This document shows, piece by piece, positions 1 through 64,000 of a stretch of DNA of 64,000 bases. Below the pieces are notes generated by a model. It searched no databases, had not been told where the DNA came from, and was given only the letters and a program-made list of their open reading frames with translations. The translations under genes were made by a program, and so were the position numbers. The stretch lies in the IMG/VR virus record IMGVR_UViG_3300045256_000829, positions 1-64,000 of that record; one strand, written 5' to 3'. The stretch is from a virus. Positions within the stretch are counted from its first letter, which is position 1; every line of letters starts with the position of its first letter.

Positions 1-261
1 CTAAATCTTGAACAGGAGCGGAGGCCAAAACGAAGCGTCCGGATCGTAATCATTATCAATCAAGCCGTTGAGGATGTCTCGAAGCTTGCGCAATTCCCTT
101 TGGCTGAATTCGCTTTCAAGCCTCTCTTCAAACTCGCCCTGCGCTATCGGATAGTCTTCACTAAAGAACTTGAACAAGCCTGGATAGTCTTCTGGCGGTT
201 CCATTGCTGCTAAGAACTTTAACAGATCGGCAATCGATAATGACTCTGCTTTTTCACACAT
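1..261 (-). CDS. hypothetical small acidic protein
   Basis: An 86-residue protein of unknown function; no family recognised. It is acidic, largely helical in appearance (SIADLLKFL, RLESEFSQRELRKLRDIL) and ends in a hydrophobic PPLLFKI. The ATG has a Shine-Dalgarno-like AAGGTGA about eight bases upstream. It is the last visible gene of a leftward run of five tightly packed small genes that starts at 1680. The stop codon is complete at base 1. Confidence 0.7.
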   Translation of the reverse strand: MCEKAESLSIADLLKFLAAMEPPEDYPGLFKFFSEDYPIAQGEFEERLESEFSQRELRKLRDILNGLIDNDYDPDASFWPPLLFKI

Positions 262-274
262 AATTCGTCACCTT

Positions 275-502
275 CTATCGAGAGCGCGCCCAATCAATCA
301 CGCAACTGAAATGAGTATATTCAAGCGGTGATTGAACACCCTCCGGCTTCTTACAGAACTTGCGTTCAAATCCGATCGGATCGCCGCAGAGCGCGCAACG
401 TGAATCGGCAATCCGATGAATCCGATTGCAATCTACGTGTTCGCATTCGAAGGCGCAGGGGCTTCGGTGTGTTCCTGGCTGGGCGATTTCCGAGAATGTC
501 AT
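275..502 (-). CDS. small Cys/His-rich putative zinc-binding protein
   Basis: A 75-residue protein. The sequence shows two metal-ligand clusters: C-x3-CEHVDC, then CALCGDPIGFERKFC, and a late H-x2-C. The start MTFSEIAQ is chosen because it sits one base after the upstream gene's stop; a longer frame upstream has no codon-like character. The spacing (GxHRSPCxxxCEHxxC, then CxLC-x3-IGF, then THFSC) matches the first 70 residues of the protein at 27763-28191, so the two look like paralogues. Role unknown; a protein- or nucleic-acid-binding zinc ribbon is a guess from the cysteines. Confidence 0.65.
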   Translation of the reverse strand: MTFSEIAQPGTHRSPCAFECEHVDCNRIHRIADSRCALCGDPIGFERKFCKKPEGVQSPLEYTHFSCVIDWARSR

Positions 503-503
503 A

Positions 504-728
504 TCAGCGTTTCGGTCCGACTTCGAAGATGTCAACATCGCGATAACTGGGCGTTTCAGCCTCAGCGTAATAAATCGGCGTGCCGAACTCCCCGCGAAGT
601 TCATCGCGGCGGAAAGCCGATTCGTAAGCGATGATCGCGCCTTTCTGTTCCTCTACAATTACGCGCGCGGTTCGCGCTCCGTCCTCAATCGTATCGCCAA
701 GCTTCAAATAAATAACCGCCAGTTTCAT
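504..728 (-). CDS. hypothetical protein
   Basis: A 74-residue protein, MKLAVIYLKLGDTIEDG at its start, with a beta-strand-rich look and the ending DIFEVGPKR. No family recognised. The chosen ATG overlaps the upstream gene's TGA (728/725), which is the usual coupling in this operon. The much longer possible start upstream runs through that zinc-motif gene and is rejected. Confidence 0.65.
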   Translation of the reverse strand: MKLAVIYLKLGDTIEDGARTARVIVEEQKGAIIAYESAFRRDELRGEFGTPIYYAEAETPSYRDVDIFEVGPKR

Positions 729-937
729 TTCACCCTCACTTGCCCTGCCCCGCCGCACGTCCAGCACGCTTCGCGCTCGTCGGGGTCGTATTTCGATCGG
801 CCGGTTCCACCGCAATCAAGACAGTCGGTATATTGAATGACCGGACGCCTGCGCCTTCGTTTCGGTATAAGAGAAGGCTTGCCGGATTTAGCAAGCCTTC
901 TCTGCCGCTGCGTTTTGCTTGAAGAATTCTCGCGCAT
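725..937 (-). CDS. DnaJ-type zinc-ribbon mini-protein
   Basis: A 70-residue protein with a basic N-terminal half (RQRRLAKSGK, PKRRRRRP) and a C-terminal CLDCGGTGRSKYD...CWTCGGAGQV. CxxCGGTG followed by CxxCGGAG is the repeat of the DnaJ cysteine-rich zinc domain, here as a single pair without a J domain. Such mini-proteins are common in phages and of unknown role; nucleic-acid or protein binding is plausible. The start overlaps the upstream stop as TAATG. Confidence 0.7.
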   Translation of the reverse strand: MRENSSSKTQRQRRLAKSGKPSLIPKRRRRRPVIQYTDCLDCGGTGRSKYDPDEREACWTCGGAGQVRVK

Positions 938-1680
938 TACTCCACCGTCGTTTCTCGCAAACAAAGATGGATGCGGCAGCCCAATACATCGCCGTAAAGA
1001 TCGGTAGAACCTTCGCGCGTGTAACCCGACTCCTCAATAAAGATCGCGGCGTGTTCTTTCGTTTCCCACCCCTGGCAATTGGAAAAGTCGCCAGCGCTAG
1101 CGGTTTTGATAATCGGTTCGCCTTTATCGTCAACGCTAACGCCGAACCATCGCATATACGTGACGGGTTCGTCTTTGATCAGTTCGAGCGCATCGTCCAA
1201 ACGAGCGCGTAAACCCACAAAACCCATCACCGAACAAAAGACGTAAGTGATGGCAATTTGGGTTCTGTGCTGGCTGATCGCGTTTTCAAGCCAGTCAGTT
1301 GATCGGCTCATTCGCAATTGTTGAGCGCGAGTCCAATCCTCGCGCTTGCCGATTTCCTTTTTGAGCGAGTTGATTCTTGCGAGTAACGTCGAGTTTTTAT
1401 AGCTGTCAGACTGCGTAATGCTCCAAATCGGATGAATGAGTTGCCATAGCGCCTCCTTCTCAATCGCCCTTGACCCAATCGAGGCGAGAGTCGTCGCCGC
1501 GCCGTATTCCTTGGTCTGGACTGAGAGATTCTCTCTCGACTCCCAATACTCTTTTTGGATCTTTTCGAACTGACTGATGATTGTTTGGATCGCTTCTTCC
1601 GCGCGTTGGCGAGGCGTGAGAGCAATGGCGGCCGCGGCTGTCGCGGCGCCTGCGGTTTTCTTATTCGTCGTCTTCTTCAT
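937..1680 (-). CDS. hypothetical protein, first gene of leftmost operon
   Basis: A 247-residue protein; not recognised. It starts MKKTTNKKTAGAATAAAAIAL (alanine-rich), then has helical, charged stretches (AEEAIQTIISQFEKIQKEYWESRENL), one hydrophobic patch (ITYVFCSVMGFVGL) and a C-terminal part with CQGWETKEHAAIF and DVLGCRIHLCL. The ATG at 1680 has an AAGGAG site upstream. The promoter region 1681-1802 carries operator-like palindromes, so this operon probably belongs to the repressor regulon. Confidence 0.7.
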   Translation of the reverse strand: MKKTTNKKTAGAATAAAAIALTPRQRAEEAIQTIISQFEKIQKEYWESRENLSVQTKEYGAATTLASIGSRAIEKEALWQLIHPIWSITQSDSYKNSTLLARINSLKKEIGKREDWTRAQQLRMSRSTDWLENAISQHRTQIAITYVFCSVMGFVGLRARLDDALELIKDEPVTYMRWFGVSVDDKGEPIIKTASAGDFSNCQGWETKEHAAIFIEESGYTREGSTDLYGDVLGCRIHLCLRETTVE

Positions 1681-1720
1681 ATCGTCAATCTCCTTCAATG
1701 AATGTAAAGTATCGTCTTGA

Positions 1721-1770
1721 CGCTTGATAGAATAAGTGAAACGCTTGATCTATGCAATATAAATCAAGCG
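1721..1770. promoter_or_regulatory. divergent promoter/operator with three partial 18-bp sites
   Basis: Three elements fit the window-wide motif C-x-CTTG-N6-CAAG-x-G: 1721-1738 (CGCTTGATAGAATAAGTG), 1742-1759 (strong left half) and 1753-1770 (strong right half, ATCAAGCG). The first two are 21 bp apart. On the minus strand a sigma70-like promoter, TTGCAT (1757-1752), 17 bp, TATTCT (1734-1729), lies under them and would drive the gene starting at 1680. The region also lies upstream of the rightward micro-ORF at 1803. Confidence 0.6.
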
Positions 1771-1802
1771 CAGACGCAAATATTTTTACAGAGGGAGACA
1801 AG

Positions 1803-1883
1803 ATGGCATTCAGCAAGATCCACAAAGAACCATTCACTCATTACGCCTCACTGTTCGGCGATGAAATCGATCCCGACGTTTAA
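1803..1883 (+). CDS. 26-codon micro-ORF
   Basis: ATG at 1803 opens a 26-residue frame (MAFSKIHKEP...GDEIDPDV) ending TAA at 1881-1883. Support: a strong Shine-Dalgarno GAGGGAG seven bases upstream and an operator-rich region immediately before. It ends just before the convergent stop at 1887. No homologue recognised. Short length makes this tentative. Confidence 0.4.
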   Translation: MAFSKIHKEPFTHYASLFGDEIDPDV

Positions 1884-1886
1884 AAT

Positions 1887-2129
1887 TCAGGCAGCAGTCG
1901 CCGGCTGATCAGGTGGAGAGGAATGCGGATCGAGGAGAGACTCGGAGGGCTTTCGGTAAACGAACAAGCCCGCGCATTTCACGCATTGCAAGGTGTGGGT
2001 TTGCTCCGCGAGCAACACAAATCCAACGTGGAAGCCGCCGCCCTCCATTTTGCCGACATAAATCCGGCAATGAGGACAATAGCCGCGCCCATTTCTCAGT
2101 CTCAGTTTGATCGGTGAGTGATCAGGCAT
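1887..2129 (-). CDS. small zinc-ribbon protein
   Basis: An 80-residue protein with CPHC at about residue 18 and CVKC at about 48, a classic two-CxxC zinc ribbon, then a disordered, proline-rich tail (DPHSSPPDQPATAA). Role unknown. It directly follows the MuF-like head gene, with its start overlapping that gene's end, so it is transcribed with the terminase-portal operon. No terminator is obvious after it. Confidence 0.65.
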   Translation of the reverse strand: MPDHSPIKLRLRNGRGYCPHCRIYVGKMEGGGFHVGFVLLAEQTHTLQCVKCAGLFVYRKPSESLLDPHSSPPDQPATAA

Positions 2130-2772
2130 TAGCGCTCGCTCCCGCTTGAGCCGGGGCCGTAGTTGAGTATTCGATGTGGCAACGGCATCTTGTGCCGCAA
2201 TTACGATCCCCTACAGGTACAAGCGTCCCAAAGGCAACCGTCCCGCGTCCTGTCTCTTCGAGGCAACCCTGACAATGCTGCGCGCCAGGTTCGAGAATAT
2301 TCGTCTCGAATTTCGCCGTCGCGTCACGGCCGATGCGGCGTCTGAGCGCCTGCTGATAGGTTGAATAAATCGAAGCGCCATAGGACTTCGCGCGCGACAC
2401 GAAGGCGTCTGTCAGTTCGGCGTCAGCCGGGCGATTATCGATTTCAGACGCGAAGCCGTTGAAATAGGTCAACTCGCGTCTGACCGTTCCCCCGACAAAT
2501 CCCCAATCGGATGCGGCCATGTTCCCCTTACCACCCGCCGCAATCATCGCGACGGCGCGGTGACCGTTTTTTATTTCCTCGATCGAGCGTAACGCCCATT
2601 CGGCGTCATTGATTTTCTTTTCGCGCAAGTCATTGGCGATGGCTTCAAGGTTCGATGCCATACTCTTCGAGACATCGTCAATCCAGCCGCTAACGCGCGA
2701 TTGCGGTACGGCGTGGCCGTTCGATTTATAACGGTAGAGTCCCGTTTTTTTCGAGAAGACGAACTCAGGCAT
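2122..2772 (-). CDS. MuF-like head morphogenesis / minor capsid protein
   Basis: A 216-residue protein downstream of the portal gene, the usual place of the Mu gpF / SPP1 gp7 head-morphogenesis family. The C-terminal third has the family's cysteine-histidine signature: HCQGCLEE, then GDRNCGTRCRCHIEY, preceded by a helical RSIEEIKNG/FASEID region. These proteins ride into the procapsid with the portal. It is shorter than typical MuF proteins, so it may be only the core domain. Assignment rests on position plus the cysteine motif, not on an alignment. Confidence 0.65.
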   Translation of the reverse strand: MPEFVFSKKTGLYRYKSNGHAVPQSRVSGWIDDVSKSMASNLEAIANDLREKKINDAEWALRSIEEIKNGHRAVAMIAAGGKGNMAASDWGFVGGTVRRELTYFNGFASEIDNRPADAELTDAFVSRAKSYGASIYSTYQQALRRRIGRDATAKFETNILEPGAQHCQGCLEETGRGTVAFGTLVPVGDRNCGTRCRCHIEYSTTAPAQAGASANA

Positions 2773-3052
2773 TCGGTTTCTGTGAGGTTACTGGATCGCA
2801 CATCGCATAATCAGCTTTTTCGGGGAAGCTGTGATAGATCGCCCGCCCTGTCGGCGTCATTTGGACCAGACGACCTTCAGGAAGGAGAGGCCAGGGTGAT
2901 AAGACAAGCGACACGCCGCAACGCCTGCATTGTTGCTTGCCGCCTTCTTCTTTCGGCCCCGCCTCGTGAATGATTTTCACGGCTTGAGCGGCTTCGATCC
3001 CGGTCAGAGTCGGAACGACGGATTTATCTTGCTGGTCGATTTCTGATGGCAT
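2765..3052 (-). CDS. small zinc-ribbon-like protein between portal and MuF-like genes
   Basis: A 95-residue protein with QQCRRCGVSLVL near residue 42 and a single later Cys (YAMCDP). One CxxC pair is visible; a second pair is incomplete. Its start lies three bases after the portal stop and its end overlaps the next gene by 8 bp, so it is translationally coupled with portal and head gene. Function unknown. Confidence 0.65.
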   Translation of the reverse strand: MPSEIDQQDKSVVPTLTGIEAAQAVKIIHEAGPKEEGGKQQCRRCGVSLVLSPWPLLPEGRLVQMTPTGRAIYHSFPEKADYAMCDPVTSQKPNA

Positions 3053-3054
3053 AA

Positions 3055-4707
3055 CTACTCTACAGTTTCAGCCTCGATCAACTCTTTCGCTGGTTCGGGG
3101 CTGTTTGTTTTCCAATAGGCTTCAGCGTTCCGTACTTCGTCGGATGGCGGCTCACCTATCGGGAGTGTAAGAAGCGCGGCAAGAGTGACGGCGTTGCGCG
3201 TGTACGCGTTCAGCATTGCGCGATTCGCGCCCGGTTCAGGTTGAACCGTGAGAGGATTTGCGACTCCACCCTGACCGCTTTCAAGCTGCGCCATAAGGGG
3301 TTTTGGCTCGACGGCTTTGTGACCCGTGACTTCCTTCGACGCTTCATCCTGAGAAATCCAGCCAGCGTTGTATTTGGCTCGCGCATTATCGATTCGTAGC
3401 TTCTCGGTTTGAGCGTCGCGCAGTTCTTCGGAGGCGCGCAAAACCTTAAAGCGAAATTCAACGACAGCTTGCAAGCCAGCCGCCTGAAGCGCCGTCGAAA
3501 AGATCGATTCGAAAAGACTCTGTACACTCTTCTGAATTGATTTAATTGCGGCCGTGTAAATCTCCCATTGTCGGTTGGCGTTCGCCTCACTGGTCGAATC
3601 AACAAGGGCCAACATAAGAGGCATCGTTTTCAAGGCGCGGACCATCATCCGCTCCAAAATGGCGATGATTTTATCGATCGCTCCGAGCGACGATGAATCC
3701 ACCGCCCCAACCGGCTTGTTAACTTTGACCACGTCCGTGTGAATATAAGCGTCATCAGGCTTCAGCGGGCCATAGGCGTCCTTCACTTCTTGAATCGTCT
3801 GTTCGACGATCGCCTTCAACCTGTCGGGATCTTCTGCCACCTCGTCGCCAAAAGCGGCCAAAAGCTTTTCAAGAACAATTTCGAGGTCAAGGCGCGGATA
3901 ACCCTGTTGAGCGACAACGCGCTTCAAATCGCTCAGCAAGCCTATCAGGAACAGGGATGGGAAAAGGGCTGGATGAACGAGTGATCGCCCATACGGCTTA
4001 CCCGGTAGCGCATCAATCGGGACGTATTGAATAGTCGGGAAATCCGACAGGACAACGAACTCGCCTTGCTGATACTGGCCAAATTTCCACACAACGCCTC
4101 GTATCGGATCTGCAAATTGCCGCCAGGCCAGGGTGGCAGGGTCAGGCGTAACAAGGTCCACTGTTTGCCCATCGGGACCCAGAACAAGTTCGGCCAGGAA
4201 TCCGCCGCGGAGGAATCCTCCCAATATCACCTTATTGAAGACTACGTTAGGATCGCCGTTCCAATCACGCAAAACCTTCAACAGGTTGTTCAGGTATTCG
4301 GAAGCTTCGGAATCCTCTTCCCTCTCGGTCGTATCAGCCTTCGCTTGATCGGTTGATGCCGTTAGCGCATAGGCGTGAAGCGTCCATTCGGGATTGACCA
4401 TCCGAATGAAATCAAACACGCCACGCGAGATTTCCGGCGACACGTCAATCAGCAATTCAACGAGAGAGTCAATCGGAAGCGCGTCTAAATTACTGGCGTC
4501 AAGATCGAAGTCGCGCCAGACCTTAGCGCCGCCTAAGGGGCGAATCGTCTGCAACGAATTTCGAAACAGACTGCTATACGCGTCGTCAGCCGAATGCCGG
4601 CCAATCGCCGCCACGGGAACGCGAGACGACGCTCCCGCCTCGCGCTTCGTAGGCGCCTCCTTAGTCGCAGATGCCTTGCGACTGATAGACCAACCGAAAA
4701 TATTCAT
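3055..4707 (-). CDS. phage portal protein (DUF935/Mu gp29-like size and order)
   Basis: A 550-residue protein that should form the dodecameric DNA-entry ring at one capsid vertex. Evidence: position directly downstream of TerL and upstream of the MuF-like protein, size in the portal range, and typical portal phrases such as SPEISRGVFDFIRMVNPEW early, LVTPDPATLAWRQF in the clip/wing region, a long helix region (AIDKIIAILERMMVRALKTMP) and a C-terminal helix (EELRDAQTEKLRIDNARAKYNAGWIS). The tail is proline-rich and probably disordered. ATG preceded by AAGGATTG. I cannot separate the Mu gp29 from the HK97 portal subfamily with certainty. Confidence 0.85.
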   Translation of the reverse strand: MNIFGWSISRKASATKEAPTKREAGASSRVPVAAIGRHSADDAYSSLFRNSLQTIRPLGGAKVWRDFDLDASNLDALPIDSLVELLIDVSPEISRGVFDFIRMVNPEWTLHAYALTASTDQAKADTTEREEDSEASEYLNNLLKVLRDWNGDPNVVFNKVILGGFLRGGFLAELVLGPDGQTVDLVTPDPATLAWRQFADPIRGVVWKFGQYQQGEFVVLSDFPTIQYVPIDALPGKPYGRSLVHPALFPSLFLIGLLSDLKRVVAQQGYPRLDLEIVLEKLLAAFGDEVAEDPDRLKAIVEQTIQEVKDAYGPLKPDDAYIHTDVVKVNKPVGAVDSSSLGAIDKIIAILERMMVRALKTMPLMLALVDSTSEANANRQWEIYTAAIKSIQKSVQSLFESIFSTALQAAGLQAVVEFRFKVLRASEELRDAQTEKLRIDNARAKYNAGWISQDEASKEVTGHKAVEPKPLMAQLESGQGGVANPLTVQPEPGANRAMLNAYTRNAVTLAALLTLPIGEPPSDEVRNAEAYWKTNSPEPAKELIEAETVE

Positions 4708-4715
4708 GGCAATCC

Positions 4716-5015
4716 TTACGCGCCGCTGGTTTGTGTTCTGGCCTTACGCTTGATTTGCACGGGTGTCACTGGGGCATCGTCGAGAGATTGATTCCTATTC
4801 GGTGTGCAACGTTGAGAATTCGTAGGAAGAGTGCCACCCAGTTCGAGGAAGCTGAGCGGGTTTACGCACACCTCGACTTCAGTCGAAAACGCCGATTCGG
4901 CTGCTTTTTTTGGAGAGTCTCCGAGGGGGACGTGGTGGATCAATTCTCCACAGCGCGCGCAATTTTGATCCCCCGTCTTCAGGTCAAACTGACCGGGAAG
5001 GTGAAATACGATCAT
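4716..5015 (-). CDS. hypothetical CxxC protein between TerL and portal
   Basis: A 99-residue protein starting MIVFHLPGQFDLKTGDQ. It contains CARCGELIHHVPLGD and a later CVNP, so a zinc ribbon is possible. The tail is basic (KRKARTQ). The start is the first ATG after the TerL stop at 5051; an upstream extension would run inside TerL. Function unknown. Confidence 0.6.
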   Translation of the reverse strand: MIVFHLPGQFDLKTGDQNCARCGELIHHVPLGDSPKKAAESAFSTEVEVCVNPLSFLELGGTLPTNSQRCTPNRNQSLDDAPVTPVQIKRKARTQTSGA

Positions 5016-5050
5016 ACTGTCTCCGGATTGTAAGGATTGCGCCGCAGCCC

Positions 5051-6910
5051 TTATTTTATGCCCTTTGGCGTCCAGCCGCCAGTGCTGCCCTGCCCTAAAA
5101 CGCCAACCGAACCGCGCGGCATCGATTCGAGCGCGATATGGCAATAAACCGAAGCGTGATAGAGATGATCCGGCGCTGTATGCTCCCAACTGGCCCGCTC
5201 CTGACCGTGATCATCTTTCGTGATAACGCGAATGGGCGAACACATCATTGCGACGAACTCGGGGTCATTCGCGATTTCAGGCGAGCAAACAACGTCCTCG
5301 CCTTCGATCGCTGCATATACGGCGTCCATCGCCATCGTGCGGTTAACTTGAACGACGTCCGAATCCGCCGCCGCGCTCTTGATGTCGGCCCGCGCCCTGA
5401 ACCGCTTGCGCTCGATCGCGGTTTGCTTCTTTCGTTCCTCGCTCGATCCCAGCGCGAACAACTTGCCGGACAGCGCCGCAACGCCTTCGGGATAGTAGGC
5501 ACGCCTGACGCGCCCTTTGAATTTCTCTGCCCATTCTTTGGCCTTGTGCAATTCAGGGTGAGCATCGACGACGCAAGAGCGAACCTTGTATCGATCCATC
5601 AGCGCCGACAATTCTGCCCATCTATCAACCGCGCCAACCGCCCGGATATAGCGCCTGCCGTCTTCGCCCGTTGAATCGATTCGATAATGCAGCTTTGCGC
5701 CAACGTCGATGCCCATTGTCGTGCGGGTCCACTTCATTAACGCGAAAGCTCTTTCATCGTAATCGACGGCAAGCTTCTGAAGCATCGCCGCCGTAATGCG
5801 CGAGTCGGCCGGCGCATAAGCGATTCCCAAATCGGAGCGATAGAACTCGGTTTTGATCGTGGGATCGTGAGAGACGGCGAGTTCCGCCAACTCTTCGAGC
5901 TTAACCGAGGGGAAGGCGAGCGCCGGGATTTGATACCCGTGCCATTTCGTCGCCTCAGGGTTCGTAACTCTCCATCGGCCAGGTCCGAATCGGTCGATTT
6001 CCCCTTTGCAGTGAGGGCAAAAAACGGCCCACGCTGCGCCGGAAAGCCGAAGGAGTGTCCAATGCTTCCATTCTTGGTAATCGGCCCCACTGGCGCGAAC
6101 GTCCCGAAAATAATCAAGCTCTGTGAACGTTCCGCACTTCCCGCACTCAACCTCCCATACCCGCTGATCGCTCTGTTTATATAAAGCGTCAATTCCCATC
6201 CCTGGCAAAGTTGGAGTCGAAATGCACAGCTGCCGCTTGATCAAACTTTGGCGCAGTCGCTTGCGGGCAAGCTCAACGGCCGCGGGGTCCATTCGGTCGA
6301 ACTCGTCCAGGATCAAAACGTCTGCCGGGAACGAAAGCAGCGCTTCAACAGACCACGCGCCGCGAAGGTACAGATAGGAATCCTGAATCTGTTTGAACTT
6401 CACGTCGTCGAAATCCGAATCAGCGAACAGCGCGGAAAAGTATTCCGATTCGCGCTTGAGGCCTGTGAATCGCTCTTTCGAGAAGTCGGACAGGGCTTCT
6501 TTTGTCGGGAAGCAGTAAGCAACGTTTAAGCCAGCCTTGGGAACGCCTGCTTGCGCCGACCATTCCTTGTAACCTTCGACCATTGCGTGAACGGCGTAAT
6601 TGACCGCGAATTCGCTAATGCCAACCTGAGCAGGCTTCTTGACGCAGATATTCCGGTGATCATCGCGATAAACCCCTTCGAGCGGTCGAAAGCGGGCAAG
6701 GGAGAATGGTTGATCGTCGATGCGTCGATATTGCAACGCCCATTCGAGGCGCGGGAATGTGATCACCGCTTTTTCCTCGTTTGCTTCATCGATCGAATCG
6801 GCCACGCCCTGCAAAATCTCACGACGGCGCGCGAGACTGCGCCGCGCCTGCGCCTTGTAATACCAGCTATATCGAGGCGCGTATTCCCAAGGTGTCTTGT
6901 AACGTCTCAC
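5051..6910 (-). CDS. terL: terminase large subunit, GpA type
   Basis: The ATP-driven DNA-packaging motor and headful/cos nuclease, 619 residues, usual for the lambda GpA family. Visible motifs: GpA-type Walker A KKPAQVGIS (residues 91-99), Walker B VLILDEFD (198-205), a zinc knuckle with CGKC (256-259) and CPHC (298-301), then the RNase-H-like nuclease with GIDVGAK (Asp402), CVVDAHP (Asp449) and DHLYHAS near the end. The start is GTG, overlapping the preceding stop as GTGA. It works with TerS (7404-8039) and docks on the portal. Confidence 0.93.
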   Translation of the reverse strand: MRRYKTPWEYAPRYSWYYKAQARRSLARRREILQGVADSIDEANEEKAVITFPRLEWALQYRRIDDQPFSLARFRPLEGVYRDDHRNICVKKPAQVGISEFAVNYAVHAMVEGYKEWSAQAGVPKAGLNVAYCFPTKEALSDFSKERFTGLKRESEYFSALFADSDFDDVKFKQIQDSYLYLRGAWSVEALLSFPADVLILDEFDRMDPAAVELARKRLRQSLIKRQLCISTPTLPGMGIDALYKQSDQRVWEVECGKCGTFTELDYFRDVRASGADYQEWKHWTLLRLSGAAWAVFCPHCKGEIDRFGPGRWRVTNPEATKWHGYQIPALAFPSVKLEELAELAVSHDPTIKTEFYRSDLGIAYAPADSRITAAMLQKLAVDYDERAFALMKWTRTTMGIDVGAKLHYRIDSTGEDGRRYIRAVGAVDRWAELSALMDRYKVRSCVVDAHPELHKAKEWAEKFKGRVRRAYYPEGVAALSGKLFALGSSEERKKQTAIERKRFRARADIKSAAADSDVVQVNRTMAMDAVYAAIEGEDVVCSPEIANDPEFVAMMCSPIRVITKDDHGQERASWEHTAPDHLYHASVYCHIALESMPRGSVGVLGQGSTGGWTPKGIK

Positions 6911-7404
6911 GCGTTGCCGTTCCGGATTGAGCGAATATCAAACGTGCGTAACAACTTTTCCCACTTTGAGGGATAGAGAGCGAGCAATGGCGCCTCGAAG
7001 AGACGCCGACGCATAATCGGCGCGGCTTCCTCTTCGGACATTCGGCGGTTCGCTTGAATGCAAAGCTCGTAACTGTGGCACGAATCCCAATGCTCCCCGC
7101 CGTCAGTTCGGCCGACGCCGACGAGAAGATCCCTGCAAGCCTGTGCGGCAAGAAGCTGTTGCATCTTGTCCCATTCCTTGTAGGGAATCGCTTCCCAATC
7201 CTGTTTGGGATTTGCGAACACTCGGCGCACGAATCCGGCGGCCGCGTGCCAGGCGAACGGTTCCTCATAGGCGTTGACCGTAAACCACGTTTGAAGGCGG
7301 ATACCGGTTGGAAGGTCAGTTTCCTCACGCCAAAGATTGTTTCCCGTGAGTTGGAAAATCGAGAAAAGCGGATTGTCGTATGCGAGCTGTTGACGCGGAG
7401 TCAT
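6907..7404 (-). CDS. hypothetical protein between TerS and TerL
   Basis: A 165-residue protein, start ATG overlapping the TerS stop (ATGA) and end overlapping the TerL start. It contains EWDKMQQLLAAQACRDLLVGVGRTDGGEHWDSCHSYELCIQAN split by short loops and a basic end. No family recognised. Its tight packing between the two terminase genes suggests a packaging-related role, but that is only an inference from position. Confidence 0.7.
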   Translation of the reverse strand: MTPRQQLAYDNPLFSIFQLTGNNLWREETDLPTGIRLQTWFTVNAYEEPFAWHAAAGFVRRVFANPKQDWEAIPYKEWDKMQQLLAAQACRDLLVGVGRTDGGEHWDSCHSYELCIQANRRMSEEEAAPIMRRRLFEAPLLALYPSKWEKLLRTFDIRSIRNGNA

Positions 7405-8039
7405 CAATTGCGCTCCCTGCTAATTGTGATCGGTGAGTCTTTGAGGATCTTGTCGAGGTCCTCACTCGAAATGTTTTCCCAATCGATTTCGTCGAGCGGG
7501 TGAGTTCCAGGGGCAAGGCCTGTCGCGAGCATTCCCATTTCGAGGGCGAGGCGTATGGTGTTTACGATCGAGTTCGCATTCCAGCGCGCCGGCTTGATGA
7601 TGATCGTTTCCCCGTTCTCTCCCTTTCTCTCTTCCTTCTCGATCGGGTACGCCAGCATTTCCTTGCCGCGCTTCATCAACTGCCGACCATAGTCGAAAAC
7701 TTCTTCGCGGAATTCCTGCCGGCGTTTCGCCCATTTCGCGGCTTCGCTCGCGGCGTTTTCGCGAATGAGCGCCTCGAAAATTTCCTCAGTTCTCTGGTCG
7801 TTATGAGCGAGGAAAGCACGGATGCGGGATTGCCATTTGTACTTAGTCGAATAGGAGTCGATTGTGGGGAGGCTGATACCAGTGCGTTTAACGACTTCCT
7901 TGTGAGTACGGTTCGGGCCGATTTCACAGTAAATCTTGAACGCCTCGTACGCCTTGACCGGCTCATTCGATTGCTGATGCCAGTCTCGCGCCTCGATGGG
8001 ATTCTGTTCTGGTTTTTTGGATTTACTTCTCTGTGCCAT
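7404..8039 (-). CDS. terS: terminase small subunit
   Basis: A 211-residue DNA-recognition subunit of the packaging terminase. The start MAQRSKSKKPEQNP was chosen because an AGGGGGCG site precedes it; a longer frame upstream runs into the terminator at 8086-8121. An N-terminal HTH reads KAYEAFKIYCEI...THKEVVKRTGISLPTIDSYSTKYKW, the typical phage TerS winged-helix opening. A long coiled region follows (EEIFEALIRENAASEAAKWAKRRQEFREEV) and an acidic end (EIDWENISSEDLDKILKD). Next gene downstream is coupled to TerL. Confidence 0.85.
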   Translation of the reverse strand: MAQRSKSKKPEQNPIEARDWHQQSNEPVKAYEAFKIYCEIGPNRTHKEVVKRTGISLPTIDSYSTKYKWQSRIRAFLAHNDQRTEEIFEALIRENAASEAAKWAKRRQEFREEVFDYGRQLMKRGKEMLAYPIEKEERKGENGETIIIKPARWNANSIVNTIRLALEMGMLATGLAPGTHPLDEIDWENISSEDLDKILKDSPITISRERN

Positions 8040-8070
8040 ATGCGCCCCCTTAATCAATGCAGCGAAACGC

Positions 8071-8121
8071 ATTATGTGTACAGTGAAAAAAAAAGGCAAC
8101 CCATGGAAACTATGGGTTGCC
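8071..8121 (-). terminator. intrinsic terminator with possible overlapping terS promoter
   Basis: Minus-strand stem GGCAACCCAT / ATGGGTTGCC (arms 8121-8112 and 8104-8095, 7-nt loop) followed by nine U (8094-8086). It separates the 8158-8424 gene from terS. The same DNA holds TTGCCT (8099-8094), 17 bp, CATAAT (8076-8071), a plausible -35/-10 for terS, so terminator and restart promoter may overlap. The terminator is clear; the promoter is tentative. Confidence 0.8.
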
Positions 8122-8157
8122 TTACTTAGTCGATTATTCCCGCTTCACCGCTCTCAT

Positions 8158-8424
8158 CTACGCGGCGCGGCTCTTTGGTTTCCTCGTCGCCTTTTTCTTT
8201 TGCGGATTCCTGCGGCCGGTATTCGGCCGCGCGCCACCACGCTTACGGACAGAAAATTCAGGACCGAGCGCCAACCGTACAATATTCTGAGGTGTCAAGG
8301 TTGAAACATACTCGCGGACCTGTTCCAATGACATGCCGGAGCGCTGAAGGGTTGACCCCGCCAGCGTGTACAGGATCACGGTTTCGGCGTCGTTAAAGTC
8401 GAGATTGTAGATTTTGAGAGCCAT
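8158..8424 (-). CDS. hypothetical basic protein
   Basis: An 88-residue protein: an N-terminal acidic/helical half (ALKIYNLDFNDAETVILYTLAGS, SLEQVREYVSTLT) and a strongly basic C-terminal tail (RKRGGARPNTGRRNPQKKK...). The GARPNTGR motif followed by a lysine/arginine run is common in small phage DNA-binding or terminase-adjacent proteins. No clear Shine-Dalgarno; a hairpin lies directly upstream (8435-8482). Function unknown. Confidence 0.65.
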   Translation of the reverse strand: MALKIYNLDFNDAETVILYTLAGSTLQRSGMSLEQVREYVSTLTPQNIVRLALGPEFSVRKRGGARPNTGRRNPQKKKATRKPKSRAA

Positions 8425-8434
8425 TGTTAGTGGT

Positions 8435-8482
8435 AAAGCGAAAGCCAGCCAGAGCGGCTACCCTGCGCGGGCTTTTCGCTTT
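8435..8482 (-). promoter_or_regulatory. long hairpin in front of the 8424 start
   Basis: Inverted repeat AAAGCGAAAGCC (8435-8446) against GGCTTTTCGCTTT (8470-8482), one bulged base, loop about 23 nt containing further GC pairs. It begins at the upstream gene's stop codon and ends eleven bases before the next ATG. There is no U tract, so it is more likely a processing, stability or translation-control hairpin than a terminator. Confidence 0.5.
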
Positions 8483-8726
8483 ATTTCTTTCGCAGTAACC
8501 CCTTCGACGCCAAACCATCCATCGCGCTCAAGCCCGTATTTGGGTACTTACCCGAAGCAATTCGGGCAGCGCCGGAAACCTCTTTCGCTCTCGATCTTGC
8601 CGGGTATTGCCAAGCGCACCCGTCAATCTCGTCGGCTAACATTTCGAGAGAAAGCTGCTTTTCGCCAGCGGTCAAATCGGACTTTTCAATTTCGGTAATT
8701 TTAGCCTCGTATTCAGATAGATTCAT
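8481..8726 (-). CDS. hypothetical small helical protein
   Basis: An 81-residue protein, start MNLSEYEAKITEIEKSDL, with a clear AAGGAGA site. Helical N-terminus, then EIDGCAWQYPARSRAKEVSGAARIASGKYP. Not recognised. It is the first gene after the strong promoter/operator at 8772-8820. Confidence 0.65.
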   Translation of the reverse strand: MNLSEYEAKITEIEKSDLTAGEKQLSLEMLADEIDGCAWQYPARSRAKEVSGAARIASGKYPNTGLSAMDGLASKGLLRKK

Positions 8727-8771
8727 CTCGATTCTCCTTGTTAGTAGCAACCCCATTGCTGCGATGGGCGG

Positions 8772-8820
8772 ATTATACTCAAAGGTGAGCTTGAGTCAAG
8801 CAAATTCACCTTTGAGTATA
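8772..8820 (-). promoter_or_regulatory. strong sigma70-like promoter inside a 15-bp inverted repeat
   Basis: On the minus strand TTGACT (8799-8794), 16 bp, TATAAT (8777-8772) is a near-consensus promoter driving the gene at 8726. It is embedded in a perfect inverted repeat, TATACTCAAAGGTGA (8774-8788) and its complement (8806-8820). The -10 overlaps one arm, and the small palindrome GCTTGAGTCAAGC lies between the arms over the -35. This looks like a dedicated operator distinct from the 18-bp regulon motif, though the central CTTGAGTCAAG resembles its half-sites. Confidence 0.75.
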
Positions 8821-8864
8821 AATTATTCGGTAAATCGAAAACGAATAAAGAGCAGGGCAGGGAA

Positions 8865-9140
8865 CTACGCGGCCGTTGCCACTTGATTGCCTTCGGCTTG
8901 CGCCTCGTTAATGCACATTAGGCACATCGGTAAATCCACCATTTGATGCCTCGGGCACATCTGGATTTGAAATACCCACTTGTCCCCCTGTTGAACGGGG
9001 GAGATTGCCCCTGTTTCCATTGCGCGCAGCAAGACTTGACTCAATTCGAGAGAGTACAAATCGTTCATTTGGTTTAAGTTCACTGGCTCGCTTGCCAGTG
9101 CCTCGGCCCGCGCGCTGTACGAGTTTTTCTGTGATGGCAT
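8865..9140 (-). CDS. hypothetical protein with CPRH...CLMC motif
   Basis: A 91-residue protein starting MPSQKNSYSARAEAL, with a strong GGAGG site ten bases upstream. The body (VNLNQMNDLYSLELSQVLLRAMETGAISPVQQGDKWVFQIQ) ends in CPRHQMVDLPMCLMCI, a possible zinc site. Because of its good ribosome site and coherent composition I take this as the true frame in 8865-9140, although the upstream gene's frame stays open to 8908. Confidence 0.65.
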   Translation of the reverse strand: MPSQKNSYSARAEALASEPVNLNQMNDLYSLELSQVLLRAMETGAISPVQQGDKWVFQIQMCPRHQMVDLPMCLMCINEAQAEGNQVATAA

Positions 9141-9705
9141 GACTAACACCTCCGTCTCGCAACGCAGAGATTACCGCGTCGGTGATTTTCCCTAAATTGA
9201 TACTCTTCGCCTGTCGGCTGGTCATGTTCGGACAAGGCCGATTGACGATCGTTTGAGCGTAACGCTGCTTTGACCATTTAAGCCGCTTGCGAATGATAAC
9301 AAAGTACCCACCTTTGGCCCTGTCCCGGCATTCGATTTCATAGCGAAACCATTCGGTTTGCTCGCCCGGTTTTTGTGGGGCATTTCCACCTAAATTTGTA
9401 GGGTATTTCGGGATTTGCCCCACGTTTTTTTGTGGGGCATTTCCGCCTAAGTTTTGTGGGGTATCTTGTGGGGTATTTCCGGGTAAACCTTTAGGTGTAT
9501 TTACGTTTATCGGATTTTGCCCCACTTTTTGAGCAGGGAAATGCCCCACATTATTTTGTAGGGCATTTCCCGCTGATTTTGCAGTCGTTTGAGGCTGACT
9601 TTTAACACCTTGAGCCGACCCAACCGCGCCTCGTGATTGCGTCGTGTCGGCTACGGTTTTCCCGGCGCATCCGGTTTGCCGTCGCCGTCGCGGTCCCATT
9701 CCCAA
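8908..9705 (-). CDS. repeat-containing DNA-binding-like protein, long overlap at both ends
   Basis: A frame of 265 residues. The N-terminal half is low-complexity with a repeated GGNAPQK / GNTPQ unit (about residues 46-107) encoded by a short DNA repeat, TTTTGTGGGGYATTTCC. The middle (TEWFRYEIECRDRAKGGYFVIIRKRLKWSKQRYAQTI) is basic and folded-looking, with a ring of R/K. The last 77 codons overlap the 8865-9140 gene in another frame and look like a shadow, so the true end may be near 9140 or a frameshift may be present. The start overlaps the upstream gene by 55 bp; no clear ribosome site. Function unknown. Confidence 0.5.
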   Translation of the reverse strand: MGMGPRRRRQTGCAGKTVADTTQSRGAVGSAQGVKSQPQTTAKSAGNALQNNVGHFPAQKVGQNPINVNTPKGLPGNTPQDTPQNLGGNAPQKNVGQIPKYPTNLGGNAPQKPGEQTEWFRYEIECRDRAKGGYFVIIRKRLKWSKQRYAQTIVNRPCPNMTSRQAKSINLGKITDAVISALRDGGVSHAITEKLVQRAGRGTGKRASELKPNERFVLSRIESSLAARNGNRGNLPRSTGGQVGISNPDVPEASNGGFTDVPNVH

Positions 9706-10400
9706 CTGGCTTTGACCAGCGCGCCGCCGACGATCGACACGAACGCTTCGAGGTACGCAAAGAAAGTCAGGAACGGCATGAACCGCTCCATGACCTCTTC
9801 GGGCGTCTCGATCTTCTTATCGCCGTCCCTGGTGATGACCTTTACCGGCGCCATATCAACAACGGGCAGCTGAAACGCGTCGGGGGTGGCGTCGGCTGAT
9901 GGCCGCGGCGCTCCCAAAACTGACCGGCGCATTTGCGGCGGCAAGAGACTTAAACGCTTGTTCTCGGCGTTCAACTGCGCTGTCTGATTTTTCAATAGTT
10001 CAGATTGATTCTTCAGCAGTTCGGATTGCGCGCGATCTTCGGCCAGTTTGAGTTGCGCTTGTTTACGCTGGCGCTCATCAAGACGGTCCTCTTCTTCGTG
10101 CTTTCTGGCCATATTGGCTGAAGCGATTTCGACCTGACGGGCCAGAATCCAGTGAGAGCCGACGTTGACGCACAGCAACACAGACACAACAACGTCAAGG
10201 AAAATACAGGATCGCTGCGTTTTAAGCGTCGCCTGTCGTGAGCGCCAGGTGATGACGGTCACAACGCCTACTGTGATTAGCAGTAGGATAGTCGCTTTTA
10301 CAAACGATTTGGGGAATACATCGAAGTTTGACATCCCAACCAATACCCCAGGCAGGATGACGAGGAAAATAAAAAGCACAGACTTTCGCCAGGAATCCAT
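9651..10400 (-). CDS. membrane protein with coiled coil
   Basis: A 249-residue protein with three N-terminal hydrophobic segments (about 8-23, 37-51 and 67-81), then a charged coiled coil rich in Q/K/E that contains the repeat QSELLKNQSELLKNQ, then a proline-rich linker and a final hydrophobic stretch (FMPFLTFFAYLEAFVSIVGGALV). The end DRDGDGKPDAPGKP resembles a short calcium-binding loop. An inner-membrane location is likely. A lysis-related (holin or spanin-like) role is possible from topology but not shown. Confidence 0.65.
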   Translation of the reverse strand: MDSWRKSVLFIFLVILPGVLVGMSNFDVFPKSFVKATILLLITVGVVTVITWRSRQATLKTQRSCIFLDVVVSVLLCVNVGSHWILARQVEIASANMARKHEEEDRLDERQRKQAQLKLAEDRAQSELLKNQSELLKNQTAQLNAENKRLSLLPPQMRRSVLGAPRPSADATPDAFQLPVVDMAPVKVITRDGDKKIETPEEVMERFMPFLTFFAYLEAFVSIVGGALVKASWEWDRDGDGKPDAPGKP

Positions 10401-10477
10401 GTTGCCTCTTTTCTTTTAGAGGCCGGGAGGCTACAAAGGGCGTCGCCCGTCGCCCGACCTACTGTAACTAGGTTTAA

Positions 10478-10508
10478 GAGCGCCGAAGGGTTTCAGCCTT
10501 CGACGCTC
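10478..10508 (-). terminator. hairpin after the 10555-10935 gene
   Basis: Stem GAGCG-x-CGAAGG (10478-10489) with CCTTCG-x-CGCTC (10497-10508), one mismatch, 7-nt loop. It lies 47 bp after the upstream stop and is followed on the minus strand by TTAAACC, not a clean U run. It is probably a weak terminator or processing site between two minus-strand genes. Confidence 0.5.
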
Positions 10509-10554
10509 GGTGACGGGTGAAAGGTTAGCACAGAGGTGAGAATTCAGAAAAACG

Positions 10555-10935
10555 CTAGGACTGAGTGACCTCGCCAACCGGGTAAATAAAGCGTTTTTCG
10601 CGAGTGATTTTCTCCCCGGTGGCAAATCGCATTTGAAAATCCATAACGTATTGGCGAGCGGTCATGAGCGCGGTTTTCGCATGGGGGACCTTTATCTTGA
10701 AGGACACCTGACCAGCTGAACCGTTCTCCGTGATCACCCCATCAGAGGTAGGCGTCGCGGTAATGGTTATCTGCGCGGCCGCCTGCACGTCTGATTGCGC
10801 CTCGGTTTCTTTAATCGTCAAAATGACCTGATCAATATCGGTTCCAATGGGAGCGCCCTTATAAATGCGCTCAAAGATCCAATCATCCCCAATTACGAAA
10901 TCATTGTTTTGAATCAAATTCTCGGAAAAGGGCAC
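10555..10935 (-). CDS. hypothetical virion-associated protein
   Basis: A 126-residue protein, all-beta in appearance: DFVIGDDWIFERIYKG, TDIDQVILTIKETEAQ, VSFKIKVPHAKTAL, YVMDFQMRF, RFIYPVGEVTQS. This pattern resembles the small BppU-like or receptor-binding N-domains found beside fibre genes, but I cannot assign a family. It follows the SEAFG-repeat gene in the decoration cluster. Confidence 0.65.
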   Translation of the reverse strand: MPFSENLIQNNDFVIGDDWIFERIYKGAPIGTDIDQVILTIKETEAQSDVQAAAQITITATPTSDGVITENGSAGQVSFKIKVPHAKTALMTARQYVMDFQMRFATGEKITREKRFIYPVGEVTQS

Positions 10936-10962
10936 ACATCCTCCGATCAGACAAGTCAGCCG

Positions 10963-12237
10963 TTAAACCTTCGTCACTACCTTGTCGATAAAATTCAGAA
11001 ACAGCGTCCGCTTATTCGTGAGGCTCACAAACAGGACTTCGCGGTTCGTCGGCAGGAACGGTTGATAACCAGCGGGACCTTGATCGACTGTAATAGCGCC
11101 GAAGGCCTCCAAGGATAAAATTGCGGCAGGCGCGATGAACTGAGCGATCACAACCGTAAGCGAGCCGAACGATTCACCGGTCACTATTCCTGCCGGCAAG
11201 ACAGAGATTCCACCCGGCGTTAGAGTGGGAGAGCCGAAGGATTCGGCGCTTGGAATGCCTGCCAGCGTGAACGACAAATTCAGCCTTGACGACCCAAACA
11301 CTTCAGATGACAGAATCGCCTGAGGCGTGAGATTCAGGTTGATTTGAGGCGCGCCAAAACTCTCAGCCGAAGGGATGCCGGCAACAGACAGAGCGATTGC
11401 GCCCGGCGTGAGCGTGAGCGCGCCGAAGGCTTCAGCCGTGCCAATACCGAAGGGTTGAATAATCAACCCTCCCGTTTGAATAATGTGCGAGCCGAACGCC
11501 TCAGCCGATGCGATCCCTGAAGCCGAGATAGTGACGGAGCCAACCGCGACAGCGTGCGAACCGAACGCCTCAGCTGAGGCGATGGCCTGGCCATAAATGA
11601 CAAGGTTGAGAGCGTGCGAGCCAAAGGCCTCGTTCGAGCCGATCCCGCTTACAAAAATCTTCAAACTGAGCGAGGGCGCACCAAAATTCTCAGCTGATGC
11701 GATGCCTAACACGGTGATCAGGTACGCCGCATTGACAGAGTGAGAACCGAACGATTCGGCCGACGCGATAGCCGAAGGGGACACGTTGATAGCGCCAGGG
11801 GAGATAATCGAGGTTCCAAAACTTTCCGCAGATGCGACGGCCGAAGGCGAAACCGTAACAGATCCAATCCCGACAACTACAGCGCCAAAAGATTCAGCCG
11901 TAGCAATACCCGAGAGCGAGAGAACGACAGCGCCAGGGGACACAGCCACATTACCAAAAGCTTCAGCCGTCGCAATGCCTGAGGGCGACAAGGCGACGGC
12001 GCCCGGAGACACGACCGCGCCGCCGAACGCTTCAGCGCTGGCAACACCACCTGGCGCAACAGTGACGGGACCGGGCGACACAACCGCATCGCCAAAAGCT
12101 TCAGAACTCGCAATACTGCCCGGCGCAACATTGACAGCGCCAGGAACAATAGTTGAGGAACCGAAGGTTTCAGCAGAGTTGATGGCCGAAGGCGATAGGT
12201 TTTGCGCGGCGGGAGTACTCAGTAATAAGAGCAGCAT
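10963..12237 (-). CDS. 17-repeat SAEAFG structural protein
   Basis: A 424-residue protein made almost entirely of a roughly 22-residue repeat centred on [S/T]-x-E-x-FG (IASAEAFG, IATAESFG, IGSNEAFG, ILSSEVFG...), each followed by alternating hydrophobic strand residues and often SPGAV. I count 17 copies. Similar repeats occur in phage tail-fibre or minor structural proteins and suggest a beta-solenoid or fibrous shaft. A non-repeat cap of about 40 residues (PAGYQPFLPTNREVLFVSLTNK) ends the protein. The N-terminus MLLLLLSTPAAQ is hydrophobic but short. Genes on both sides look like virion surface proteins. Confidence 0.7.
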   Translation of the reverse strand: MLLLLLSTPAAQNLSPSAINSAETFGSSTIVPGAVNVAPGSIASSEAFGDAVVSPGPVTVAPGGVASAEAFGGAVVSPGAVALSPSGIATAEAFGNVAVSPGAVVLSLSGIATAESFGAVVVGIGSVTVSPSAVASAESFGTSIISPGAINVSPSAIASAESFGSHSVNAAYLITVLGIASAENFGAPSLSLKIFVSGIGSNEAFGSHALNLVIYGQAIASAEAFGSHAVAVGSVTISASGIASAEAFGSHIIQTGGLIIQPFGIGTAEAFGALTLTPGAIALSVAGIPSAESFGAPQINLNLTPQAILSSEVFGSSRLNLSFTLAGIPSAESFGSPTLTPGGISVLPAGIVTGESFGSLTVVIAQFIAPAAILSLEAFGAITVDQGPAGYQPFLPTNREVLFVSLTNKRTLFLNFIDKVVTKV

Positions 12238-12248
12238 TGATTACTCCC

Positions 12249-12986
12249 TTATGGCAGGAAGGGATAGGCGCGTCCCTTTCCCGCGTTATATAGCCAGTCC
12301 TGTTCGGGTCGCGTCAGCGTGCGCCCCTTCCAGTAGTTGACATGCTGGATGCGGCCGTTGAACGGGCCATCCGTGAGGTGAACGGCGCCAATTTGAAAAG
12401 GGCTTGTAGAATCCGAAAAAATCCCATTGAACGGGGTCGTAGCGGGAGACGGATTGTTGTTTACTGAAATGCCGAGATTCGCGCCGTCCGCAAAGGCGTA
12501 GACGAAATACCAAACTCCTGTTGAGCCCGGCCCACCTGTTGACTGACCGCCTCCCGTATACCCGAAAGTCGGATTCGTGGCCTCTATCCAAAATTCCAAA
12601 TTCGTCGAGGGAACAAAGGCGAAGACACTGAATTCCCAATTGGGCGACGCGCTCCCATCGTTCTTGGCTGCAATCGCCACAATGGGCGCAGGAAGGGTGT
12701 CGAAGTTGACCCACGCAGTTAGGGCGAATTTATCCGCCGTTGGACCGAGCGAAAGAAGCGGATTATCCGGCGCAGAAAGATATTTAACGCTGGCCGATAC
12801 GAATTGGCCTGCCTTTCCGAGCAAGCCATCTCCTTGGCCGACAGAGTTGACATCGTCGAGGTGATTATTGCCTCTCGCGTCAAACCTGCGGCCGGAGGCC
12901 TCGCCAAGCGGCCACGCCGCAACCAAACCATCGACTAACGAGTGGCGGGGATGAACCCGAAGGATTTGAGCAGCTCGATGCGGCAT
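12249..12986 (-). CDS. LamG/concanavalin-A-like lectin-domain protein
   Basis: A 245-residue protein with the LamG-type jelly-roll pattern: LVDGLVAAWPLGEASGRRFDA, AGQFVSASVKYLSA, FALTAWVNFD, WEFSVFAF, GVWYFVYAFADG, GISVNNN, FQIGAVHL, FNGRIQHVNYWKG, TRPEQDWLYN. This is the family often seen in phage and environmental proteins that bind glycans. It likely sits on the virion surface. Its start overlaps the previous gene's stop by one base. Confidence 0.8.
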   Translation of the reverse strand: MPHRAAQILRVHPRHSLVDGLVAAWPLGEASGRRFDARGNNHLDDVNSVGQGDGLLGKAGQFVSASVKYLSAPDNPLLSLGPTADKFALTAWVNFDTLPAPIVAIAAKNDGSASPNWEFSVFAFVPSTNLEFWIEATNPTFGYTGGGQSTGGPGSTGVWYFVYAFADGANLGISVNNNPSPATTPFNGIFSDSTSPFQIGAVHLTDGPFNGRIQHVNYWKGRTLTRPEQDWLYNAGKGRAYPFLP

Positions 12987-13678
12987 CAGTCTTGAGAGAT
13001 TTGCAAACGTACAACAAGTTTTTCAGCGCTGATCGGCGTATACGCGTTCCTAACGACAAGCAAGCCAAAGATAGAGGTCGTCGCGCCGCCGCATTTGAAC
13101 GGGATAGACAAACCCGGCGCCGGAAAAACAACCTTACCTGAGGACCCTGAACCGGCGTTCGCCACGAACGCGGTATTGAAAGGGATCACTCCTATCAGCG
13201 TTTCGCATTCGGCGTTACTGCGGGCAAAGGCGGCGTTGTCGTTATCAGGAGTGACAGAGGTATCAAACAACCAAAGCTCGAACTGGCCTTTTGTTGTCTG
13301 GTTGGCTTCGTCGATCAGAACGGCGGATAGAATCACGCCCGACGCGCCATTGACGCGCCCCGCGCCGCTGAAGGTCATTTGCGAGGGGGATGACGTTGAA
13401 TTCGTAACGGCGTCACCCGCGGCGTAGGCGTTGGTATCAGCCGGACGCGTAAAGCTGGCGCTAATCACGACGGTGCGGCCTCCCACTTCGCCAAGGTGAT
13501 TTTCGCCAGCTTGAATTCTGGTAACGTCAACGTCGAGTCCGTTGGTCGCGTCGCCAGGGATCCCCGCCGAACTGTCCAGCGTGCCATCGACCAACTTTAC
13601 GCGCTGATACTGAACGCCGCCGACATCGTCGGATGCGACAACGGACCCAGTCGCCGGTAAGGTTACATTGTCAGCCAT
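12986..13678 (-). CDS. predicted virion structural protein
   Basis: A 230-residue beta-rich protein. It begins MADNVTLPATGSVVASDDVGGVQYQRVKLV, an opening I associate with phage structural proteins found near capsid decoration genes. It continues with QFELWLFD, IPFNTAFVAN and LSIPFKCGG segments typical of a jelly-roll. Closely packed with the LamG gene downstream and a small coiled-coil gene upstream. Confidence 0.7.
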   Translation of the reverse strand: MADNVTLPATGSVVASDDVGGVQYQRVKLVDGTLDSSAGIPGDATNGLDVDVTRIQAGENHLGEVGGRTVVISASFTRPADTNAYAAGDAVTNSTSSPSQMTFSGAGRVNGASGVILSAVLIDEANQTTKGQFELWLFDTSVTPDNDNAAFARSNAECETLIGVIPFNTAFVANAGSGSSGKVVFPAPGLSIPFKCGGATTSIFGLLVVRNAYTPISAEKLVVRLQISQD

Positions 13679-13681
13679 AAA

Positions 13682-13909
13682 CTAGCTTTCCGGGGATTCG
13701 ATTCCTTCGGCCTGAATCGTTTGATAGAGCGCGTGTTTTTGATCAGCTGTCAGATTGGCGGCGATCCGCTCCGCTTCGGCGGCCGCCAGCAACTTGTTTT
13801 CAGCTTCAGCGAGCGCCTTTTTCTGTTCGCGCAGTTTTGCGATTTGCGTATCGATCTTGTTTTTCTGCGCCTGTATATCGTCAAGGGTTACTCTTCTATT
13901 GCCCATGGC
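13682..13909 (-). CDS. small coiled-coil protein
   Basis: A 75-residue protein, start MGNRRVTLDDIQAQKNKI after a GAGAGGTGG ribosome site. It is one long helix (KIDTQIAKLREQKKALAEAENKLLAAAEAERIA) with a polar tail. Probably a coiled-coil oligomerisation or assembly factor; function unknown. Confidence 0.65.
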   Translation of the reverse strand, partial: AMGNRRVTLDDIQAQKNKIDTQIAKLREQKKALAEAENKLLAAAEAERIAANLTADQKHALYQTIQAEGIESPES

Positions 13910-14165
13910 CACCTCTCTTTGTCGCCTGATCAAGAATTACTCCCTGAATCAGTTCTTTTGGGAAACCTTGTTTTTCAAGCAAGGCGCCATCAGCAATCAT
14001 TCGATTCTGCTTGGCGAAAGCTTCAGCCTGCCTCGCCGCGGCCGCTATCGCTTGCGCGATTTCGAGAGCCGCGCCATAAGGGACGCGGCTCTCAGCGTTC
14101 TTGAACCGGATAATTACGTGATCGCTATCCTGCCTGATTCGACACTCATCCATCATTTTCTCCAT
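13896..14165 (-). CDS. hypothetical protein
   Basis: An 89-residue protein: a beta-rich start (RQDSDHVIIRFKN), then a helical EIAQAIAAAARQAEAFAKQNRMI. Several near-identical starts are possible (14165, 14156 or 14153). It overlaps the next gene's start by 14 bp. Not recognised. Confidence 0.6.
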   Translation of the reverse strand: MEKMMDECRIRQDSDHVIIRFKNAESRVPYGAALEIAQAIAAAARQAEAFAKQNRMIADGALLEKQGFPKELIQGVILDQATKRGGHGQ

Positions 14166-14185
14166 GCGCCCCGATGGAGACGCGG

Positions 14186-14623
14186 TTATAAGCGGAAAAT
14201 TTTACTGCTCCCGTTATCCCATGAGACCGTGATGTCCCCGCCATTCGGCGTCACGGGTAAGCCGGTCGCTGTGTCAATGTAGGCGATTAACAGATCGGTC
14301 GTTCCCGAAGTCGAAGTTCCGCCGCCGCCGCCGTCTTTCCAGATAATCAAGGCTTCAACCGATGCGCCGGAAACCGCACTGAAAGTCACATCAGCGGCGT
14401 CAGCAACGCCGGCCGTGACGGTTTTCGACCCCAGCGTTTGCGGTGAACCTACCTTGGCCGCGGCCGCAACCGTATTGGTATTCATGTACTGATGAGTGGA
14501 AAGGTTGACTGTGTAGTTGCCCGTGTCTATCAAAGTCACCTTGATGGTATCGGTGTCCCAATCGAGGGCTGGCGACTGCCCTAAAAAACTTTCCCGCGCT
14601 TTATCATAGAGAGCGTTTGCCAC
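14186..14623 (-). CDS. conserved phage structural protein
   Basis: A 145-residue protein: MANALYDKARESFLGQSPALDWDTDTIKVTLIDTGNY at its start in broken stretches, then a beta-sandwich-like body with a glycine-serine linker, ending GGDITVSWDNGSSKIFRL. The opening 'ANALYDKARE.FL....DW..D.IKV.L.D' is common in phage structural proteins of unknown detailed role. It is likely a head or tail decoration. Confidence 0.75.
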   Translation of the reverse strand: MANALYDKARESFLGQSPALDWDTDTIKVTLIDTGNYTVNLSTHQYMNTNTVAAAAKVGSPQTLGSKTVTAGVADAADVTFSAVSGASVEALIIWKDGGGGGTSTSGTTDLLIAYIDTATGLPVTPNGGDITVSWDNGSSKIFRL

Positions 14624-14662
14624 AATAGTCCGATCTGCGCCCGCAGATTGTTTTCGTGACTG

Positions 14663-15628
14663 TTACCGCTTGAGCGGTACGACGGCGATGTCGATGAAGG
14701 TTTGAATCTCGGGAAGACTGACTGTTTGCGCGACGATATTTTGTGTCTGCCCGAGAGGTAAATTCGCCGGCAGTTGGGAGAGGTCGATCGTGTGGAATGC
14801 GGCGCCATTCACGCCGATGAGGAAATTATTCCGCGCCGCGTCGGTGTAAATGTCGAAGTCCGCGAACGGGGAGACATTGATCGGATTCCCGTGCTGATCA
14901 ACCAGATTGCCGATCGTCTGTAACTGACCACCGCCCGTATTGCTCGATCCTGTCGCGCTGACAGACGCGATTGTGACGAAGGTGTCGAGGTCATAATCGA
15001 CCCCGTAAAAGAGGGTATTGGGCGCACCGGCGTAATTGTTCGTGTAAGCGCCGCCGCAAACGTTCGGGAACCTGCCCGCATTCACGTCGCCCGGCGCGTA
15101 GCTGAGCGAGGTTTGCACGACAGCTGTATTTGGTTCACCGCCCGGCTGCGCGCTCACAATCGCGTAGTTGTCGCCGTTTGAGCCAATGAGGCGGATGGCG
15201 TCTACCACAGGGTTAAAGTCCATCAGCGATTGAAAGCCTCCGGCGAACCGCGGCTGAAGCCCATAAACCTGATTGGCGAAGAAAGCGAATCCGAGCAAGC
15301 CGGGCGTTAGCTTGTAAAGCCTGCCCGTATCGGAGAGCGCGTAGAGCGCACCATTCGCCGGCCGATAATCAATGCCGATCAAGTTTCCGTTGACGCCTGC
15401 GGGTTTGCCGATGCCGAAGAAGCGGCCGAACTCAGCGCGATAGAGGAACATGTTGCCGCTGTCGTCGAGCGCATAGATGGCGACGCCTGCGGGGATCTTC
15501 AGGCGCGCATTTTGAGCGGTCACGCGAGCCGGGAAGAGTTCAGATGCGACCATTGCCAGACACGCGAATCCGACAAGAAGTTTGGCGATATAAATCCCAA
15601 TTTTTTGAGCGAATATCTTAAACCGCAT
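14663..15628 (-). CDS. secreted DUF4394-domain protein
   Basis: A 321-residue protein with an N-terminal signal or anchor (about residues 12-38, LLVGFACLAMVASELFPARVTAQ) and then the DUF4394 pattern: GVAIYALDDSGNMFLYRA, LIGIDYRPANGALYALSDTGRLYKL, SLMDFNPVVDAIRLIGSNGDNY, AYTNNYAGAPNTLFYGVDYDLDT, then FADFDIYTD and FHTIDL. DUF4394 proteins are bacterial secreted beta-propeller-like proteins, known mostly from cellular genomes. In a phage operon this looks like cargo or a surface-active protein. Its function is not known. Confidence 0.75.
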   Translation of the reverse strand: MRFKIFAQKIGIYIAKLLVGFACLAMVASELFPARVTAQNARLKIPAGVAIYALDDSGNMFLYRAEFGRFFGIGKPAGVNGNLIGIDYRPANGALYALSDTGRLYKLTPGLLGFAFFANQVYGLQPRFAGGFQSLMDFNPVVDAIRLIGSNGDNYAIVSAQPGGEPNTAVVQTSLSYAPGDVNAGRFPNVCGGAYTNNYAGAPNTLFYGVDYDLDTFVTIASVSATGSSNTGGGQLQTIGNLVDQHGNPINVSPFADFDIYTDAARNNFLIGVNGAAFHTIDLSQLPANLPLGQTQNIVAQTVSLPEIQTFIDIAVVPLKR

Positions 15629-15667
15629 AATTTCCTTCCGTTCAAATTTTAGACAGGGATTCGGCCG

Positions 15668-16015
15668 TCAATTCGGGCGATCAACCTCTTTCCTGCGCTC
15701 GAAGATCCATCGGGATAAAAACAGCAAAACCTGAATAATGACTGTGCCGACGATCCAGCCGCCGAAGCTGCGAATCATTTCGATGTTGGCCTTCATCGCA
15801 CTAACCTCGTTTTGCAATACGCGTAAGTCGGCGCGCAGCTCGCCGTACTTCTTTTCGGCTTCGACTTGCCCGGAGGTTTGCTGTTGCTGAAGTTGCTCGA
15901 TCTTGTCGAGGACTGAGAGTCGAGCGGTTTGAGCGATGACGGCCCCGATCACGCACAGGGATGCGATCAGGTACGCCACCGCCAGCACTATGCCGATGTA
16001 GAATCGTCGGTTCAT
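15668..16015 (-). CDS. two-TM coiled-coil membrane protein
   Basis: A 115-residue protein: transmembrane segment at about 7-29 (IGIVLAVAYLIASLCVIGAVIA), a coiled coil at about 35-85 (VLDKIEQLQQQQTSG..., LRADLRVLQNEVSAMKANIEMI), a second TM segment at about 91-107 (IVGTVIIQVLLFLSRWI) and a basic tail. The layout fits a spanin, holin or membrane anchor. Position between an outer-membrane-like protein and the DUF4394 protein would suit envelope functions. Confidence 0.65.
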   Translation of the reverse strand: MNRRFYIGIVLAVAYLIASLCVIGAVIAQTARLSVLDKIEQLQQQQTSGQVEAEKKYGELRADLRVLQNEVSAMKANIEMIRSFGGWIVGTVIIQVLLFLSRWIFERRKEVDRPN

Positions 16016-16019
16016 TGGT

Positions 16020-16574
16020 TTACTTATCGCTACCACCCAAACGGAATTTGAACCCGACTTGATTAAGTCGCAGGTCAGGAACAGGACAGGAAGGCTGAGC
16101 CGTGTATTTCAAGCGCGTGTATTGATAGAACGGGCCGAATCCGAACCGGGCATACCTGACCAGGTCGTGATAAGCGCCAGCCTGAACGAAATTTTGCTGC
16201 CCGTAATCGGCCCAGGTATCGAGGTATTTTCCGACGTTGACCTTGACCCGGCCGAAGCCGCCAACCTCGTTACCGAACTTGAAGGCGCCGCCGCCGCCGT
16301 GAATCTCGACGAAATCCTTATAGGTGTAAACGCGCCAGGTGGCGAACGCCTGCCCGCGCGTGAGCTGGCGGGGATTCTGCTTCGATGGATCGCCGAACAC
16401 TGTGAGACCAAGTGTGACCGGCTTGATTTTTACTGAGGCGCCGATGCCGGCGAGATATTGAGTAGTGTTGGACGCGTTATCGGGAATCGCGCCAACCATA
16501 AAATCGACCTGGCCTTGAGCGAAAGCGAAAATAGGGAAAAGAAGCGCGAAGGCGAGAGCGAGAACGGGTTTCAT
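16020..16574 (-). CDS. exported, possibly outer-membrane beta-barrel protein
   Basis: A 184-residue protein with a clean signal peptide (MKPVLALAFALLFPIFAFA, cleavage after AFA-Q) and an alternating-strand body with aromatic residues (FATWRVYTYKDFVEIHGGGGAFKFG, GRVKVNVGKYLDTWADYG, FGFGPFYQYTRLKYT), ending in LNQVGFKFRLGG. An outer-membrane barrel or surface protein is plausible. It is the first gene after a promoter with operators and a leader terminator, so it heads this structural operon. Confidence 0.65.
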   Translation of the reverse strand: MKPVLALAFALLFPIFAFAQGQVDFMVGAIPDNASNTTQYLAGIGASVKIKPVTLGLTVFGDPSKQNPRQLTRGQAFATWRVYTYKDFVEIHGGGGAFKFGNEVGGFGRVKVNVGKYLDTWADYGQQNFVQAGAYHDLVRYARFGFGPFYQYTRLKYTAQPSCPVPDLRLNQVGFKFRLGGSDK

Positions 16575-16591
16575 ATTGTCTCCTTGGGAAT

Positions 16592-16618
16592 AAAAAAGCG
16601 GCGCCATTGTTGCGCCGC
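16592..16618 (-). terminator. intrinsic terminator in the leader of the 16574 operon
   Basis: Minus-strand stem GCGGCGC / GCGCCGC (16618-16612 and 16604-16598) with a 7-nt loop and a six-U tract (16597-16592). It ends 17 bp before the ATG of the next gene. A promoter with operators lies upstream (16725-16777), so it sits inside the leader as a possible attenuator as well as closing the replication operon. Confidence 0.85.
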
Positions 16619-16724
16619 ATTTACATTTTTTGGGGGTGGCAATCACCCGCTGTCTAAAGATGCTCCCAATAGCTAACCCGGATAACGTCCACCCCCAAAC
16701 TGACGATTAGCAAACAGGAGACAA

Positions 16725-16777
16725 ATCCTATCTTACCGCTTGATTTTGATCAAGTGATTCACTTGAATTATCAAGTA
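16725..16777 (-). promoter_or_regulatory. operator pair and leftward promoter within the end of the upstream gene
   Basis: Two palindromes: 16737-16756 (CGCTTG-N8-CAAGTG) and 16760-16777 (CACTTGAATTATCAAGTA), start spacing 23 bp. Minus-strand TTGATC (16753-16748), 17 bp, TAGGAT (16730-16725) gives a plausible promoter overlapping the first site. The sites lie in the last codons of the 16728-17417 gene. The transcript would pass the terminator at 16592-16618 before reaching the 16574 gene. Confidence 0.6.
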
Positions 16778-17417
16778 TCTCGCCGAGAGGAATATCATCC
16801 CCGGCTTTATCGGCGAATTCGATTAGCGCCTGCGCTTGCGCTTCGAGTTCGGACGTGTCGTATTTCAGGGCTTTGGCCATATCCTGAGCAATATACAGCT
16901 TTGGCCGACTTACCTCCTTAACGAAGCCGAGAAACAAATGAGGCGCGGCTTTTTCGAATCGGGCCACATCGATCGAAATGAATTGGGTAAGCCCATGACG
17001 CACAAGATATTCAAGCGCAAGGTTTGGATCATACTCCAGCGACTTTTGCGCCTTAACCTCAGCGCAAGGCGTCAGACGCGCCGCGTTGTCGCCGTTCTCG
17101 AATCGGAGTCTGCGAAGCAAAAGGCAGGAATTTTCATAACGCTCGCGCGCCTGCGAGCATTCATTGTTGAGAGCGCCCATTTGCTTGCGCAATCCGGCAT
17201 TTTCGCGACTAGCCTCATCCACCACGGCTTCAATGCGCGCCTTGTAGGTCGTTAGCACGCGATCGTAAAGGAATCGCGTGCGGAGATACGCCATCTCCTG
17301 TTCCCGAACAATCTCAGTCGCCTCATCGATGAGTTCCTTCATCTCTTGCGGCGACTTAAACAAGTCTTCGGTCAAAACCTCCGCTTTCGTTTCGAGTGTT
17401 TTTTCTTCAACTGCCAT
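16728..17417 (-). CDS. hypothetical coiled-coil protein
   Basis: A 229-residue protein, start MAVEEKTLETKAEV after an AAAGGAAAG site. Helical throughout (SPQEMKELIDEATEIVREQEMAYLRTRF..., VVDEASRENAGLRKQMGALNNECSQARERYENSC), then a more globular FGI-like C-terminal part (EYLVRHGLTQFISIDVARFEKAAPHLFLGFVKEVSRPKLYI). Not recognised. It is last in the replication operon; its final codons carry operator sites. Confidence 0.65.
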   Translation of the reverse strand: MAVEEKTLETKAEVLTEDLFKSPQEMKELIDEATEIVREQEMAYLRTRFLYDRVLTTYKARIEAVVDEASRENAGLRKQMGALNNECSQARERYENSCLLLRRLRFENGDNAARLTPCAEVKAQKSLEYDPNLALEYLVRHGLTQFISIDVARFEKAAPHLFLGFVKEVSRPKLYIAQDMAKALKYDTSELEAQAQALIEFADKAGDDIPLGEILDNSSESLDQNQAVR

Positions 17418-17827
17418 AACTGCTTTCCTTTCCAGTTGTGGCCGCGCTTGCTTTTGCGCCCGCGACCGGTTTCGAGTATTTCGATGCCCCATACGGCAAG
17501 CATCAATTTCTTCGTCAGGATGAATTCACGGGTTCGACAACCCTTCCAGTCTTCGACTACCTCCTTTCCAGTTCTGCGATCAAAATATACAAAGTCGGCG
17601 TGATAGGTTTTGACTAGGTAGCCGTCAAACTCGATACGGTAGGGGACTTGCCGGCGCAAATCTGAAATCTCGCCGGCGAGTTCGAGGACGAGTAATTCAT
17701 CGTTACGATCGGCTTCGCCAGTTGACCTGAACCAAATTCCGTTACGACGAACCGGCTTATTGCGGTACTTGTTCGTCTTCTCGCTTGCCTGAAGTTCTCT
17801 CAATTCTGCAACGGTGATGCGTTCCAT
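17372..17827 (-). CDS. DUF1064-type PD-(D/E)XK nuclease
   Basis: A 151-residue protein. After a helical start it shows KYRNKPVRRNGIWFRSTGEADR, then LELAGEISDLRRQVPYRIEFDGYLVKTYHADFVYFDR, then KEVVEDWKGCRTREFILTKKLMLAVWGIEIL and a basic tail. E-x-R at the front, D in YHADFVYF and E-x-W-K make the PD-(D/E)XK core seen in phage DUF1064 proteins, thought to act as Holliday-junction or recombination nucleases. It overlaps the next gene by 46 bp and sits in the replication operon, which fits. Confidence 0.75.
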   Translation of the reverse strand: MERITVAELRELQASEKTNKYRNKPVRRNGIWFRSTGEADRNDELLVLELAGEISDLRRQVPYRIEFDGYLVKTYHADFVYFDRRTGKEVVEDWKGCRTREFILTKKLMLAVWGIEILETGRGRKSKRGHNWKGKQLWQLKKKHSKRKRRF

Positions 17828-17925
17828 ATTTCAGAAATTCAGAACAGTTTTGATTGCTCACCCTTCGCGCTGCTACAAAGCCCGCATATGTTCGGATCCA
17901 AAGCGGCCGCGCCCGACTACATGGT

Positions 17926-19647
17926 TTACCCTTGCGGGCAACCTGATCGCAGGGTTTTGTTTGGCCGCGAATAAACCTGATTAACCGAAGGGGTTGTTCC
18001 GCGAATCTTCCCCTTTTTACGATTGGCGCTCGCACCGAGAATCGCCGTCACCAACGCTTTCGCCAACTGAACCGGGACGGCGTTCCCGATTTGTTTGACT
18101 TGTTGCTCGCGGTTGCCGAGAAAGACGTATGAACGGGGAAACGACATTGCCGCCGCGAGTTCGCGCGGCAACAACATTCGATAAAGAATATCGAGAAGAA
18201 AATATCCATTGCCCTCTTTAAAATTCGGAACAGCAAGCGCGAATCTATCTTTCGATGTTACGGTGTCCAACGGTTCATCAATACTGATGGCGTTCGCCGT
18301 TCCGTTGTATTTAACGAGATAAGGAGTAACGAGACTCAGATATTCGCGCGCGAGTATTGTATTGAGAGGTTCACTTACGCCCCGCGCCTTAATTTCGGGG
18401 CCTCCACTGTTGATGATAAAGGGTTCGATTAGTCCCCAAGCGTCAACGCTGGTCACTGTAGGGAAAGGCGAGTCCAGCTTGTATGGGGGTCTGTCATCTT
18501 TTCCGTGATTAGCTGCAATCACGAACGGTTCGACCAACCCAAAGCGATTACTCGTGTCTAAAGTTGAGAGCGGTTTATCAACGCTAAAGCTTCGACCGTC
18601 TCCGTCTTTACGGTTTGCATGACTACCGTTATAACGAACTATAAACGGCTCGCAGAGCATGTGATGCGTCCCTTGGGCGCAAATCGTGCTCGGGGGTTGG
18701 TCAACAGATTGCGGAATGTTGTTATTCCTGAGTGTGACAACATAGGGCTCGCAAAGGCCGATACCCCTGCTGGTTGTCGTAATTGTCTGCAACGGATTCT
18801 CGACCGAACGCGGCACGCCGCCAGAAAGTTGCGGAACGATGAATGGCAAACCTGAACACTTTTGCAAGCCGATGAAGATTTTCCGGAGCGTGTTCGGAGA
18901 GAGCGGTTTCTTGCGATTAAATATGCTCTCGCCTTTGATCGACCAGTCGATAATTTCGCGCGTGGTCCGGTAAGGCTGCATTTGTGCACTGGGGAACAAA
19001 GAAGAGTTTTCGGATTTTTCGAGCGCCGCGCAATGTGTGGGAGTTGGCCAAACGATTGGTTTACCGTCGCGCCGCGCCTGAATGAATAGACGTTCACGCG
19101 AAGTCGGATCGCCGTAATCAGTCGCGCGCAGTTTCTTCCAGCTCACTTTATAGCCAAGGCTTTCAAGATTATTGACCCACGATATAAATGTCTCGCCTTT
19201 CTGCTTCGGATCGGGAACCCATTCGAGTTTTCCCTTGATCCGCTTCCGAATCAGCGGACCCCAGGTAAGAAAGGCGGGAACGTTCTCGACGAGGATCGCT
19301 TTTGGCAAGACAGCTTCCGCCCAACGAATTGCACACCAGGCCGTTGCCCGACTTTGATCATTAACCGGGCGGCCGCCTCGGGCGTTCGAAAAATGCGTAC
19401 ATTCCGGTGAGGCTACAAGGAGGTCGAGCTTGCCGATTTCGACCAATTCGCGCGGGTTGATCAATTCGATATTCGCGCAAAGGTGTTTAGCGTCCGGGTG
19501 ATTTGCCGAATGAGTTTCGATCGCCTTATCCCAATGGTTGATGGCTATCAGATTGAGCTTATAACCGAGACTCTCGCACGCCTCAGCCGCGCCCGTGGAC
19601 GTTCCCCCAGCCCCACAAAATAAGTCTACGAGGTTAAACGTTTTCAT
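17926..19647 (-). CDS. dcm: DNA (cytosine-5) methyltransferase with repeated insert
   Basis: Transfers a methyl group from S-adenosylmethionine to C5 of cytosine. 573 residues. Motif I DLFCGAGGTSTG (8-19), the catalytic loop as ASPECTHFS (Cys83; Glu replaces the usual second Pro), motif VI ENVP (121-124), motif VIII RERLFI (184-189), and motifs IX-X RELAAAMSFP and KQIGNAVPVQLAKAL near the end. Between about 270 and 475 lies an insert of six or so repeats of the pattern EPF-[VI]-...-V-[DE]-x-P-L-x-T. The start is the ATG at 19647; there is no restriction gene beside it. Likely self-protection against host restriction. Confidence 0.9.
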   Translation of the reverse strand: MKTFNLVDLFCGAGGTSTGAAEACESLGYKLNLIAINHWDKAIETHSANHPDAKHLCANIELINPRELVEIGKLDLLVASPECTHFSNARGGRPVNDQSRATAWCAIRWAEAVLPKAILVENVPAFLTWGPLIRKRIKGKLEWVPDPKQKGETFISWVNNLESLGYKVSWKKLRATDYGDPTSRERLFIQARRDGKPIVWPTPTHCAALEKSENSSLFPSAQMQPYRTTREIIDWSIKGESIFNRKKPLSPNTLRKIFIGLQKCSGLPFIVPQLSGGVPRSVENPLQTITTTSRGIGLCEPYVVTLRNNNIPQSVDQPPSTICAQGTHHMLCEPFIVRYNGSHANRKDGDGRSFSVDKPLSTLDTSNRFGLVEPFVIAANHGKDDRPPYKLDSPFPTVTSVDAWGLIEPFIINSGGPEIKARGVSEPLNTILAREYLSLVTPYLVKYNGTANAISIDEPLDTVTSKDRFALAVPNFKEGNGYFLLDILYRMLLPRELAAAMSFPRSYVFLGNREQQVKQIGNAVPVQLAKALVTAILGASANRKKGKIRGTTPSVNQVYSRPNKTLRSGCPQG

Positions 19648-19665
19648 CTTGTTCAATCGCCTCTA

Positions 19666-20106
19666 TCAATCGTCGCAAGATTTCATTTCGTCGGCGCGCT
19701 TACTTCCAACGTAGTCACGCCAGTTCACCCATGCGTTATTTACCCAAAAACCCCAGGATCGAACCGATTTGAAAACAATCGCCAACGTCCAACAGGGTTC
19801 GTCGTTAATCAGTTCGATCCTATGAACATGAGTTGCCGAAAAGGTTCGAATCCAAGGGGCGAGGAATACACGGCTGCCATTGGGTGTGCATTCGATGTAC
19901 TGTCCCCAAAGGCCGATAGTTACGAATCGCTTTGGATGATCATGCATATCTTTTGACCAATCCTCGGCGACGAATTTATGCAGGTAAACCTTGAACTGGG
20001 GAAGCGCGAGCAACGTCCATCGGTAGAGATAAGCAGGACAACGGCCGTCGCCGTTAATATCTTCACGTCGAAAAATCCGATCAAGTAATTTTTTCAATCT
20101 ATTCAT
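19666..20106 (-). CDS. cupin-like phage protein
   Basis: A 146-residue protein with KFVAEDWSKDMHDHPKRFVTIGLWGQYIECTP: a HDHP metal-site motif followed by a beta-rich cupin-like fold and a later VHRIELI. Related phage proteins carry the HDHPW motif and are of unknown activity. The first 17 residues (MNRLKKLLDRIFRREDI) are nearly identical to those of the next upstream gene, encoded by a 54-bp direct repeat, so the start at 20106 is well supported. Confidence 0.7.
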   Translation of the reverse strand: MNRLKKLLDRIFRREDINGDGRCPAYLYRWTLLALPQFKVYLHKFVAEDWSKDMHDHPKRFVTIGLWGQYIECTPNGSRVFLAPWIRTFSATHVHRIELINDEPCWTLAIVFKSVRSWGFWVNNAWVNWRDYVGSKRADEMKSCDD

Positions 20107-20109
20107 TGC
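20056..20109 (-). repeat. 54-bp direct repeat, copy A
   Basis: It matches 20328-20381 at 47 of 54 positions (identical over the first 24 bases of the plus strand, AATATCTTCACG onward). It covers the ribosome-site-proximal start codon and the first 17 codons of two adjacent genes. It arose by local duplication or gene conversion. Confidence 0.85.
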
Positions 20110-20126
20110 ACACCTTTCGCGCTCCG

Positions 20127-20378
20127 TCATATCACCCCCTTTTCTTTCAGGTGATTGATCAACGTTTCAATCGTGAAAGTATTTGCCAGGTTGGCGCATG
20201 GCGAGGTTCCGAGGATGAAGCGCACGCCGGGAACATTTGCGTCTTTAAGCGCTCGGGACACGTCAAACATTGACCCTTGCACGTTGTAATAACCGTGGTC
20301 AGCAACCACCTGCACGACCTCAACCTCAATATCTTCACGTCGAAAAATCCGGTCAGGAAATCCCTTCAATCTGTTCAT
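20127..20378 (-). CDS. hypothetical protein sharing its N-terminus with its neighbour
   Basis: An 83-residue protein. Residues 1-17 (MNRLKGFPDRIFRREDI) repeat the start of the cupin-like protein. The rest (VEVVQVVADHGYYNVQGSMFDVSRALKDANVPGVRFILG) has no recognised family. The start overlaps the upstream stop (ATGA). Confidence 0.65.
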   Translation of the reverse strand: MNRLKGFPDRIFRREDIEVEVVQVVADHGYYNVQGSMFDVSRALKDANVPGVRFILGTSPCANLANTFTIETLINHLKEKGVI

Positions 20379-20381
20379 TGC
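20328..20381 (-). repeat. 54-bp direct repeat, copy B
   Basis: The partner of 20056-20109, 272 bp away in the same orientation. Differences cluster in the third quarter (ATTTTTT against ATCCCTT). It encodes the shared leader peptide MNRLK-x3-DRIFRREDI. Confidence 0.85.
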
Positions 20382-20764
20382 GATTCCCCCTTCTTTTCGA
20401 AATCGCGCGGAACGAACAAACGAGAGTTGAATTGCTTGTCTCCCGTTTCTTTGAAGGAAACGTATGCCCCGTGTTGCCACCGCTTCACCTTGGCAATCGT
20501 GTAAATCGCATCACGCGTTAGATGGCGATCGGCATATATGGCGTCCGCCTGCGCTCTTTCTGGCGCCGCATATTTGACTTGAACGCCTCGACTGAGCGGC
20601 GCAACACAGATGCGGCAACCCGGCAGATCGATGACCTTATCGGTATGTACGTGGTATTCATCCTTCCAGCGATTACCGCAAAAAGAGCAAACGAAATCCA
20701 CGATATGCCTTTCATCAGGTAACGCGCTAATTGTCGACTCTTCTTCTCGTTTAGTGTTTTTCAT
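20375..20764 (-). CDS. hypothetical zinc-finger protein
   Basis: A 129-residue protein with FVCSFCGNRWKDEYHVHTDKVIDLPGCRICVAP: two CxxC pairs about 25 residues apart, a zinc ribbon. The C-terminal part (DAIYADRHLTRDAIYTIAKVKRWQHGAYVSF) is basic and mixed. Start overlaps the upstream stop. Role unknown; it lies in the replication operon. Confidence 0.65.
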   Translation of the reverse strand: MKNTKREEESTISALPDERHIVDFVCSFCGNRWKDEYHVHTDKVIDLPGCRICVAPLSRGVQVKYAAPERAQADAIYADRHLTRDAIYTIAKVKRWQHGAYVSFKETGDKQFNSRLFVPRDFEKKGESQ

Positions 20765-21213
20765 TTCCCGTTCACCGCCTTTTTATTGGCTTCTTCGAGA
20801 AACTGAGGCAGGACGCAAACGTCGGCGCGATTGCCGTATTGCGTTTCGCGTTGAAGATCCGATACGGCAATCGCCTCGACGGCTTTCAATTCGGAGAATC
20901 GCGCGGAAGCCGAAGCAATCGGGATGCTAAGAAGGCGCGCGGCTTCGTGAGCAATCAACCCGAGAGCGCCGCGATCGAATAACAGATCAAGAATGCGCTG
21001 TTGCTGCCTCGTGAAATGATCCTTGTTTTTCTCGTATGCCGCCTCGCTGCGCGCGTTCCCCTTATGGCGATTTTTTGTAATGTCGCCGCCAGTCTTACCC
21101 GGTTTGCGGCGCTGCTTTTGCTCAGACTGGCGCTCATGCTGAGTGTTTTCTTTGAGCTTCTTTTCGGGTTTCTCTTTCGGTGTAAGATTCGCAAACAATC
21201 CGTCACTTTGCAT
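20761..21213 (-). CDS. winged-helix-like DNA-binding protein
   Basis: A 150-residue protein. The N-terminal 65 residues are disordered and charged. The C-terminal part reads RQQQRILDLLFDRGALGLIAHEAARLLSIPIASASARFSELKAVEAIAVSD, a winged-helix/MarR-like pattern (helix 2 IAHEAARLLSI, recognition helix ASASARFSELKA). The ATG at 21213 follows GGGAGA; a TTG start further up would run through the operator at 21221-21259. Phage versions of this layout act in replication or regulation. Confidence 0.65.
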   Translation of the reverse strand: MQSDGLFANLTPKEKPEKKLKENTQHERQSEQKQRRKPGKTGGDITKNRHKGNARSEAAYEKNKDHFTRQQQRILDLLFDRGALGLIAHEAARLLSIPIASASARFSELKAVEAIAVSDLQRETQYGNRADVCVLPQFLEEANKKAVNGK

Positions 21214-21220
21214 TTCTACA

Positions 21221-21259
21221 TCTCCCTTCAATCAAGCGTTTCACTTGTTATATCAAGTT
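21221..21259. promoter_or_regulatory. operator pair upstream of the 21213 gene
   Basis: 21242-21259 is a near-perfect 18-bp site, CACTTGTTATATCAAGTT. 21221-21238 carries only the right half (ATCAAGCG). Spacing 21 bp. The proximal half overlaps the ribosome site of the gene starting at 21213, so binding could block both transcription and translation initiation signals. Confidence 0.7.
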
Positions 21260-21275
21260 TCCAGTCGAAATAAAA

Positions 21276-21722
21276 TTAGTAGTTGGGTTCCCAAAGAAGT
21301 TTTTGACCTGTCGGATGATTATCAACACGCGGACGCCTTTTCCGATTCCAGGTCCCGCCGCGCGACTCTGCGACTACCCTCCAATTAGCGGCTGAGAGAC
21401 TGACTCCAGATTCCGATTTCAGCGTATAAGTGATGATCCTCTTGTAACCGAGCGCCCTGCCCGCCTTGACTAATGCTCCGTAAAGCTTACTCGCTACATT
21501 TTGCGTATGATCTGTACAGCAACGAGTAATTTCGAGGGTCCAGCCATCATCAAACAACCTCGCGAGAGGTTTGCCAGCCATCGCGACGCCGACTATTTTC
21601 TCCCCGTCATTCACGGCCACCCCAAACACCCATCCACTCGGGGCGCGATGATGACTGTGATTCTTATTGATGAACCGTTGCGCCTCTTTAAACGTGATTG
21701 GTTGTAATTCGAGTTTGGCCAT
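21276..21722 (-). CDS. XF1762-family (GNAT-like) protein
   Basis: A 148-residue protein with the XF1762 pattern: ITFKEAQRFINKNHSHHRAPSGWVFGVAVNDGEKIVGVAMAGKP, DDGWTLEITRCCTD, NVASKLYGALVKAGRALGYKRIITYTL, ESGVSLSAANWRVVAESRGGTWNRKRRPRVD. The family is common in phages beside replication genes and resembles N-acetyltransferases; substrate unknown. The start at 21722 overlaps the previous gene by 35 bp. Confidence 0.85.
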   Translation of the reverse strand: MAKLELQPITFKEAQRFINKNHSHHRAPSGWVFGVAVNDGEKIVGVAMAGKPLARLFDDGWTLEITRCCTDHTQNVASKLYGALVKAGRALGYKRIITYTLKSESGVSLSAANWRVVAESRGGTWNRKRRPRVDNHPTGQKLLWEPNY

Positions 21723-24123
21723 AATTACGCCCCGCCGCGGCAAAGAGTGGCGTTTGCTCTTTCTCCATCTCTGCGCGGTCGCGTAGCGCACGCTTGAAGT
21801 TGTCTTGCGAGGTTTTCCAGTAAGAGCGTTTCAGTTCAATCCCCAGGTATTGACGATCAAGCAAGAGCGCCATCACGCCGGCGCTGCCGATCCCGTTGAA
21901 CGGCGAAGCGACAAGATCGCCGGGCGCCGACCAAAGCTTGATGGCCCGCTCGCAAACGGAGAGTTGCAGCGGGCAGAGGTGGCGAGCGTCTTCAGGTTCT
22001 TTGGCTATGGCTGTGTTGAGAACGTCTGTTTCCATGATTCCGTTGTAGACAACAAGGCCATCAGCTTTATGGCGTAAGTGGTGCGATGCCTGATGTAATG
22101 CTGGATAACTCGGCTGAATATCCGCGCTCTTTCCATCTGAAGTTAGATGCCGATACCAAACGGGCGCGGCCCATTCAATCCATTCATTCTCAGTAATCCA
22201 ACCATTCGCATTCTCGTAACGGGCAACCCGGCCAGCCCGTATCTTCTTCGGATTCTCGCCAGGCTTGCGGAAAATCAAGAGATAATCAGCGAGCGCCGGA
22301 CGCGTGAGTCCGGAATCAGTCGCCAGGGTTTTAAACAGCAAGCCGCGCTCTTTCGTGCGCGCCGCCTTAACCTGTGGATTTTTATCAATCGTCACTTCAC
22401 CTGTATAAATCCACCCTTCTTCCTCGAAGAGGTTGATAACCCTACCGCGAAAATCCTTCAATCCGATGTACCCATCCTGTGATTTCTGCGCTGGAACCTG
22501 ACAGAGATGAACCGCAGCCGTCCGCCCTGGCATCGTCGCGCGCAACATACCCGGCAACAGGAAACGAAAATGCTCGATCATTTGGCCGATCGATTCGCAA
22601 TTCCCGATGTCGCGCGCCGAATTCGAATAGGCGTACATACCGGGGAAGGGGGGAGAGAAAACCCAAAGGCCGACAGAATCCTTCTCGACGCGATCAATCA
22701 ATTTGACCGAGTCTCCCAGATGAAGCGTCCAGCCTTCGCCGCGCGCCGTCTCTTCCTTGTATTCGGCTTCCTCGTGTTTCGTGCGGCCCGTGCGACTCAG
22801 CTGCTTGATGGTTTGTTTCTTCATGGCTTCAACTGACTCCCTCATAAGTTCGGCGTGTTGATCTTCTTTGCGGCGAATGTTCGAAAGGATCGATCCCTCG
22901 GCTTCACTCGCAACGTGATATGCGACGACTTCGCGTTTCTGACCGAAACGCCAGAGGCGACGCGTCGCTTGATATAGTTCCTCAAAGCTATCCGACAATC
23001 CGACGAAAGCCATACGGGCGCAATGCTGCCAGTTCAACCCGAAACCAAAAATTTTCGGTTTTGTAATCATGATCTGAACATCTCCCTCCCTCCAGGCGAG
23101 TTCATATTCAATCCGCTTATCGTATGGAGTAGAACCAGAAATTGACACAGCATCACTTCCAAAGGCTTTCTCAAGAGCATCCTGCTCAGCATCAAGATTG
23201 CACCAAATCACCCATTTCTCTTTTTCAACGATCTGGGATTCGCCATAAATCAGTCTCCTGCATACTTCAACTCTTTCATGCAAGCTATCTTTTTTAGCCG
23301 TGCGCCGCTCTTTCAGCGTCTTCGCCTCCGTGGCGAACAGCATCCCGTCGAGCGGCTTCGAATTGACCGTGATTTGCTCAACGCGCAACGGCGGCAAGAG
23401 GTAACCCTCGTCGGAGTAGCCAAGATCGGAAGGCTTTTCGATTGCGACCGCCCAGGAGGCCAGCCAGTTGAAAAAATCCTTCCTCGCGTGATCACGCAGC
23501 TTCCATTTATGCGTGGTATTGCCGTCTTGCTTGAAATATAGGGCGATGATTTCCTTGCCGTTCATCACGTCAAGGAATTCGGCGTGATTGATAATTTCGA
23601 TCAGGTCATTAGGGGAAGGTGTAGCCGTGCAAGCAAGACGGAAGTTTATACCGCGGGCGAATTCATTGACTTGCCTTCTGATGACACCCTCGAAAGACTT
23701 CATAATCGAAGATTCATCACAGCAGATCCCGCCGAACACGTCAGGATCGAAGCGATGAAGCTTTTCGTAGTTCGTAACGTTCACGCCGATCGTGACATCG
23801 TCCATCGTTTCGCAAACTGTCACGGGAATGCCGAACTTCTTGCCCTCGCGCTCTGTCTGTCCGGTAACGGCCAGCGGCGCAAGCGTCAGCGTCGGCTTAC
23901 CAGTGTGCGCTATGACGTGCCGTTGCCATTCGAGATGCATTCCAGTTTTCCCCATCCCGCAACCAGCAAGGATCGCGGCCCGGCCCTTCTTGATCGCCCA
24001 GCGCGTTATGTCACGTTGAAAAGGGAAGAGAACCTTGTTGATCTTATTCGGCGCAACATCGAAGCCAGCTTCCGGCGCCACTATTCGTTTACTGTTGAGA
24101 AAATTATCGTAGTTACTTGTCAT
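21688..24123 (-). CDS. SNF2-like helicase fused to DNA methyltransferase
   Basis: One 811-residue chain with two enzymes. Residues 1-440 are a superfamily-2 helicase: Walker A GCGMGKT (54-60), DEAH-type box CDES (135-138), motif III TATP (166-169) and motif VI QATRRLWRFGQ (385-395). Residues 465-780 are a beta-class (motif IV first) DNA amino-methyltransferase: SPPF (490-493) and the SAM loop PFNGIGS (741-747); SPPF suggests N4-cytosine or N6-adenine. An ATG at 24123 is preferred; the longer TTG frame runs through the operator pair. Likely role: remodel or restrict-evade DNA during replication. The fusion is uncommon. Confidence 0.87.
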   Translation of the reverse strand: MTSNYDNFLNSKRIVAPEAGFDVAPNKINKVLFPFQRDITRWAIKKGRAAILAGCGMGKTGMHLEWQRHVIAHTGKPTLTLAPLAVTGQTEREGKKFGIPVTVCETMDDVTIGVNVTNYEKLHRFDPDVFGGICCDESSIMKSFEGVIRRQVNEFARGINFRLACTATPSPNDLIEIINHAEFLDVMNGKEIIALYFKQDGNTTHKWKLRDHARKDFFNWLASWAVAIEKPSDLGYSDEGYLLPPLRVEQITVNSKPLDGMLFATEAKTLKERRTAKKDSLHERVEVCRRLIYGESQIVEKEKWVIWCNLDAEQDALEKAFGSDAVSISGSTPYDKRIEYELAWREGDVQIMITKPKIFGFGLNWQHCARMAFVGLSDSFEELYQATRRLWRFGQKREVVAYHVASEAEGSILSNIRRKEDQHAELMRESVEAMKKQTIKQLSRTGRTKHEEAEYKEETARGEGWTLHLGDSVKLIDRVEKDSVGLWVFSPPFPGMYAYSNSARDIGNCESIGQMIEHFRFLLPGMLRATMPGRTAAVHLCQVPAQKSQDGYIGLKDFRGRVINLFEEEGWIYTGEVTIDKNPQVKAARTKERGLLFKTLATDSGLTRPALADYLLIFRKPGENPKKIRAGRVARYENANGWITENEWIEWAAPVWYRHLTSDGKSADIQPSYPALHQASHHLRHKADGLVVYNGIMETDVLNTAIAKEPEDARHLCPLQLSVCERAIKLWSAPGDLVASPFNGIGSAGVMALLLDRQYLGIELKRSYWKTSQDNFKRALRDRAEMEKEQTPLFAAAGRNYGQTRITTNHV

Positions 24124-24152
24124 TTCAAGTGTCTCCCTTGATATATCAAGTT
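24114..24152. promoter_or_regulatory. operator pair over the start of the helicase-methyltransferase gene
   Basis: Two full sites 21 bp apart: 24114-24131 (TACTTGTCATTTCAAGTG) and 24135-24152 (CCCTTGATATATCAAGTT). The first contains the gene's ATG; the ribosome site AAGGGAGA lies between them. The second abuts the previous gene's stop. Binding here would interrupt the replication operon inside. Confidence 0.75.
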
Positions 24153-24910
24153 TAAGAGGCAAAAAAATTCATCACGAGCGCGCCCTCGCCGCTATCAGGA
24201 TCTTCGGATTCTTCGATACGTCTGATGATTGATCCTCCATATCCCTCGCCGGATTCCGTCCAGTGTTCTTTCAACTTGGCCATTGTACAGTGCGCTGTGA
24301 TGATGACTTGATGATTGTAATTGTATGCGGCGTTGAGAATTCGCAAGATGGCTTCGCCGGTAAATCGAGTAGCGCGGCCGACATTGAAGTCATCGAAAAC
24401 GAGTAGCCAGCGCTCGGCGTTTCTTGCCTCACTGGTGAGCGCCGTGACTGAAATCGATGGAATGAACTGATCATTCCATTCGCCGTGCTTTAACTCTTCA
24501 AGAAGGTCTGGCATATACGAAAAAACAGCTGGCCGGTTTTCTTCAACCGCGCGCCTGTAAACAGCGTAAGCCAGTCCAGTCTTGCCGCATCCGTGCGGGC
24601 CAATGAGAACAAGTGAGCGATATGGATTTTCTTTGATGCGCGGGAGATATATCGCTTGTTTCTTATGGCGTTGCGGTGTCAATGTCATAAGGTTTACGTG
24701 TCGATGCTTGGGTGGAATTTTTGCCAATTTTGCGACTCGATATTTTTCAAGCTTGCACTCACATTCCTTGGCGCCGCGGTCAGTAAATACCCAACCTGGC
24801 GAGCTGCGATCACACCCGCAAGGATTAGTCGAGGGTTCATCAGATAACTTCAGCCCCGAAGAGAGACATTGATTCGCTTGAGTACTGGGAACTGTTTGAG
24901 GATTTGCCAT
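24152..24910 (-). CDS. DnaC-like replicative helicase loader ATPase
   Basis: A 252-residue AAA+ protein predicted to load the host DnaB helicase at the phage origin. It has an N-terminal cysteine cluster (CGC at 31-33, CEC at 50-52), Walker A GPHGCGKT (104-111), Walker B WLLVFDDF (168-175) and a sensor-like VIITAHC near 205. Size and order (directly after the initiator, which it overlaps by 71 bp) match lambda P/DnaC-type modules. ATG with AAAGGT upstream. Confidence 0.87.
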   Translation of the reverse strand: MANPQTVPSTQANQCLSSGLKLSDEPSTNPCGCDRSSPGWVFTDRGAKECECKLEKYRVAKLAKIPPKHRHVNLMTLTPQRHKKQAIYLPRIKENPYRSLVLIGPHGCGKTGLAYAVYRRAVEENRPAVFSYMPDLLEELKHGEWNDQFIPSISVTALTSEARNAERWLLVFDDFNVGRATRFTGEAILRILNAAYNYNHQVIITAHCTMAKLKEHWTESGEGYGGSIIRRIEESEDPDSGEGALVMNFFAS

Positions 24911-25799
24911 CGTCTTTACCTTTCTTTGCAGTTTTGTATTCAGTTAAAGCGTATTTCGTGAACGTTGCGAATCTGTTGCAAAGATCCGCGAGCGTCCGAT
25001 GCGCGATTTCACTCGCGAAATAATTATCCAGGGCGGTTGTGAAAAGACTTTCAGGGAGGTCGTTCTTGTAGAGCTTGATAAGCTTCGCGAGGTGAATAAA
25101 GTCAGCCTTTTTCCGATTGTACGGTTGCCCGTAAGCTTCAGGCGCCTCATAACGAACCCTGAAGAGTTCATACAGGAATTTTTGCTGAGCGGAAATCGAC
25201 GGCCCCTCTTCTACGAGCGGAACGCGAGTAGAAGTATTTTTACTTTTTTTATTAATATTTTTCTCTATATTGATGTTTCTCTGTCCAACAGAGAATTGAT
25301 TCTCTGTTGGACAGAGAATTGCCGCTCTGTTGGACAGAGAATTGATTCTCTGTTGGACAGAGAATTGATTCTCTGTTGGACAGAGAATTGAATCGGGGTT
25401 TTTGGTGCGCTTTTCCGCCCTGGCTAGTCGGGCTTTCTCGGTTTTAGATCTATTCTCGACGATGCGTTCGGCTGCAAAATGCTCGCGACTCTCCCAAAGT
25501 TCGTCAAGCTTTTCTCGATTGATCCTGTAAGCGTAAATCGGCGGGGAATCGACAAGTACGGCATCTATAACGCCCAAGTCGCACAGCGTCTTTCTTGCCG
25601 TTGCTTGCTCGGATCGTGTCAACCCGGTCGCTTTCCTGATCTGTTCGACATTGCGCTTGATCCAACCCTCTTCATTCGGCGACCAATAAAAGAGCTGACA
25701 AAACAGCATCGTCGCGGACCCTGTTTTAAGTATTTCGGAAAGTGAAGGGTAGTAAACGACTACCTGCCCGAGATTATCCAGGGCGTCTGTTAACTTCAT
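24840..25799 (-). CDS. O-like replication initiator, contains the origin
   Basis: A 319-residue protein. The N-terminal 110 residues form a winged-helix domain (SEILKTGSATMLFCQLFYWSPNEEGWIKRNVEQIRKATGLTRSEQATARKTLCDLGVI), as in phage replication initiators of the lambda O / replisome-organiser type. A linker (residues about 137-180) is encoded by the iterons. The C-terminal domain (SAQQKFLYELFRVRYEAPEAYGQPYNRKKADF...) should contact the loader. Start MKLTDALDN chosen for its GAGAGG site. First gene of the leftward replication operon. Confidence 0.87.
   Translation of the reverse strand: MKLTDALDNLGQVVVYYPSLSEILKTGSATMLFCQLFYWSPNEEGWIKRNVEQIRKATGLTRSEQATARKTLCDLGVIDAVLVDSPPIYAYRINREKLDELWESREHFAAERIVENRSKTEKARLARAEKRTKNPDSILCPTENQFSVQQRINSLSNRAAILCPTENQFSVGQRNINIEKNINKKSKNTSTRVPLVEEGPSISAQQKFLYELFRVRYEAPEAYGQPYNRKKADFIHLAKLIKLYKNDLPESLFTTALDNYFASEIAHRTLADLCNRFATFTKYALTEYKTAKKGKDDGKSSNSSQYSSESMSLFGAEVI
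25233..25277. other. AT-rich DNA-unwinding element
   Basis: About 45 bp, AT-rich (TATTTTTACTTTTTTTATTA and on), directly beside the iteron array. It is strikingly richer in A/T than its surroundings. In lambda-type origins such a tract next to the initiator sites is where strands first open. Confidence 0.75.
25278..25392. repeat. origin of replication: five 23-bp iterons
   Basis: Units start at 25278, 25301, 25324, 25347 and 25370, an exact 23-bp period. Each has a 17-bp palindromic core, TCTCTGTTGGACAGAGA, followed by ATTGAT, ATTGCC or ATTGAA; the first unit has the core inverted in its centre (CCAA instead of TTGG). The array lies inside the initiator gene, as in lambda O. Because 23 is not a multiple of three, the protein passes through all three frames of the repeat. 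Confidence 0.9.
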
Positions 25800-25844
25800 C
25801 GTCAAACCTCTCAATCAATCGTCATCATCGTGGGGAATGTTTCA

Positions 25845-25900
25845 TTGATACGGTAAAACGCTTGATTTATCAAGCGGCTCGATACTTTACCGCCCAAGCG
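25845..25900. promoter_or_regulatory. immunity operator region between repressor and replication operon
   Basis: Site 1, 25859-25876, is the best copy of the motif: CGCTTGATTTATCAAGCG, perfect outside its central two bases. Site 2, 25883-25900 (TACTTTACCGCCCAAGCG), is weaker; spacing 24 bp. The leftward promoter TTGATA (25873-25868), 17 bp, TATCAA (25850-25845) has its -35 inside site 1. The repressor gene starts at 25921, with no ribosome site before its ATG, so a leaderless transcript like lambda cI is possible. Confidence 0.8.
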
Positions 25901-25920
25901 TTTTGTAGTATCTAGCAAGT

Positions 25921-26349
25921 ATGAAAACCAGCGGGCGCGACAATCTAGCTCGACTAATTAAGCGGCTAAGGCTAGAAAAGGATCTATCCCTTGCCCAGGT
26001 CGAGTCAAATTCCGGTGGACGGATCACGAATGGCCATTTAAGTAGAATTGAAAATGGTCACAGTGAAAACCTAACCACCGATCGATTGGAGGCGATCGCG
26101 GACGGTTTACAAGTATCTCCCTTGAAACTCTGTGAGGCTTTGTTCGGAGTTACAGCCCCAAAAGATCCGAACGAGGAAGAATTGATCTTGATGTATCGAT
26201 CAATGACCGACGCCGCTAAGCCGTTCCTCTTGCTAATAGCTCGCGCGTTCCGAGTTTATCGGGCGGATGTTCTTGAGCACGAAAACATACGCGGGAACGT
26301 AGACGAGCAAATTGAGAAAGTGAAAACGAAAAAGAAAGCGTCAAAATAA
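25921..26349 (+). CDS. XRE-family phage repressor (DNA-binding subunit)
   Basis: A 142-residue protein. Residues 9-70 form a classic XRE helix-turn-helix (LARLIKRLRLEKDLSLAQVESNSGGRITNGHLSRIENGHSENLTTDRLEAIADGLQV). A helical tail follows (EEELILMYRSMTDAAKPFLLLIARAFRVY) and a lysine-rich end. It lacks the S24 peptidase domain of CI/LexA repressors. Its position, divergent to the replication operon and adjacent to the best operator, makes it the probable immunity repressor. Which protein binds the 18-bp motif is inferred, not shown. Confidence 0.85.
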   Translation: MKTSGRDNLARLIKRLRLEKDLSLAQVESNSGGRITNGHLSRIENGHSENLTTDRLEAIADGLQVSPLKLCEALFGVTAPKDPNEEELILMYRSMTDAAKPFLLLIARAFRVYRADVLEHENIRGNVDEQIEKVKTKKKASK

Positions 26350-26384
26350 CTGTTCGGACTAGCTATTGTTACGAGGCTGCTTTT

Positions 26385-26720
26385 ATGTCGCTCCGAAAGG
26401 TAGCCCCGGTTGATAATAATCTGCGCCGCCTCAGGGTTTCAGTGACTATCCCTCAATACGGACTTAGGGAAGGCGATCAGATCGTAATAACCAAAAAGCG
26501 TTATTACGCCCTTGGTGAAATCTGCATGGTGCGGATCTTTAAAACCGGCGCCCCTGTATTATGCTCGCTTGCATCGCCGTATTTTTCTCAGCCGCAAGTA
26601 TTTTTGCTGCCTAATATTAATCCGTCTGAACCGCTGCACTTCTTTAAAGGCGACGCAACCCAGCTTGAAATCGTTGGAAGTGTCGCCAACTGCGCCAAGG
26701 TTCGGGTCTTACCGTATTAA
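26385..26720 (+). CDS. stand-alone LexA/CI-type C-terminal fold, catalytic residues missing
   Basis: A 111-residue protein 35 bp after the repressor, ATG with ACGAGG upstream. By eye it aligns with the S24 domain: TIPQYGLREGDQIVI matches SMKDIGIMDGDLLAV of LexA, GEICMVRI matches GQVVVARI, and VFLLPNINPSEPLHF...LEIVGSVANCAKVRVL matches VELLPENSEFKPI...IEGLAVGVIR. At the Ser position there is Thr, and at the Lys position Cys, so self-cleavage is unlikely. Its end overlaps the convergent gene by 4 bp. It may pair with the upstream HTH protein. Confidence 0.6.
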   Translation: MSLRKVAPVDNNLRRLRVSVTIPQYGLREGDQIVITKKRYYALGEICMVRIFKTGAPVLCSLASPYFSQPQVFLLPNINPSEPLHFFKGDATQLEIVGSVANCAKVRVLPY

Positions 26721-27472
26721 CCTAAAGCATCAACGTGATCAGCGAGTTCAGCCTTGAAGCGCTTCAACGCGCTCTCAATTTTAGATAAGTCGTCACTGGC
26801 GATTTCAGCGATAGCTGTCGTTGCGCAAATTCGCATCAGCTTAGTATCAACCTCTTCAGGTGTTGCCCCGAGGTCAAGCACTTCCTCAACCAGTGTCTCG
26901 ATACGCTGGCGCGGATTGGGCGACGTTGCGGCCGTCTCTGTATCCACTGGCAGCGTAATACCCCATTCGTTCAATTGTCTTATCATCGCCTCGCGGCCTT
27001 GATTTTTCAGGAAAGTGAAAAACGCCTCGCCCGCCTTAGCCTTCTTTGTCTTGCAAGCCTCGTAAACAGTTTCGAGCAGGGAATCATTGAATGGTTCGTG
27101 CCTTACGCTTTCCGCCTTCTCTGCTTTCTCCGATAGTTCTTGTTTCGGCAGCCGATCCGGCTTAGCTGCCGATTCCGCAGCCTGATTCTCAGCTGCGCGC
27201 TTTTCAGCGTTTTCATACCTTTCAGCAAAGAACCTTTCACCGGTTAAAACCTCGTCAAAGATTTGGATCGCCCGCCTGATAACTTCGTGATCCTGATGGC
27301 CGTTTTCGATAACTTCGGTTTTACTGTTCCCATCACCATCGCCGTATTCGATTACCACGTCGCATAAGCCAGTCGCTTCTTGACTGTTCCATCTGCGCGC
27401 GATAACGAACGGTCCCGTCTCGCGATTGGTCGCGCCTTCCCGATATAAAATCTGACAATATGCGTTCGACAT
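26717..27472 (-). CDS. hypothetical protein
   Basis: A 251-residue protein. An N-terminal beta-rich domain (CQILYREGATNRETGPFVIARRWNS, CDVVIEYGDGDG) is followed by a charged Glu/Ala/Lys-rich linker (FFAERYENAEKRAAENQAAESAAKP) and a helical C-terminus with DLGATPEEVDTKLMRICATTAIAEIA. No family recognised. Last gene of the 30135-26717 leftward early operon, converging with the repressor operon. Confidence 0.65.
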   Translation of the reverse strand: MSNAYCQILYREGATNRETGPFVIARRWNSQEATGLCDVVIEYGDGDGNSKTEVIENGHQDHEVIRRAIQIFDEVLTGERFFAERYENAEKRAAENQAAESAAKPDRLPKQELSEKAEKAESVRHEPFNDSLLETVYEACKTKKAKAGEAFFTFLKNQGREAMIRQLNEWGITLPVDTETAATSPNPRQRIETLVEEVLDLGATPEEVDTKLMRICATTAIAEIASDDLSKIESALKRFKAELADHVDALG

Positions 27473-27766
27473 TTAAACCCCTTTCTGATTCGTTTCCGTC
27501 AACGGAAGCGACGTGATCTGTTTAAAGATTTCAGCTGCGCGCGGGCAATTTGCCAAGCGGATGAACAGTTGAGCCAGTACGACCTGCTGAGTGTCGAAAG
27601 CGGCCGCCGCGGCGCGCGCGCACCGATGGAACATGCGGCGTTCGCAATCAAAATAATCACCGACCAATTGAATCAATACAGCCTGATCCGTGAGCGACGG
27701 CGCTTCAACCTCGATCGCTTTAATGAACTTATCGCACAGCTCGCCGACAGGGCTTTTTAAAGTCAT
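27473..27766 (-). CDS. hypothetical helical protein
   Basis: A 97-residue protein, almost all helix (VGELCDKFIKAIEVEAPSLTDQAVLIQLVGDYFDCERRMFHRCARAAAAAFDTQQ). No family recognised. Start overlaps the upstream stop by 4 bp. Confidence 0.6.
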   Translation of the reverse strand: MTLKSPVGELCDKFIKAIEVEAPSLTDQAVLIQLVGDYFDCERRMFHRCARAAAAAFDTQQVVLAQLFIRLANCPRAAEIFKQITSLPLTETNQKGV

Positions 27767-28191
27767 ACTTCTCCCTTCTTCTTTAGCGCCTCAACCTTCG
27801 CCAGCCATTCAGCCGAGGGCGCGGCTGGCACGTCGTATTCATAAGAGCTGTCATGGCAGGACCCGCAACGCGCGACATGGCATGAGTCGTCAATAACGCG
27901 CGAGTACCCGCACTTCCAACACTCGATAACCAAGGGCGCGCCTCTTATCTGGCGAACGGTCATGGTTCTTGCGGCTTCATCCTCGCGATTTATCTCCCTC
28001 TGAACTTTAAAACATTCGAGGTGAACAAATCTCGCCGAAGACAGAATGTATTCAGCGTTGAAGCCGATCGTCTGTTCGCACAGGACGCACAAAGTTCCAG
28101 CAATAATGCGCATCCCGTGACAGCGTTCGTGGCCGCAAGGGGCATAACAGGGGCCGTCTTCCGTTCCAGGTTTACCGATTTTTTTAGCCAT
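27763..28191 (-). CDS. multi-zinc-finger protein, paralogue of 275-502
   Basis: A 142-residue protein with three metal-site blocks: CYAPCGHERCHG, CVLCEQTIGF...HLEC, and CWKCGYSRVIDDSCHVARCGSC. The first two blocks match the protein at 275-502 in spacing and several residues (GPCxxxCGHxxC, CxLC-x3-IGF). Likely zinc-binding; role unknown. Confidence 0.65.
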   Translation of the reverse strand: MAKKIGKPGTEDGPCYAPCGHERCHGMRIIAGTLCVLCEQTIGFNAEYILSSARFVHLECFKVQREINREDEAARTMTVRQIRGAPLVIECWKCGYSRVIDDSCHVARCGSCHDSSYEYDVPAAPSAEWLAKVEALKKKGEV

Positions 28192-28402
28192 TCAACCCCT
28201 TTCTGATTTGCGCTTCGATCGCTTCAACCGAGATTCTTTTTTGCTCGGAGTAGAACTTGATCGCGCCCTTGAGCGATTTGAAGCGCCGAGAAGTGAAAAC
28301 CGTAACGGCGCAGTAAGGCTTCGGCGATTCGTCTTTCTTGATGCCGATGAAATACGACACGTCTTTATCGAATATTCGACCGTCAAAAATGATTTCAGGC
28401 AT
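28184..28402 (-). CDS. hypothetical protein
   Basis: A 72-residue protein, beta-alpha in appearance (PEIIFDGRIFDKDVSYFIGIKKD, YCAVTVFTSRRFKSLKGAIKFYSEQKRI), ending in a basic helix. No family recognised. Start at 28402 is preceded by AGGGAG. Overlaps the next gene by 8 bp. Confidence 0.6.
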   Translation of the reverse strand: MPEIIFDGRIFDKDVSYFIGIKKDESPKPYCAVTVFTSRRFKSLKGAIKFYSEQKRISVEAIEAQIRKGLNG

Positions 28403-28431
28403 TTGCTCGCGCTCCCTTCTTTAGATTCGAA

Positions 28432-28495
28432 GGGCGACGGCTTGCCTTCTCTCAAGCCGTCGCCCCCGTTATTGCGGGCAGCTTCCTTTTGCCCG
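28432..28495 (-). promoter_or_regulatory. two consecutive RNA hairpins between early genes
   Basis: Hairpin 1: a perfect 13-bp stem GGGCGACGGCTTG / CAAGCCGTCGCCC (28432-28444, 28453-28465; 8-nt loop). Hairpin 2: CGGGCA / TGCCCG (28475-28480, 28490-28495) with ATT/AAT flanks. Both lie between the 28533 stop and the 28402 start. No U tract follows, so these may be stability or processing elements rather than a terminator. Confidence 0.6.
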
Positions 28496-28532
28496 TAATC
28501 TCTAAAAGGCGATCTGCACCACTTCCACATTT

Positions 28533-28871
28533 CTACAATCCCGGATCAGCGTCCGAGTAGACACAGCCATCGCTGGCGAGCACGCCACCGCAATCGCGCT
28601 CGTTGAAGTGCGCGCTCCCCTGACCGTAATAGGCGTTCAGGTTGATTTGATCATCGCTGAGTTGCGCGGGTTCCTCTTCGAAAGGAACACCCAGGTTTCG
28701 CAAAAAATCGCGCACTGCGACATCGCTGCTTGCGCTCCCATCGGCCACATCGACGCCGAACTCTGCGAGCGCGCCATATTCTTTTTCGGTCAGGATAAAA
28801 ATTTCGCCCTGATGCTCGACGGTGTAAGCCGTCATAAAACCGCCTTGCTCATTTTTGATCCAGATTGCCAT
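28533..28871 (-). CDS. hypothetical protein
   Basis: A 112-residue acidic protein starting MAIWIKNEQGGFMTAYTVEH after a GGAG site; it looks like AYTVEHQGEIFILTEKEYGALAEFGVDVADG, then DVAVRDFLRNLGVPFEEEP and an unstructured end with two Cys. Longer upstream starts cross low-quality frame and are rejected. Function unknown. Confidence 0.6.
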   Translation of the reverse strand: MAIWIKNEQGGFMTAYTVEHQGEIFILTEKEYGALAEFGVDVADGSASSDVAVRDFLRNLGVPFEEEPAQLSDDQINLNAYYGQGSAHFNERDCGGVLASDGCVYSDADPGL

Positions 28872-28968
28872 CGTCAAACTCCTTGCAGCGGCAAACTTAA
28901 AAGATCGATAGGCCAGCGAAGGAGCGTCGCCGATTGACGCTCCACCCAGCAGCTGGCGTCCCTGAACT

Positions 28969-29268
28969 TCACGACAGGGACGAAGCGGCGCTCGGTTTTG
29001 GGGCCGGCGCCGCGACGCCATCGGGCGATGGCGTATCTGAAAATTCCTTCTCCTGATTGATCCAATTCCGCGCCTCATCGACGCCCGCTTCGATCGCCTC
29101 ATCGCGTGAGCGACCCAAGAAGTATCGGAGCATATGAGTTCCGCGAAACCCGGTGACCCACAAGGCGAAGCAGTTCTCTTCCTGAGTGAGGATGATTCGC
29201 GTAGGCATCTCGCCATCCTCCGAATCACGCGCGTCAACTACGGTTTTGCTATAAAGAATGTTTTTCAT
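28969..29268 (-). CDS. hypothetical protein
   Basis: A 99-residue protein: beta-rich first half (NILYSKTVVDARDS, TRIILTQEENCFALWVTGFRGTHMLRYFLG), then a helix (DEAIEAGVDEARNWINQE) and a Pro/Ala/Ser-rich tail. Start 29268 follows an AGAGGACAG site. Not recognised. Confidence 0.6.
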   Translation of the reverse strand: MKNILYSKTVVDARDSEDGEMPTRIILTQEENCFALWVTGFRGTHMLRYFLGRSRDEAIEAGVDEARNWINQEKEFSDTPSPDGVAAPAPKPSAASSLS

Positions 29269-29331
29269 GGCTGTCCTCTTCGTTTGTCTTAATCGTCAGT
29301 TATTGATTGAAAAATTGATCGAGTAATCGCC

Positions 29332-29604
29332 CTACGATTCATGGGTAGGGGTCGTATAAACGTGGTATCTCTGTTGCCGCGTCAGCGTAATGTCGTGCTT
29401 GGCTGGCCTCAGGTCGTCGGCTGTTATTTGGCCAGCTCTGACCATCTGCGCGGCCTCGATCAGCGCGCGATCAATCTCTTCCTCCGATGGCGGCAACTCG
29501 ATCTTTAACGAGCCGTCGATAAATCGGCAAACCGTCGCAAAAACGGTTGCCTTTTGCTCCTTGCTCAAATTGTCAAGAAGCTCTTTTGCTGCCTTTGAAA
29601 TCAT
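29332..29604 (-). CDS. hypothetical protein
   Basis: A 90-residue protein, helical N-terminal half (SKAAKELLDNLSKEQKATVFATVCRFIDG) and SEEEIDRALIEAAQMVRAGQI, basic end. Start overlaps the upstream stop as ATGA. Function unknown. Confidence 0.6.
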   Translation of the reverse strand: MISKAAKELLDNLSKEQKATVFATVCRFIDGSLKIELPPSEEEIDRALIEAAQMVRAGQITADDLRPAKHDITLTRQQRYHVYTTPTHES

Positions 29605-29780
29605 TTGCGCCCTCCCTTGGGTGCGGCTGGCGCAAACATTTTACGAATCAATAAGCGCGCGTTGCGCTGTTCGATTCCGCGCTGAGCTTGCTTGCGCGCG
29701 ACCGCCTGCTCCCAGGTTTCGTTTGCGGGGGCGTTTTTCGCGCCCCCGGTTGTTTCTTGTTTCGTCTCTTTTTCTTTCAA
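29601..29780 (-). CDS. small basic protein, TTG start proposed
   Basis: A 59-residue protein (LKEKETKQETTGG...QAVARKQAQRGIEQRNARLLIRKMFAPAAPKGGRK), very basic, probably nucleic-acid associated or disordered. I propose a TTG start at 29780 because AAGGGAA lies a few bases upstream and the alternative TTG at 29801 lies inside the operator. The true start is uncertain. Confidence 0.45.
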   Translation of the reverse strand: MKEKETKQETTGGAKNAPANETWEQAVARKQAQRGIEQRNARLLIRKMFAPAAPKGGRK

Positions 29781-29804
29781 GTGATTCCCTTGATATATCA
29801 AGTG
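29766..29804. promoter_or_regulatory. operator pair upstream of the 29780 gene
   Basis: 29787-29804 (CCCTTGATATATCAAGTG) is a strong 18-bp site. 29766-29783 (CTCTTTTTCTTTCAAGTG) is weaker. Period 21 bp. The arrangement, including CCCTTGATATATCAAG followed on the minus strand by a ribosome site, is nearly the same as at 24114-24152. Confidence 0.7.
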
Positions 29805-29826
29805 TCGAAGTCAAAAAAGGGGAAGG

Positions 29827-30135
29827 TTAAACGTCCCAGCCGTTAAGACTGACGCCTTTCGGCTGAGGTTTGATCATCGGCGCCGTTTCACGTTGAAGTT
29901 CACTTTCAAGCTTTAAAATCTCAACGTTCAGATTCATCCAGTTAGTCACGAATTGATTTCTAAGGTCCTGATGATTTCCCCAGCTGATGGAGTGAGCACA
30001 TTCAGCGCGGAGAGATTGGTGGACTTCATCCATCTTTTTGATGGCCAGAGCGACTTCGGAGCGCAGTTTTGACTTGCTCTCGATCGTTTCCCTTATTTCT
30101 TCGGCTTGCGTTTTGATATGAATTGCCTGTCTCAT
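29827..30135 (-). CDS. hypothetical coiled-coil protein, first gene of early operon
   Basis: A 102-residue helical protein, start MRQAIHIKTQAEEIRETI after AGGAG. The body is coiled-coil-like (SKLRSEVALAIKKMDEVHQSLRAECAHSI, NLNVEILKLESELQRE). First gene after the leftward promoter at 30191-30218. Function unknown. Confidence 0.65.
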   Translation of the reverse strand: MRQAIHIKTQAEEIRETIESKSKLRSEVALAIKKMDEVHQSLRAECAHSISWGNHQDLRNQFVTNWMNLNVEILKLESELQRETAPMIKPQPKGVSLNGWDV

Positions 30136-30161
30136 CGTCAACTCCTAATCGTTTAATCTGT

Positions 30162-30299
30162 CAAGTGTTTTGCTGCCTCAAACAAGCGGGATTATATGTA
30201 AAACTTGCGCGAAAGCAAGAATTATTTTCAGCTGTGAAGAAAAATTCTGTATTGATCAAGCACAGGGAATTGTTGCGTTGTCACTTGTTTTATCAAGTA
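30162..30299. promoter_or_regulatory. divergent early promoter region with operators
   Basis: Leftward promoter: TTGCTT (30218-30213), 16 bp, TATAAT (30196-30191), for the gene at 30135. Downstream of it are two half-sites, CAAGTG (30162-30167) and CAAGCG (30183-30188), exactly 21 bp apart; ACTTGC-N6-GCAAG overlaps the -35. Rightward: site 30282-30299 (CACTTGTTTTATCAAGTA) contains the -35 TTGTTT (30285-30290), with TATAGC 17 bp on (30308-30313). The next ATG, 30322, is eight bases after that, so its transcript may be leaderless. Confidence 0.7.
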
Positions 30300-30321
30300 T
30301 TTTACTGTATAGCTGAAGCCT

Positions 30322-30636
30322 ATGGCTAAGAAGATCCTGAAACCACCAGAGAAGCCGGCCGCCGATGTTGTCGATTTGTCGGAGTGGCTAACCGTAAAAG
30401 AGGGCGTTGAGTTGCGCGAAAAGATCGGGAAACCGCTCAGCGAACAGCAACTGCGGTTGCTGGCGCAAGAGGGCAAGATCCAGGCGCGACACATCAAGGA
30501 CACGCGATGTCTCAGCCGCAACGCCGTTTTGAGCTATAGCGGTACGCGCGGCCGGCCGCCGGGGAATCCCAAGATCCGATCCAGCCGCAAAAAGTCGAAA
30601 ACGAAACGGGAATCCATAACACGGATTCTCTACTGA
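30322..30636 (+). CDS. HTH/excisionase-like DNA-binding protein
   Basis: A 104-residue protein: a basic N-terminal tail, then LSEWLTVKEGVELREKIGKPLSEQQLRLLAQEGKIQARHIKDTRCLSRNAVLSY, reminiscent of helix-turn-helix domain 17 / MerR-like proteins (VKEGVELREKIGKPLSEQQL as the first two helices, wing KIQARHI), and a very basic end (RSSRKKSKTKR). Probably an early transcription regulator. No ribosome site is seen before the ATG. Confidence 0.65.
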   Translation: MAKKILKPPEKPAADVVDLSEWLTVKEGVELREKIGKPLSEQQLRLLAQEGKIQARHIKDTRCLSRNAVLSYSGTRGRPPGNPKIRSSRKKSKTKRESITRILY

Positions 30637-30644
30637 TCTTTCAA

Positions 30645-30662
30645 TACTTGATTCATCAAGAA
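30645..30662. promoter_or_regulatory. operator between the HTH gene and the clamp gene
   Basis: TACTTGATTCATCAAGAA matches the 18-bp motif. It lies 13 bp before the clamp ATG and overlaps the base of the AAGGGAG ribosome site. Confidence 0.65.
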
Positions 30663-30674
30663 GGGAGTTTGACC

Positions 30675-31904
30675 ATGGCCATGTCCAACCAAAAAACGGC
30701 GAAAGCCGCAAAACCGAAAGCCGTCTCAGCTTCAGACGCGACCGCTATTGTTATCCGGCAATCGAAGTTTCTGCCCAGCTTGCAGGCGCTAGCCTTCGCG
30801 CTGGATACGAAAAGCACGATTCCAGTTCTCGGCTATGCGTTGTTTGAAATCGCGGATGGAGACGCGCGAGTCACGGCGACAAATCTGGATCTTCGAATCA
30901 CCGAAAAACTGGACACCGTCGAAGTCACCGGCGAGGGGCGTTTTTTGCTTCCGTTGAAGAGATTGCTTTCCTTCGTCCAACACTCGGACGGTGAAATCAA
31001 AATTCAAGCTGGAAAAGAGGTCAGGATTACCTGCGGAAACGCAAAAGTGAACTGGCAAACGCACGACGTGAATTCTTTCCCTGATGCCCCTCCAACACCC
31101 GATGACCTATTCACCCTCTCAAGCGGCCGGTTCGCGAAAGCCCTCCGCGCCGTTGCAATGATCCAGGCCGATACCGATCAGCAATACACCTTCAACAATG
31201 TGTTTCTAAACGCAGCCTCAGACAAGTTGGAAGTGGCCGCGAGTGATGGCCATCGCCTCGGTTTCGCCGAACTCCCGCCACTCGGCAAGTCCGGCGCGTG
31301 GGACGTGCTGATCCCCAAGAAGGCTGTCAATCCGATCATTCGCGCCTGCGATGCCGCGGATGAGGTGTATTTCGGAACGAAGCATAACCACTTCTATTTG
31401 CGCGGCGGGGAACGGCAAATATTTTCGCGTCTCAACGCCGGCAACTTTCCCGCTTTCGGTGAAATCATCAAAGCGACCGACAATAACCCGATTCATTTCA
31501 CCCTCAACACATTCGCCCTTCAAGCGGCGTTACGCCGTGTAGTTGCCGCCTGCGAGGAGGGCAAAAACACGTCTTTACTCGTTACGGTAAAGAAGGGCAA
31601 ATTCGTGATTGAGGTTGACCGGCGCGGCTTTCAAGTCGGCGTAGCGACCGACGCCGTCAATATTGATTACGACGGCGACACGTTTGAATTCGGCATCAAT
31701 CACAAATACCTCTCTGACGCCTGCGGGATTGCCGACAACATCGTTTTCAAGTTCAAAACGAATAACCACGCGATTCAATTGCGGGCGGAGGGCGACGAAA
31801 AAGTTTTGCATACCGTCGCCTTGATCAAGGTTGACTCTATTCGCGCGCTGGCCGCCAACGAACAGCTGAAGGGCGACGACAAACAAGAAAAGAAAGCCGC
31901 ATGA
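30675..31904 (+). CDS. dnaN: DNA polymerase III beta subunit (sliding clamp), phage-encoded
   Basis: A 409-residue ring-forming processivity factor homologue. All three clamp domains are visible: domain 1 FLPSLQALAFALDTKSTIPVLGYALFEI...ATNLDLRI, domain 2 SSGRFAKALRAVAMIQADTDQQYTFNNVFLNA...VAASDGHRLGF with the conserved DGHRL, and domain 3 FTLNTFALQAALRRVVAACEEG...FGINHKYLSDACG. The end carries an extra acidic/lysine tail (LKGDDKQEKKAA) instead of the usual MPMR-type ending, which is odd. It probably recruits a polymerase or restricts host clamp partners. Start MAMSNQ after AAGGGAG. Confidence 0.93.
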   Translation: MAMSNQKTAKAAKPKAVSASDATAIVIRQSKFLPSLQALAFALDTKSTIPVLGYALFEIADGDARVTATNLDLRITEKLDTVEVTGEGRFLLPLKRLLSFVQHSDGEIKIQAGKEVRITCGNAKVNWQTHDVNSFPDAPPTPDDLFTLSSGRFAKALRAVAMIQADTDQQYTFNNVFLNAASDKLEVAASDGHRLGFAELPPLGKSGAWDVLIPKKAVNPIIRACDAADEVYFGTKHNHFYLRGGERQIFSRLNAGNFPAFGEIIKATDNNPIHFTLNTFALQAALRRVVAACEEGKNTSLLVTVKKGKFVIEVDRRGFQVGVATDAVNIDYDGDTFEFGINHKYLSDACGIADNIVFKFKTNNHAIQLRAEGDEKVLHTVALIKVDSIRALAANEQLKGDDKQEKKAA

Positions 31905-32254
31905 TCGTCATCATCTCGGGTTCGAGACGAATCATTCAATTTGACATCGGCCTGGCCGTGAGGGGGTCAGGCTTCGATGTCACCGAAGTCGTTGCGGGAA
32001 GGGAACGAAAGGGAATTGATCGACTCGCCGAAGCTTGGGCAAACGCGATGAAGATCCCCTTTCAACCCTTCCCGGCCGACTGGGACAATCTCACGCACCC
32101 CGACGCCAAAATCATCACCCGCGGTGACGGTTCACAATACGACACCAACGCGCGCCCGCTCGCGCTAACGCATGATTCCGTCGGACTACGAGCTGACCAG
32201 CCACCGCCTCGACTTCCCAGGCAGTACAGGCTGGATTACCGAAAGCCCAGTTGA
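31901..32254 (+). CDS. DUF2493 / YspA-like SLOG protein, C-terminus diverged
   Basis: A 117-residue protein. MIVIISGSRRII, then VTEVVAGRERKGIDRLAEAWANAMKIPFQPFPADWDN matches the SLOG family pattern (SGSR, then G-RGxD, then WA and PADW), a nucleotide-binding Rossmann-like fold. After residue 85 (YDTNARPLAL) the expected RNxxMA ending is not clear and the tail is Pro/Arg-rich, so the gene may be frameshifted or truncated. Overlaps the clamp stop. Confidence 0.65.
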   Translation: MIVIISGSRRIIQFDIGLAVRGSGFDVTEVVAGRERKGIDRLAEAWANAMKIPFQPFPADWDNLTHPDAKIITRGDGSQYDTNARPLALTHDSVGLRADQPPPRLPRQYRLDYRKPS

Positions 32255-32387
32255 CCCGGCGTTTCTTCATCACGGTGATAATAAATTTTGGAAAATGATG
32301 CTACTAACCTTGATTACCAATTTGATAATCAAAAAATTGAGCGATGCCAATGAGCCCGCCGCCGCTTATGAATATTCTGACACCTGA
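32172..32387 (+). CDS. hypothetical protein, uncertain
   Basis: A 71-residue frame (MIPSDYELTSHRLDFPGSTGWITESPVDPAF...) that overlaps the last 83 bp of the SLOG gene in another frame. The composition is coherent, with one hydrophobic stretch (FWKMMLLTLITNLIIKKL). No ribosome site. Could be a small membrane protein or a spurious frame. Confidence 0.35.
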   Translation: MIPSDYELTSHRLDFPGSTGWITESPVDPAFLHHGDNKFWKMMLLTLITNLIIKKLSDANEPAAAYEYSDT

Positions 32388-32553
32388 AAACGCCAGCGCT
32401 AGCGCCGGGTTACTCGCAATCATGTCAATGCAGATTTTTTTCTTCTACTGGGAGGCGCAAATAGACACTTGGGAAAAGTGGCAAACCTATGAGCGCCACC
32501 TATTGACGATGAATTTGTTGATCATCCTTTTGATGTCATGGCAGGCGCATTAA
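32368..32553 (+). CDS. putative small membrane protein
   Basis: A 61-residue frame with two hydrophobic segments (SAGLLAIMSMQIFFFYW, LLTMNLLIILLMSW). No clear ribosome site. It ends two bases before the next ATG, which supports it as translated. Function unknown. Confidence 0.4.
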   Translation: MNILTPENASASAGLLAIMSMQIFFFYWEAQIDTWEKWQTYERHLLTMNLLIILLMSWQAH

Positions 32554-32555
32554 AT

Positions 32556-32852
32556 ATGGAGACGTTCAAGAAAGACAAACACGGATGCCATTACTGCTAT
32601 TTGATGGGGCATCGATATATGAATCATCGCCACTGCGACCGCTGCGGATTACCCGATTATGTTGCCGATGAGCGAGGCACACCTAATTTGCTTCCTCGTT
32701 TGGACTGGCGATGGTTCCACCTAAAGATGCGCTATCACGAATTTCGCGGGCACATGTTTGGACGCTGCCTTGACCCTCGTTGTAACAAGATTGATCGGGT
32801 TTGGAATTGGAGATTTGGCAAGCACGATAAATGCGACGCCTTGCCATTTTAA
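32556..32852 (+). CDS. hypothetical zinc-binding protein
   Basis: A 98-residue protein: CHYCYLMGHRYMNHRHCDRCGLPDYV near the start and CLDPRCNKIDRVW later. It contains three CxxC-like pairs and many His/Arg. Starts two bases after the preceding stop. Role unknown. Confidence 0.6.
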   Translation: METFKKDKHGCHYCYLMGHRYMNHRHCDRCGLPDYVADERGTPNLLPRLDWRWFHLKMRYHEFRGHMFGRCLDPRCNKIDRVWNWRFGKHDKCDALPF

Positions 32853-32862
32853 AGAGTCTGAA

Positions 32863-33168
32863 ATGATCCCCATTTACACGCAAGGGCCCTCAGCGAACTG
32901 TGAATGTAGATGCCGCGCTTGTGGCGTGCGCTGGCATTACGGGCACGATTGCGGAACTGGGAGTGAGGCTTCCAGCTGCGGGCGGTGCGGCAATACAACC
33001 TCGAATTTGCGCTATCCTACCACTCTGACGCCTAAGCCGATTGACCTACCGAAACCTACTCCTTATCACCCTCGCCTTGAGGCATGGCGCGCGTCAGGTA
33101 GGCGTTTGATTGTTCGCCCTGCTCGACTATCGCGCGGCATCCTTCCGCGCGTCAGAGGCGATTGCTAG
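32863..33168 (+). CDS. hypothetical zinc-ribbon protein
   Basis: A 101-residue protein with CECRCRACGVRWHYGHDCGTGSEASSCGRCG, two or three metal pairs, then a Pro/Arg-rich tail (LRYPTTLTPKPIDLPKP...). It is the last rightward gene; its TAG overlaps the convergent gene's TAG by two bases (33166-33168 against 33167-33165). Confidence 0.6.
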   Translation: MIPIYTQGPSANCECRCRACGVRWHYGHDCGTGSEASSCGRCGNTTSNLRYPTTLTPKPIDLPKPTPYHPRLEAWRASGRRLIVRPARLSRGILPRVRGDC

Positions 33169-33431
33169 GTGATATTCTGGCCATCCACAGGGGCGCGGTT
33201 TTTCATTTCCTCAAAGCGCCTCAACTCCACGAGTTGATTATTGATCTGGCCGATCATTCGATCTGCCGCTTGGATCGCGCCTTGCGCCCCGATTCGGCGG
33301 GTTCTGACCTGATCCAACTGATCCTTTAACTCCTGCTCTGAAGCAAGCATCGCAATATATTCCTCTTCAGCTCGCTTTTTCTCGCCGGCCGCGATATTGA
33401 AGGCGACCGTTAACCCGTGCAATGCGTCCAT
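33165..33431 (-). CDS. small coiled-coil protein after the tailspike
   Basis: An 88-residue protein, start MDALHGLTVAFNIAAGEKK. One long helix (RAEEEYIAMLASEQELKDQLDQVRTRRIGAQGAIQAADRMIGQINNQLVELRRFEEMKNR). Its position after the tailspike suggests a chaperone or virion part. The longer frame upstream lies inside the tailspike gene and is rejected. Confidence 0.6.
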   Translation of the reverse strand: MDALHGLTVAFNIAAGEKKRAEEEYIAMLASEQELKDQLDQVRTRRIGAQGAIQAADRMIGQINNQLVELRRFEEMKNRAPVDGQNIT

Positions 33432-33436
33432 GGTGG

Positions 33437-36400
33437 TTATGCTCCCAAAATCCCGTGACTGATTAAATCGTCGATTACAGCCTTCAACGCCTCTGCTACT
33501 TGTTGCAATGTCGCCGATCCTGTTGCGAACCCTGTACGCGTAGGCGTCCCCGTTGGCGCCGTCCATCCCGTTTTCCGCGGGCCAAGGACTTGCGCGCCAG
33601 CTATCCTGACCTTGCCATCTTCGAGAACGGTAAATCGCTCCGTCCCTCCGCTCGTAACGCAACGCAAGAAACTGGTCACTCCGGCGACCATACTCGAAGC
33701 GCCGCGAATTTGAACGTGTGTATTGTCGGCGAGATTCTCGCTGAAGCCGCCGTTCGAACCGATGAATTCGACGTGCGGATCTGTGACATCGTTCGAGGAA
33801 AAGCCTACGGGCGCCTCTGAGCCGGTTGTAACCCCGTAGGTGTGGCCGTAAATTTTCAAGCCGTGGAACGACTGTATGACCATCCGCCCGCTGTATGAAT
33901 TCTGGATGGAGTTAAAGCCGTCGCCGAACTGAAACCGGGCCGCGTTACCTGATGCGATATTACTCAAACCAAGCAACCGCGGAGAGCCGGTTGAAGATCC
34001 GGCGACATCGATCGAGGTATTCCCGCCGATCGATGCCAAACCCGTCACCGATAGATTCCCTTGCGCGTTCACGTCAAGCGCCCGCAGGACAGCGTAAGCC
34101 GAATCGTCGGCGAGCCTGACTTGTAACTCCGCGCTCGATCGTTTGAGAGCTGGAAAACTCGACGTTGCGCCGGCGAAGCGAATCAATGAACCTGACTCCG
34201 ACAGGATCGAATCGCCTACGGCCGATGCGCCGGTGAACTTCGCCATGTTACCGCTTGTCCCCGTTCCTGTGACGCCAGAAGCGCCGCCGATGTTTTGCCA
34301 TGCGCCTGACTTGAATTCCTGCCAGTTTGAACCGTTCCAGCGCAACCCCCCGTATCCTGATGGCGGACTACCCGTCGAGGGTCGCGCGGGCGCAAAAATG
34401 GGTTGCCGCAAGTAATTGACCCTATCCTCTGCCCAAAGGACATGCCCGCCAGCCTGACCATCGGCGCCCGGCGTCAATCGGAAATTAGCAAAGCGGACCG
34501 TGGGAGTATTCGCCCCTTTATAAGTTTGATCAGGGTTGATCCTGACCCGGATAGTGCGACTCGATCCAGCCGCCAACCATACCGCAATCGAGTTGCGAAC
34601 CCATTTGCCGACAGGCAGAAAGTTGTTTAACTGGTTTTTGTAGTAGGTCGTAAATTCGCTCGCGCCCGTCGCCGTTACGGAAAAACCGACCCGCGCGTTA
34701 ACGTCGTTGGCCGCGCCGTCATCCTCGATATGGTAATCCCACGCGACCGTCCAAAATCCCGCAGGGACACTGTCGGGAATCGATACCGTCTGTTCAAGCA
34801 CTGTCAACCCCGTTAGCGTTCCGCTGCCCGCGCCTGGCGTATATTTAAAATAGCCGCCAATCCCCGAGGGACTACCTGTAGCGACGCGCGATATGTACGT
34901 TCCGTTGAGTGTCCATCCATTCGAATCGTCAACAAGGTTCGGATTGTCAATCCAGTTCTGCCCTAGTCCGTTATAGAGCGCCCAGCTTGAACCATATTCT
35001 TTGTAGTTAAGATCCGCGTTCGAATGATAATGGCAATCACTGTGGATGTAGGTGTGATCAGGCGCATCCCCGTTGATGACGCTTTCGGGATGCGTGAGGA
35101 CTGACCCATAGACGCCAACATAAAAGCTATTCTCGCAGACGAAATGCGGGACGCTGTTCGTCAGCGTGCAACCTCGAAAGGTAACTGATTTTGAATTGAG
35201 TAAATGGAAATCCCATGTATGAGTACCCGAACCGTGATAACCCGAAATGAGCGCCGCGCGGCAGTTCACCAGCTTGACGGCTGGCGTTTGTGGCCCTGCC
35301 GGCAAATTCTCAACCCATACATTATCAAGAACGAGGGAATCACAATGATCGGCATATATCGCCTGAATGTTTCCAGTCGTTCCACTGTAGTTGCCCTGAA
35401 TGGTGCAACCGCTAATCCTCGTTCCGTTCGCGTTGTATAGGTAGATACTGGCGACGTTCTGATCGTCAGCTGGAGTGTTATCGAGCAAACAGCCCTCGAT
35501 CACGTTAGCATTCGGCTCTTTAACCGGGTCAACGACGCTCGGATCGACAAGCTTGATATGCCCGGCTTTATTCTGGCGCAAATGGCAATTGCGAAGGATG
35601 CTTGATTGCAAGTTATCCGCGTTGACCGCCCACCGCCCGAATTTAAAGATTGCGACGTTCTCAATAAGTAGATGGGTATTAACCGAACTGCTATTGCCGA
35701 TCAGATGGAGGCCATCGCCGGCGTTTGAAACGTTGATACATTCGAGGCGCAAGTTGCGCATCATCCAACAATCGCTTGCCCCGTTCGGCGCTTGAAACGC
35801 GTGGCCCGTTCCGTTGAATTGGAGAAGCGTCGAACCCTGACCATGGCCTTCGAGGATAAAGGCAGAGCCGGGGTTCGCTGTGGGGATATTGATCGTCGTC
35901 GCAAATTTATAAGTGCCTGCCGGAATAACGATTCGCGAATACGAATTGATCGCGTTTTGAAGCGCGGTCGAACAATCGCTGACACCCAGAGGATCGGCGC
36001 CAAAGTCGGTCACAAGGTTGCGGACTGCGGTTTCGAGAAAAGCCGCCTTGAGCAGTGTCTGATTGTTGCCCGCGTCATCAGCGAACGTGAATGGATGATA
36101 TTGCGGGATCGATATATCTGGCCGCAATGTGACCGGCGTTGACTGATTTTTCAAGCCGTGGCCGTTCGGTTCAGTCACCCATCCCGTATTGCCTGTTCCG
36201 CTCGCCTTCTTATAGCGCGAGCCGTCCGCTCGAAAATAGCGACTCCCAGGGTTTGCCGTTTCAACTCCCTCGGGATCGCCGGATCCGCCGAGAAGGCTGA
36301 CACTGCTGGGAAGGGTATAGCCATTCGCGGCGACTCTGCCGGTCGTGCGGTTTGCTTGAATGGGTGATGAGTAGGTCAACGAGTTGCTAACGTTCGGGTC

Positions 36401-37225
36401 CCAAATCGCCAACCGATCGCCCAAACCGTCATTCTTGCCGCCAACCCCAAAACTAGGATCAGCAGGCAATGGCACAATTCCAGCCGTGAATTCACCAGCT
36501 CCGGTAATATTGAAACCAGAGGCGAACGGATTGTAAGCTCCGCTAGCGCCCCCCGTCCCATCGGGAGCGGCATACGTAATTGCGAAAGCTGGCGACTCAG
36601 GTCCCCATCGCAGCGACGCGAGTTTGTCCAGCTGCGTCGCGCCTTGCGCGAGAAGTGTCGAAAAAGACGAATGCGAAACCTTGACATAATAGGTAGTCGC
36701 CGCCATCCCCGGAGTCCGGAACAATGCGACCTGCTCAGACAGCCGCGGCACTTCCATCCCTGATTTGTCAATATCCTGATAGACGGTATTGATGACATTT
36801 GTAAAAGCCGCGTCAGTCGCAATTCTGATGCGCCTGGCGCGCATATGGCGAGGGAAGCGGCCAATCCCGAGAACCACCTTATCGTTTGTTGACGAGCCCG
36901 TCTGCGCGACAATTGGAACGCGTTGCTCGCGCTGCGACTCAATCGTGAGGCTGACGCCATCCGCAACATCGTTGACGTGCTGAACGCCGACGCCTGACCG
37001 CGCGACTGCTGTTACGATCACGTCGCGATCCTGATCAGGCGGCAGGGGGATTTTGACTTTCGTGTCGAGAGGGAACGTGCCGACGTAGCTACGATTCGTA
37101 GGGTCGTCGGCGTAAGCCATGTATACGTCGGCGTTAAGCGGCGCGATATTCTGCGCCGGATAAGCCGGGGCGTTCGCCGCCTGCAGGAAGATGTTAAAGC
37201 CGATTGCGCGTTGAATAACGATCAT
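33437..37225 (-). CDS. tailspike/tail fibre with pectate-lyase-like beta-helix
   Basis: A 1262-residue host-recognition protein. Residues 1-280 are virion-binding beta domains (fibronectin-like strands; IRIATDAAFTNVINTVYQDI). Residues about 400-740 form a right-handed parallel beta-helix: FGADPLGVSDCSTALQNAINSYSRIVIPAGTYKFATTINI matches the pectate-lyase-3 entry pattern and is followed by repeated NCRA / SILRNCHLRQN turns. Then come a carbohydrate-binding-module-like NPNLVDDSNGWTLNG domain (about 770-900) and a C-terminal trimer-like tail. Polysaccharide binding or depolymerisation is likely. It follows the hub protein, as expected for a tail tip operon. Confidence 0.8.
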   Translation of the reverse strand: MIVIQRAIGFNIFLQAANAPAYPAQNIAPLNADVYMAYADDPTNRSYVGTFPLDTKVKIPLPPDQDRDVIVTAVARSGVGVQHVNDVADGVSLTIESQREQRVPIVAQTGSSTNDKVVLGIGRFPRHMRARRIRIATDAAFTNVINTVYQDIDKSGMEVPRLSEQVALFRTPGMAATTYYVKVSHSSFSTLLAQGATQLDKLASLRWGPESPAFAITYAAPDGTGGASGAYNPFASGFNITGAGEFTAGIVPLPADPSFGVGGKNDGLGDRLAIWDPNVSNSLTYSSPIQANRTTGRVAANGYTLPSSVSLLGGSGDPEGVETANPGSRYFRADGSRYKKASGTGNTGWVTEPNGHGLKNQSTPVTLRPDISIPQYHPFTFADDAGNNQTLLKAAFLETAVRNLVTDFGADPLGVSDCSTALQNAINSYSRIVIPAGTYKFATTINIPTANPGSAFILEGHGQGSTLLQFNGTGHAFQAPNGASDCWMMRNLRLECINVSNAGDGLHLIGNSSSVNTHLLIENVAIFKFGRWAVNADNLQSSILRNCHLRQNKAGHIKLVDPSVVDPVKEPNANVIEGCLLDNTPADDQNVASIYLYNANGTRISGCTIQGNYSGTTGNIQAIYADHCDSLVLDNVWVENLPAGPQTPAVKLVNCRAALISGYHGSGTHTWDFHLLNSKSVTFRGCTLTNSVPHFVCENSFYVGVYGSVLTHPESVINGDAPDHTYIHSDCHYHSNADLNYKEYGSSWALYNGLGQNWIDNPNLVDDSNGWTLNGTYISRVATGSPSGIGGYFKYTPGAGSGTLTGLTVLEQTVSIPDSVPAGFWTVAWDYHIEDDGAANDVNARVGFSVTATGASEFTTYYKNQLNNFLPVGKWVRNSIAVWLAAGSSRTIRVRINPDQTYKGANTPTVRFANFRLTPGADGQAGGHVLWAEDRVNYLRQPIFAPARPSTGSPPSGYGGLRWNGSNWQEFKSGAWQNIGGASGVTGTGTSGNMAKFTGASAVGDSILSESGSLIRFAGATSSFPALKRSSAELQVRLADDSAYAVLRALDVNAQGNLSVTGLASIGGNTSIDVAGSSTGSPRLLGLSNIASGNAARFQFGDGFNSIQNSYSGRMVIQSFHGLKIYGHTYGVTTGSEAPVGFSSNDVTDPHVEFIGSNGGFSENLADNTHVQIRGASSMVAGVTSFLRCVTSGGTERFTVLEDGKVRIAGAQVLGPRKTGWTAPTGTPTRTGFATGSATLQQVAEALKAVIDDLISHGILGA

Positions 37226-37471
37226 TTAAACACTCACCACTTCGACATAGCCGGCGCGGCCTTGATAGTTTTCGATTCTGATTCTGTACACCGTTCCTGG
37301 CGCGCCCGATACCGAGGTTGCCGGAAAGATCCCGCTCGCGTCGGTCGATACAGTCGCGACATCGGCGGCGCCTGGCACCGAATAGACTTTGCAAGTCTGA
37401 CTTGGAATGCGCTGAACCGTTCCGTTGCCCATATCCAATTCAACGTTGAAGCTTTGAATCGTGCTGGCCAT
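37226..37471 (-). CDS. small tail-tip protein
   Basis: An 81-residue beta-rich protein (MASTIQSFNVELDMGNGTVQRIPS, CKVYSVPGAADVATVSTDASGIFPATSVSGAPGTVYRIRIENYQGRAGYVEVVSV in successive strands), a carboxypeptidase-regulatory/Ig-like sandwich, consistent with a fibre-attachment or connecting piece. It ends one base before the tailspike start. Confidence 0.6.
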   Translation of the reverse strand: MASTIQSFNVELDMGNGTVQRIPSQTCKVYSVPGAADVATVSTDASGIFPATSVSGAPGTVYRIRIENYQGRAGYVEVVSV

Positions 37472-37473
37472 AA

Positions 37474-37686
37474 CTACTCAGGCTTCTTCTCGACGTTAGG
37501 TGTTGGGAGTTGATGGCGATCGTTGTCTCTGCCGAACCGTAATTCATCAATGGGAGTTCTAAAGTCGCCGCATTTCGAGCTGTCGGGATAGGGGCATTGA
37601 TTCGAATCAATGCCAGAATGCCACGGCTCTTTAACACTGTTTGGCATCGGCCGAATCTTTCTATAGCGCGTCTTCTTGTTTCTCAT
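37474..37686 (-). CDS. hypothetical basic protein in tail operon
   Basis: A 70-residue basic, probably unstructured protein (MRNKKTRYRKIRPMPNSVKE...) with two cysteines. Closely packed between hub and tail-tip genes. No family recognised. Confidence 0.5.
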   Translation of the reverse strand: MRNKKTRYRKIRPMPNSVKEPWHSGIDSNQCPYPDSSKCGDFRTPIDELRFGRDNDRHQLPTPNVEKKPE

Positions 37687-37694
37687 GCTACCTC

Positions 37695-39890
37695 CTAAGT
37701 TAGTGAGACCGTGACCTCAATATAATCGAGTGAGCGAACGGGATCGCGCACGATCGGCGCCCGCGGTAATCCAATGCGCCGCCCGCCAGGCGGCGGTAAC
37801 CATCCGCTTCCGCCAGCAACGAATGGACCGTCAGACAAGCTGTAATAAAGTGTCGGGTAAGCTTGCGCCTCGATGTCCATCTTTTGATCAGCCTTTCGCG
37901 TCATTTTCATGATTCGAAAATATTGAAAGGGAACTCCGGGTTGTTCCGTGAAGCTGTTGAGCTTCGAATTTACGACCTTGATCACCTTCCACGGATGCAA
38001 CTTCAACGCGTCAACCAACGGCGCCCAGGTTGTAAACCTGCAACGTAAATTGTTCCGCAGTCCCCCTTGATCGAACTCGCCAAGGTCAATGAGCATCCGC
38101 GCGACTCTTAACGCTTCGGCAAAGGTTGTCACGCCAACCAATGAATAAGGCTTAGACACCGTTCGCGTCGAATAGTCGCCCGCCGCAACGCCGGATTTCA
38201 TCTGGCGATCAAGGTCATCATAAGGGAAGGTCGTTTCCTGGTAGCGGCGATTCGCGTCGTCGTAAGTAATTTTGAGCTCATTCGGCAACTCGTCGTCACC
38301 TTTTTGCCACCATCGCAGCGTCGATTTTGGAACAGGCAAACCCTCGAAAACGATATTCCGCCCCGTCGTTCCCTGATCAGTAAACACGGGAACATTTTCG
38401 AGCGGCTCATTTCTCAGCGGGAGAATCCGCATCTTCCCATTGAAGTTGAACGGCAACGTGTAGCGGCCGGCAAGACAGATGTTCGTGAAGTGCTGCTGCG
38501 CCGCCTTTTCGTTTATTTCCGCATTGAAGGTCGTGCGGGACATATTAACTTCAGAGTCGCTCTCGTCGCGACTGACAACCGTTTCATTCGACCACGCAGC
38601 CAGATCAATCCAATCCTGAATAACAACGCGCGAATAATCGAGCTGATGGCCATATCGTTTATTGGTTACAAGATTGAGCAAGCACCATGCGCGGTTCGTC
38701 GTGTACTGCTTCGTGTAGGTCGAAGGCGAGGAATAAACGCGAATGTCGTTCTTGCCGACAACGGTGCATTCGCCCGAAATCTGACTCCCGGCAATTCCGC
38801 GCCAATCCTTAGGGCCGACATCGGCGCGCATGACTGCCGTTCCTGAATAGTTGAGCGAGTTAGTTTGAAACAGAACAGGAGCTTGCCTGACCTTGCCGAG
38901 ATTGCCCCATAAATGATTCCAGGGAACATACTGATTGTTCACATAAAAGTCATAGATCGAGGTTATCTCGCCTTCGCAAATCAGGAACAGAGTTTTCAGG
39001 TAACCACGCTCTGGGTTATCCCCGACGCTTTGAGACTCATAACCGAGAAGGTCAAGATCGCGAACAACGCGAGTTCCGTAGATAACGCGCAACGGCCGCT
39101 TTTGCAGGGATTCATTCCCGCGCGCCGTGGCAACGAAAGTATGATCGCCCGTTGAAACGAGTTCGGGCTCAGGCGAAAGGTCGAAGGCTAGATAACTGAG
39201 CGTGTCGCCAAGGCGCGCGATGCATGCGGCTTTATTGTTTCGCGGACAAGTCGTAAATGGGACACCCGCGTTAAGCAATCCGAAAACACCCCCGATATGT
39301 CGATTGTAACCGCAATCGTTATCATTGAGGGCCGCTTGCGTCGGAAACAGGAAGCTGCCATCAGACCGAACCGAGCCGCCGAAAATCGCCTGGCAACCAG
39401 CCCAGATGAAGCGCCGAGGGAAGGGTAGGAGAGGGGAACGGAATCCCGTTGCGACCTTCAACTTGATTCGGTCCCTCGTGCTCTCGTCGAGGCCTTTCAG
39501 TAATCCCCAAAAAACCTCAATCAAAAGATCCACGTCAGCGATGTATTCGCGAATCAAAACGCGCGTGCCCTCGCCTGACACCTTCCATAAGTTTGTCACC
39601 TGATTATCCCCATCCCAAATATCAAGAGAGACAGTGTCATCACCGATGGCAGACGTGTGGGGTAATTCAAGAAACTGATTCTTATTGAAACGCGGTTCGA
39701 CGCCGGAGATTGAATAAGCGCCGACGCCTGAGAAAACGGAAATCTGATCGACGGCCGTTGAAGAGTAATGGCGAGTTTGGCCACCATCCCAGAATATCGT
39801 GACGATTTCCTGAACCTTCGGCGGGAACGTGAGCGCCGCGAGTGAGGCAAGCTTTGCGGGATCGATTTCGCCCGACAGATCAAACGGCAT
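37695..39890 (-). CDS. tail-tip hub, gpL-like plus J-like fusion
   Basis: A 731-residue protein. The N-terminal 240 residues resemble lambda gpL (DUF2163-type): an early beta domain, then IWAGCQAIFGG, CGYNRHIGGVFGLLNAG and FTTCPRNNKAACIARLG, four cysteines in the spacing used by the gpL iron-sulfur site. From about 280 on the chain looks like a J-type hub: VIYGTRVVRDLDLLGYES, GYLKTLFLICEGEITSIYDFYVNNQY, GSQISGECTVVGKNDIRVYSSPS and RVARMLIDLGEFDQGG. In lambda L and J are separate genes. Order after gpM supports the call. Confidence 0.75.
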   Translation of the reverse strand: MPFDLSGEIDPAKLASLAALTFPPKVQEIVTIFWDGGQTRHYSSTAVDQISVFSGVGAYSISGVEPRFNKNQFLELPHTSAIGDDTVSLDIWDGDNQVTNLWKVSGEGTRVLIREYIADVDLLIEVFWGLLKGLDESTRDRIKLKVATGFRSPLLPFPRRFIWAGCQAIFGGSVRSDGSFLFPTQAALNDNDCGYNRHIGGVFGLLNAGVPFTTCPRNNKAACIARLGDTLSYLAFDLSPEPELVSTGDHTFVATARGNESLQKRPLRVIYGTRVVRDLDLLGYESQSVGDNPERGYLKTLFLICEGEITSIYDFYVNNQYVPWNHLWGNLGKVRQAPVLFQTNSLNYSGTAVMRADVGPKDWRGIAGSQISGECTVVGKNDIRVYSSPSTYTKQYTTNRAWCLLNLVTNKRYGHQLDYSRVVIQDWIDLAAWSNETVVSRDESDSEVNMSRTTFNAEINEKAAQQHFTNICLAGRYTLPFNFNGKMRILPLRNEPLENVPVFTDQGTTGRNIVFEGLPVPKSTLRWWQKGDDELPNELKITYDDANRRYQETTFPYDDLDRQMKSGVAAGDYSTRTVSKPYSLVGVTTFAEALRVARMLIDLGEFDQGGLRNNLRCRFTTWAPLVDALKLHPWKVIKVVNSKLNSFTEQPGVPFQYFRIMKMTRKADQKMDIEAQAYPTLYYSLSDGPFVAGGSGWLPPPGGRRIGLPRAPIVRDPVRSLDYIEVTVSLT

Positions 39891-39944
39891 GACCTACCCT
39901 GAGCGCCCGCAAATTTTAGTTTTGAGGTTTACCAGCGGGGGAGA

Positions 39945-40015
39945 GGCCACGATACAGGCTTGTGGCCCCTTAGTTCGAACCTGACCAACCGTCGCCGGTC
40001 AAGCCTTATCAGGTT
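39945..40015 (-). promoter_or_regulatory. structured 156-bp leader of the hub gene
   Basis: The gap 39891-40046 holds two inverted repeats: GGCCAC / GTGGCC (39945-39950, 39962-39967) and AACCTGA / TCAGGTT (39978-39984, 40009-40015), the latter enclosing GACC / GGTC. No U tract follows either. It lies in front of the hub start (AGGGTAGGTC then ATG). It may be an RNA element or a recombination scar. Confidence 0.45.
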
Positions 40016-40046
40016 TCCCCTGTCCCCCTTCGTCGTGGATCTTGAT

Positions 40047-40286
40047 TTAAGCCTCGACCTCGGTGAAGTCTACGTAAAAGGTTTTCCCGGTTTTGAACTG
40101 CTCAAGCGCCGCTGGATTTGTAATGTGCAACTCCATTGAGCCGTTCGGCGTGGCTTGCGAGAATCGACGATCTTCGGGGATTGATGGGTCGTAAACACAA
40201 GTCAGCTTCACCGTTTTCCCGCCGTTATTATTGTTGTATTCGGTGACTGCCGTCACTGTGAGTTTCGCTCTGATTATACTGATCAT
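40047..40286 (-). CDS. conserved phage hypothetical protein
   Basis: A 79-residue all-beta protein: AKLTVTAVTEYNNNNGGKTVKLTCVYDPSIPEDRRFSQATPNGSMELHITNPAALEQFKTGKTFYVDF across its strands. The pattern 'PED..FS.ATP.G.M.L.I.NP.A...F..GK.YYVDF' is familiar from many phage genomes, function unknown. It may be a DNA-replication or tail accessory. Start at 40286. Confidence 0.65.
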   Translation of the reverse strand: MISIIRAKLTVTAVTEYNNNNGGKTVKLTCVYDPSIPEDRRFSQATPNGSMELHITNPAALEQFKTGKTFYVDFTEVEA

Positions 40287-40482
40287 AAAGCCTCCTTTTC
40301 GGTTTTTCGGGCGCCCCAGACGCGGGATTTGACGTTATAGGCGGCGGCGGTCGATGGCGCTGAACGCGCTGAGAAGGCGCGTTACTCTCTTTTTTATGAT
40401 CTGACTTATTGGGGGCAAGAATAGCAATCCAAGCAACGCACAAAATCAAAGCCACGATCAGTATGAGTAACAATGCTTCCAT
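40228..40482 (-). CDS. single-TM proline-rich protein
   Basis: An 84-residue protein with one N-terminal transmembrane segment (LLLILIVALILCVAWIAIL), then a charged, proline-rich tail (RHRPPPPITSNPASGAPEKPKRR). It overlaps the next gene by 59 bp in another frame. The layout recalls an outer spanin or a small lysis-linked protein, without proof. The operator at 40516-40554 lies upstream. Confidence 0.5.
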   Translation of the reverse strand: MEALLLILIVALILCVAWIAILAPNKSDHKKESNAPSQRVQRHRPPPPITSNPASGAPEKPKRRLYDQYNQSETHSDGSHRIQQ

Positions 40483-40515
40483 TTCCCTGACCTCCGTTTC
40501 TATGTATTCGACGCA

Positions 40516-40554
40516 AGTATTTTACATCAAGCGAATTGCTTGGTCCATCAAGTC
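40516..40554. promoter_or_regulatory. operator pair between gpM and the single-TM gene
   Basis: 40537-40554 (TGCTTGGTCCATCAAGTC) is a good 18-bp site and overlaps the gpM stop codon. 40516-40533 is a right-half site (ATCAAGCG). Period 21 bp. A promoter could not be assigned. Confidence 0.6.
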
Positions 40555-40997
40555 TGCGCGGGTGCGCCTCTGATCTGTTTGAATTGGATCGAGTATGAAT
40601 ACAGCAACGGTTCGCGGCGGTCCTGCGTTTGCGTAAGAGTGAAGGGAATAAATCGGCACAGAAGCAAGGTCCGCAAGCCTGCCTTAGCGTCAACATCCTC
40701 AAACCAGAATGGGGTATTGCCAGAACCTAGACGGCGATAAACAAACTCCGAAATATACCGAAAGCGATTTGTCGGACTGCCGACATTGACGGAGTTGTAG
40801 GTCCGAGGTTGAAAAAGGGTTTGATGATCGCGATGAACGTTGCTCCATGACAAAGTGTAATCCTTGACGCCGTTCGGATCGCCGATCAGGATCGACGCGT
40901 AATATCCATCGCCAAAATCGGCGTCGAGGACTGGATACGTGGTGTTACGCCTTAACCCCGCGCTCCCTGTATCGAGCAAAATTTCGTAATCCGGCAT
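40548..40997 (-). CDS. gpM-like minor tail protein
   Basis: A 149-residue protein with DADFGDGYYASILIGDPNGVKDYTLSWSNV, the FGDGY core of lambda gpM-like tail proteins, then RYISEFVYRRLGSGNTPFWFED and SYSIQFKQIRG. gpM joins the tail tip to the tape measure's C-end. It directly follows the tape measure gene, as in lambda (H-M-L). Confidence 0.8.
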   Translation of the reverse strand: MPDYEILLDTGSAGLRRNTTYPVLDADFGDGYYASILIGDPNGVKDYTLSWSNVHRDHQTLFQPRTYNSVNVGSPTNRFRYISEFVYRRLGSGNTPFWFEDVDAKAGLRTLLLCRFIPFTLTQTQDRREPLLYSYSIQFKQIRGAPAQT

Positions 40998-41005
40998 AAA
41001 CCTCC

Positions 41006-44000
41006 TTACTGCACACCCAGCGTTGCGCCGATCGTGCGCGCAAAATCGTGATCACGTCTCAATTCGCTTTTCGCTGTATTGCCGATAATGTCGGGGCGAC
41101 GCTCTGCCCCTGTTGCGAGCACGCTTTCAGGCGGCATCGCTTCGATCTTGCTGTCTAGCCGGGCGACCGACGACGCAAGGTTGTTAATCGCATTCACAAA
41201 TACTGGATTACCCTCGCCAACGCTTTCGCCCTGCTGACCTTCTCCACCGCGAGTAACGCGCAAGTCTCGTTGCTCCTGAAACGCAGGGGCCGAAGATGAC
41301 GCGGCGCCCGTTCCACCCCCGCCGCCGCTACCCTGGCCGCCGAGGCCTCCGGCCGCTCCGATCCCGAGGCCAACGCCCGCGGCGATGCCTCCCACAGCCG
41401 CGTAAATCTTCGCTGCCGTAAAATGCTGCGTGGCTGAGGCGTAGTCATGGCGCGCGAGGGCTGCAAACCCTTCGGCAGTTTCGAAAATCGCTTTAACGAG
41501 CGATTCTGCCGCAATCGTGGCTATCACAGAGGCGAGCAACTTTTTCAGGGCTGCCGGCCCTGTCTGGCCGGTCAGAATGAACGCTTGCAACGTCGCTTGA
41601 AGTCCCGCGCCTACCGCTGAGAGTGCGCCAGTCAGAATCGTCCTGAAGTTTCCCGCCTGCGCGCTGACCTGAGCGAGCGCCCCCGCCGCGGCATTGCCGA
41701 ACGCTTGAAACCGGGTGATGTCCTCATCCGCCACACCGAAGAGTGATGTGTTGCTCGCCGGGTTGAGCGCATCCGACTCTTCGGCCCCTTGCCGCTCAAT
41801 CTGATTCTTTTCGTTCTGGAAGCGCTTTTCCTCATCTAGCCTTCGATCATCGCTCTTGCGCTGAATGTCCTCGATCAACGCCGCGTTCTTATTGGCGGCC
41901 GCGACAGCTTCATCTTGATCACGCTGGATTCGTTCGAGGTTTAATTGATGCCTCAATTCGGAAGAGGCCACAGCCGCCCGCGTCTGGGCATCGATCGCCG
42001 CCCGCTGAGTGTCCGGGGATGCGCCAAAGACTTGCGCCGCTCGCGCCAATTGATCCGCTTCCTGTTTAAGCAACTCAATCCGGAGCGCGGCGCTCTCCTG
42101 TATAATCTGACGCCGCTGCGCGAGGAATTCACGCAGTTTGGCGATGTCCTTTGCCTGCGCATCCTGAATCCGGCTGATGGCGTCCAACTCGAAAGCTGCG
42201 CGTTCGGCCGCGAGTTGCGCGAGTTCATCATTTATTCGCCGCTGTTCCTCCTTATTGCGAATCGCAAGGACGAATTCTTGTTCAAGCTGCGCCTTGCGTT
42301 CGTCAAAGCGTTGATTCTGCAATTCGATCAAGCGGCGCTCGGAGGCTTCCGCGGTGAGAGTGCTACGGCCGGCAGCCCTGCGAACCGCGTCCTCTTCGGC
42401 CTTCCTGTTCGTCTCACGGATGTCGGCGAGCCGCTTTTGATGGTCAAGTTCCGCTTGCAATTCGACCTGTTTGCGCTGGCGCTCGAAATCATCCTGGCGC
42501 AGCTGAGAATCGAGAATAGCCGTATTCGCGCGAAGCCTGATGTCGGCGATCTTCGCATCGGCGTCAGCTTGATTCTTCGCGGCCTTTATCGCTTCGGCCT
42601 CTTCCTGTTTCAGTGTGGCGAGTTTTGCCGCAAGCAAAGATTTATCGATCGCGATGGCCCTATCGGTGAATTGGCGGATGTCGATCAGCTTATCGTCGAG
42701 CGCTCTCCGCGCAGCCTCCGTGTCACGGCGCGCGATCAGTTCGCGTTCCTTCTCTTGAGCCTGAAGCGATTTCAATTCGGCCGAAGCGATTTGCCGCTGT
42801 TGTGTGGCCGCCTGTTTGCCCGCCGCCTCGCGTTTCTTCGGGTCAAGGGTTTTTTCGAGCGCGTCAATTATGGGATCGACGCGCTGAACGTTCTCGACGG
42901 CGAGAAAGAAATCGTCATTGAGCGCGAGTTCCTGTTGCAGCTTCGCTTTGGCTTCGGCGATCGTCTTCGAACTCTCGGCGATTCTTCGGACGGTTTTATC
43001 GATTTCGGCATGCGCCGCATTGTTCAATCGATCCAGCGAAGCGAATAACGCATCCACTGCCGCGCGTTGCTTATCGATTTCGCTCGTCGATTTGGCCGTC
43101 GCTCCCGCCGCCTCAGTCTGCTTCTTTTGATAGGCGTTGAACGCCGCGATCATTCCATTGACCTGGTCCTCATCGCGCCCGAGGGCGAGTTGCTGTTGCT
43201 TGAACGCCTCGACTGATAAGCCGTTGATCGCGATGTAGGTCGCAACGTCCTGCCCATATTTAACGATCGACTGGCGCAAGCCTTCGACCAGCGTCCGCGT
43301 TTCGTTTACAGCCTTCCCGAGTTCTTTCGCCGAGGCCTGTTGCGGCGTTCCGGCGAGTTGCTCGCCAAGAAGATCCGTCAGGTTCGCGCCACCCTGTTGG
43401 GCGATCTTGTTGGCCTGATTTTGCAGGTTAGTTAGCTGCTGCTGCGCGAGTTGAAGTTTCTCGACGAGCTTATTCGAGGCGTCCCCGACATCGCCGAGAT
43501 TCTTGCTTAAATCGCCTTGTTTGAGCGCGATTTGCTCTTTTAGGACACGGTTCAATTCGGCAATCGCCGTCTGTTCGTCGGTGATGGAACTGATATACGT
43601 CCGCGTATCCGGATCGAGCTTTGCGAGGACCGCTTGAAGGCGCGTGTGTTGATCGGCTGAACCGGCTTGCACGCGGGTAAGCTCGGAGGCTTCGCGTGAG
43701 AGTTGTTCAAGCTGGTTGATTTGCGTCTGTTGGGAAACGACGAAATTTGAAGAGAGCTTTGCCGCTCGATCCGATGCGCTCTCATACGTGGCCCAAGCGA
43801 GCGCTGCAACACCCAGAGCGGCCGCGATGGCGGCAATACTGACCGTGACAGGGTTCAGAAGCGCGGGGAGCGTCGCAACGGCCCCACCAGCCGCAACGAC
43901 CCCTTGCAGAGCGGTAAACGCCTCGACAATGGCGACGATTCCACTCGAAATTCCGCCAAAAATGAGTAGCAGCGGACCGAGCGCCGCTACGCCAGCCGCG

Positions 44001-44848
44001 ATAACGACGAAGGATTCGCGCGCTGCCGGTGAAAGGGAAGCGAACCCCTCAGACAGCTTTTGAATCACGGGAACAGCCGCTTCGACGAGCGGCGTAATTG
44101 TCTGAATGATCGTTAAGCCAAGAGGTCGTAAGGCGATCGATACACGATCGACCATCTTTTCGAATTGAGACGCAATAGATTCAGTGACGGCCGCAAGTTT
44201 CGGATTGTTCTCAGCCGCCTTCGCAATCGCCGTGAAAAAGGCATCGGTCGTCGTAATGCCCATTCGCGCGGCGGCCGCCCTGATAGCCTCCGAATTGATC
44301 GGACTATCGACGTTGAAAACCTGTTTGATCAGTTCGCCGGCGAGCGGGGATTGACCAACCAATTCTTTCAGGTCCGTCCGCTCGAAATTCTGCGTGACAA
44401 GCTGTATCAGGTTTTGGGCGAATCGCTGAGAATCGCCAAGAGGCGATGCGGCGTTCAGTCTGCCGATCGCTGGCAGAATCCGGTTGATCGCCTGCTCAGT
44501 GACGTTGGCCGCGCGCAGCTGAGCGTCGAGGGTGGTCGCGAGGAATACCGTCAAGCCTGGCGTCTTCTGTGAAAGATTGACCAGCTGGCTTAATCGTTTT
44601 TCCGCATTCTCAGCGCTACCCGTGAAAGCCTTGAGCAGGTTGACTTGATTGTCGAGTTCTTTCGTCGTCCGGAAAGCTGCAACACCAAGGGCGACGATTG
44701 GCGCGGTTAAACTGGCCGTCAGGATCGAGCCGGTTTTCGTCGCGCTCGATCCTACGGCGTCAATCGTTCTGGAAAATTCCTGTAGGTCTTTTCGCCCTGA
44801 CGCCGTATCGACGATCAGCTTGAACGCAAGTGTAACGATGTCTGCCAT
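41006..44848 (-). CDS. tape measure protein
   Basis: A 1280-residue tail length ruler. N-terminal domain (DIVTLAFKLIVDTASGRKDLQEFSRTIDAVGSSATKTGSILTAS in sections) is of the tape-measure type, a central hydrophobic stretch (SFVVIAAGVAALGPLLLIFGGISSGIVAIVEAFTAL, VSIAAIAAALGVAALAW) and a very long alpha-helical coiled coil of charged heptads, then a Gly/Ser-rich C-terminal end. By the rule of about 1.5 angstroms per residue the tail should be near 190 nm. The reverse-strand frames in this gene are shadows. Confidence 0.9.
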   Translation of the reverse strand: MADIVTLAFKLIVDTASGRKDLQEFSRTIDAVGSSATKTGSILTASLTAPIVALGVAAFRTTKELDNQVNLLKAFTGSAENAEKRLSQLVNLSQKTPGLTVFLATTLDAQLRAANVTEQAINRILPAIGRLNAASPLGDSQRFAQNLIQLVTQNFERTDLKELVGQSPLAGELIKQVFNVDSPINSEAIRAAAARMGITTTDAFFTAIAKAAENNPKLAAVTESIASQFEKMVDRVSIALRPLGLTIIQTITPLVEAAVPVIQKLSEGFASLSPAARESFVVIAAGVAALGPLLLIFGGISSGIVAIVEAFTALQGVVAAGGAVATLPALLNPVTVSIAAIAAALGVAALAWATYESASDRAAKLSSNFVVSQQTQINQLEQLSREASELTRVQAGSADQHTRLQAVLAKLDPDTRTYISSITDEQTAIAELNRVLKEQIALKQGDLSKNLGDVGDASNKLVEKLQLAQQQLTNLQNQANKIAQQGGANLTDLLGEQLAGTPQQASAKELGKAVNETRTLVEGLRQSIVKYGQDVATYIAINGLSVEAFKQQQLALGRDEDQVNGMIAAFNAYQKKQTEAAGATAKSTSEIDKQRAAVDALFASLDRLNNAAHAEIDKTVRRIAESSKTIAEAKAKLQQELALNDDFFLAVENVQRVDPIIDALEKTLDPKKREAAGKQAATQQRQIASAELKSLQAQEKERELIARRDTEAARRALDDKLIDIRQFTDRAIAIDKSLLAAKLATLKQEEAEAIKAAKNQADADAKIADIRLRANTAILDSQLRQDDFERQRKQVELQAELDHQKRLADIRETNRKAEEDAVRRAAGRSTLTAEASERRLIELQNQRFDERKAQLEQEFVLAIRNKEEQRRINDELAQLAAERAAFELDAISRIQDAQAKDIAKLREFLAQRRQIIQESAALRIELLKQEADQLARAAQVFGASPDTQRAAIDAQTRAAVASSELRHQLNLERIQRDQDEAVAAANKNAALIEDIQRKSDDRRLDEEKRFQNEKNQIERQGAEESDALNPASNTSLFGVADEDITRFQAFGNAAAGALAQVSAQAGNFRTILTGALSAVGAGLQATLQAFILTGQTGPAALKKLLASVIATIAAESLVKAIFETAEGFAALARHDYASATQHFTAAKIYAAVGGIAAGVGLGIGAAGGLGGQGSGGGGGTGAASSSAPAFQEQRDLRVTRGGEGQQGESVGEGNPVFVNAINNLASSVARLDSKIEAMPPESVLATGAERRPDIIGNTAKSELRRDHDFARTIGATLGVQ

Positions 44849-44853
44849 ACGTG

Positions 44854-45064
44854 CTACCAGACTTCGACGGAGTCGAAAGTCTCTGTCGTTTCGTCCTTGC
44901 GCCCGGCCGATTTGATCGCTTCAACCTCAACCCTCGATAAATGCACCGCCGCGGCAATATCGAGGGCTGTCGCTACAGTGTCATCCAAGATCCCCAGGAC
45001 TTCCGAGGGCAGCTTGTGGAACTTCTGACATGTCGCCGCTAATGACAGAAGAAAATCCCCTCCC
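44854..45064 (-). CDS. tail assembly chaperone GT extension (frameshift product)
   Basis: A frame reading SQGGDFLLSLAATCQKF...LGILDDTVATALDIAAAVHL...TFDSVEVW, open from within the end of the chaperone gene to five bases before the tape measure start. It lacks its own ribosome site. It is probably fused to the upstream protein by a +1 or -2 shift at GGGAGGGGATTTTC (45064-45051), where frame-0 codons are GGA TTT TCT and shifted codons are GAT TTT CTT. Lambda makes GT in the same place by a -1 shift. Confidence 0.65.
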
Positions 45065-45697
45065 TGGCTCGAAACGAAACTCTTCGACGGCCGCAAGCGG
45101 CACGTCGCCTCCTTTGGTTTCGACGGGGACAGTCGGCGCGAGCTGAAGCGCCTGCGCCAGGAGAAAGGTCAGATCCACTTCAGGGATTTCATCGATACTG
45201 ATTTCATTCTCGTCGTATTCATCCAGTGGCACGGGGCCAACCTCCCAAAGGTCAAGTTGCGCGCGCATCGCTTTCTTGCCTTCGGATTTGAGGCGATTGA
45301 AAAGCTCCGTCCCAACCTCGTCGCCGTTGCGCTCGACGCACTTGGCCAGCACGAACTTTTCAAACAAGGTCTGAAGCGGTCCTTTGATAATGCGCGGATC
45401 GAGTACGGAGGCAATGACAAGGTCAGTCAGGAATGTGTTGTATTTCATGTGATCTTCCTGTGACAGCTTCTCAATCTCAACTCGCGCCATCGCTTCTTTC
45501 TGGGCCAGTGAACCGTGAGTCCGCGCCACCTTGCTGAGGATGCTAACGAAGCTCTCGGGCATTCGGCCGCCGCCAACCCAAGTGAAGAGATGCGGCCGGC
45601 AGAATTTCACAACCGCGCCCGAAGGAAGTTCTAAATCAACGGCGCTTGACACATGCGCCGCTTTGGATTTGTCTCGCCATTGACTTGCTCTATTCAT
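44981..45697 (-). CDS. tail assembly chaperone G-like protein
   Basis: A 238-residue protein between tail tube and tape measure genes. It begins MNRASQWRDKSKAAHVSSAV, with LPSGAVVKFCRPHLF and NTFLTDLVIASVLDPRIIKGP, and a C-terminal acidic region EISIDEIPEVDLTFLLAQALQL. The order tube-G-T-tape measure is diagnostic for siphophage chaperones that coat the tape measure. SD GAGGG directly after the terminator at 45710-45740. It ends 44981, overlapped by the GT frame. Confidence 0.8.
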   Translation of the reverse strand: MNRASQWRDKSKAAHVSSAVDLELPSGAVVKFCRPHLFTWVGGGRMPESFVSILSKVARTHGSLAQKEAMARVEIEKLSQEDHMKYNTFLTDLVIASVLDPRIIKGPLQTLFEKFVLAKCVERNGDEVGTELFNRLKSEGKKAMRAQLDLWEVGPVPLDEYDENEISIDEIPEVDLTFLLAQALQLAPTVPVETKGGDVPLAAVEEFRFEPGRGFSSVISGDMSEVPQAALGSPGDLG

Positions 45698-45709
45698 GGT
45701 CCCTCATTG

Positions 45710-45740
45710 AAAAAAACGCCCGCGTCAGTTCGACGCGGGC
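45710..45740 (-). terminator. intrinsic terminator after the tail tube gene
   Basis: Stem GCCCGCGTC / GACGCGGGC (45718-45726, 45732-45740), 5-nt loop, seven U (45716-45710). Located between the tube gene and the chaperone; followed at once by CAATGAGGG, the chaperone's ribosome site. Partial read-through would give more tube than chaperone. Confidence 0.9.
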
Positions 45741-45781
45741 AACCAATCCATCCGTTGAGAAGAAGAAGATGCGCTGAACCG

Positions 45782-46381
45782 TTAAACCTGGCGCCAGAAT
45801 GAGCCAACCTGATCGCCTTGCGGCCGGGTCGCAATGCTGTTTCCAGTGAACTCGAACGGCACCTTCGAGAAATCTTTTCTCGTGAGCTGCGTCTCAATAC
45901 CCGAAGAGTTGAAAGCCGCGTACAGCTGAAAGACTACCCATTTACCCCCCGTCTCAGCCGATGCGCCGATGACCGCGACTGAGTTGGTGGTTACGGTGGT
46001 TAAACCGCCGAACGTCAACTGCTCGTATCCCGAGCCCGTGGTTTTCGTGCCGCCTGGCGTGATCAAGCCAAGGATTGTCCAATCCTCGATTTGAAGATAC
46101 TTGCCGCTCATCGTGGCTTTTTCGCCGGTCAGGTTTTGCTTCCATGGCGAAGTAAGTTCGTCGGCTTCAAAGCTTTGAACTTCAGCGGTGATTTTGACAA
46201 CCGTACCCGATTCGGTAAGGCCGAGGTGTTTCGCGTTCGGGTTCGCCGTCGAGTCGGGCGTTCCCGTTGCGTTGTCGAGGGTGAGCCTGCTGCCCGACGC
46301 CGGAACTGCGACGCCAACCCAAACGTCCCCGACAGTATTCATGATTTTCGCCGCGTTGTAGGTTTTGGTCGTTCCTGCCAT
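45782..46381 (-). CDS. major tail tube protein
   Basis: A 199-residue protein: MAGTTKTYNAAKIMNTVGDVWVGVAVPASGSRLTLDN in pieces, KHLGLTESGTVVKITAEVQSFEADELTSP, TMSGKYLQIEDWTIL, GKWVVFQLYAAFNSSG, a two-layer beta fold typical of tube subunits. Located after the tail terminator and before the chaperones. A terminator follows directly, consistent with high expression. Confidence 0.82.
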   Translation of the reverse strand: MAGTTKTYNAAKIMNTVGDVWVGVAVPASGSRLTLDNATGTPDSTANPNAKHLGLTESGTVVKITAEVQSFEADELTSPWKQNLTGEKATMSGKYLQIEDWTILGLITPGGTKTTGSGYEQLTFGGLTTVTTNSVAVIGASAETGGKWVVFQLYAAFNSSGIETQLTRKDFSKVPFEFTGNSIATRPQGDQVGSFWRQV

Positions 46382-46384
46382 TGC

Positions 46385-46909
46385 TTAGCCTCCAACTTGT
46401 AAGTATTTGAACGTGATCGTGGACAAAGCGGATCTGAAATACAGTCCGTTCTTATTCACGACCTGTTGCACCTGTCCGAACTGAGCACGCCCAAATTTCA
46501 GGATGAGTCCCGTCGTTCCCTCGACGTGAAGCATCAAATCTTCCATCGATGCGCTCAGGAACATCATCCGTACCGCCGCAACGCGCTTCCGCAGTTCCTC
46601 CGTCAAAGCCTCGGGTTTTTCGCCGGTCACTTCGACATCGAAACCGAACTTAACTTCCAAATTAAACGAGACATCGCTGTCTCCCGCCTCCGGTTCGTCG
46701 TCAACCGGGTAAATCGCGAGGGCAGGGAAGTCAGTCGCCACGCGCTCGCATTTCAAAATCTTCGCGAAAGGTTTCAAGCTGGCGACTGCCGGAGGCCTCG
46801 CCGCAACCCAGGCCAACGCGCCGACCTGATCACGCTTCGCGATCGTGATTAAGTTATCGAGCAACGGAAGTCCGAAATCTATTTGAGGTAATTCAGCTGC
46901 CCAGGGCAT
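46385..46909 (-). CDS. tail terminator-like protein
   Basis: A 174-residue protein starting MPWAAELPQIDFGLPLLDNLIT, with LAIYPVDDEPEAGDSDVSFNLEVKFGFDVEVTGEKPEALTEELRKRVAAVRMMF across its core, the pattern of tail terminator (gpU-type) proteins. ATG overlaps the upstream stop. Function inferred from order and the alternating-strand pattern. Confidence 0.7.
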   Translation of the reverse strand: MPWAAELPQIDFGLPLLDNLITIAKRDQVGALAWVAARPPAVASLKPFAKILKCERVATDFPALAIYPVDDEPEAGDSDVSFNLEVKFGFDVEVTGEKPEALTEELRKRVAAVRMMFLSASMEDLMLHVEGTTGLILKFGRAQFGQVQQVVNKNGLYFRSALSTITFKYLQVGG

Positions 46910-47415
46910 CAACCAACCTCGATAACGATGAATTTCCCGCGCTTCTTAACGACATCGATCAACCCATCCCGTAAAACCTTCGTGATCCGGTTGGATTGTT
47001 CGGCCGTTAGGGAAACCGGAGGGCGCGCAACCATTCGCCGCGTACCATGGAAATGAAAAGCCGCTTTCGGATCATTCGTCCCGATCAGCAATTCTTCCTC
47101 TTTGACCTGGCGCATCGAGAAACGCGCATTCGGCTGCGTCAGGCTGCGCCGTAACTGGCCAGTCAATTCGAGAATCCGCGCGCCCGGCCGGAGTTGCAAC
47201 TTTCTCGCGGCATATTGGGGCGTAAGCGGCGCCCAGCGGCCCGATGCGCCCGATGCGCCCGCTGCGCCCTCAGTGTCAAAAAGCTCTCGCTCCGCAGCGT
47301 AGAATTCACGCGAAGCCTCGATCAGCAAGGGGCGAAAGTCGCGGAACGTGAGTTGAAGCTCGTCAAGCGCGTCGAGAAGTCGATCCGTTCCCGTTACTTC
47401 AATTCCCACACTCAT
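46909..47415 (-). CDS. tail completion / virion morphogenesis protein, Mu gpG-like
   Basis: A 168-residue protein with GRWAPLTPQYAARKLQL, ARILELTGQLRRSLT, ELLIGTNDPKAAFHFHG and MVARPPVSLTAEQ. The W-PL-P-Y, LTG-L-SLT and ARP-x-LT pattern is that of the phage virion-morphogenesis (Mu gpG / HK97 gp10) family. It completes the head-tail joint or the tail end. Confidence 0.8.
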   Translation of the reverse strand: MSVGIEVTGTDRLLDALDELQLTFRDFRPLLIEASREFYAAERELFDTEGAAGASGASGRWAPLTPQYAARKLQLRPGARILELTGQLRRSLTQPNARFSMRQVKEEELLIGTNDPKAAFHFHGTRRMVARPPVSLTAEQSNRITKVLRDGLIDVVKKRGKFIVIEVG

Positions 47416-47744
47416 GGCGCGACTCCAACCGGGACCGCAATGATTTTCCAGTGCGCCGGTTCCTGTCTCTTCAGTTCATGCGTCGATCGCTCGTATTTAA
47501 CGCCATTGAAGAAAATGTGATTCGCTTCGTCGATCGTGGCCGGGTCGTATCTCTCCGGCGAATACAATCGAAACTCAAAGAACGGCCGCCCCGAGTCCTC
47601 ATCCGCTTCTTCAGTAACCGAGAAGTCCTCAGCGACGCTAAACAGCTCCGTGAAATTGTCATCGTCGATAACGTTGACAAAAACCGCCGTCACGTATCCC
47701 CAGGTTCGAACCCTCTGGAAATTGACATGGCGCAAGTCGCTCAT
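47412..47744 (-). CDS. head-tail joining hypothetical protein
   Basis: A 110-residue protein, VTAVFVNVIDDDNFTELFSVAEDFSVTEEADEDSGRPFFEFRLYSPER across the middle; beta-rich and acidic. No family recognised. Order (connector, this, gpG-like) suggests a stopper or adaptor. ATGA overlaps on both sides. Confidence 0.6.
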   Translation of the reverse strand: MSDLRHVNFQRVRTWGYVTAVFVNVIDDDNFTELFSVAEDFSVTEEADEDSGRPFFEFRLYSPERYDPATIDEANHIFFNGVKYERSTHELKRQEPAHWKIIAVPVGVAP

Positions 47745-48163
47745 CTGCCGCGCCTCCCTGGCGCAGTCGTAAAGAGCGTCGGAATCGATTTCGTCGCGGG
47801 AGTCGGCGACAGATATGCGGCCATTGCGTCGGCCGCGCGCTGCGCCAGATCCTCGGCTCTGGCGTCAACGTCCACCGATTGCCGCTTAAAACCCTCGCCG
47901 ACTTTAAAGTTTTCCTCGATCAGCTGGGGCATTGCCTTGACAACAAAGCTTGCGATCTTAAATACGATAGCCGTCTTTAACTGGCGCAACGTTGCGCCAG
48001 TACGTGTCGCCGCTTGCGGATCGAGCCTGACCGCCCAGCGTTCCGCCTCGCCTTGATAGGGATCAAGCGCGATCACGTCGTTAGGGAGCGCCTTTTGATC
48101 CACGTCGAGACTGATCACGGCGCGGATTTCAGGATATTCAGCTGTCGTAAGAATCGCCGACAT
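47741..48163 (-). CDS. head-tail connector / neck protein
   Basis: A 140-residue helical protein (RQLKTAIVFKIASFVVKAMPQLIEENFKVGEG, VDVDARAEDLAQRAADAMAAYLS), consistent with a gp6/neck-type connector by position after MCP-gpFI-like genes. Not proven by motif. Confidence 0.65.
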   Translation of the reverse strand: MSAILTTAEYPEIRAVISLDVDQKALPNDVIALDPYQGEAERWAVRLDPQAATRTGATLRQLKTAIVFKIASFVVKAMPQLIEENFKVGEGFKRQSVDVDARAEDLAQRAADAMAAYLSPTPATKSIPTLFTTAPGRRGR

Positions 48164-48169
48164 TCGTTG

Positions 48170-48430
48170 CTAGTCTTCGACCTCTTCGATTTCCCCGTCG
48201 CGCAAGAGCTTGCTGACGGCGGGCGACATCCCGACGCGGACAGGCGATTCACCTGCGATCATCGCCTCACCGCCCGGATGCGCGGGGTCGCGCTCCCAGA
48301 GAACGACCACGCTACCGCCGTCAGCCTTGGGGGGAGCCGTTGAACGAACGCTGATATATTCGGGTTCGGCCGGTTTAGTTTTGGGTTTTTCCGTCTCTTC
48401 CACTTCGTCAACTTTTTTCGCTTTCGCCAT
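48170..48430 (-). CDS. small protein after the capsid gene (gpFI-like position)
   Basis: An 86-residue protein with a lysine/glutamate/proline N-terminus (KAKKVDEVEETEKPKTKPAEPEYI) and SVVVLWERDPAHPGGEAMIAGESPVRVGMSPAVSKLLRDGEIEEVED. The ending V...KLL-DG-IE resembles gpFI/packaging-linked proteins. ATG follows GAGGG just after the terminator at 48444-48476. Confidence 0.65.
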   Translation of the reverse strand: MAKAKKVDEVEETEKPKTKPAEPEYISVRSTAPPKADGGSVVVLWERDPAHPGGEAMIAGESPVRVGMSPAVSKLLRDGEIEEVED

Positions 48431-48443
48431 ATTGCCCTCATTG

Positions 48444-48476
48444 AAAAAAGAGGGACGGAACGCCCGTCCCGTCCCT
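48444..48476 (-). terminator. intrinsic terminator after the capsid gene
   Basis: Stem AGGGACG / CGTCCCT (48451-48457, 48470-48476), loop rich in GC with alternative pairing, and a six-U tract (48449-48444). Immediately followed by the next ribosome site, in the same CAATGAGGG context as at 45710. It would limit read-through from the abundant capsid gene. Confidence 0.8.
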
Positions 48477-48510
48477 GTTAATTGCTCCTGGCACCGAAAA
48501 AAAACTGCGC

Positions 48511-49746
48511 TTACGCCGCGAGATTGATAATCTTCGTCGCGTTGCCGTCGATAACCCTGTAACCCTCGGTTTCGGTCATAACCAGCGCCTCAGTCTGATT
48601 CGTGATGAATCGCTGCGTTTCCTGAATCGTGGCGCCGATTTCCGTCACCTGCTCCAACGCGAGGCGAGTGTCAAAGCCGACGATATTCGAAGCCGGCGCG
48701 TCGCCTGTGATCCCGAAGCGCTGCCCCTGCGCCAGCTGTGGCGTAATAGGCGACAAATTGCCGAAGAGATTGCCCGGCAGGAAGACGAGAGGAATGTTCG
48801 CGTTGCCCGTGTTGAGCATTTGCAATTTGATGATCGGCGCTTCCTGGCCTAAAACCGTATCGAGCATATACGGGTTGGCGAATTTCGCCTTGAAGGCGAG
48901 CCACGCGAGCAACGTCAGATTGTTCGCCGTGGTCCCAGAGTCCAGCGTTGTCAGCGCGTAAACAGTCGCCGCCGTTCCAGAGTTGCCATCGCCGTTGACC
49001 GCGACATCCAGAATCGCGGCGAGCTTGTCAATTTCAGCCTGCACCGAAAGCCGAGCGATATGCATCGCGACCTGGTTGATCCGCATGCGCCTCATCTGCT
49101 CATAGGACATCGTGAGCTTGCGGCCATACTTGTAGAGACGAATCACCCGATCGCCCCCGGCCAGTTTCATGCCAGGAATCTCGGAGAATTCCGTCACCCG
49201 AACCAATCGCGTATTTGACGGATCGTCGGTCAGATAGAAGGCGCGATACGTGTCGCCGTCAATCGGAGTTGTCAGCGCAACAATCGACGCAATCGGGATC
49301 TGCGGAGCGATTTGCTTATTCCAGTACGCCGTTGAGGAATCGATATTCGGATTCGACACCGAACCGATCGGCTGATCGTATGAGGTGTAAAGCGAGCGAG
49401 TGTTCACCGGTTGATGACCCTGCGCTTGCTTCCACATCCGCGTGAAGAATTCGACCATCAAGATCGGGCCGGCTTCGCGGCAATTTTTTGCTTCGCACTT
49501 CCGAACGAAATCGCCAACCGTGTCGCAGTTGAGCCCGAGATAGGGAACCGCGCGCGTCACAATTCCAGCCTCGATCATTAAGCGTTGAAACGCGTCCGTT
49601 TTATCGTTCGGGTATTCGGTCGAAGGATCGATCGTTTCGAGGAATGCCGACAACCCCATCCCTTCGCGATAACAAGTTTCCAGAAAATCCAAATTGACCT
49701 GGCGCAGAGTTTCGGCCGGACCCTGCTTTTTGATGCGTGCGCTCAT
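48511..49746 (-). CDS. major capsid protein (HK97-fold)
   Basis: A 411-residue shell protein. Order (protease, decoration, this, connectors) and size fit an HK97-fold major capsid. Visible pieces: VNLDFLETCYREGMGLSAFLETIDPS at the N-arm, VTEFSEIPGMKLAGGDRVIRLYKYGRKLTMSYEQMRRMRINQVAMHIARLSVQAEIDKLAAILDVAVNGD (E-loop and spine-helix-like region), then a P-domain SPITPQLAQGQRFGITGDAP. The start MSARIKK follows AAGGAGTG. Confidence 0.85.
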   Translation of the reverse strand: MSARIKKQGPAETLRQVNLDFLETCYREGMGLSAFLETIDPSTEYPNDKTDAFQRLMIEAGIVTRAVPYLGLNCDTVGDFVRKCEAKNCREAGPILMVEFFTRMWKQAQGHQPVNTRSLYTSYDQPIGSVSNPNIDSSTAYWNKQIAPQIPIASIVALTTPIDGDTYRAFYLTDDPSNTRLVRVTEFSEIPGMKLAGGDRVIRLYKYGRKLTMSYEQMRRMRINQVAMHIARLSVQAEIDKLAAILDVAVNGDGNSGTAATVYALTTLDSGTTANNLTLLAWLAFKAKFANPYMLDTVLGQEAPIIKLQMLNTGNANIPLVFLPGNLFGNLSPITPQLAQGQRFGITGDAPASNIVGFDTRLALEQVTEIGATIQETQRFITNQTEALVMTETEGYRVIDGNATKIINLAA

Positions 49747-49818
49747 AGTCACTCCTTAAGATTGAAGGATAAAGAAGCGAGAGCGCCGCATCTCCGCTCG
49801 GAAAATCGAAATAACCGA

Positions 49819-50253
49819 TTACAGTTCGACCCAGACGTTCGACGTGTCGCCAGCGTCGTAAATCTGACCGCGACACTTGATCAATTCGGCCGCTGTCCCG
49901 GACGCCGCGGAGCGCACAAACCCTTTGGCCGAAGCCGCTCCCAGCGCGCCGACGATCGCGGTTCCGAGGGTAAGCGTCGCTGACTGGCCACCCTTAAAAG
50001 CCAGACAGCCTTTAACCGCAACGGTCGCTTTTAAATCGGCCTCCACCTTCTCTAAGCGGCCAACCAACGCCTCGCCATCGGAGGCAAGTTGAACGGTTTT
50101 AGCCGCCGAGAAACTGACCGCGAGCTGCGCGCCAGCCTGCGCCGAACCGTAAGGCTTCGTCGAGTCGAAGGTAATTGTCGAATTATCGATAATGAACGAT
50201 CGGTATTGAACGCCGACTTCGTCGAATGACAGCACGTTGCGAGGGTTCGCCAT
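49819..50253 (-). CDS. head decoration protein
   Basis: A 144-residue beta-rich protein (NPRNVLSFDEVGVQYRSFIIDNSTITFDSTKPYGSAQAGAQLAVSFSAAKTVQLA, LATLTLGTAIVGAL-type strands). Size and position between protease and capsid match the lambda gpD / DUF2190-type decoration proteins. Stabilises the shell. Followed by a 66-bp gap before the capsid gene. Confidence 0.75.
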   Translation of the reverse strand: MANPRNVLSFDEVGVQYRSFIIDNSTITFDSTKPYGSAQAGAQLAVSFSAAKTVQLASDGEALVGRLEKVEADLKATVAVKGCLAFKGGQSATLTLGTAIVGALGAASAKGFVRSAASGTAAELIKCRGQIYDAGDTSNVWVEL

Positions 50254-50295
50254 GACTATTCTCCCTGATTAGTGGTTTACGCCCGCAATCGTGAA

Positions 50296-51609
50296 TTAGC
50301 CGCCGAATGCCGACTTCGGCGCGAGTTGAAGCGCCGGGGAATCTTTGGGCGCAGCCGGAGCTTCCTGTTTCTCTTCCACTGGCGCGGAATCTTCTGTTTG
50401 ACGACCGGAGGGCAGCAGGGAAGTGGCGCGGCCAGCCCAATCCGCGCGCATTTGTTTGATATGCTCAATGTCCGCCGCTTCGAGCATCGCGCGATAGGTT
50501 TCGGCTTTGAAATCGTTGCCCCAAATCCTGACACCTTCTTTCAACGCTTCCTCGATCAGATCGGCGCGATAAGTGCGTCCCGTGCGCGCAAGAGAGACAA
50601 TCTCGCGAAGGCCAGTCGCGAGGTCAGTCGTCGTGACGCCGGCGTCTTTCAGGGCAGCCTCAACAGACGAACGAACAGCGGTGAGGTCAGGATCGACGGA
50701 CTGCGAGGGATTTGATTGCGGCGCGTCCCCCGCAGTCCGGGACTCCGTTCCAGGCAAAGTGGCGGGCGCGCTCACCTGCGTAGGAACAGAATTCGATTTA
50801 TCGTTTCGCTGAGTCATAAGTCCTTCCTTTTCTCCGTACCCTGACCAGAACCGATCAAGCCCAGGGATAGGCGCGCCGCGATAAGCGGTTCGAATTGAGT
50901 TTGCAATTTCGGGTTTCATTCGGCCCGCTTCGATGTCGCGCGTAGCCTTGAGAATCCCGCAGCCGGGTGTAGCCCCGTCGTAAACAATGGAAACTTCCGA
51001 AAGGTGGGCGTCTTCGATCCAAGCGATTGCGACTTCTTCGCGAACCGCAACCACCTCGCCTTTTTCGTTGCGGTCTTCGACGGAATAAGTCACGCCAGGG
51101 AAGTGCCAGCAATCCCAATCAAAGAGGTCAAGGCCGCAAATCGAGCAACGGAATTCGCCGCCGTGAAAGCCGATCGATACGTCGCGAGCGATCCCGGCGC
51201 GCATCTTCACCAAAAACGATTCGGTGTCATCCAAGCCGGAAATCGTGAAGATGTCCGAAGTTACTCTGACGATGTCGCCGGATTCTGTGTATTGACCCGA
51301 GAGAGTTGCGCCGAGGCCAAGCTGGCGCGTGATGTGCGAATTCTGGAAACTGACACCCGCCTCGGAATCTTTGGCGTAATTCTGAAGCGACGACGGCGCC
51401 ATTCGCGTGAAATACGCATCCAGGCGATTGTTCGAAATCTCAGCCGCGAAGAAATAAGGGGCGTTGGTTTCGAAAATCGCAGGGTCATGCGCGCGTTCTT
51501 TCGCCCGCTGCATCAGCGTTTCATCGTTTGCGCCCGACGCGGTATTCATCAATCGGGTAAGCAATCGAGCCGGGTGCGCAAAAATGTCAGTCGGAGAGTA
51601 AGAACGCAT
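50296..51609 (-). CDS. prohead protease with scaffold-like C-terminus
   Basis: A 437-residue protein. Residues 70-230 look like a phage prohead protease: FFAAEISNNRLDAYFTRMAPSSLQNYAKDSEAGVSFQNSH, MRAGIARDVSIGFHGGEFRCSICGLDLFDWDCWHFPG (with a zinc-like C-x2-C...C) and IEDAHLSEVSIVYDGATPG (the ...EVS-V... active-site strand). The C-terminal 190 residues are Ser/Pro/Gln-rich with helices (LEAADIEHIKQMRADWAGR), as in fused scaffold domains. Its ATG at 51609 is directly after a leader terminator and no ribosome site is obvious. Confidence 0.75.
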   Translation of the reverse strand: MRSYSPTDIFAHPARLLTRLMNTASGANDETLMQRAKERAHDPAIFETNAPYFFAAEISNNRLDAYFTRMAPSSLQNYAKDSEAGVSFQNSHITRQLGLGATLSGQYTESGDIVRVTSDIFTISGLDDTESFLVKMRAGIARDVSIGFHGGEFRCSICGLDLFDWDCWHFPGVTYSVEDRNEKGEVVAVREEVAIAWIEDAHLSEVSIVYDGATPGCGILKATRDIEAGRMKPEIANSIRTAYRGAPIPGLDRFWSGYGEKEGLMTQRNDKSNSVPTQVSAPATLPGTESRTAGDAPQSNPSQSVDPDLTAVRSSVEAALKDAGVTTTDLATGLREIVSLARTGRTYRADLIEEALKEGVRIWGNDFKAETYRAMLEAADIEHIKQMRADWAGRATSLLPSGRQTEDSAPVEEKQEAPAAPKDSPALQLAPKSAFGG

Positions 51610-51642
51610 AAAAATAAAAGCCCGCAAGATTTACTTGCAGGC
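51610..51642 (-). terminator. leader terminator of the head operon
   Basis: Minus-strand stem GCC-x-GCAAG / CTTGC-x-GGC (51634-51642 and 51620-51628, one mismatch), loop ATTTA, then UUUUAUUUUU (51619-51610) and the protease ATG. The promoter at 51720-51748 reads through it, so it is a candidate attenuator. Confidence 0.75.
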
Positions 51643-51705
51643 TTCGCCAATTCCTGAAGAGATGTTCGGCCTTACCGAACCGCGAAATAATTATCATCCC
51701 AAATT

Positions 51706-51748
51706 CACTTGACGCGCGAAGTAAAGCACTTGTTCAAAACAGTGTCAA
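51706..51748 (-). promoter_or_regulatory. head-operon promoter with two operators
   Basis: TTGACA (51748-51743), 17 bp, TTTACT (51725-51720) on the minus strand is a good sigma70-type promoter. Motif sites 51706-51723 (CACTTGACGCGCGAAGTA) and 51727-51744 (CACTTGTTCAAAACAGTG), exactly 21 bp apart, cover the spacer and -10. Confidence 0.7.
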
Positions 51749-51814
51749 GTAGTATGCTCAATTTTGTCTGAAGGGGGTCAATCTCGCGGCTGAGGAGTCG
51801 GTCGTGGGGGAGAC

Positions 51815-51860
51815 AAAGAAACGCCGCAAACTTGTATGAGGGAGTTTGCGGCGTTTCTTT
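51815..51860. terminator. 17-bp-stem terminator, probably bidirectional
   Basis: Perfect stem AAAGAAACGCCGCAAAC / GTTTGCGGCGTTTCTTT (51815-51831, 51844-51860) with a 12-nt loop. On the plus strand it is followed by TTATTT, on the minus by TTTGTCT. It separates the 52229-51861 early gene from the head-operon promoter. Confidence 0.85.
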
Positions 51861-52229
51861 TTATTTGGTTGGCGTCACAAGGTTGAGCGATGTTTTCGCG
51901 TGCGGTTTCTCAGCATCGGGTACAAAATCAAGACTGTCTTCAATTACGCCGTAAAAGATCCCAGCGCCTAAGCGTTCCTGTTCGGCAAGGATTTCTTTCT
52001 CTTCCGCAGCGATTTCCTGTTTCAGCTTTTTATAAACCGCGTCGAGTTGCTTGCGCTCATCTGCGAGTCTTCGACGCCGGCGTTCAAGTAGGAAATAATC
52101 GTGAGAGAAGTTGAGCGCCTGAGAATCCGAGATTTTTCGCGCGACCATCGTCGGTTGGCGCTCCATCTGAACCGCTCTGGACTGCTGTTCGGCCGCCGTC
52201 ACGTTCGCATTGGTAATCTGATCGTCCAT
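51861..52229 (-). CDS. hypothetical coiled-coil protein
   Basis: A 122-residue protein, start MDDQITNANVTAAEQQSRAV (GAGGT nine bases upstream; an upstream ATG at 52352 has none). A long basic coiled coil (FLLERRRRRLADERKQLDAVYKKLKQEIAAEEKEILAEQERL) dominates. Function unknown. A strong terminator follows. Confidence 0.6.
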   Translation of the reverse strand: MDDQITNANVTAAEQQSRAVQMERQPTMVARKISDSQALNFSHDYFLLERRRRRLADERKQLDAVYKKLKQEIAAEEKEILAEQERLGAGIFYGVIEDSLDFVPDAEKPHAKTSLNLVTPTK

Positions 52230-52445
52230 TGATATTGATACCTCACAATCGAGCCGGGATGGCCCTACGAAATCAATCATACCTCGTACAACCTGCGCCG
52301 CGACGATTTCGAGGTATCTGACCTTGCAGAGTAAAGTTTCACTTTGCGTCATACTGCGCCCGTATTTAAAGGGATTTCAGTCAAGAATACCGCAGGGAAG
52401 GGCGCGCGAAAAGGGAAGCGCCATTAAATCGCAACCTTGCCCGCT

Positions 52446-52904
52446 TCAACGATTCTCCCACTGATGACGCCCTTCCAAATACGTGATCACAGAATGCCAC
52501 TTTTTAGCCGGAACGGTTTCATAGCAGGACTTGCATAAGTGATGGGGACTATTAACACCGATCGACGTTAGAATCTCATTTGAAGGTTTCTGTTTATCAC
52601 AGAGATAACAATCAAACGTGATCAAGCCTTTATCAGCGCAAACCATGCAAACATTTTCCGACTTGTCATTGACTGACAGGGATTGAATTCGCCAACCGGC
52701 GCGATGAATCTGAGTCGCGAAATCGCACTTGGAAGAATAAGGGAAGGGAGCCGTGACGGACCACTTCTCTGCACCACGAACCATCAGCTGTTGGCAGATA
52801 GGGCATTGATCAACCTCAACCAGCATCAGGGCGTAACGCTGGCCCGTCTCCGATGTATAGACAACTTCAGGAGTGTATTCAAGATCGTTCAGCTTATCGG
52901 ACAT
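52446..52904 (-). CDS. hypothetical zinc-binding protein
   Basis: A 152-residue protein with four cysteine pairs: CPICQQLM, CMVCADKG, CYLCDKQK and CKSCYETV. A treble-zinc-finger-like or RING-like mini-domain is likely. Start at 52904 follows AGAAGGAGG. Function unknown. Confidence 0.65.
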   Translation of the reverse strand: MSDKLNDLEYTPEVVYTSETGQRYALMLVEVDQCPICQQLMVRGAEKWSVTAPFPYSSKCDFATQIHRAGWRIQSLSVNDKSENVCMVCADKGLITFDCYLCDKQKPSNEILTSIGVNSPHHLCKSCYETVPAKKWHSVITYLEGRHQWENR

Positions 52905-53076
52905 CCAACCCTCCTTCTATTCCCGAATGCGTCTCGCCACCGTGCGCCGCGTGCAGCGCGTCGGTGAGGCGTCCCAATAGTCCGCGATATACCAAGTTGC
53001 CGTAACCGTCATACCAATCGGCGCAAATTGCCAATATGAGCAAAGTGATCAAGACGGTTTTGACTGTACGCTTCAT
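52894..53076 (-). CDS. small inner-membrane protein
   Basis: A 60-residue protein with a signal-anchor (MKRTVKTVLITLLILAICADW) and a short soluble tail (GYGNLVYRGLLGRLTDALHAAHGG). Overlaps the next gene's start by 11 bp. Function unknown. Confidence 0.5.
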   Translation of the reverse strand: MKRTVKTVLITLLILAICADWYDGYGNLVYRGLLGRLTDALHAAHGGETHSGIEGGLDVR

Positions 53077-53116
53077 GGTTGCTCCGTGTAAAACTTTACC
53101 TGGTATTGCATAGGCT

Positions 53117-53677
53117 TCAATTTCGTTTAAGTTTGAGCGCTCGCTGACATCGGTTAAGGAAACCGTATTCAAGAGTTGCTTTTGACCAAACGTTGAGGGG
53201 TTCAACCTCGAAGGTCATACATTCCATATATCCCCCAGGCTCTTTATGGTCGGGGTCAGTCAAATCGAAAAATAGTATCTCGCCGTAGCAGTCGTCATTT
53301 TGCGAGATGCCGACAATGCCGACGCCATGCCTTTCGCAGAGAATTTTCAGATCTTCGGCAAACGGCATGTAATCCTCGTACACCTTGAACGATCCGCCTC
53401 TTTTTACGCCGAACCCGACAGACTGAAGCAACCTGGCCTTAGCTTGCTGATTGGATTCAAGATTGATCCATTTGGCCAGCGCGTCCCAGTTTTCGCGGCG
53501 AAGCAACGAAGCCTTTCGCGTACATTTGCATCCGGAATCAAAGAACAGGCGATTACCTTTCCTGAGGAAGTGTAAGCGCCAATCGCAATGCGGGCATTGG
53601 TGATAATCGACTTTCGTGATCTTGTTGGCGATCATCGCCTCCTTGATCTGACGACCTGTAACATCGAGGAAAGCCAT
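53117..53677 (-). CDS. hypothetical protein with zinc ribbon
   Basis: A 186-residue protein; N-terminal CPHCDWRLHFLRKGNRLFFDSGCKCTRKA carries a C-x2-C and a C-x-C pair about 20 residues apart. The rest (YGEILFFDLTDPDHKEPGGYMECMTFEVEPLNVW) is beta-rich. Start at 53677 after GGAGG. No family recognised. Confidence 0.65.
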   Translation of the reverse strand: MAFLDVTGRQIKEAMIANKITKVDYHQCPHCDWRLHFLRKGNRLFFDSGCKCTRKASLLRRENWDALAKWINLESNQQAKARLLQSVGFGVKRGGSFKVYEDYMPFAEDLKILCERHGVGIVGISQNDDCYGEILFFDLTDPDHKEPGGYMECMTFEVEPLNVWSKATLEYGFLNRCQRALKLKRN

Positions 53678-53796
53678 TATGAACCTCCATTCTAATACTG
53701 TGGTTTGTTCTGATTGTGATTTGCCGGTGTTTTTCTCCTTTAGTCCGATTCAAAAGGGGTGGACTTTTTCTTTGTGTTCTGTACTTTGCTTTACAA

Positions 53797-54201
53797 TTAA
53801 AAGTACTTTCGTGGCGCTCGGCGCGAACAGTTTTGTTGACGGGTTACAGCTTCAAGATGTAAAGGGCTGGCACAGTGTCGCATACGACATAAATGGTCAG
53901 GTTCCAGTCCGTCAGGGACGGGGCCGACAAAGAACTCATAAGAGAACCGATGAGGGCTGGTTTTCTTTGCGCCCCTACGGCCGTCCGCTTTGAATTGCCC
54001 GTAGCCGGTATCGGTGCTGATATGTCCGGTCCATTCCCAGCAGGGAGTGCCGTTATAAAAAAGTGTATTGCTAACACATATCTTTTGGAGGAATCGGGTG
54101 ATAGGTAAGCGCCCTGTATATGGTGGCCATTTGCCCTCACCAATCAATCCTAAAAGAATAAAATTCAACTCTGAAATTTTATCGGGCGTCTCCATACTCA
54201 T
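53797..54201 (-). CDS. HNH endonuclease (homing-type)
   Basis: A 134-residue DNA nuclease. The C-terminal half shows the HNH signature: CWEWTGHISTDTGYGQF, then HRFSYEFFVGPVPDGLEPDHLCRMRHCASPLHLEAVTRQQNCSR, with His of DHLCR and of PLHLE as metal ligands; the usual CxNPxHL reads CASPLHL. Short phage HNH genes of this type act as homing or host-take-over nucleases. Overlaps the HTH gene (ATGA). Confidence 0.85.
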   Translation of the reverse strand: MSMETPDKISELNFILLGLIGEGKWPPYTGRLPITRFLQKICVSNTLFYNGTPCWEWTGHISTDTGYGQFKADGRRGAKKTSPHRFSYEFFVGPVPDGLEPDHLCRMRHCASPLHLEAVTRQQNCSRRAPRKYF

Positions 54202-54425
54202 GATTCTTCCTCCCTCCGTTCGTAATAGATTACCTTCTGCAATCCAAGCGCATTCAAAACCGTTTCACCTGGGGTTCGCTTCCTTCGGAGTAGATCACCG
54301 ATGTATTGCTGGCTAACCCCGAACTCCTTCGCTAAAGCCTCCTGCGAGCCAGCTTTTATAAGGCGCTCTTTGATCATTTCAATCACTTCTTCCAGCGTTA
54401 CAGCTGTAATAGTTCGTCGTTTCAT
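54198..54425 (-). CDS. XRE-type HTH regulator paired with the HNH gene
   Basis: A 75-residue protein with LEEVIEMIKERLIKAGSQEALAKEFGVSQQYIGDLLRRKRTPGETVLNALGL, a compact XRE helix-turn-helix. It probably controls the HNH gene and itself. The -10 TATACT lies seven bases before its ATG, so the transcript should be leaderless. Confidence 0.8.
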   Translation of the reverse strand: MKRRTITAVTLEEVIEMIKERLIKAGSQEALAKEFGVSQQYIGDLLRRKRTPGETVLNALGLQKVIYYERREEES

Positions 54426-54432
54426 AGGCCGC

Positions 54433-54461
54433 AGTATAGAGGTAATCGGCCCCTATCACAA
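54433..54461 (-). promoter_or_regulatory. promoter and operator of the HTH-HNH pair
   Basis: TTGTGA (54461-54456), 17 bp, TATACT (54438-54433). Between and overlapping both elements is the imperfect palindrome ATAGGGG-N7-CCTCTAT, a likely site for the small HTH protein. A second palindrome, AGCTGTACAGC, lies upstream at about 54467-54478. Confidence 0.65.
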
Positions 54462-54549
54462 CAGGAAAGCTGTACAGCAGTAGCGTCCGATAATAGACGT
54501 TATGTAACCCTTTAAAAGGGAATCAGCGGTTACAGCTTCGACGGCGCCG

Positions 54550-55056
54550 CTAAGGAAATAAAGCGTTGATTTTCTCAACCAGATGATTGAGAACCAATGC
54601 TGTAGCGCCCGGTGGCAATACTGTTTGCTCTCTCGCGTGCGAAGCCTCATTGCGGATCTTCCTGATGATATGCCACTCCCCGGCGCCCTTAGCCGTAAGA
54701 ACGCCGGCACGGACCAAGCAATTGATCCTCGTTTCGAAAGTTTTTCTATCCTTCGCAGACGCCTTGATCGTCTCGCATTTTACGACGATCGCTTCATCGG
54801 CCACGCGATAAACCTGTTCCAACCCAAATGTATAAAGAGGGTAAAAGAAATAACCATAGAGCATTGCGCCCTTGGCAACCTCGAACAAGTTGACCAATTG
54901 GGATGGAACACCTTTGGACAGCTCGAACGCCAAAAATATCTGCGCCCACTCTTCAGGCGGCATAGGCAAAACCTCACCCGTCGCGGTATTCACCTTGCTG
55001 AAGATGAGATTAGTCGGGTCAGGCGTGAGAAAGTTTTCAATGCTTATTATTTTCAT
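54550..55056 (-). CDS. HEPN/DUF4145-like protein
   Basis: A 168-residue protein, helical (EEWAQIFLAFELSKGVPSQLVNLFEVAKGAMLYGYF, RVADEAIVVKCETIKASAKDRKTFETRINCLVRAGVL), with RKIRNEASHAREQTVLPPGATALVLNHLVEKINALF at the end. RNEASHA is the R-N-x3-H motif of HEPN-type domains. Such domains occur in anti-phage ribonucleases and in other proteins. The role here is not determined. Confidence 0.55.
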   Translation of the reverse strand: MKIISIENFLTPDPTNLIFSKVNTATGEVLPMPPEEWAQIFLAFELSKGVPSQLVNLFEVAKGAMLYGYFFYPLYTFGLEQVYRVADEAIVVKCETIKASAKDRKTFETRINCLVRAGVLTAKGAGEWHIIRKIRNEASHAREQTVLPPGATALVLNHLVEKINALFP

Positions 55057-55063
55057 TTATCGA

Positions 55064-55789
55064 TTAACCTGCATCCTCAGTTTTCAGGTTTAAATCAATC
55101 GCCTCAACAACGCGTTGAGCCTGATCGCGGATCATCTTCAATCTTCGCTCACCATCGCCAACCAAACCATATTCGACCATCTTCATTGCTTCAACGATCG
55201 AACCAAATCGCCACTCATCTAGTTTTACTCCGGATTCTTCCTCGAACTTGGCAATCGTCTTTTTGACCCGTTCAAGTTCGTAACCGCGGCTTTCCTCGCC
55301 AGCTTTATAACCTCGCTGATATTCCATGGTCCGGACGCGTTCCAATTCAGCCTCTTTGGTAATCTGTTCTTGGGCGCGGCGGAAGAGAGCGGCAATGAAT
55401 TTAGTTGTCAGTGGAATAGGTTCAAGTTTCGTCGGCTGGGTTATCACTTTCAGCTTTCCCGCCACGGGCGCCATCAATCCCCAGGTTGGCGGCAATTCGC
55501 CCGTCTGAATGATTTCCTGCGAAGCCGCGACCAAAAACCAATAGTCACAATATTGGGCGATCGATTCAGCTTTCGCGGGTTGCTTCAGTTCCTTTATCCA
55601 GTCCGATCGGGAAACCTTCAATTCGAAGCCAGTCAGGTACAATCCGCGGGATGGCCACAAGGACATCGCCAGCGCGTCCGCGTGCCGTGAGGCATGGCTC
55701 CCCGTGCCGTTCGGGACCTCTGTGAAAAAGGCAAATTCACCTTTCGGGTATTTTTGACGTAAGAGCGTCATTAGCTGCTCAGTTGTCAT
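55064..55789 (-). CDS. MmcB-like PD-(D/E)XK nuclease-fold protein
   Basis: A 241-residue protein. ADALAMSLWPSRGLYLTGFELKVSRSDWIKELKQPAKAESIAQYCDYWFLVA has D, then E-x-K fifteen or so residues later, then a helix with a conserved Lys/Tyr: the PD-(D/E)XK core found in MmcB-type and plasmid/phage proteins. GELPPTWGLMAP is also typical of that family. A charged C-terminal half ends in a coiled coil. Possible DNA repair or restriction-evasion nuclease. Confidence 0.7.
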   Translation of the reverse strand: MTTEQLMTLLRQKYPKGEFAFFTEVPNGTGSHASRHADALAMSLWPSRGLYLTGFELKVSRSDWIKELKQPAKAESIAQYCDYWFLVAASQEIIQTGELPPTWGLMAPVAGKLKVITQPTKLEPIPLTTKFIAALFRRAQEQITKEAELERVRTMEYQRGYKAGEESRGYELERVKKTIAKFEEESGVKLDEWRFGSIVEAMKMVEYGLVGDGERRLKMIRDQAQRVVEAIDLNLKTEDAG

Positions 55790-55790
55790 C

Positions 55791-56039
55791 TCACTTCCCT
55801 TTAAGCCTCTTCGCTATCATCCGCGTAAGCTTCAGCCATTGCTGATACTCGTCAGGCGTAAGCGGTAATTGCGCCGCCGTTGCGCGCCGTGAGCGGTAAT
55901 CGGCCACCAGACAAACAGCCCCGTTGACCACGAACCCCTCAGGCAAAGCGCAAGGATCTTCAAGCGGCGGGTCAGTCTGGACAATGATAGCCTTGATGAA
56001 CAGTTCACGTTTCCCAATAAGGATGTTAACGATTTCCAT
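55791..56039 (-). CDS. hypothetical protein
   Basis: An 82-residue protein, beta-rich N-terminal half (VNILIGKRELFIKAIIVQTDPP) with VVNGAVCLVADYRSRRATAAQLPLTPDEYQQWLKLTRMI later. Not recognised. It lies one base after the upstream nuclease-fold gene's ATG region in operon order. Confidence 0.55.
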   Translation of the reverse strand: MEIVNILIGKRELFIKAIIVQTDPPLEDPCALPEGFVVNGAVCLVADYRSRRATAAQLPLTPDEYQQWLKLTRMIAKRLKGK

Positions 56040-56047
56040 AATTAGTA

Positions 56048-56644
56048 CTACCGTAGAGACGCGAGCAATTCAGCCTCAAGAGGTGACAGATCCCATTCAG
56101 CTTCGACGATGAACAGCATCCCGGCGATCCGTCGCAACAAGAACGGATCAGTCGGATACTCTTCCCAGCGCTTGACCTCAAAAAGAATGTGGTAGTTGTT
56201 CAACGCGAATCGCGGCCGGCAATCTGGCGGAATGTGCGGGACAGCCGATCGGCACGGGTTGCGCGCGAGCAATTTGTCATCGAATACGCCTCGCGGGAGT
56301 GACAGGTTGGATGTCCGGTTTTGAGAATGCCAAGCATCCTTAGCTGAGAATCCCCCGTTCCCTTGACCTGCCCACCACGATGAACCAACCTCCTGGCGCG
56401 GATGAAAGTGGACAGTTGGCCAATCAGCGCGAGCAATGGCAAGGCGCGGCTGCCCCTTCTCGTTCAAGCCGGCTTGCTTGAACGCCGTCGCGACGTTGAC
56501 GACGCGAGCGCCCTTGCTGATCGATCGATACATCGCTTCGACCTTATCGTCTTCGGCTGAGCGCTGGCGTGCTTTTATGCCGCGATACTGATCAAGTTTT
56601 TTAAGCGCTTCTTGCGAAGTAATGGTCAGAGTGTCAACGTTCAT
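56048..56644 (-). CDS. hypothetical protein
   Basis: A 198-residue protein. Coherent features: EALKKLDQYRGIKARQRSAEDDKVEAMYRSISKGARVV, IARADWPTVHFHP and the C-terminal block HIPPDCRPRFALNNYHILFEVKRWEEYPTDPFLLRRIAGMLFIVEAEWDLSPLEAELLASL. The last part looks conserved but no family is recognised. Start at 56644 after GGAGGAT. Confidence 0.65.
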   Translation of the reverse strand: MNVDTLTITSQEALKKLDQYRGIKARQRSAEDDKVEAMYRSISKGARVVNVATAFKQAGLNEKGQPRLAIARADWPTVHFHPRQEVGSSWWAGQGNGGFSAKDAWHSQNRTSNLSLPRGVFDDKLLARNPCRSAVPHIPPDCRPRFALNNYHILFEVKRWEEYPTDPFLLRRIAGMLFIVEAEWDLSPLEAELLASLR

Positions 56645-56788
56645 AGATCCTCCGATTCTTGTGGCCCGGATTCAAACCGGGTTCGCCCCTAAGTCTGCGA
56701 TTTTACGGCCCTATTGTTATCCTCGAACTCTTAGGAAGAAGCGGACAACGGCCGGCTTGCTCGTCACCAAGCTGCCACGGGATCAGTA

Positions 56789-57016
56789 TTAGTCTGTTAA
56801 GTTTAAAGTCGCCGCAACTTCCGCAGCTTGAACTTGTCTCCCATTCTTGCGTAGCGCTTGAATAAGAAATGCCTTCGTATTGAGAAACTTCTTCTCAAGT
56901 CCCCTTTGACCTTCCGGTGAAAAACCGGGCGCGCCTTGCTGTAAATTCGCCGCGTATTCTCGATACTCCTTGCGGATCGCCAAAGTGTCCTCAAGTAGGC
57001 GGTCAATATTTTTCAT
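56789..57016 (-). CDS. hypothetical small helical protein
   Basis: A 75-residue helical protein (IDRLLEDTLAIRKEYREYAANLQQ, LEKKFLNTKAFLIQALRKNGRQVQAAEVAATL). Function unknown. It follows the secreted protein gene by one base. About 140 bp without a gene follow its end (56645-56788). Confidence 0.6.
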   Translation of the reverse strand: MKNIDRLLEDTLAIRKEYREYAANLQQGAPGFSPEGQRGLEKKFLNTKAFLIQALRKNGRQVQAAEVAATLNLTD

Positions 57017-57017
57017 A

Positions 57018-57662
57018 TTATTCCTTTAGCGCCTCCGCACCGTCTTTGTTTTCAAGCCGGCGACTGACGATTTGAACCCGCACAACCTTCCCTGGCATCG
57101 CGCCGGCGTCGGGAATTCCGACTGATTCACGCAACACCTTGCCGAATGCAGTATTCCCGACAAGGCCACCGACAAATACACGATCTGTTACTCCGACGAC
57201 TGAAAACACGGACGGGTAAGTCTTCGGGTAGATTCGCCCTTCCCTGCGCTCGTAATCCCGCGGCTTGATCGCCAAGTCAACACCTGAAATCCGCGGTAAG
57301 AAATCGATCCCGTAAATGCGCGAGAGCGCCGACGCTGCGACTTCATCCTTTAAAAGAAGTTCGATCATCACAAGGCGATCGTCAAGGAAGCTCAGCGTCG
57401 CGCCCTTGAGGTCCGCTGGCTTGTATTCGAGCTTTCGATAAATCTTTTGCTCGATCCTTTTTGTTACCCACTTTGAATCCACGTCGAAAACCCTCAAACG
57501 GTCAATCTTATCGCTGGATGGTTTACCCATGACTTCGATCACGCCTTGCGGCGTCGCGTCGTCGATGACGAAGCCTCGCCACCGATCGGGTTGCGCGTCC
57601 TGGGAATGGATTGTTGTGATTGCTAATATGATTAGGCATAGACTGACACTTACTTTTTTGAG
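57018..57662 (-). CDS. secreted protein of unknown function
   Basis: A 214-residue protein with a signal peptide (MLKKVSVSLCLIILAITTIHS, then QDAQPDRW). The mature part has WRGFVIDDATPQGVIEVMGKPSSDKIDRL, LSFLDDRLVMIELLLKDEVAASALSRIYGIDFLPRISGV and VFSVVGVTDRVFVGGLVGN. Resembles SmpA/OmlA-type small-repeat proteins in length only. Start MLKKVS fits the signal sequence better than the longer frame at 57695. Confidence 0.65.
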   Translation of the reverse strand, partial: LKKVSVSLCLIILAITTIHSQDAQPDRWRGFVIDDATPQGVIEVMGKPSSDKIDRLRVFDVDSKWVTKRIEQKIYRKLEYKPADLKGATLSFLDDRLVMIELLLKDEVAASALSRIYGIDFLPRISGVDLAIKPRDYERREGRIYPKTYPSVFSVVGVTDRVFVGGLVGNTAFGKVLRESVGIPDAGAMPGKVVRVQIVSRRLENKDGAEALKE

Positions 57663-57756
57663 CATTGGCTGAAATCTCCCTTTTGTTTTAGGCAATCTGA
57701 AAAGGTAGGGACGCCCGCGATTGCCCGGGAGATTTTCGCCGATGATTCGCTCTGCC

Positions 57757-58167
57757 TCAAGGCGTGTAAGGCTCGTTCAGTACATAAACCAGCGCGCAAG
57801 AGCCCGTGTCTATACCAGCTACTTCAGGTGACTGCCCGAATCTTTCGCCGCTTATCGCTGCAAAGTTGATCACGGCCCTGGCAACGGTCAATGTCGCGGG
57901 CAATCTTGGCCCCTCCAGTTGAATAGCCATCACGAATATAAGTTCTCCGAATTCTGTGATGTCTCGATTGATATGCAGCCTTAACCCGTCATCGAAGTCG
58001 AAAGTATGATCACGGAGAAATAGCCGCTCATCCTTCGTTTCGGTAAAACCTTCTCGGATCGCCGCTTCAAAACGCGCCTTTAATTGATCAATCGTTTCAG
58101 GCTCAAACGGTAGCGGCTTTGCTCCGGCAAGATTGCCTTTGAGTTCAGTACCGGTGTTTTCAGACAC
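57757..58167 (-). CDS. hypothetical protein
   Basis: A 136-residue protein starting MSENTGTELKGNL; ETIDQLKARFEAAIREGFTETKDERLFLRDHTFDFDDGLRLHINRDITEFGELIFVMAIQLEG. Beta-alpha mixed, an early phage gene by context. Not recognised. Confidence 0.6.
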   Translation of the reverse strand: MSENTGTELKGNLAGAKPLPFEPETIDQLKARFEAAIREGFTETKDERLFLRDHTFDFDDGLRLHINRDITEFGELIFVMAIQLEGPRLPATLTVARAVINFAAISGERFGQSPEVAGIDTGSCALVYVLNEPYTP

Positions 58168-58184
58168 GTTCCCTCCCTTCTCTT

Positions 58185-58610
58185 CTATTGAACGTTAAAG
58201 GGTGAGAGTTGTCGCTTCGGTGGAGTGCAACCCAGGTACAAGGTAGCGATCATCTGATCGGCGAATTCAACATGGCCTCTCAAAATAAACGGGTGAATTT
58301 TGCGCGTGGCAATCTGCTGATCCATGTATTGAAAAGCTTGAGCCGTTAATTCGTCGAAACCGAGCCGGATGAATTTCTCAACCTCTTCCCATCCGATCGC
58401 TTGAGCCTCGATCAAAATCTTCACCATCACTGCGAACTTTTGACCGTTCTCTTGTTCAATTTCGCCGCTCATTGCTAACGGTTCAAGCTGAACCAAGAAT
58501 TCAGGCCGTTGCGGCTTGATCAGGTTGATTACGTTTTCGAAGCAATGAGTAATTGTTTGGCTCGCGTTCATCGCGCCGATCGGAGTTTTTAATAGCGGAG
58601 ATTCGATCAT
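58185..58610 (-). CDS. hypothetical protein
   Basis: A 141-residue protein; FENVINLIKPQRPEFLVQLEPLAMSGEIEQENGQKFAVMVKILIEAQAIGWEEVEKFIRLGFDELTAQAFQYMDQQI, ends FADQMIATLYLGCTPPK. Start overlaps the upstream stop. Function unknown. Confidence 0.6.
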   Translation of the reverse strand: MIESPLLKTPIGAMNASQTITHCFENVINLIKPQRPEFLVQLEPLAMSGEIEQENGQKFAVMVKILIEAQAIGWEEVEKFIRLGFDELTAQAFQYMDQQIATRKIHPFILRGHVEFADQMIATLYLGCTPPKRQLSPFNVQ

Positions 58611-58888
58611 TATTCCTCCATCTCGATTCTATGTTTCGAGCAATCATCTTCACCTGTGACCAACACGAAGCCACTTGGATCATTGATCACAGGCTTGCAC
58701 GCGCACTCGCCGATAAACCGGCCAATCGCGATTAAGCGGCGACCTGATCCGGCGTCAAGCTCAGCTTTAAACTCCCCTGCAATAATCGTGACGCCGACAA
58801 CTTCGCCAGTCGCGTCGCGCTTTACGCTCACGTATTGTGATAGTCGTTCGGCTTGATTCTCTATCAAGCTCATTTGTTCTACTTGCAT
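58610..58888 (-). CDS. hypothetical protein
   Basis: A 92-residue protein: MQVEQMSLIENQAERLSQYVSVKRDATGEVVGVTIIAGEFKAELDAGSGRRLIAIGRFIGE in strands and helices, then CACKPVINDPSGFVLVTGEDDCSKHRI. Cysteines suggest a metal site. ATG at 58888 follows GGGAG. Confidence 0.6.
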   Translation of the reverse strand: MQVEQMSLIENQAERLSQYVSVKRDATGEVVGVTIIAGEFKAELDAGSGRRLIAIGRFIGECACKPVINDPSGFVLVTGEDDCSKHRIEMEE

Positions 58889-58890
58889 AA

Positions 58891-59592
58891 TCACTCCCTG
58901 GGGAGATATGGCAGAATCGCGTCATACTGCTTTTGCAGTTGCCTCCGCGCGAGAACGCGAGCGGCGGGATAAGGCTCTTGATCACAAGCAGCCTCAAGAA
59001 GTGGGAGTCCGGTTTCGATCGACTTCATTACTTCCGCGCGCGTCGCTTCTCTGCCTTCGGCAAACCATCTCACTTGATCTGGATTACCAACCCTAAACAA
59101 GGCAGTCCGATCGGTTGGAATGATGTCGTAGCTGCGTGTATACCAAAGCAGCGTTACGCCCGGATTGCGCTTGATCATGACGCCGCCAGGCTCGCTGTAT
59201 CCTTCAGGTATCTCCGATTCCCTGCGAACCATTTTAGGAATTGTCAGAAACGGACAGGCGCGAGCCGAGTATTCGGCGCATTTGAAATGGGACGGCGGTT
59301 CCGGATTCGTGCGGTTCACTCCGCACATGCATCCCATCACGAAGACGAAGCGCGAACCGAGTTGATTGCCGCACACCCAGCACAAGCCGCGCGTATAGGC
59401 GAGAAAGTGTTTATAGCCGTCCATAATTCGGAAGTCGGGCGCGCCCTCGCCTGCATTGCACGGCTTGCCGTCTTTGAGCCATTGAACAAACCAAGGGACA
59501 GGCCTGCCCTTATCGTCCATGTATAAACCCTTCATATGTTCCGGCAGTTCTAAATGACTGAGACTCGGATGGATATTTTGTTGCTGAGTCAT
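58891..59592 (-). CDS. hypothetical cysteine-rich protein
   Basis: A 233-residue protein with several CxxC-like motifs (ALCWVCGNQLG, GCMCGVNR, KCAEYSARACPF), then a helical C-terminus (FAEGREATRAEVMKSIETGLPLLEAACDQEPYPAARVLARRQLQKQYDAILPYL). It probably binds zinc. It starts 59592, ATG after AAGGACG. A short 144-bp gap follows before the excisionase-like gene; only a weak hairpin-like GC stretch is visible there. Confidence 0.65.
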   Translation of the reverse strand: MTQQQNIHPSLSHLELPEHMKGLYMDDKGRPVPWFVQWLKDGKPCNAGEGAPDFRIMDGYKHFLAYTRGLCWVCGNQLGSRFVFVMGCMCGVNRTNPEPPSHFKCAEYSARACPFLTIPKMVRRESEIPEGYSEPGGVMIKRNPGVTLLWYTRSYDIIPTDRTALFRVGNPDQVRWFAEGREATRAEVMKSIETGLPLLEAACDQEPYPAARVLARRQLQKQYDAILPYLPRE

Positions 59593-59736
59593 ATCGTCCT
59601 TCCAAAAGCGCGAAAGCCGCTGCGGTTGTTAATCGCGGCGGCCCTCTCTGACGATTGAAGTTTGACGATGTGGGAGGATACTAGCAGTTGTGTCGCGCCC
59701 GCGTCAAACCACAATACACGCCGCCGCCTTTGCGTG

Positions 59737-60003
59737 TTACTCGTTGAGGTCAAGATCCACTTCGCTGTCATTAGCCGGTTCACTCGTTTTCAGGTATTCG
59801 TTAATAGCGGCCAGCGTGATCAAAATCGTTTTTCTGGAACCGCGCCCTTTTTTGACGATCTGAAGCTTGCCCTCCCGTATTTCACGTTGAAGGAATGAGA
59901 GAGAAACGCTGAGGGTTTTCGCGGCTTGCTCTGGCCGTAACGCCATAACGAGCGCCTCATCCGCTTTGAGTTTTACCGCAAAAATGTCCGAAAAATCAGC
60001 CAT
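59737..60003 (-). CDS. excisionase-like HTH protein
   Basis: An 88-residue protein: DIFAVKLKADEALVMALRPEQAAKTLSVSLSFLQREIREGKLQIVKKGRGSRKTILITLAAINEYLKTSE. RPEQAAKTLSVSLSFLQREI..G.L...K is the HTH-17/excisionase-type domain. Its divergent position to the integrase makes it the candidate Xis or recombination-directionality factor; it could also be a regulator. The start MADFSDIF at 60003 avoids the operator array. Confidence 0.75.
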   Translation of the reverse strand: MADFSDIFAVKLKADEALVMALRPEQAAKTLSVSLSFLQREIREGKLQIVKKGRGSRKTILITLAAINEYLKTSEPANDSEVDLDLNE

Positions 60004-60041
60004 AACAAAACCTGTATTGAAGAGTAGTGACCGCTCAAGAC

Positions 60042-60123
60042 CGCTTGATATATTAAGCGTTTCGCTTGGTAGGGTCAAGGTTGTCGCTTGATAATTAATG
60101 TGATTTACTTGATTCATCAGAGT
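60042..60123. promoter_or_regulatory. four tandem operators in the int/xis divergent region
   Basis: Sites at 60042-60059 (CGCTTGATATATTAAGCG), 60063-60080 (CGCTTGGTAGGGTCAAGG), 60085-60102 (CGCTTGATAATTAATGTG) and 60106-60123 (TACTTGATTCATCAGAGT). Start spacings are 21, 22 and 21 bp, so all four lie on one helix face. Rightward promoter TTGGTA (60066-60071), 18 bp, GATAAT (60090-60095); leftward promoter TTGACC (60078-60073), 17 bp, TAATAT (60055-60050). Confidence 0.85.
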
Positions 60124-60147
60124 TTGACGAAAGGACGATTGACGACG

Positions 60148-61245
60148 ATGACCGTATACAAAAGAGGCGGTGTGTACTGGTATGCCTTTGAACGCAAGGG
60201 AAAGCGTTTTCAGGGGTCAACCGGGGTTGGCGACAAGCGCGTTGCCAGAACGATTGAAGCCGCGCACAGGACACGCCTCGCGAAGATCGAGGTAGGGCTT
60301 GAAGAAGCCAATCCGATCGAAGCGCCGTCCTTCCCCGCTGCTATGAAAGCATTCCTGAACTGGTCAAAGACTACTCACGCCGATAAACCCGAAACCACGC
60401 GCCGCTACAGCGTGAGCGCCGTCGCGCTGGAAGAATTCTTCAGCAAAAAGAAACTGGGTGACATTACCGTCAAGCTGGTCGAACGGTTCATCGAATGGCG
60501 CTTGGCGCAAAAGGTCAAAGCGCCGGCGAAGAAGCGCAAAAAAGATCCTCGCGCTGTAACCGATAAGCCTATTCAACCCGCGACTGTGAACCGCGAACTT
60601 GCCTGCCTGCGCCACCTATTCAATTACTTCATCGGTCAAGGGGTGAAAGTTGCCAATCCAGTCAAGGATATGAAATTTTTGGCTGAGAATGAGGACACCT
60701 TCTATATATTGAGCGACGACGATGAATCCAAATATTTAAACGAATGTTCCCAGCCGCTTCACGACGTTGCGATCATGATTTTGGAAACAGGGATGCGCCC
60801 CGATGAAGTGTATTTGATGCGTAGATCCTGCCTCCATCTCGACAAGGGTTTCTATAAGAATCCTAAAGGCAAGACGCCATCAGCGCGCCGGCGAATTGAG
60901 TTATCGAGGCGCGCAACGGCGATGCTGAAAGAACGACTTGCGGAGATTGAAGGCGAATGGGTGTTTCCGAGTACTCGAAAGGAGGGTGTTCCCATCGTGA
61001 AGCTCAACGCCGCGCACAATGCTGCCAGGCAACGCGCGAAACTGCCGCGCTTCAGGATTTACGATCTGCGCCACACCTGGGCAACGCGAATGCTCGAATC
61101 TGGCGCGGCCGATCTGTTGACGTTGGCGTCGATGCTGGGACATAAACGGCTCGATATGGTCATGAAATATGCGCATCCGACAGATGGCCACAAGCGCGAG
61201 GCTATCCGAAAGTTCGAGGAAAGTAGAAGCAACCCGGACAGCTAG
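60148..61245 (+). CDS. int: tyrosine-family phage integrase
   Basis: A 365-residue site-specific recombinase. An N-terminal arm-type domain (TVYKRGGVYWYAFERKGKRFQGSTG), a core-binding domain (FPAAMKAFLNWSKTTHADKPETTRRYSVSAVALEEFF...) and the catalytic domain from about residue 190. Catalytic set: Arg217 (TGMRPDE), Lys240 or 242, Arg308 within YDLRHT, His332 (LGHK), Tyr341 (MKYAHP). The box II His is Tyr, a common variant. Start MTVYKR follows AAAGGA. No attachment site was recognised. Regulated by the operator array before it. Confidence 0.93.
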   Translation: MTVYKRGGVYWYAFERKGKRFQGSTGVGDKRVARTIEAAHRTRLAKIEVGLEEANPIEAPSFPAAMKAFLNWSKTTHADKPETTRRYSVSAVALEEFFSKKKLGDITVKLVERFIEWRLAQKVKAPAKKRKKDPRAVTDKPIQPATVNRELACLRHLFNYFIGQGVKVANPVKDMKFLAENEDTFYILSDDDESKYLNECSQPLHDVAIMILETGMRPDEVYLMRRSCLHLDKGFYKNPKGKTPSARRRIELSRRATAMLKERLAEIEGEWVFPSTRKEGVPIVKLNAAHNAARQRAKLPRFRIYDLRHTWATRMLESGAADLLTLASMLGHKRLDMVMKYAHPTDGHKREAIRKFEESRSNPDS

Positions 61246-62093
61246 CTTAATTTCTCAAGTATCTTGTTGATTGCTTTCGTCGCGGCGCCCATCTTTTCAG
61301 TGCGCCTCTTCTGTTCGAGCTTTTGATCAAGAATCAATTCAATACCAAGCTGCAACACGGGAAAATATTCAAGGCATTCTTCCTCAGTCAACCCATGTAT
61401 CCCCTTGCTCAGGATTGAGTACGCTTTTCGAATTTCGAAAAGATACTCAGGCAAATATCCTTTTAAAAGCCCAATCTTATCGTCCATTCGCGCGGACCTG
61501 TATGCGTCTTCATCCCAGTCAACATACTGCGCCGCTTCCTCGTGCGCTTCTCTGACCAAGTCCTCAAAGATTCGCCGGAGATAGACAAACGCGCCAATTC
61601 CTACGCCGTGAGACGCAAGCCCGATCCCGCGCGTCAATTCCCGATATTTTTCAGCGCTCAGAACAGCTCGATATTCACGGACTATAGGCTCTATCAAATC
61701 CGAAATCGAAGGATATTGGCCGATTTTCGTTATAGCCGAATCGCCGACATTGAAAATAAAAGTCAATCTGTGAGAGCTATCATGCGGGCATTTAAAATTT
61801 ATCGTGAACTGTCGCGCATAAAGTCCCGTTTCTAAACCAGAATGGTCAGGGGATCTATAGGTGGGCTCTGCTAGAAAAGATGTTTGTTTCTTACACCAAA
61901 CACAGAACGCATCGAGCGGCCGATTGTACTGCTGCAACTGCAAGACTCCGGTGCGAACTTCTTGTACATTACTGGCGTCCCAAACTACCCGATGGTAAAG
62001 GGGCAGATCAAGCATAAATTCCAAAGGTGAAGGAAATTTCTTTTCTGACTTAGTTACCAAGGGCGCCAAGGTTTGATTTTCGGCTCGTATCAA
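61242..62093 (-). CDS. unknown HEPN-like cargo protein beside integrase
   Basis: A 283-residue protein: FCVWCKKQTSFLAEPT...CPHDSSHRL may be a zinc site at about 65-110. Then REYRAVLSAEKYRELTRGIGLASHGVGIGAFVYLRRIFEDLVREAHEEAAQYVDWDEDAYRSARMDDKIGLLKGYLPEYLFEIRKAYSILSKGIHGLTEEECLEYFPVLQLGIELILDQKLEQKRR in helical pieces. The helical half resembles HEPN-like proteins. TTG start at 62093 has GGGAGG six bases upstream. Its stop overlaps the integrase stop. A defence role is possible but not shown. Confidence 0.6.
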   Translation of the reverse strand: MIRAENQTLAPLVTKSEKKFPSPLEFMLDLPLYHRVVWDASNVQEVRTGVLQLQQYNRPLDAFCVWCKKQTSFLAEPTYRSPDHSGLETGLYARQFTINFKCPHDSSHRLTFIFNVGDSAITKIGQYPSISDLIEPIVREYRAVLSAEKYRELTRGIGLASHGVGIGAFVYLRRIFEDLVREAHEEAAQYVDWDEDAYRSARMDDKIGLLKGYLPEYLFEIRKAYSILSKGIHGLTEEECLEYFPVLQLGIELILDQKLEQKRRTEKMGAATKAINKILEKLS

Positions 62094-62153
62094 AGGACCT
62101 CCCAATACTGACAAAATCCAGATTCTGAAGCCGAATATTTTACTTACTTTGAG

Positions 62154-63287
62154 TCAGGCGGCAAGCTTGATCCGTACTGATCCATTCCGCCGACAACGCT
62201 CGGCAAACAACTCTTCATAGCGCTCGCGGATCGTGGCGGCCGACACGTATTGAACCGCCAGGCCTGACACTCGCGCCACTTCCCGCCGAACACCGGCGAG
62301 CGCCTCGCACTGGTCAAGTGACGGGATGAATGTTGGCCACCCCTTCACGAAAAGCATCTCTTTCGGAATTCGCGCCTCGATCGCGCGACGCGCACTGGCG
62401 TTCGCTTTCGCTTGCGTCACGGCTTGGCGTTGCGCTTGGCTGAGAAGATCCGGGCGAACATCGGCAAGCCAGCGCGCCGGCTGAAAACTGAAAGCGCTGG
62501 CGATTTCCAAGTTCACAAGCTGATGATAATTGTCGTGATTGCGTTCGTCTTTTAGGCTGGCTTGTAGGTCGTGCATTCCGTTCAACACGCAAAGCGAGCA
62601 ACTCACCCGTGAATTACCATTCACGCGATAAGCGTAATGACCGGCGAATCCCTGCCGTTCGTGTTCAAGCCAAACCTCTTCGACTGGCCAGTCAATAATC
62701 GGATACCAGTCGCGGCCGCCGATTCCGCCAGCTCGCGCAAGTCTCTTATTCGGCTGCGATACTGGCTTCTTCGCCCTGCCGTCTGACTCTTCGCGCCGAA
62801 TGCCAACCGCGTTGATAATCGGATGGCCGTGAAAGCGGATGGCTAACTCACGCGTGATCGGCGCGACCTTCAATTCACTCGTACAGAAGCGCATCGAAGC
62901 CGAACTCCAAGGCGTGATGAGTGTCACGCAACGAAGGTCGATATAACGCGCCGCGTTGTCGCGCCATCGCTGCTGCCAGCGCTCAACCATTCCACCCTGC
63001 TTTCGTTTAACAACGATCAGTTCGAGGCCAAGATGAGCGGCTAAGCGTTCGCATTGAGGCAACGAATCCGCGTGTTCAATTCGGCCAAGATCGGCGTGAA
63101 TCAGGACCCGTGGCCCCTGATGGTTTACCGCGTCGAGAAAACGCGTCGTGGCCAGCGCCATCGCGTCAGAGTCCTTACCTCCACTGGCGCCGAAGGCGAT
63201 GACCGCATCCGCATCGATCAGATCCGCGACATCTTCATCAATGGTGATTTTATGATTCTTCGCAGCTGCGCGAATAGGACCCTTCAT
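62154..63287 (-). CDS. PAPS-reductase / DndC-like PP-loop protein
   Basis: A 377-residue adenine-nucleotide alpha-hydrolase-type enzyme. AVIAFGASGGKDSDAMALAT is the PP-loop SGGKDS at about residue 37. HADLGRIEH, CTSELKVAPI and GIRREESDGRAKKP follow the PAPS-reductase/DndC pattern, then WYPIIDWPVEEVWLEHERQGFAGHYAYRVNGNSRVSCSLCVLNGMHDLQAS with cysteines for an iron-sulfur site. Such genes are frequent in phages and of uncertain role (sulfur transfer or nucleotide modification). Start MKGPIRA follows AAGGAAG. Confidence 0.82.
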   Translation of the reverse strand: MKGPIRAAAKNHKITIDEDVADLIDADAVIAFGASGGKDSDAMALATTRFLDAVNHQGPRVLIHADLGRIEHADSLPQCERLAAHLGLELIVVKRKQGGMVERWQQRWRDNAARYIDLRCVTLITPWSSASMRFCTSELKVAPITRELAIRFHGHPIINAVGIRREESDGRAKKPVSQPNKRLARAGGIGGRDWYPIIDWPVEEVWLEHERQGFAGHYAYRVNGNSRVSCSLCVLNGMHDLQASLKDERNHDNYHQLVNLEIASAFSFQPARWLADVRPDLLSQAQRQAVTQAKANASARRAIEARIPKEMLFVKGWPTFIPSLDQCEALAGVRREVARVSGLAVQYVSAATIRERYEELFAERCRRNGSVRIKLAA

Positions 63288-63300
63288 ACCACTTCCTTGA

Positions 63301-63615
63301 TCAGTTTGTGTACGCGCCGATCGCGCCCGAACCGCATTTATAATTGGTTTGATTGGCGTCACTGCCAACGATCGTGAGCTTGCTGCCGTCGAGACACGTG
63401 GTTGGCGGATTCTTTTTCGGCCGATCACTTTCATTCGATAGCGATTCTCGGTTAACCGGGGTTGAATCGAGTCTCTGAATCAGCTGCGGTTCCGGCGCCG
63501 GACTCTGCGGCGTCGGCGGTGTGAGATAGTTCGGTTCAACAGTGCGCGGCGCGCTGCAACTCCAAGTCATAGCGCAAAGAACCACGAAGGCGATCATCAA
63601 CTTCCGGTTTTTCAT
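63301..63615 (-). CDS. small lipoprotein
   Basis: A 104-residue protein with a lipoprotein signal: MKNRKLMIAFVVLCAMTWSCSAP, lipobox-like MTWSC. The mature part is proline-rich (PPTPQSPAPEPQLIQRLDSTP) with CLDGSKLTIVGSDANQTNYKCGSGA, two Cys pairs likely a disulfide. Possibly an outer spanin or a surface lipoprotein. It overlaps nothing and ends 13 bp before the PP-loop gene's start region. Confidence 0.65.
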   Translation of the reverse strand: MKNRKLMIAFVVLCAMTWSCSAPRTVEPNYLTPPTPQSPAPEPQLIQRLDSTPVNRESLSNESDRPKKNPPTTCLDGSKLTIVGSDANQTNYKCGSGAIGAYTN

Positions 63616-63644
63616 AAACCCTCCCTTTATCATATGGCTGATAT

Positions 63645-63836
63645 TTACGGATGTGGCTGAGCGCCTGCTCCGCTGACTTCACTCTCTCGTCTTTTCAGGT
63701 AATCGATAAAACTGTTGGCGGCGCGCTTCGAAATTTCTTCCAGTTTGCACTGAAGAAGCGAAACGCATTCTCTCTCTGGATCGCATCCAATTTCGCGCGC
63801 AAGATTGCGAATCATCCAGAGTTGTTTCGGCGTCAC
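63645..63836 (-). CDS. C-terminal helical domain, probable piece of a larger protein
   Basis: A 63-residue stretch from a GTG at 63836: VTPKQLWMIRNLAREIGCDPERECVSLLQCKLEEISKRAANSFIDYLKRRESEV. This VTPKQ-x-MIRxLAxExG...ISxRAAxxFIDYL block is a conserved C-terminal domain of phage recombination- or replication-linked proteins. The frame stays open upstream through PENPFGGVDPHPKTLGDL to at least about 63950, so this is likely the end of a longer gene that is frameshifted relative to the one at 63901-64000. Confidence 0.55.
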   Translation of the reverse strand: MTPKQLWMIRNLAREIGCDPERECVSLLQCKLEEISKRAANSFIDYLKRRESEVSGAGAQPHP

Positions 63837-63900
63837 GAGGTCACCCAGGGTTTTAGGATGCGGATCGACGCCACCGAAAGGGTTTTCTGGCTCTGCCCCT

Positions 63901-64000
63901 TCAATCTTCTCTCCCGCTTCGTCGGAAGGAAGCCCTCTCCGCTTTTTAACGTCGTTCGCTTGTTTCCTGACTTCGTCCTTCGCTTGCGTCCAGAGCGCCG
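63901..64000 (-). CDS. partial gene cut by the window edge
   Basis: A minus-strand frame entering from the right edge, reading ALWTQAKDEVRKQANDVKKRRGLPSDEAGED and ending TGA at 63903-63901. Helical, charged. The next frame continues PENPFGGVDPHP..., and the two together look like one protein split by a +1 shift near GGGAGAAGATTGAA. No identification is possible from 32 residues. Confidence 0.5.

Follow-up and report, generated by a model that had tools for sequence, protein, structure and literature searches.

Two leftward late operons of an uncultured temperate phage, starting at 16.7 kb and 51.7 kb, appear to be built alike: a sigma70-type promoter, predicted to be controlled by a repressor, is followed by a leader of ~100-130 nt, an intrinsic terminator and the first gene. 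The preferred reading, given a probability of about 0.5, is that late control resembles that at lambda pR'/tR', with a CI-like repressor blocking initiation and some factor licensing read-through. In the lysogen, the CI-like repressor would bind at the late promoters and keep them off. After induction, polymerases would initiate, terminate by default within the leader and release a short transcript; a phage factor may then modify polymerase near the promoter, allowing it to pass the leader terminator and the later terminators of the operon.

The window, i.e., the whole 64,000-nt stretch of DNA that was analysed, covers most of an IMG/VR virus record of 67,502 bases. The record is, as read from its predicted genes, a temperate phage, with a CI-like repressor, a replication initiator O, a helicase loader, an integrase, a terminase, a portal, a capsid and tail genes. 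The genes on which the argument turns are the following.

25921..26349, plus strand: CI-like repressor (HTH_3), presumed to bind the operators
16728..17492, minus strand: P0001, directly upstream of the 16753 promoter (the position of Q in lambda), with a coiled coil and no family
16020..16574, minus strand: P0002, first gene of the 16.7-kb operon, with a signal peptide and no family
15668..16015, minus strand: P0003, second gene of the 16.7-kb operon, a membrane protein with a coiled coil
14663..15628, minus strand: third gene of the 16.7-kb operon, a secreted DUF4394 protein (E 3e-38)
50296..51609, minus strand: g437, first head gene, 437 aa, its ATG adjoining the end of the U tract

After these first three genes the 16.7-kb operon continues into tail genes, and its next strict terminator is found only at 8121. 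An earlier, sequence-only reading of this DNA had called it a structural operon, a name that suits the tail genes farther on but not the first three genes (secreted, membrane and secreted DUF4394 proteins). P0002 is likely a secreted protein rich in beta strands. Structure models of P0001 (pLDDT 56) and P0002 (pLDDT 33) were too poor for use, and a PDB fold search with P0001 returned no significant match. No homologues were found of P0001 in IMG/VR, GTDB genomes or phage GenBank, of P0002 in IMG/VR or phage GenBank, or of the flanking gene P0005 in phage GenBank, and no DNA relatives of the 16.7-kb region were found in phage records. As the genes flanking the 16.7-kb leader had no relatives in the collections searched, comparison of this leader was impossible.

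Several other features of the window were observed. Direct repeats of ~23 bp (CTCTGTCCAACAGAGAATTGATT) at 25277-25390, within the O-like replication gene, resemble the iterons of lambda ori. A Mom-like DNA modification protein (21276-21791), a C5 cytosine methylase (17926-19656) and a PAPS-reductase-like protein (62154-63434) probably constitute DNA modification equipment. The portal side (1-3052) and the head genes (51609-64000) are kept apart by 15 kb or more of sequence that contains the integrase.

Terminators of the late operons

Terminators were sought with a strict scan that asked for a perfect stem of 7 bp or more with 5 or more GC pairs, and for 6 or more T in 8; it was used in place of a loose scan that barely exceeded shuffled sequence. 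The strict scan of the window returned 10 rows, representing ~9 sites, whereas 30 dinucleotide shuffles averaged 1.0 and never gave more than 3. Six terminators lay on the minus strand (51853, 51642, 48475, 45741, 16618 and 8121), each of them after the end of one gene and before the ATG of the next.

About 16592..16618 (sequence to 16590), minus strand: leader terminator of the 16.7-kb late operon, with its stem at 16618-16598 and its U tract at 16597-16592
51617..51645, minus strand: leader terminator of the head operon, from the strict scan
51815..51860, both strands: bidirectional terminator upstream of the head promoter, from the strict scan
48451..48476, minus strand: terminator after the major capsid gene and before the next ATG, from the strict scan
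45717..45741, minus strand: terminator after a tail-tube-like gene (a label guessed from position) and before the next ATG, from the strict scan
8093..8123, minus strand: terminator before the gene that immediately precedes the one for the terminase large subunit, from the strict scan

The leader terminator at 16618 is real, with very high confidence, and lies far beyond chance: GCGGCGC-AACAATG-GCGCCGC, a 7-bp stem made entirely of GC pairs around a 7-nt loop, is followed by TTTTTTATT. The ATG at 16574 stands ~18 nt past its U tract, with the Shine-Dalgarno sequence AAGGAGA in between, so that the earlier description of a strong terminator whose U tract ends just before the first ATG stood up to the scan. 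The head-operon ATG (51609) adjoins the U tract and lacks a Shine-Dalgarno sequence. Because both U tracts lie so near the start codons at 16574 and 51609, transcripts of either gene that start upstream must cross a terminator.

Further terminators lie within the operons, giving 51645, 48475 and 45741 in the head operon and 16618 and 8121 in the 16.7-kb operon. For conjugation operons, internal terminators have been described as a good sign of processive antitermination (PMC8955417), and on that precedent their presence in both late operons would point to licensed read-through. It is also conceivable, though rather unlikely, that the terminators serve as leaky insulators, ending upstream operons and damping early read-through while the late promoter leaks enough for expression with no antiterminator. 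The 16618 site is indeed the first strict terminator past a long early operon, and those at 48475, past the capsid gene, and at 45741, past the tail-tube-like gene, resemble ordinary setting of expression levels. However, an insulator would be better placed upstream of the promoter, where the head operon of the window already has the terminator at 51815-51860.

Two other sites of the window were observed beside these. The gene between the 8121 terminator and the terminase large subunit probably encodes the small subunit. A strong plus-strand terminator at 29726-29748 lies beside an operator at 29788 and is oriented against the genes there.

Promoters, operators and leader RNAs

Promoters were scored with an E. 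coli sigma70 model, which may not be that of the host, and operators with a motif built from the window's own sites.

16725..16753, minus strand: candidate promoter TTGATC-17-TAGGAT, best of its region, with 8/12 consensus bases
51720..51748, minus strand: head-operon promoter TTGACA-17-TTTACT, rank 2 in the window
16761..16776, no strand: strong operator ACTTGAATTATCAAGT, 16 bp, score 22.9, among the best
16739..16754, no strand: second, irregular dyad CTTGATTTTGATCAAG (CTTGAT-CAAA-ATCAAG), covering the -35 and the spacer, below the operator threshold
51707..51750, no strand: three operator half-sites around the head promoter, weaker than the 16.7-kb operator
25860..25875, no strand: operator of the divergent repressor/replication-initiator region, from the operator scan

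The head promoter at 51748 is held to be real with high confidence, the 16753 promoter with moderate confidence. The latter was present at 16753-16725 as first described, but with 8 of 12 consensus bases it ranks only 78th among all window positions; since its score is moderate and is equalled or exceeded by ~12% of 230-nt windows, it is supported mainly by the overlapping operator. From its -10 to the terminator stem there are 106 nt, in agreement with the ~100 bp first estimated. The best promoter of the window, TTGACT-16-TATAAT (8799), was observed elsewhere, in a perfect 16-bp inverted repeat (8772-8821) before an 81-aa gene, and with the 8121 terminator it looks like a self-contained cassette within the late operon.

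The operator motif is a 16-bp palindrome, RCTTGA-N4-TCAAGY. Twelve sites have a score of 14 or more, where shuffles give 0.1; this score is not independent of the sites from which the motif was built, but the plain palindrome pattern is enriched as well (18 vs 6.75). Most operators stand where genes begin, the divergent repressor/O region among these places, and they often consist of a full site and a half site 21 bp apart; the tandem-operator pattern was not found in IMG/VR. The operator at 16761-16776, which falls in the 3' end of P0001 (17492-16728), is real with very high confidence. Two operators had been proposed here, of which this one is strong, whereas the dyad at 16739-16754 is irregular and has a wider half-site spacing. 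In a comparison made post hoc, with the data already seen, a strict terminator stood between operator and first gene only at the two late promoters, the record having roughly a dozen operator sites.

The same order of elements had been claimed for the head operon at 51.7 kb; this was confirmed, with a far better promoter, weaker operator half-sites and no Shine-Dalgarno sequence. The architecture of the two operons had further been called identical, which applies to the order of the elements but not to their sequence. Local alignment of the two window leaders was no better than that of shuffles, and operator half-sites were the only DNA element that the two promoters had in common; the dyads over the -35 and spacer may be operators.

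The 16.7-kb leader carries three elements of possible regulatory interest.

16629..16699, minus strand: leader hairpin UUUGGGGGUGG / CCACCCCCAAA, with 11 perfect pairs in the outer stem and an inner 8-bp stem (z -4.3 for the hairpin region)
16716..16724, minus strand: leader 5' segment TTGTCTCCT, a perfect 9-bp complement of the first gene's Shine-Dalgarno region (chance ~0.003)
16576..16584, minus strand: Shine-Dalgarno region AGGAGACAA of the first gene, pairing with the leader 5' segment

Such elements could act in cis by attenuation, in which the leader would refold on a ligand, a ribosome or a protein, and TTGTCTCCT would pair with AGGAGACAA to shut off translation too. This is considered very improbable. 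The perfect complement and the 11-bp hairpin speak for it, but the pairing was found post hoc and one further gene also reaches 9 bp, the predicted folds show no alternative helix that breaks the terminator stem, and the head leader has neither the complement nor the hairpin.

The strong folding of the 16.7-kb leader (z -4.8 with its terminator) would also suit a small-RNA gene, whose promoter and terminator make a stable regulatory RNA of ~100-190 nt, the late genes being served by occasional read-through, or the unit having both functions. A precedent is provided by StxS, the short RNA of the pR'-tR' region of Stx phages (PMC7873438). That the leaders exist for this reason is nevertheless improbable, as the window's head leader shows no unusual folding once its terminator is left out (z -0.3), and the leaders have no match in Rfam.

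Components of known antitermination systems were sought as well. No Q- or N-type antiterminator was found among the predicted genes, P0001 included, by comparison with Pfam and PHROGs, which upholds the earlier remark that no such gene is obvious. A search for boxA (at least 7/9) in the leaders gave a single chance-like match, inside the 16.6-kb terminator tail. A put-type RNA of two stem-loops near the promoter was absent, with a single hairpin in the 16.7-kb leader and nothing comparable in the head leader, and no conAn- or canT-like gene or RNA was identified. P0001 is a candidate for the licensing factor by position only, in the place of Q. Further candidates are a winged-helix-like protein (20761-21213), a zinc-ribbon-like protein (20375-20764) and P0005.

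The head junction in related phages

The head junction could be compared across relatives. Capsid alignment (A2) yielded 80 loci, and 33 relative loci had enough upstream sequence. In these, 6 of 9 distinct strict sense terminators fell within -700..+60 of the g437 start, an interval set around the window's own site and a count that includes two loci (L034 and L044) with a head terminator and no good promoter. A seventh (L048) lay a little upstream of that interval, between portal and g437. A head promoter without a strict terminator is seen in many relatives (e.g. L027, L029, L045 and L050).

Where both elements occur, the promoters score well. L014, L018 and L041 carry TTGACA-17/18-TATACT, 71-145 nt from the stem, as the single best promoter on the contig strand; L017 has TTGACA-18-TATGAT at rank 1, with a terminator containing one mismatch; and the head promoter just upstream of the terminator has rank 4 on its strand in L033 and is in the top 3 in the window. 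The promoter-to-stem distance is 60-145 nt in the L014/L017/L018, L033 and L041 lineages, and likewise in the window. These four lineages, the window included, have 40-55% capsid identity. On this comparison of sequences, promoter, leader, terminator and head gene are with high confidence a recurrent arrangement in this phage group, and its recurrence at the orthologous junction of distant relatives is what regulated read-through would predict. That the head promoter is owed solely to the split of the late cluster (the 67-52 kb block) was rejected, as relatives whose portal and head genes lie near each other have the promoter too.

The leaders themselves differ. Between the head promoter and leader terminator of L014 (3976-4140) and L018 (3951-4121), whose capsids are 77% identical, a conserved three-way-junction RNA was observed, CCUGGC..GGUGAAAGUC..CCAUGC..GUGUAGAC..GAGUCUCUAGCC..GCCAGG, with compensatory changes (in two sequences only) and no Rfam match. 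Its exact pattern occurs in IMG/VR and GTDB in those two records and in one chance match (L094). L017, equally close to L014 and L018, combines a promoter and a terminator of the same kind with a short leader that has little structure. A second unit of promoter, strongly folded RNA and terminator was observed in the portal/head junction of contig G007 (L100 14707-14931), with no Rfam match. The covarying RNA and the G007 unit, at 14.9 kb, are the kind of evidence expected of small-RNA genes, but the short L017 leader is not. The constant parts across relatives are the promoter and the terminator, not the leader RNA. The lack of a leader element common to the window cassettes, together with L017, which lacks its relatives' leader RNA, hints that the recognition signal lies in promoter DNA and not in leader RNA.

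Portal and g437 are 2.4 to 11.5 kb apart in relatives, a variability that marks the junction as an insertion hot spot for accessory genes. Insulation would be useful at such a site, a point in favour of the leaky-insulator explanation. Against this, there is an additional terminator downstream of the promoter in the window's head operon, and likewise in L014, L017, L018, L033 and L041. There are two further observations: in L034 (3520-3735), a small protein of 71 aa, by eye of the LuxR-type HTH kind, is encoded immediately before the head terminator, and an integrase-core transposase fragment resembling IS3-type elements is encoded at the right end of the record (L004 3993-4502), so that the record would end in an insertion element or host DNA.

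The suggestion of an antiterminator or attenuator, made from the two window operons, gains partial support from the architecture found in both and from the recurrence of the head version in relatives, the antiterminator itself being putative. For licensed read-through, a more specific form can be proposed tentatively: that a processive antitermination system unlike Q, N, put and conAn in sequence licenses late transcription in this uncultured temperate phage family, acting at the late promoters and passing leader terminators whose position before the head genes is conserved across ~40-55% capsid identity. If true, lambda-style licensed read-through of late genes would extend to a broad uncultured phage group without recognisable Q, N or put, and the promoter-terminator cassettes would be a ready-made bait, as leader reporters, for finding the factor.

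Comparison with known systems

The gene order in lambda is nin-Q-pR'-tR', and lambda pR' is not under CI control. The window has a matching order: a resolvase gene, an unknown gene, the promoter, the terminator and the late genes. As in the lambda pR'/6S/tR'/Q system, the end of the early genes (a predicted resolvase gene and one more) is followed directly by a late promoter, a short leader, an intrinsic terminator and late genes, and the product made by default would be a short RNA. Promoter, short leader and terminator precede late genes in both window operons and at the head junction of relatives. The system differs from lambda in having repressor operators at the late promoters, two separate late operons, no common Q-binding element that could be found and no Q homologue; beside the promoter, no Q gene of a known family was found with Pfam and PHROGs or, on a poor model, by the fold search with P0001. 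The boxA of the lambda N/nut system was not found in the leaders beyond the chance-like match, and the comparison does not support placing the system in any known Q, N, put or conAn family.

The put RNA of HK022 is ~70 nt long and has two stem-loops (PMC9378689). Common to the two systems would be a promoter-proximal structured RNA that precedes terminators, with no phage protein recognisable; they differ in that here one leader has one long hairpin, the other is little structured, and the two have no sequence in common. The conAn/canT systems of conjugative elements (PMC8955417, PMC11658703) likewise comprise a large operon with several internal intrinsic terminators, as found here, and control from the promoter end, but the operons here are phage late operons and not conjugation operons, and no conAn- or canT-like component was found.

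Cluster A mycobacteriophages have one repressor and many operators or stoperators dispersed across the genome (PMC9283540). Many genome-wide sites for one repressor, here a presumed one, are a point of likeness; the operators of the window are palindromes of 16 bp that mostly stand where genes begin, whereas stoperators are asymmetric sites within transcription units that stop elongation, an arrangement not found among the operators here. In Stx phages, the pR'-tR' region is transcribed constitutively and terminated in the lysogen, and the resulting short RNA, StxS, can have a function of its own (PMC7873438); the window, as predicted from its letters, has a putative RNA in the same place, between late promoter and leader terminator.

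Follow-up and report, generated by a model that had tools for sequence, protein, structure and literature searches.

A predicted lambda-type replication origin with five 23-bp palindromic iterons inside the O-like initiator gene of a temperate tailed phage

We analyzed the IMG/VR virus record IMGVR_UViG_3300045256_000829, which is 67,502 bases long; its first 64,000 nucleotides, the whole stretch of DNA presented here, are referred to as the window. The record contains genes for an integrase (60088-61245), a terminase large subunit, a portal protein, a major head protein and a tape-measure protein, and it is therefore a temperate tailed phage. A megablast search with positions 20001-45000 found no match in the phage collection. 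The minus strand near 25 kb encodes a protein that matches PHROG 9773, "replication initiation O-like" (E 1.1e-14), and alignment with its relatives makes the ATG at 25799 the most likely start of this gene, rather than the TTG at 25814 that the ORF tool used. As in lambda-type origin regions, a helicase-loader gene, here DnaC-like, lies directly downstream of it (PHROG 50, E 4.6e-15; Pfam IstB_IS21, 30.6 bits versus a cut-off of 24.1). In the gap between the initiator gene and a divergent regulator gene, there is an inverted repeat with 18-nt arms that are 83% complementary (25847-25864 / 25895-25912), a candidate operator. The features of the locus are as follows.

24152-24910, minus strand: DnaC-like helicase loader gene, overlapping the 3' end of the initiator gene (PHROG 50; Pfam IstB_IS21)
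24840-25799, minus strand: gene of the O-like replication initiator, 319 aa when read from the ATG at 25799 (PHROG 9773; alignment with relatives)
25233-25277, no strand: AT-rich tract and probable unwinding element (87% A+T, the highest of any 45-mer in the window)
25237-25271, minus strand: degenerate 12-bp periodicity in the AT-rich tract, where relatives carry 12-bp repeats
25277-25391, no strand: iteron array of five 23-bp units (Tandem Repeats Finder, palindrome pattern search and comparison of units)
25278-25294, 25301-25317, 25324-25340, 25347-25363 and 25370-25386, no strand: 17-bp palindromes (pattern search)
25278-25294, no strand: iteron adjoining the AT-rich tract, with an inverted centre (plus strand CCA versus TGG in the other four)
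25518-25799, minus strand: predicted code for the N-terminal winged-helix domain, residues 1-94 (AlphaFold2, 10-residue blocks at pLDDT 85-98; fold matches)
25921-26349, opposite to the initiator gene and just upstream of it: Cro/CI-type regulator gene (domain match)

The array lies some 400 bp into the initiator coding sequence. The first-pass annotation described it as five units with an exact 23-bp periodicity and a palindromic core whose centre is inverted in the first unit, and our measurements agree on each point. Tandem Repeats Finder reports a period of 23, 5.0 copies, 90% matches, 0 indels and a score of 188, while the remaining nine rows for the 64-kb window have scores of at most 60 and the last part of the record, beyond the window, contributes one short row only. 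When periods from 12 to 60 were scored along the 67,502-base record, the best lag score was 76, at the array, compared to 25 at the next unrelated place, and none of 200 codon shuffles of the gene gave a 23-bp period as good. The exact sequence TCTCTGTNNNACAGAGA is present in four of the five palindromes, with a single mismatch in the third, at its outermost base. All 12 bases of the arms, CTCTGT-NNN-ACAGAG, are invariant across the five units, and variation between units is limited to the spacers, to the outermost base in unit three and to the unit at 25278, where the centre is flipped. When up to three mismatches are allowed, the palindrome pattern gives seven matches against 1.5 expected (0 of 100 shuffles reach seven); all five matches with at most one mismatch fall inside the array, and the exact pattern is confined to the array within the record. 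The 17-mer is also found once each in six other viral contigs, which is about chance level by rough reckoning, and a pair of adjacent query palindromes had no match in the viral_contigs and genome_contigs collections.

The AT-rich stretch of 45 bp that had been noted beside the repeats is the highest in A+T of the window, the next most AT-rich 45-mer having 76% A+T. It lies on the 3' side of the iterons in the direction of the gene, as in lambda-type origins. A weak 12-bp period can be measured within it: the lag-12 score is 11 at gene positions 528-562, which was equaled in none of 200 whole-gene codon shuffles and, in local shuffles, in 4 of 2000 shuffles of bases and 22 of 2000 shuffles of codons. 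The first-pass annotation had also expected the GC-skew minimum to lie near 25.3 kb and had named a minimum far from there as an observation against an origin, and, taken literally, this is what we found. Cumulative skew declines nearly continuously and reaches its minimum at 66,686 of 67,502; after detrending, the lowest point is at 6,202 and the highest at 19,557. This course is what a record with most of its long ORFs on one strand would give; since most long ORFs here lie on the minus strand, we do not take the skew as evidence for or against an origin, and we think that it does not report the origin in this record.

As 23 is not divisible by 3, the reading frame changes from one unit to the next, which agrees with the earlier remark that the repeat is read in all three frames and encodes a linker; the resulting peptide is SILCPTENQFSVQQRINSLSNRAAILCPTENQFSVGQRN, residues 137-175. 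In an AlphaFold2 model of the initiator built from 31 sequences (mean pLDDT 69.5), a confident winged helix is followed by a long helix, and the helical C-terminal part is of lower confidence. Residues 139-200 have pLDDT values below 50 and coincide with the stretch encoded by the iterons and the AT-rich tract. With its codons at residues 137-175, the array is predicted to encode part of a disordered linker. The top structural matches to the model are winged-helix proteins tied at Z of about 8 to 9, many of them transcription factors. They include the plasmid Rep initiators 4pt7, 4pta and 5kbj, and also 4pql, which we take to be a plasmid Rep initiator and whose structure row reads DNA binding protein only; DnaD (2vn2) is lower, at Z 7.2. 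A Foldseek search returned nothing with E <0.001 (top E-value, 2.9e-3), and a profile search of solved structures by sequence gave nothing significant, its two matches having E values of 0.086 and 0.96. These fold matches support the prediction of a DNA-binding domain, of no particular family. The predicted model and the fold matches both point to an N-terminal winged helix, as in the initiators of lambda-type origins.

The location of the repeats within the initiator gene had been likened to that of the iterons in lambda O, and the comparison with known systems upholds this. In lambdoid phages (lambda and Stx phages), the O protein binds iterons in the middle of gene O that adjoin an AT-rich region needed for unwinding (PMC7466680). 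The annotated lambda iterons, at 39034, 39054, 39078 and 39101, are in the middle of gene O, and the annotated origin of P22 is within gene 18, in the same part of an O-like gene. The lambda origin resembles the query in that palindromic iterons, and after them an AT-rich tract, occupy the middle of an O-like gene, with a helicase-loading gene directly downstream. It differs in the number of iterons (four, against five in the query), in their spacing (20, 24 and 23 bp, against exactly 23 bp throughout) and in their sequence, and its downstream gene is P, whereas that of the query is DnaC-like. A 12-bp period is absent from both lambda and P22, where 85 and 48 of 200 shuffles, respectively, were as good. 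The origin of an integrative element has 23-bp palindromes of a different sequence, placed upstream of a gene (PMC2647930).

We also surveyed relatives of the initiator. In a tblastn search of the phage collection, 34 records matched the N-terminal domain only, all with less than 60% identity, and the leading 16 rows covered 28 to 34% of the query length at 32 to 38% identity. Of these 34, 20 were listed and 13 were fetched, the other 7 listed having looked like duplicate or sister records. With the single query protein as the probe, 15 stretches in viral_contigs and 130 in genome_contigs were matched, with no confirmed relative in either, and an alignment of 12 proteins used as the probe found 356 relatives in viral_contigs. 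The best 80 of these 356 viral loci, the 13 phage genes and the query make 94 genes, which clustered to 38 nonredundant genes. Gene starts were assigned by a simple rule, and a few therefore differ from the annotation (L020 and L013); two genes that run off contig ends (L042 and L103) were retained among the 38. Periods were tested in each gene against 200 codon shuffles, and a gene passed if at most 2 of the 200 were as good.

A significant 23-bp period was found in 29 of the 38 initiator genes including the query (28 of 37 relatives), and 9 genes had none. When the best lag from 13 to 45 was taken over the 290- to 540-nt part of each gene, it was 23 in 29 of the 38, 24 in 4 and another value in 5. 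A 12-bp period was significant in 30 of 38 genes, and both periods were significant in 25. At the same threshold, the 23-bp unit was palindromic in 20 genes and not significantly so in 18. For array positions, we used the 27 genes with a score of at least 14 and a start between 290 and 420 nt, 11 being dropped; in these, the arrays start at 302 to 405 nt (median 335) and end at 381 to 525 nt (median 427), and the relatives' arrays sit just past the winged-helix code. Among 119 control ORFs of at least 200 aa at the same loci, lag 23 passed in 2 and lag 12 in 3, and one of the two lag-23 passes comes from the L066 initiator, translated there from a later start. Most of the relatives' repeats are of the GGGAAANCCC or GCGGAAANCGC kinds, and none resembles the query TCTCTGTNNNACAGAGA. 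Place and period are thus conserved and sequence is not, which is the pattern expected of initiators that each recognize their own iterons. A comparison by eye of the DNA-contacting residues in the alignment with the iteron sequences gave no simple rule. Because the period is kept and the sequence is not, each initiator can be studied together with its origin as a pair that changes jointly.

Two comparisons illustrate this range. The closest named records among the matches listed are the Burkholderia phages BcepIL02 and DC1 (Lessievirus), which match through the N-terminal domain with 37 to 38% identity over 32% of the query. Like the query, they have a DnaC-like loader directly downstream and, at the corresponding place, a 23-bp period (cluster L032); unlike it, they have GC-rich iterons of the TCGCGAACTGCGGAAnnCGCAA type and clear 12-bp repeats, and the C-terminal halves are without a confident alignment. 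Klebsiella phage Kp4882-1 (L014), which clusters with the viral contig L088, shares with the query a long 23-bp array (4.9 copies) inside an O-like gene, but the palindromic character of its unit, AAATGGGGAAAGTCCATTCCGGG, is not significant (39 of 200 shuffles, tested on L088), and perfect 12-bp repeats follow its array.

Other readings of the array explain less. The palindromes could have no role as an origin and instead be operators at which a phage repressor or the initiator represses transcription of the replication genes. Palindromic repeats are typical of operators and a Cro/CI-type regulator gene is just upstream on the other strand, but we consider this reading very improbable, given that the array lies deep within coding sequence, that the one promoter-like match in the vicinity is what chance would give (1.1 expected), that the separate intergenic inverted repeat is better placed for such a role and that the intragenic location is retained in relatives whose repeats differ in sequence. 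An equally slight probability attaches to a functionless array, expanded by chance slippage in a part of the protein that tolerates it. The near identity of the units, the predicted disorder of the linker and the presence of this sequence as an array in no other searched record are what slippage could produce. However, neutral slippage events that were independent of each other are not expected to yield the same period and place with other sequences in 28 of 37 relatives, nor does slippage account for arm bases that stay intact while differences are confined to the spacers, one outermost base and the inverted centre, or for a location beside the 45-mer with the highest A+T content in the window. 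The least probable reading is that the repeats form RNA or single-strand hairpins (an attenuator or terminator), since the strong folding of the strand (-41.9 versus -12.3 kcal/mol in shuffles, z -12.2) is common to any palindromic array, the two terminator-like matches within the array lie antisense to the gene, on the plus strand, and have poor T tails, and the 23-bp spacing is fixed in relatives, which would suit protein binding on one face of the DNA.

Taken together, the O-like gene, the DnaC-like loader and the 23-bp arrays in 29 of 38 genes support the earlier prediction, and we consider it very probable that this locus is a lambda-type replication origin of the phage. We infer its activity by analogy with lambda: the N-terminal winged helix of the O-like initiator would bind the array, most likely with one dimer per palindromic iteron, and the bound units, placed every 23 bp or about two helical turns, would form a nucleoprotein complex that bends the DNA. 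This complex may strain the adjoining 45-bp AT-rich tract until it opens, after which the DnaC-like loader would place the replicative helicase onto the opened strand. The intragenic DNA would then be used doubly, as a binding site and as code for the predicted disordered linker that joins the DNA-binding domain to the C-terminal part. The probable origin of the query is of a known kind and its repeat sequence is new; as an array, this repeat specificity is in no other record among the collections searched. The locus offers a well-bounded candidate origin of 160 bp in an uncharacterised temperate phage.

Most of the relatives carry a second kind of repeat shortly after the iterons. At least two phased copies of ACAGAGANTAC with at most two mismatches are present in 28 of the 38 genes, and the query has no such pair at this threshold, its weak 12-bp period remaining in the AT-rich tract. 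This conserved 12-bp repeat, ACTACAGAGAnT, which most O-like genes have, lies 0 to 30 nt past the 23-bp array in L026, L040, L043, L045, L088, L013 and others. Because 72 of 74 of the 12-bp repeat sites share one reading frame, the copies could in principle reflect a repeat in the protein (TTEI, TENT). In the 48 nt past the array, glutamate is encoded by GAG 55 times and by GAA twice, compared to 278 and 372 times, respectively, elsewhere in the same genes (Fisher p 6e-17, a value that is too small, as related sequences were counted as independent). The sites in this count were chosen by place only, in 27 of the 38 genes, and it is the codon test to trust; an alternative test that chooses sites by DNA match is biased towards GAG. 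In addition, three genes (L057, which clusters with two Pasteurella phages, L097 and L099) have a related motif, ACACTAGATTACA, twice at a 13-bp step, which shifts the frame. Codon use and this frame-shifting version argue for selection on the DNA, and the conserved AT-rich 12-bp repeat looks to be under such selection. We found no description of the combined 23-bp and 12-bp pattern in the available portions of the openly licensed literature. As a tentative proposal, which we stop a little short of favoring, O-like phages may have in common a two-module origin in which fast-diverging 23-bp palindromic iterons, each set recognized by the phage's own initiator, are paired with a slowly changing AT-rich 12-bp repeat of the ACTACAGAGAnT type that is kept as DNA, presumably as a motif for strand opening or single-strand loading. 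The 12-bp module of the query would then have decayed to a plain AT-rich tract, and its iteron half-site would have changed to one not found elsewhere. The conserved 12-bp element may be an unwinding signal.

Several other features of the window were recorded. Weak long-period repeats (57, 36 and 60 bp) are present at 9357-9500 and 11548-11706, the latter within a minor tail protein gene (10963-12237). The early region contains two large DNA methyltransferase genes, at 17926-19656 and 21688-24162, the second of which is fused to a helicase domain. Close to the integrase gene, at 62154-63434, is a phosphoadenosine phosphosulfate reductase-like gene, and the abstract of a paper on Burkholderia phage JC1 names a similar moron gene (PMC9144972).
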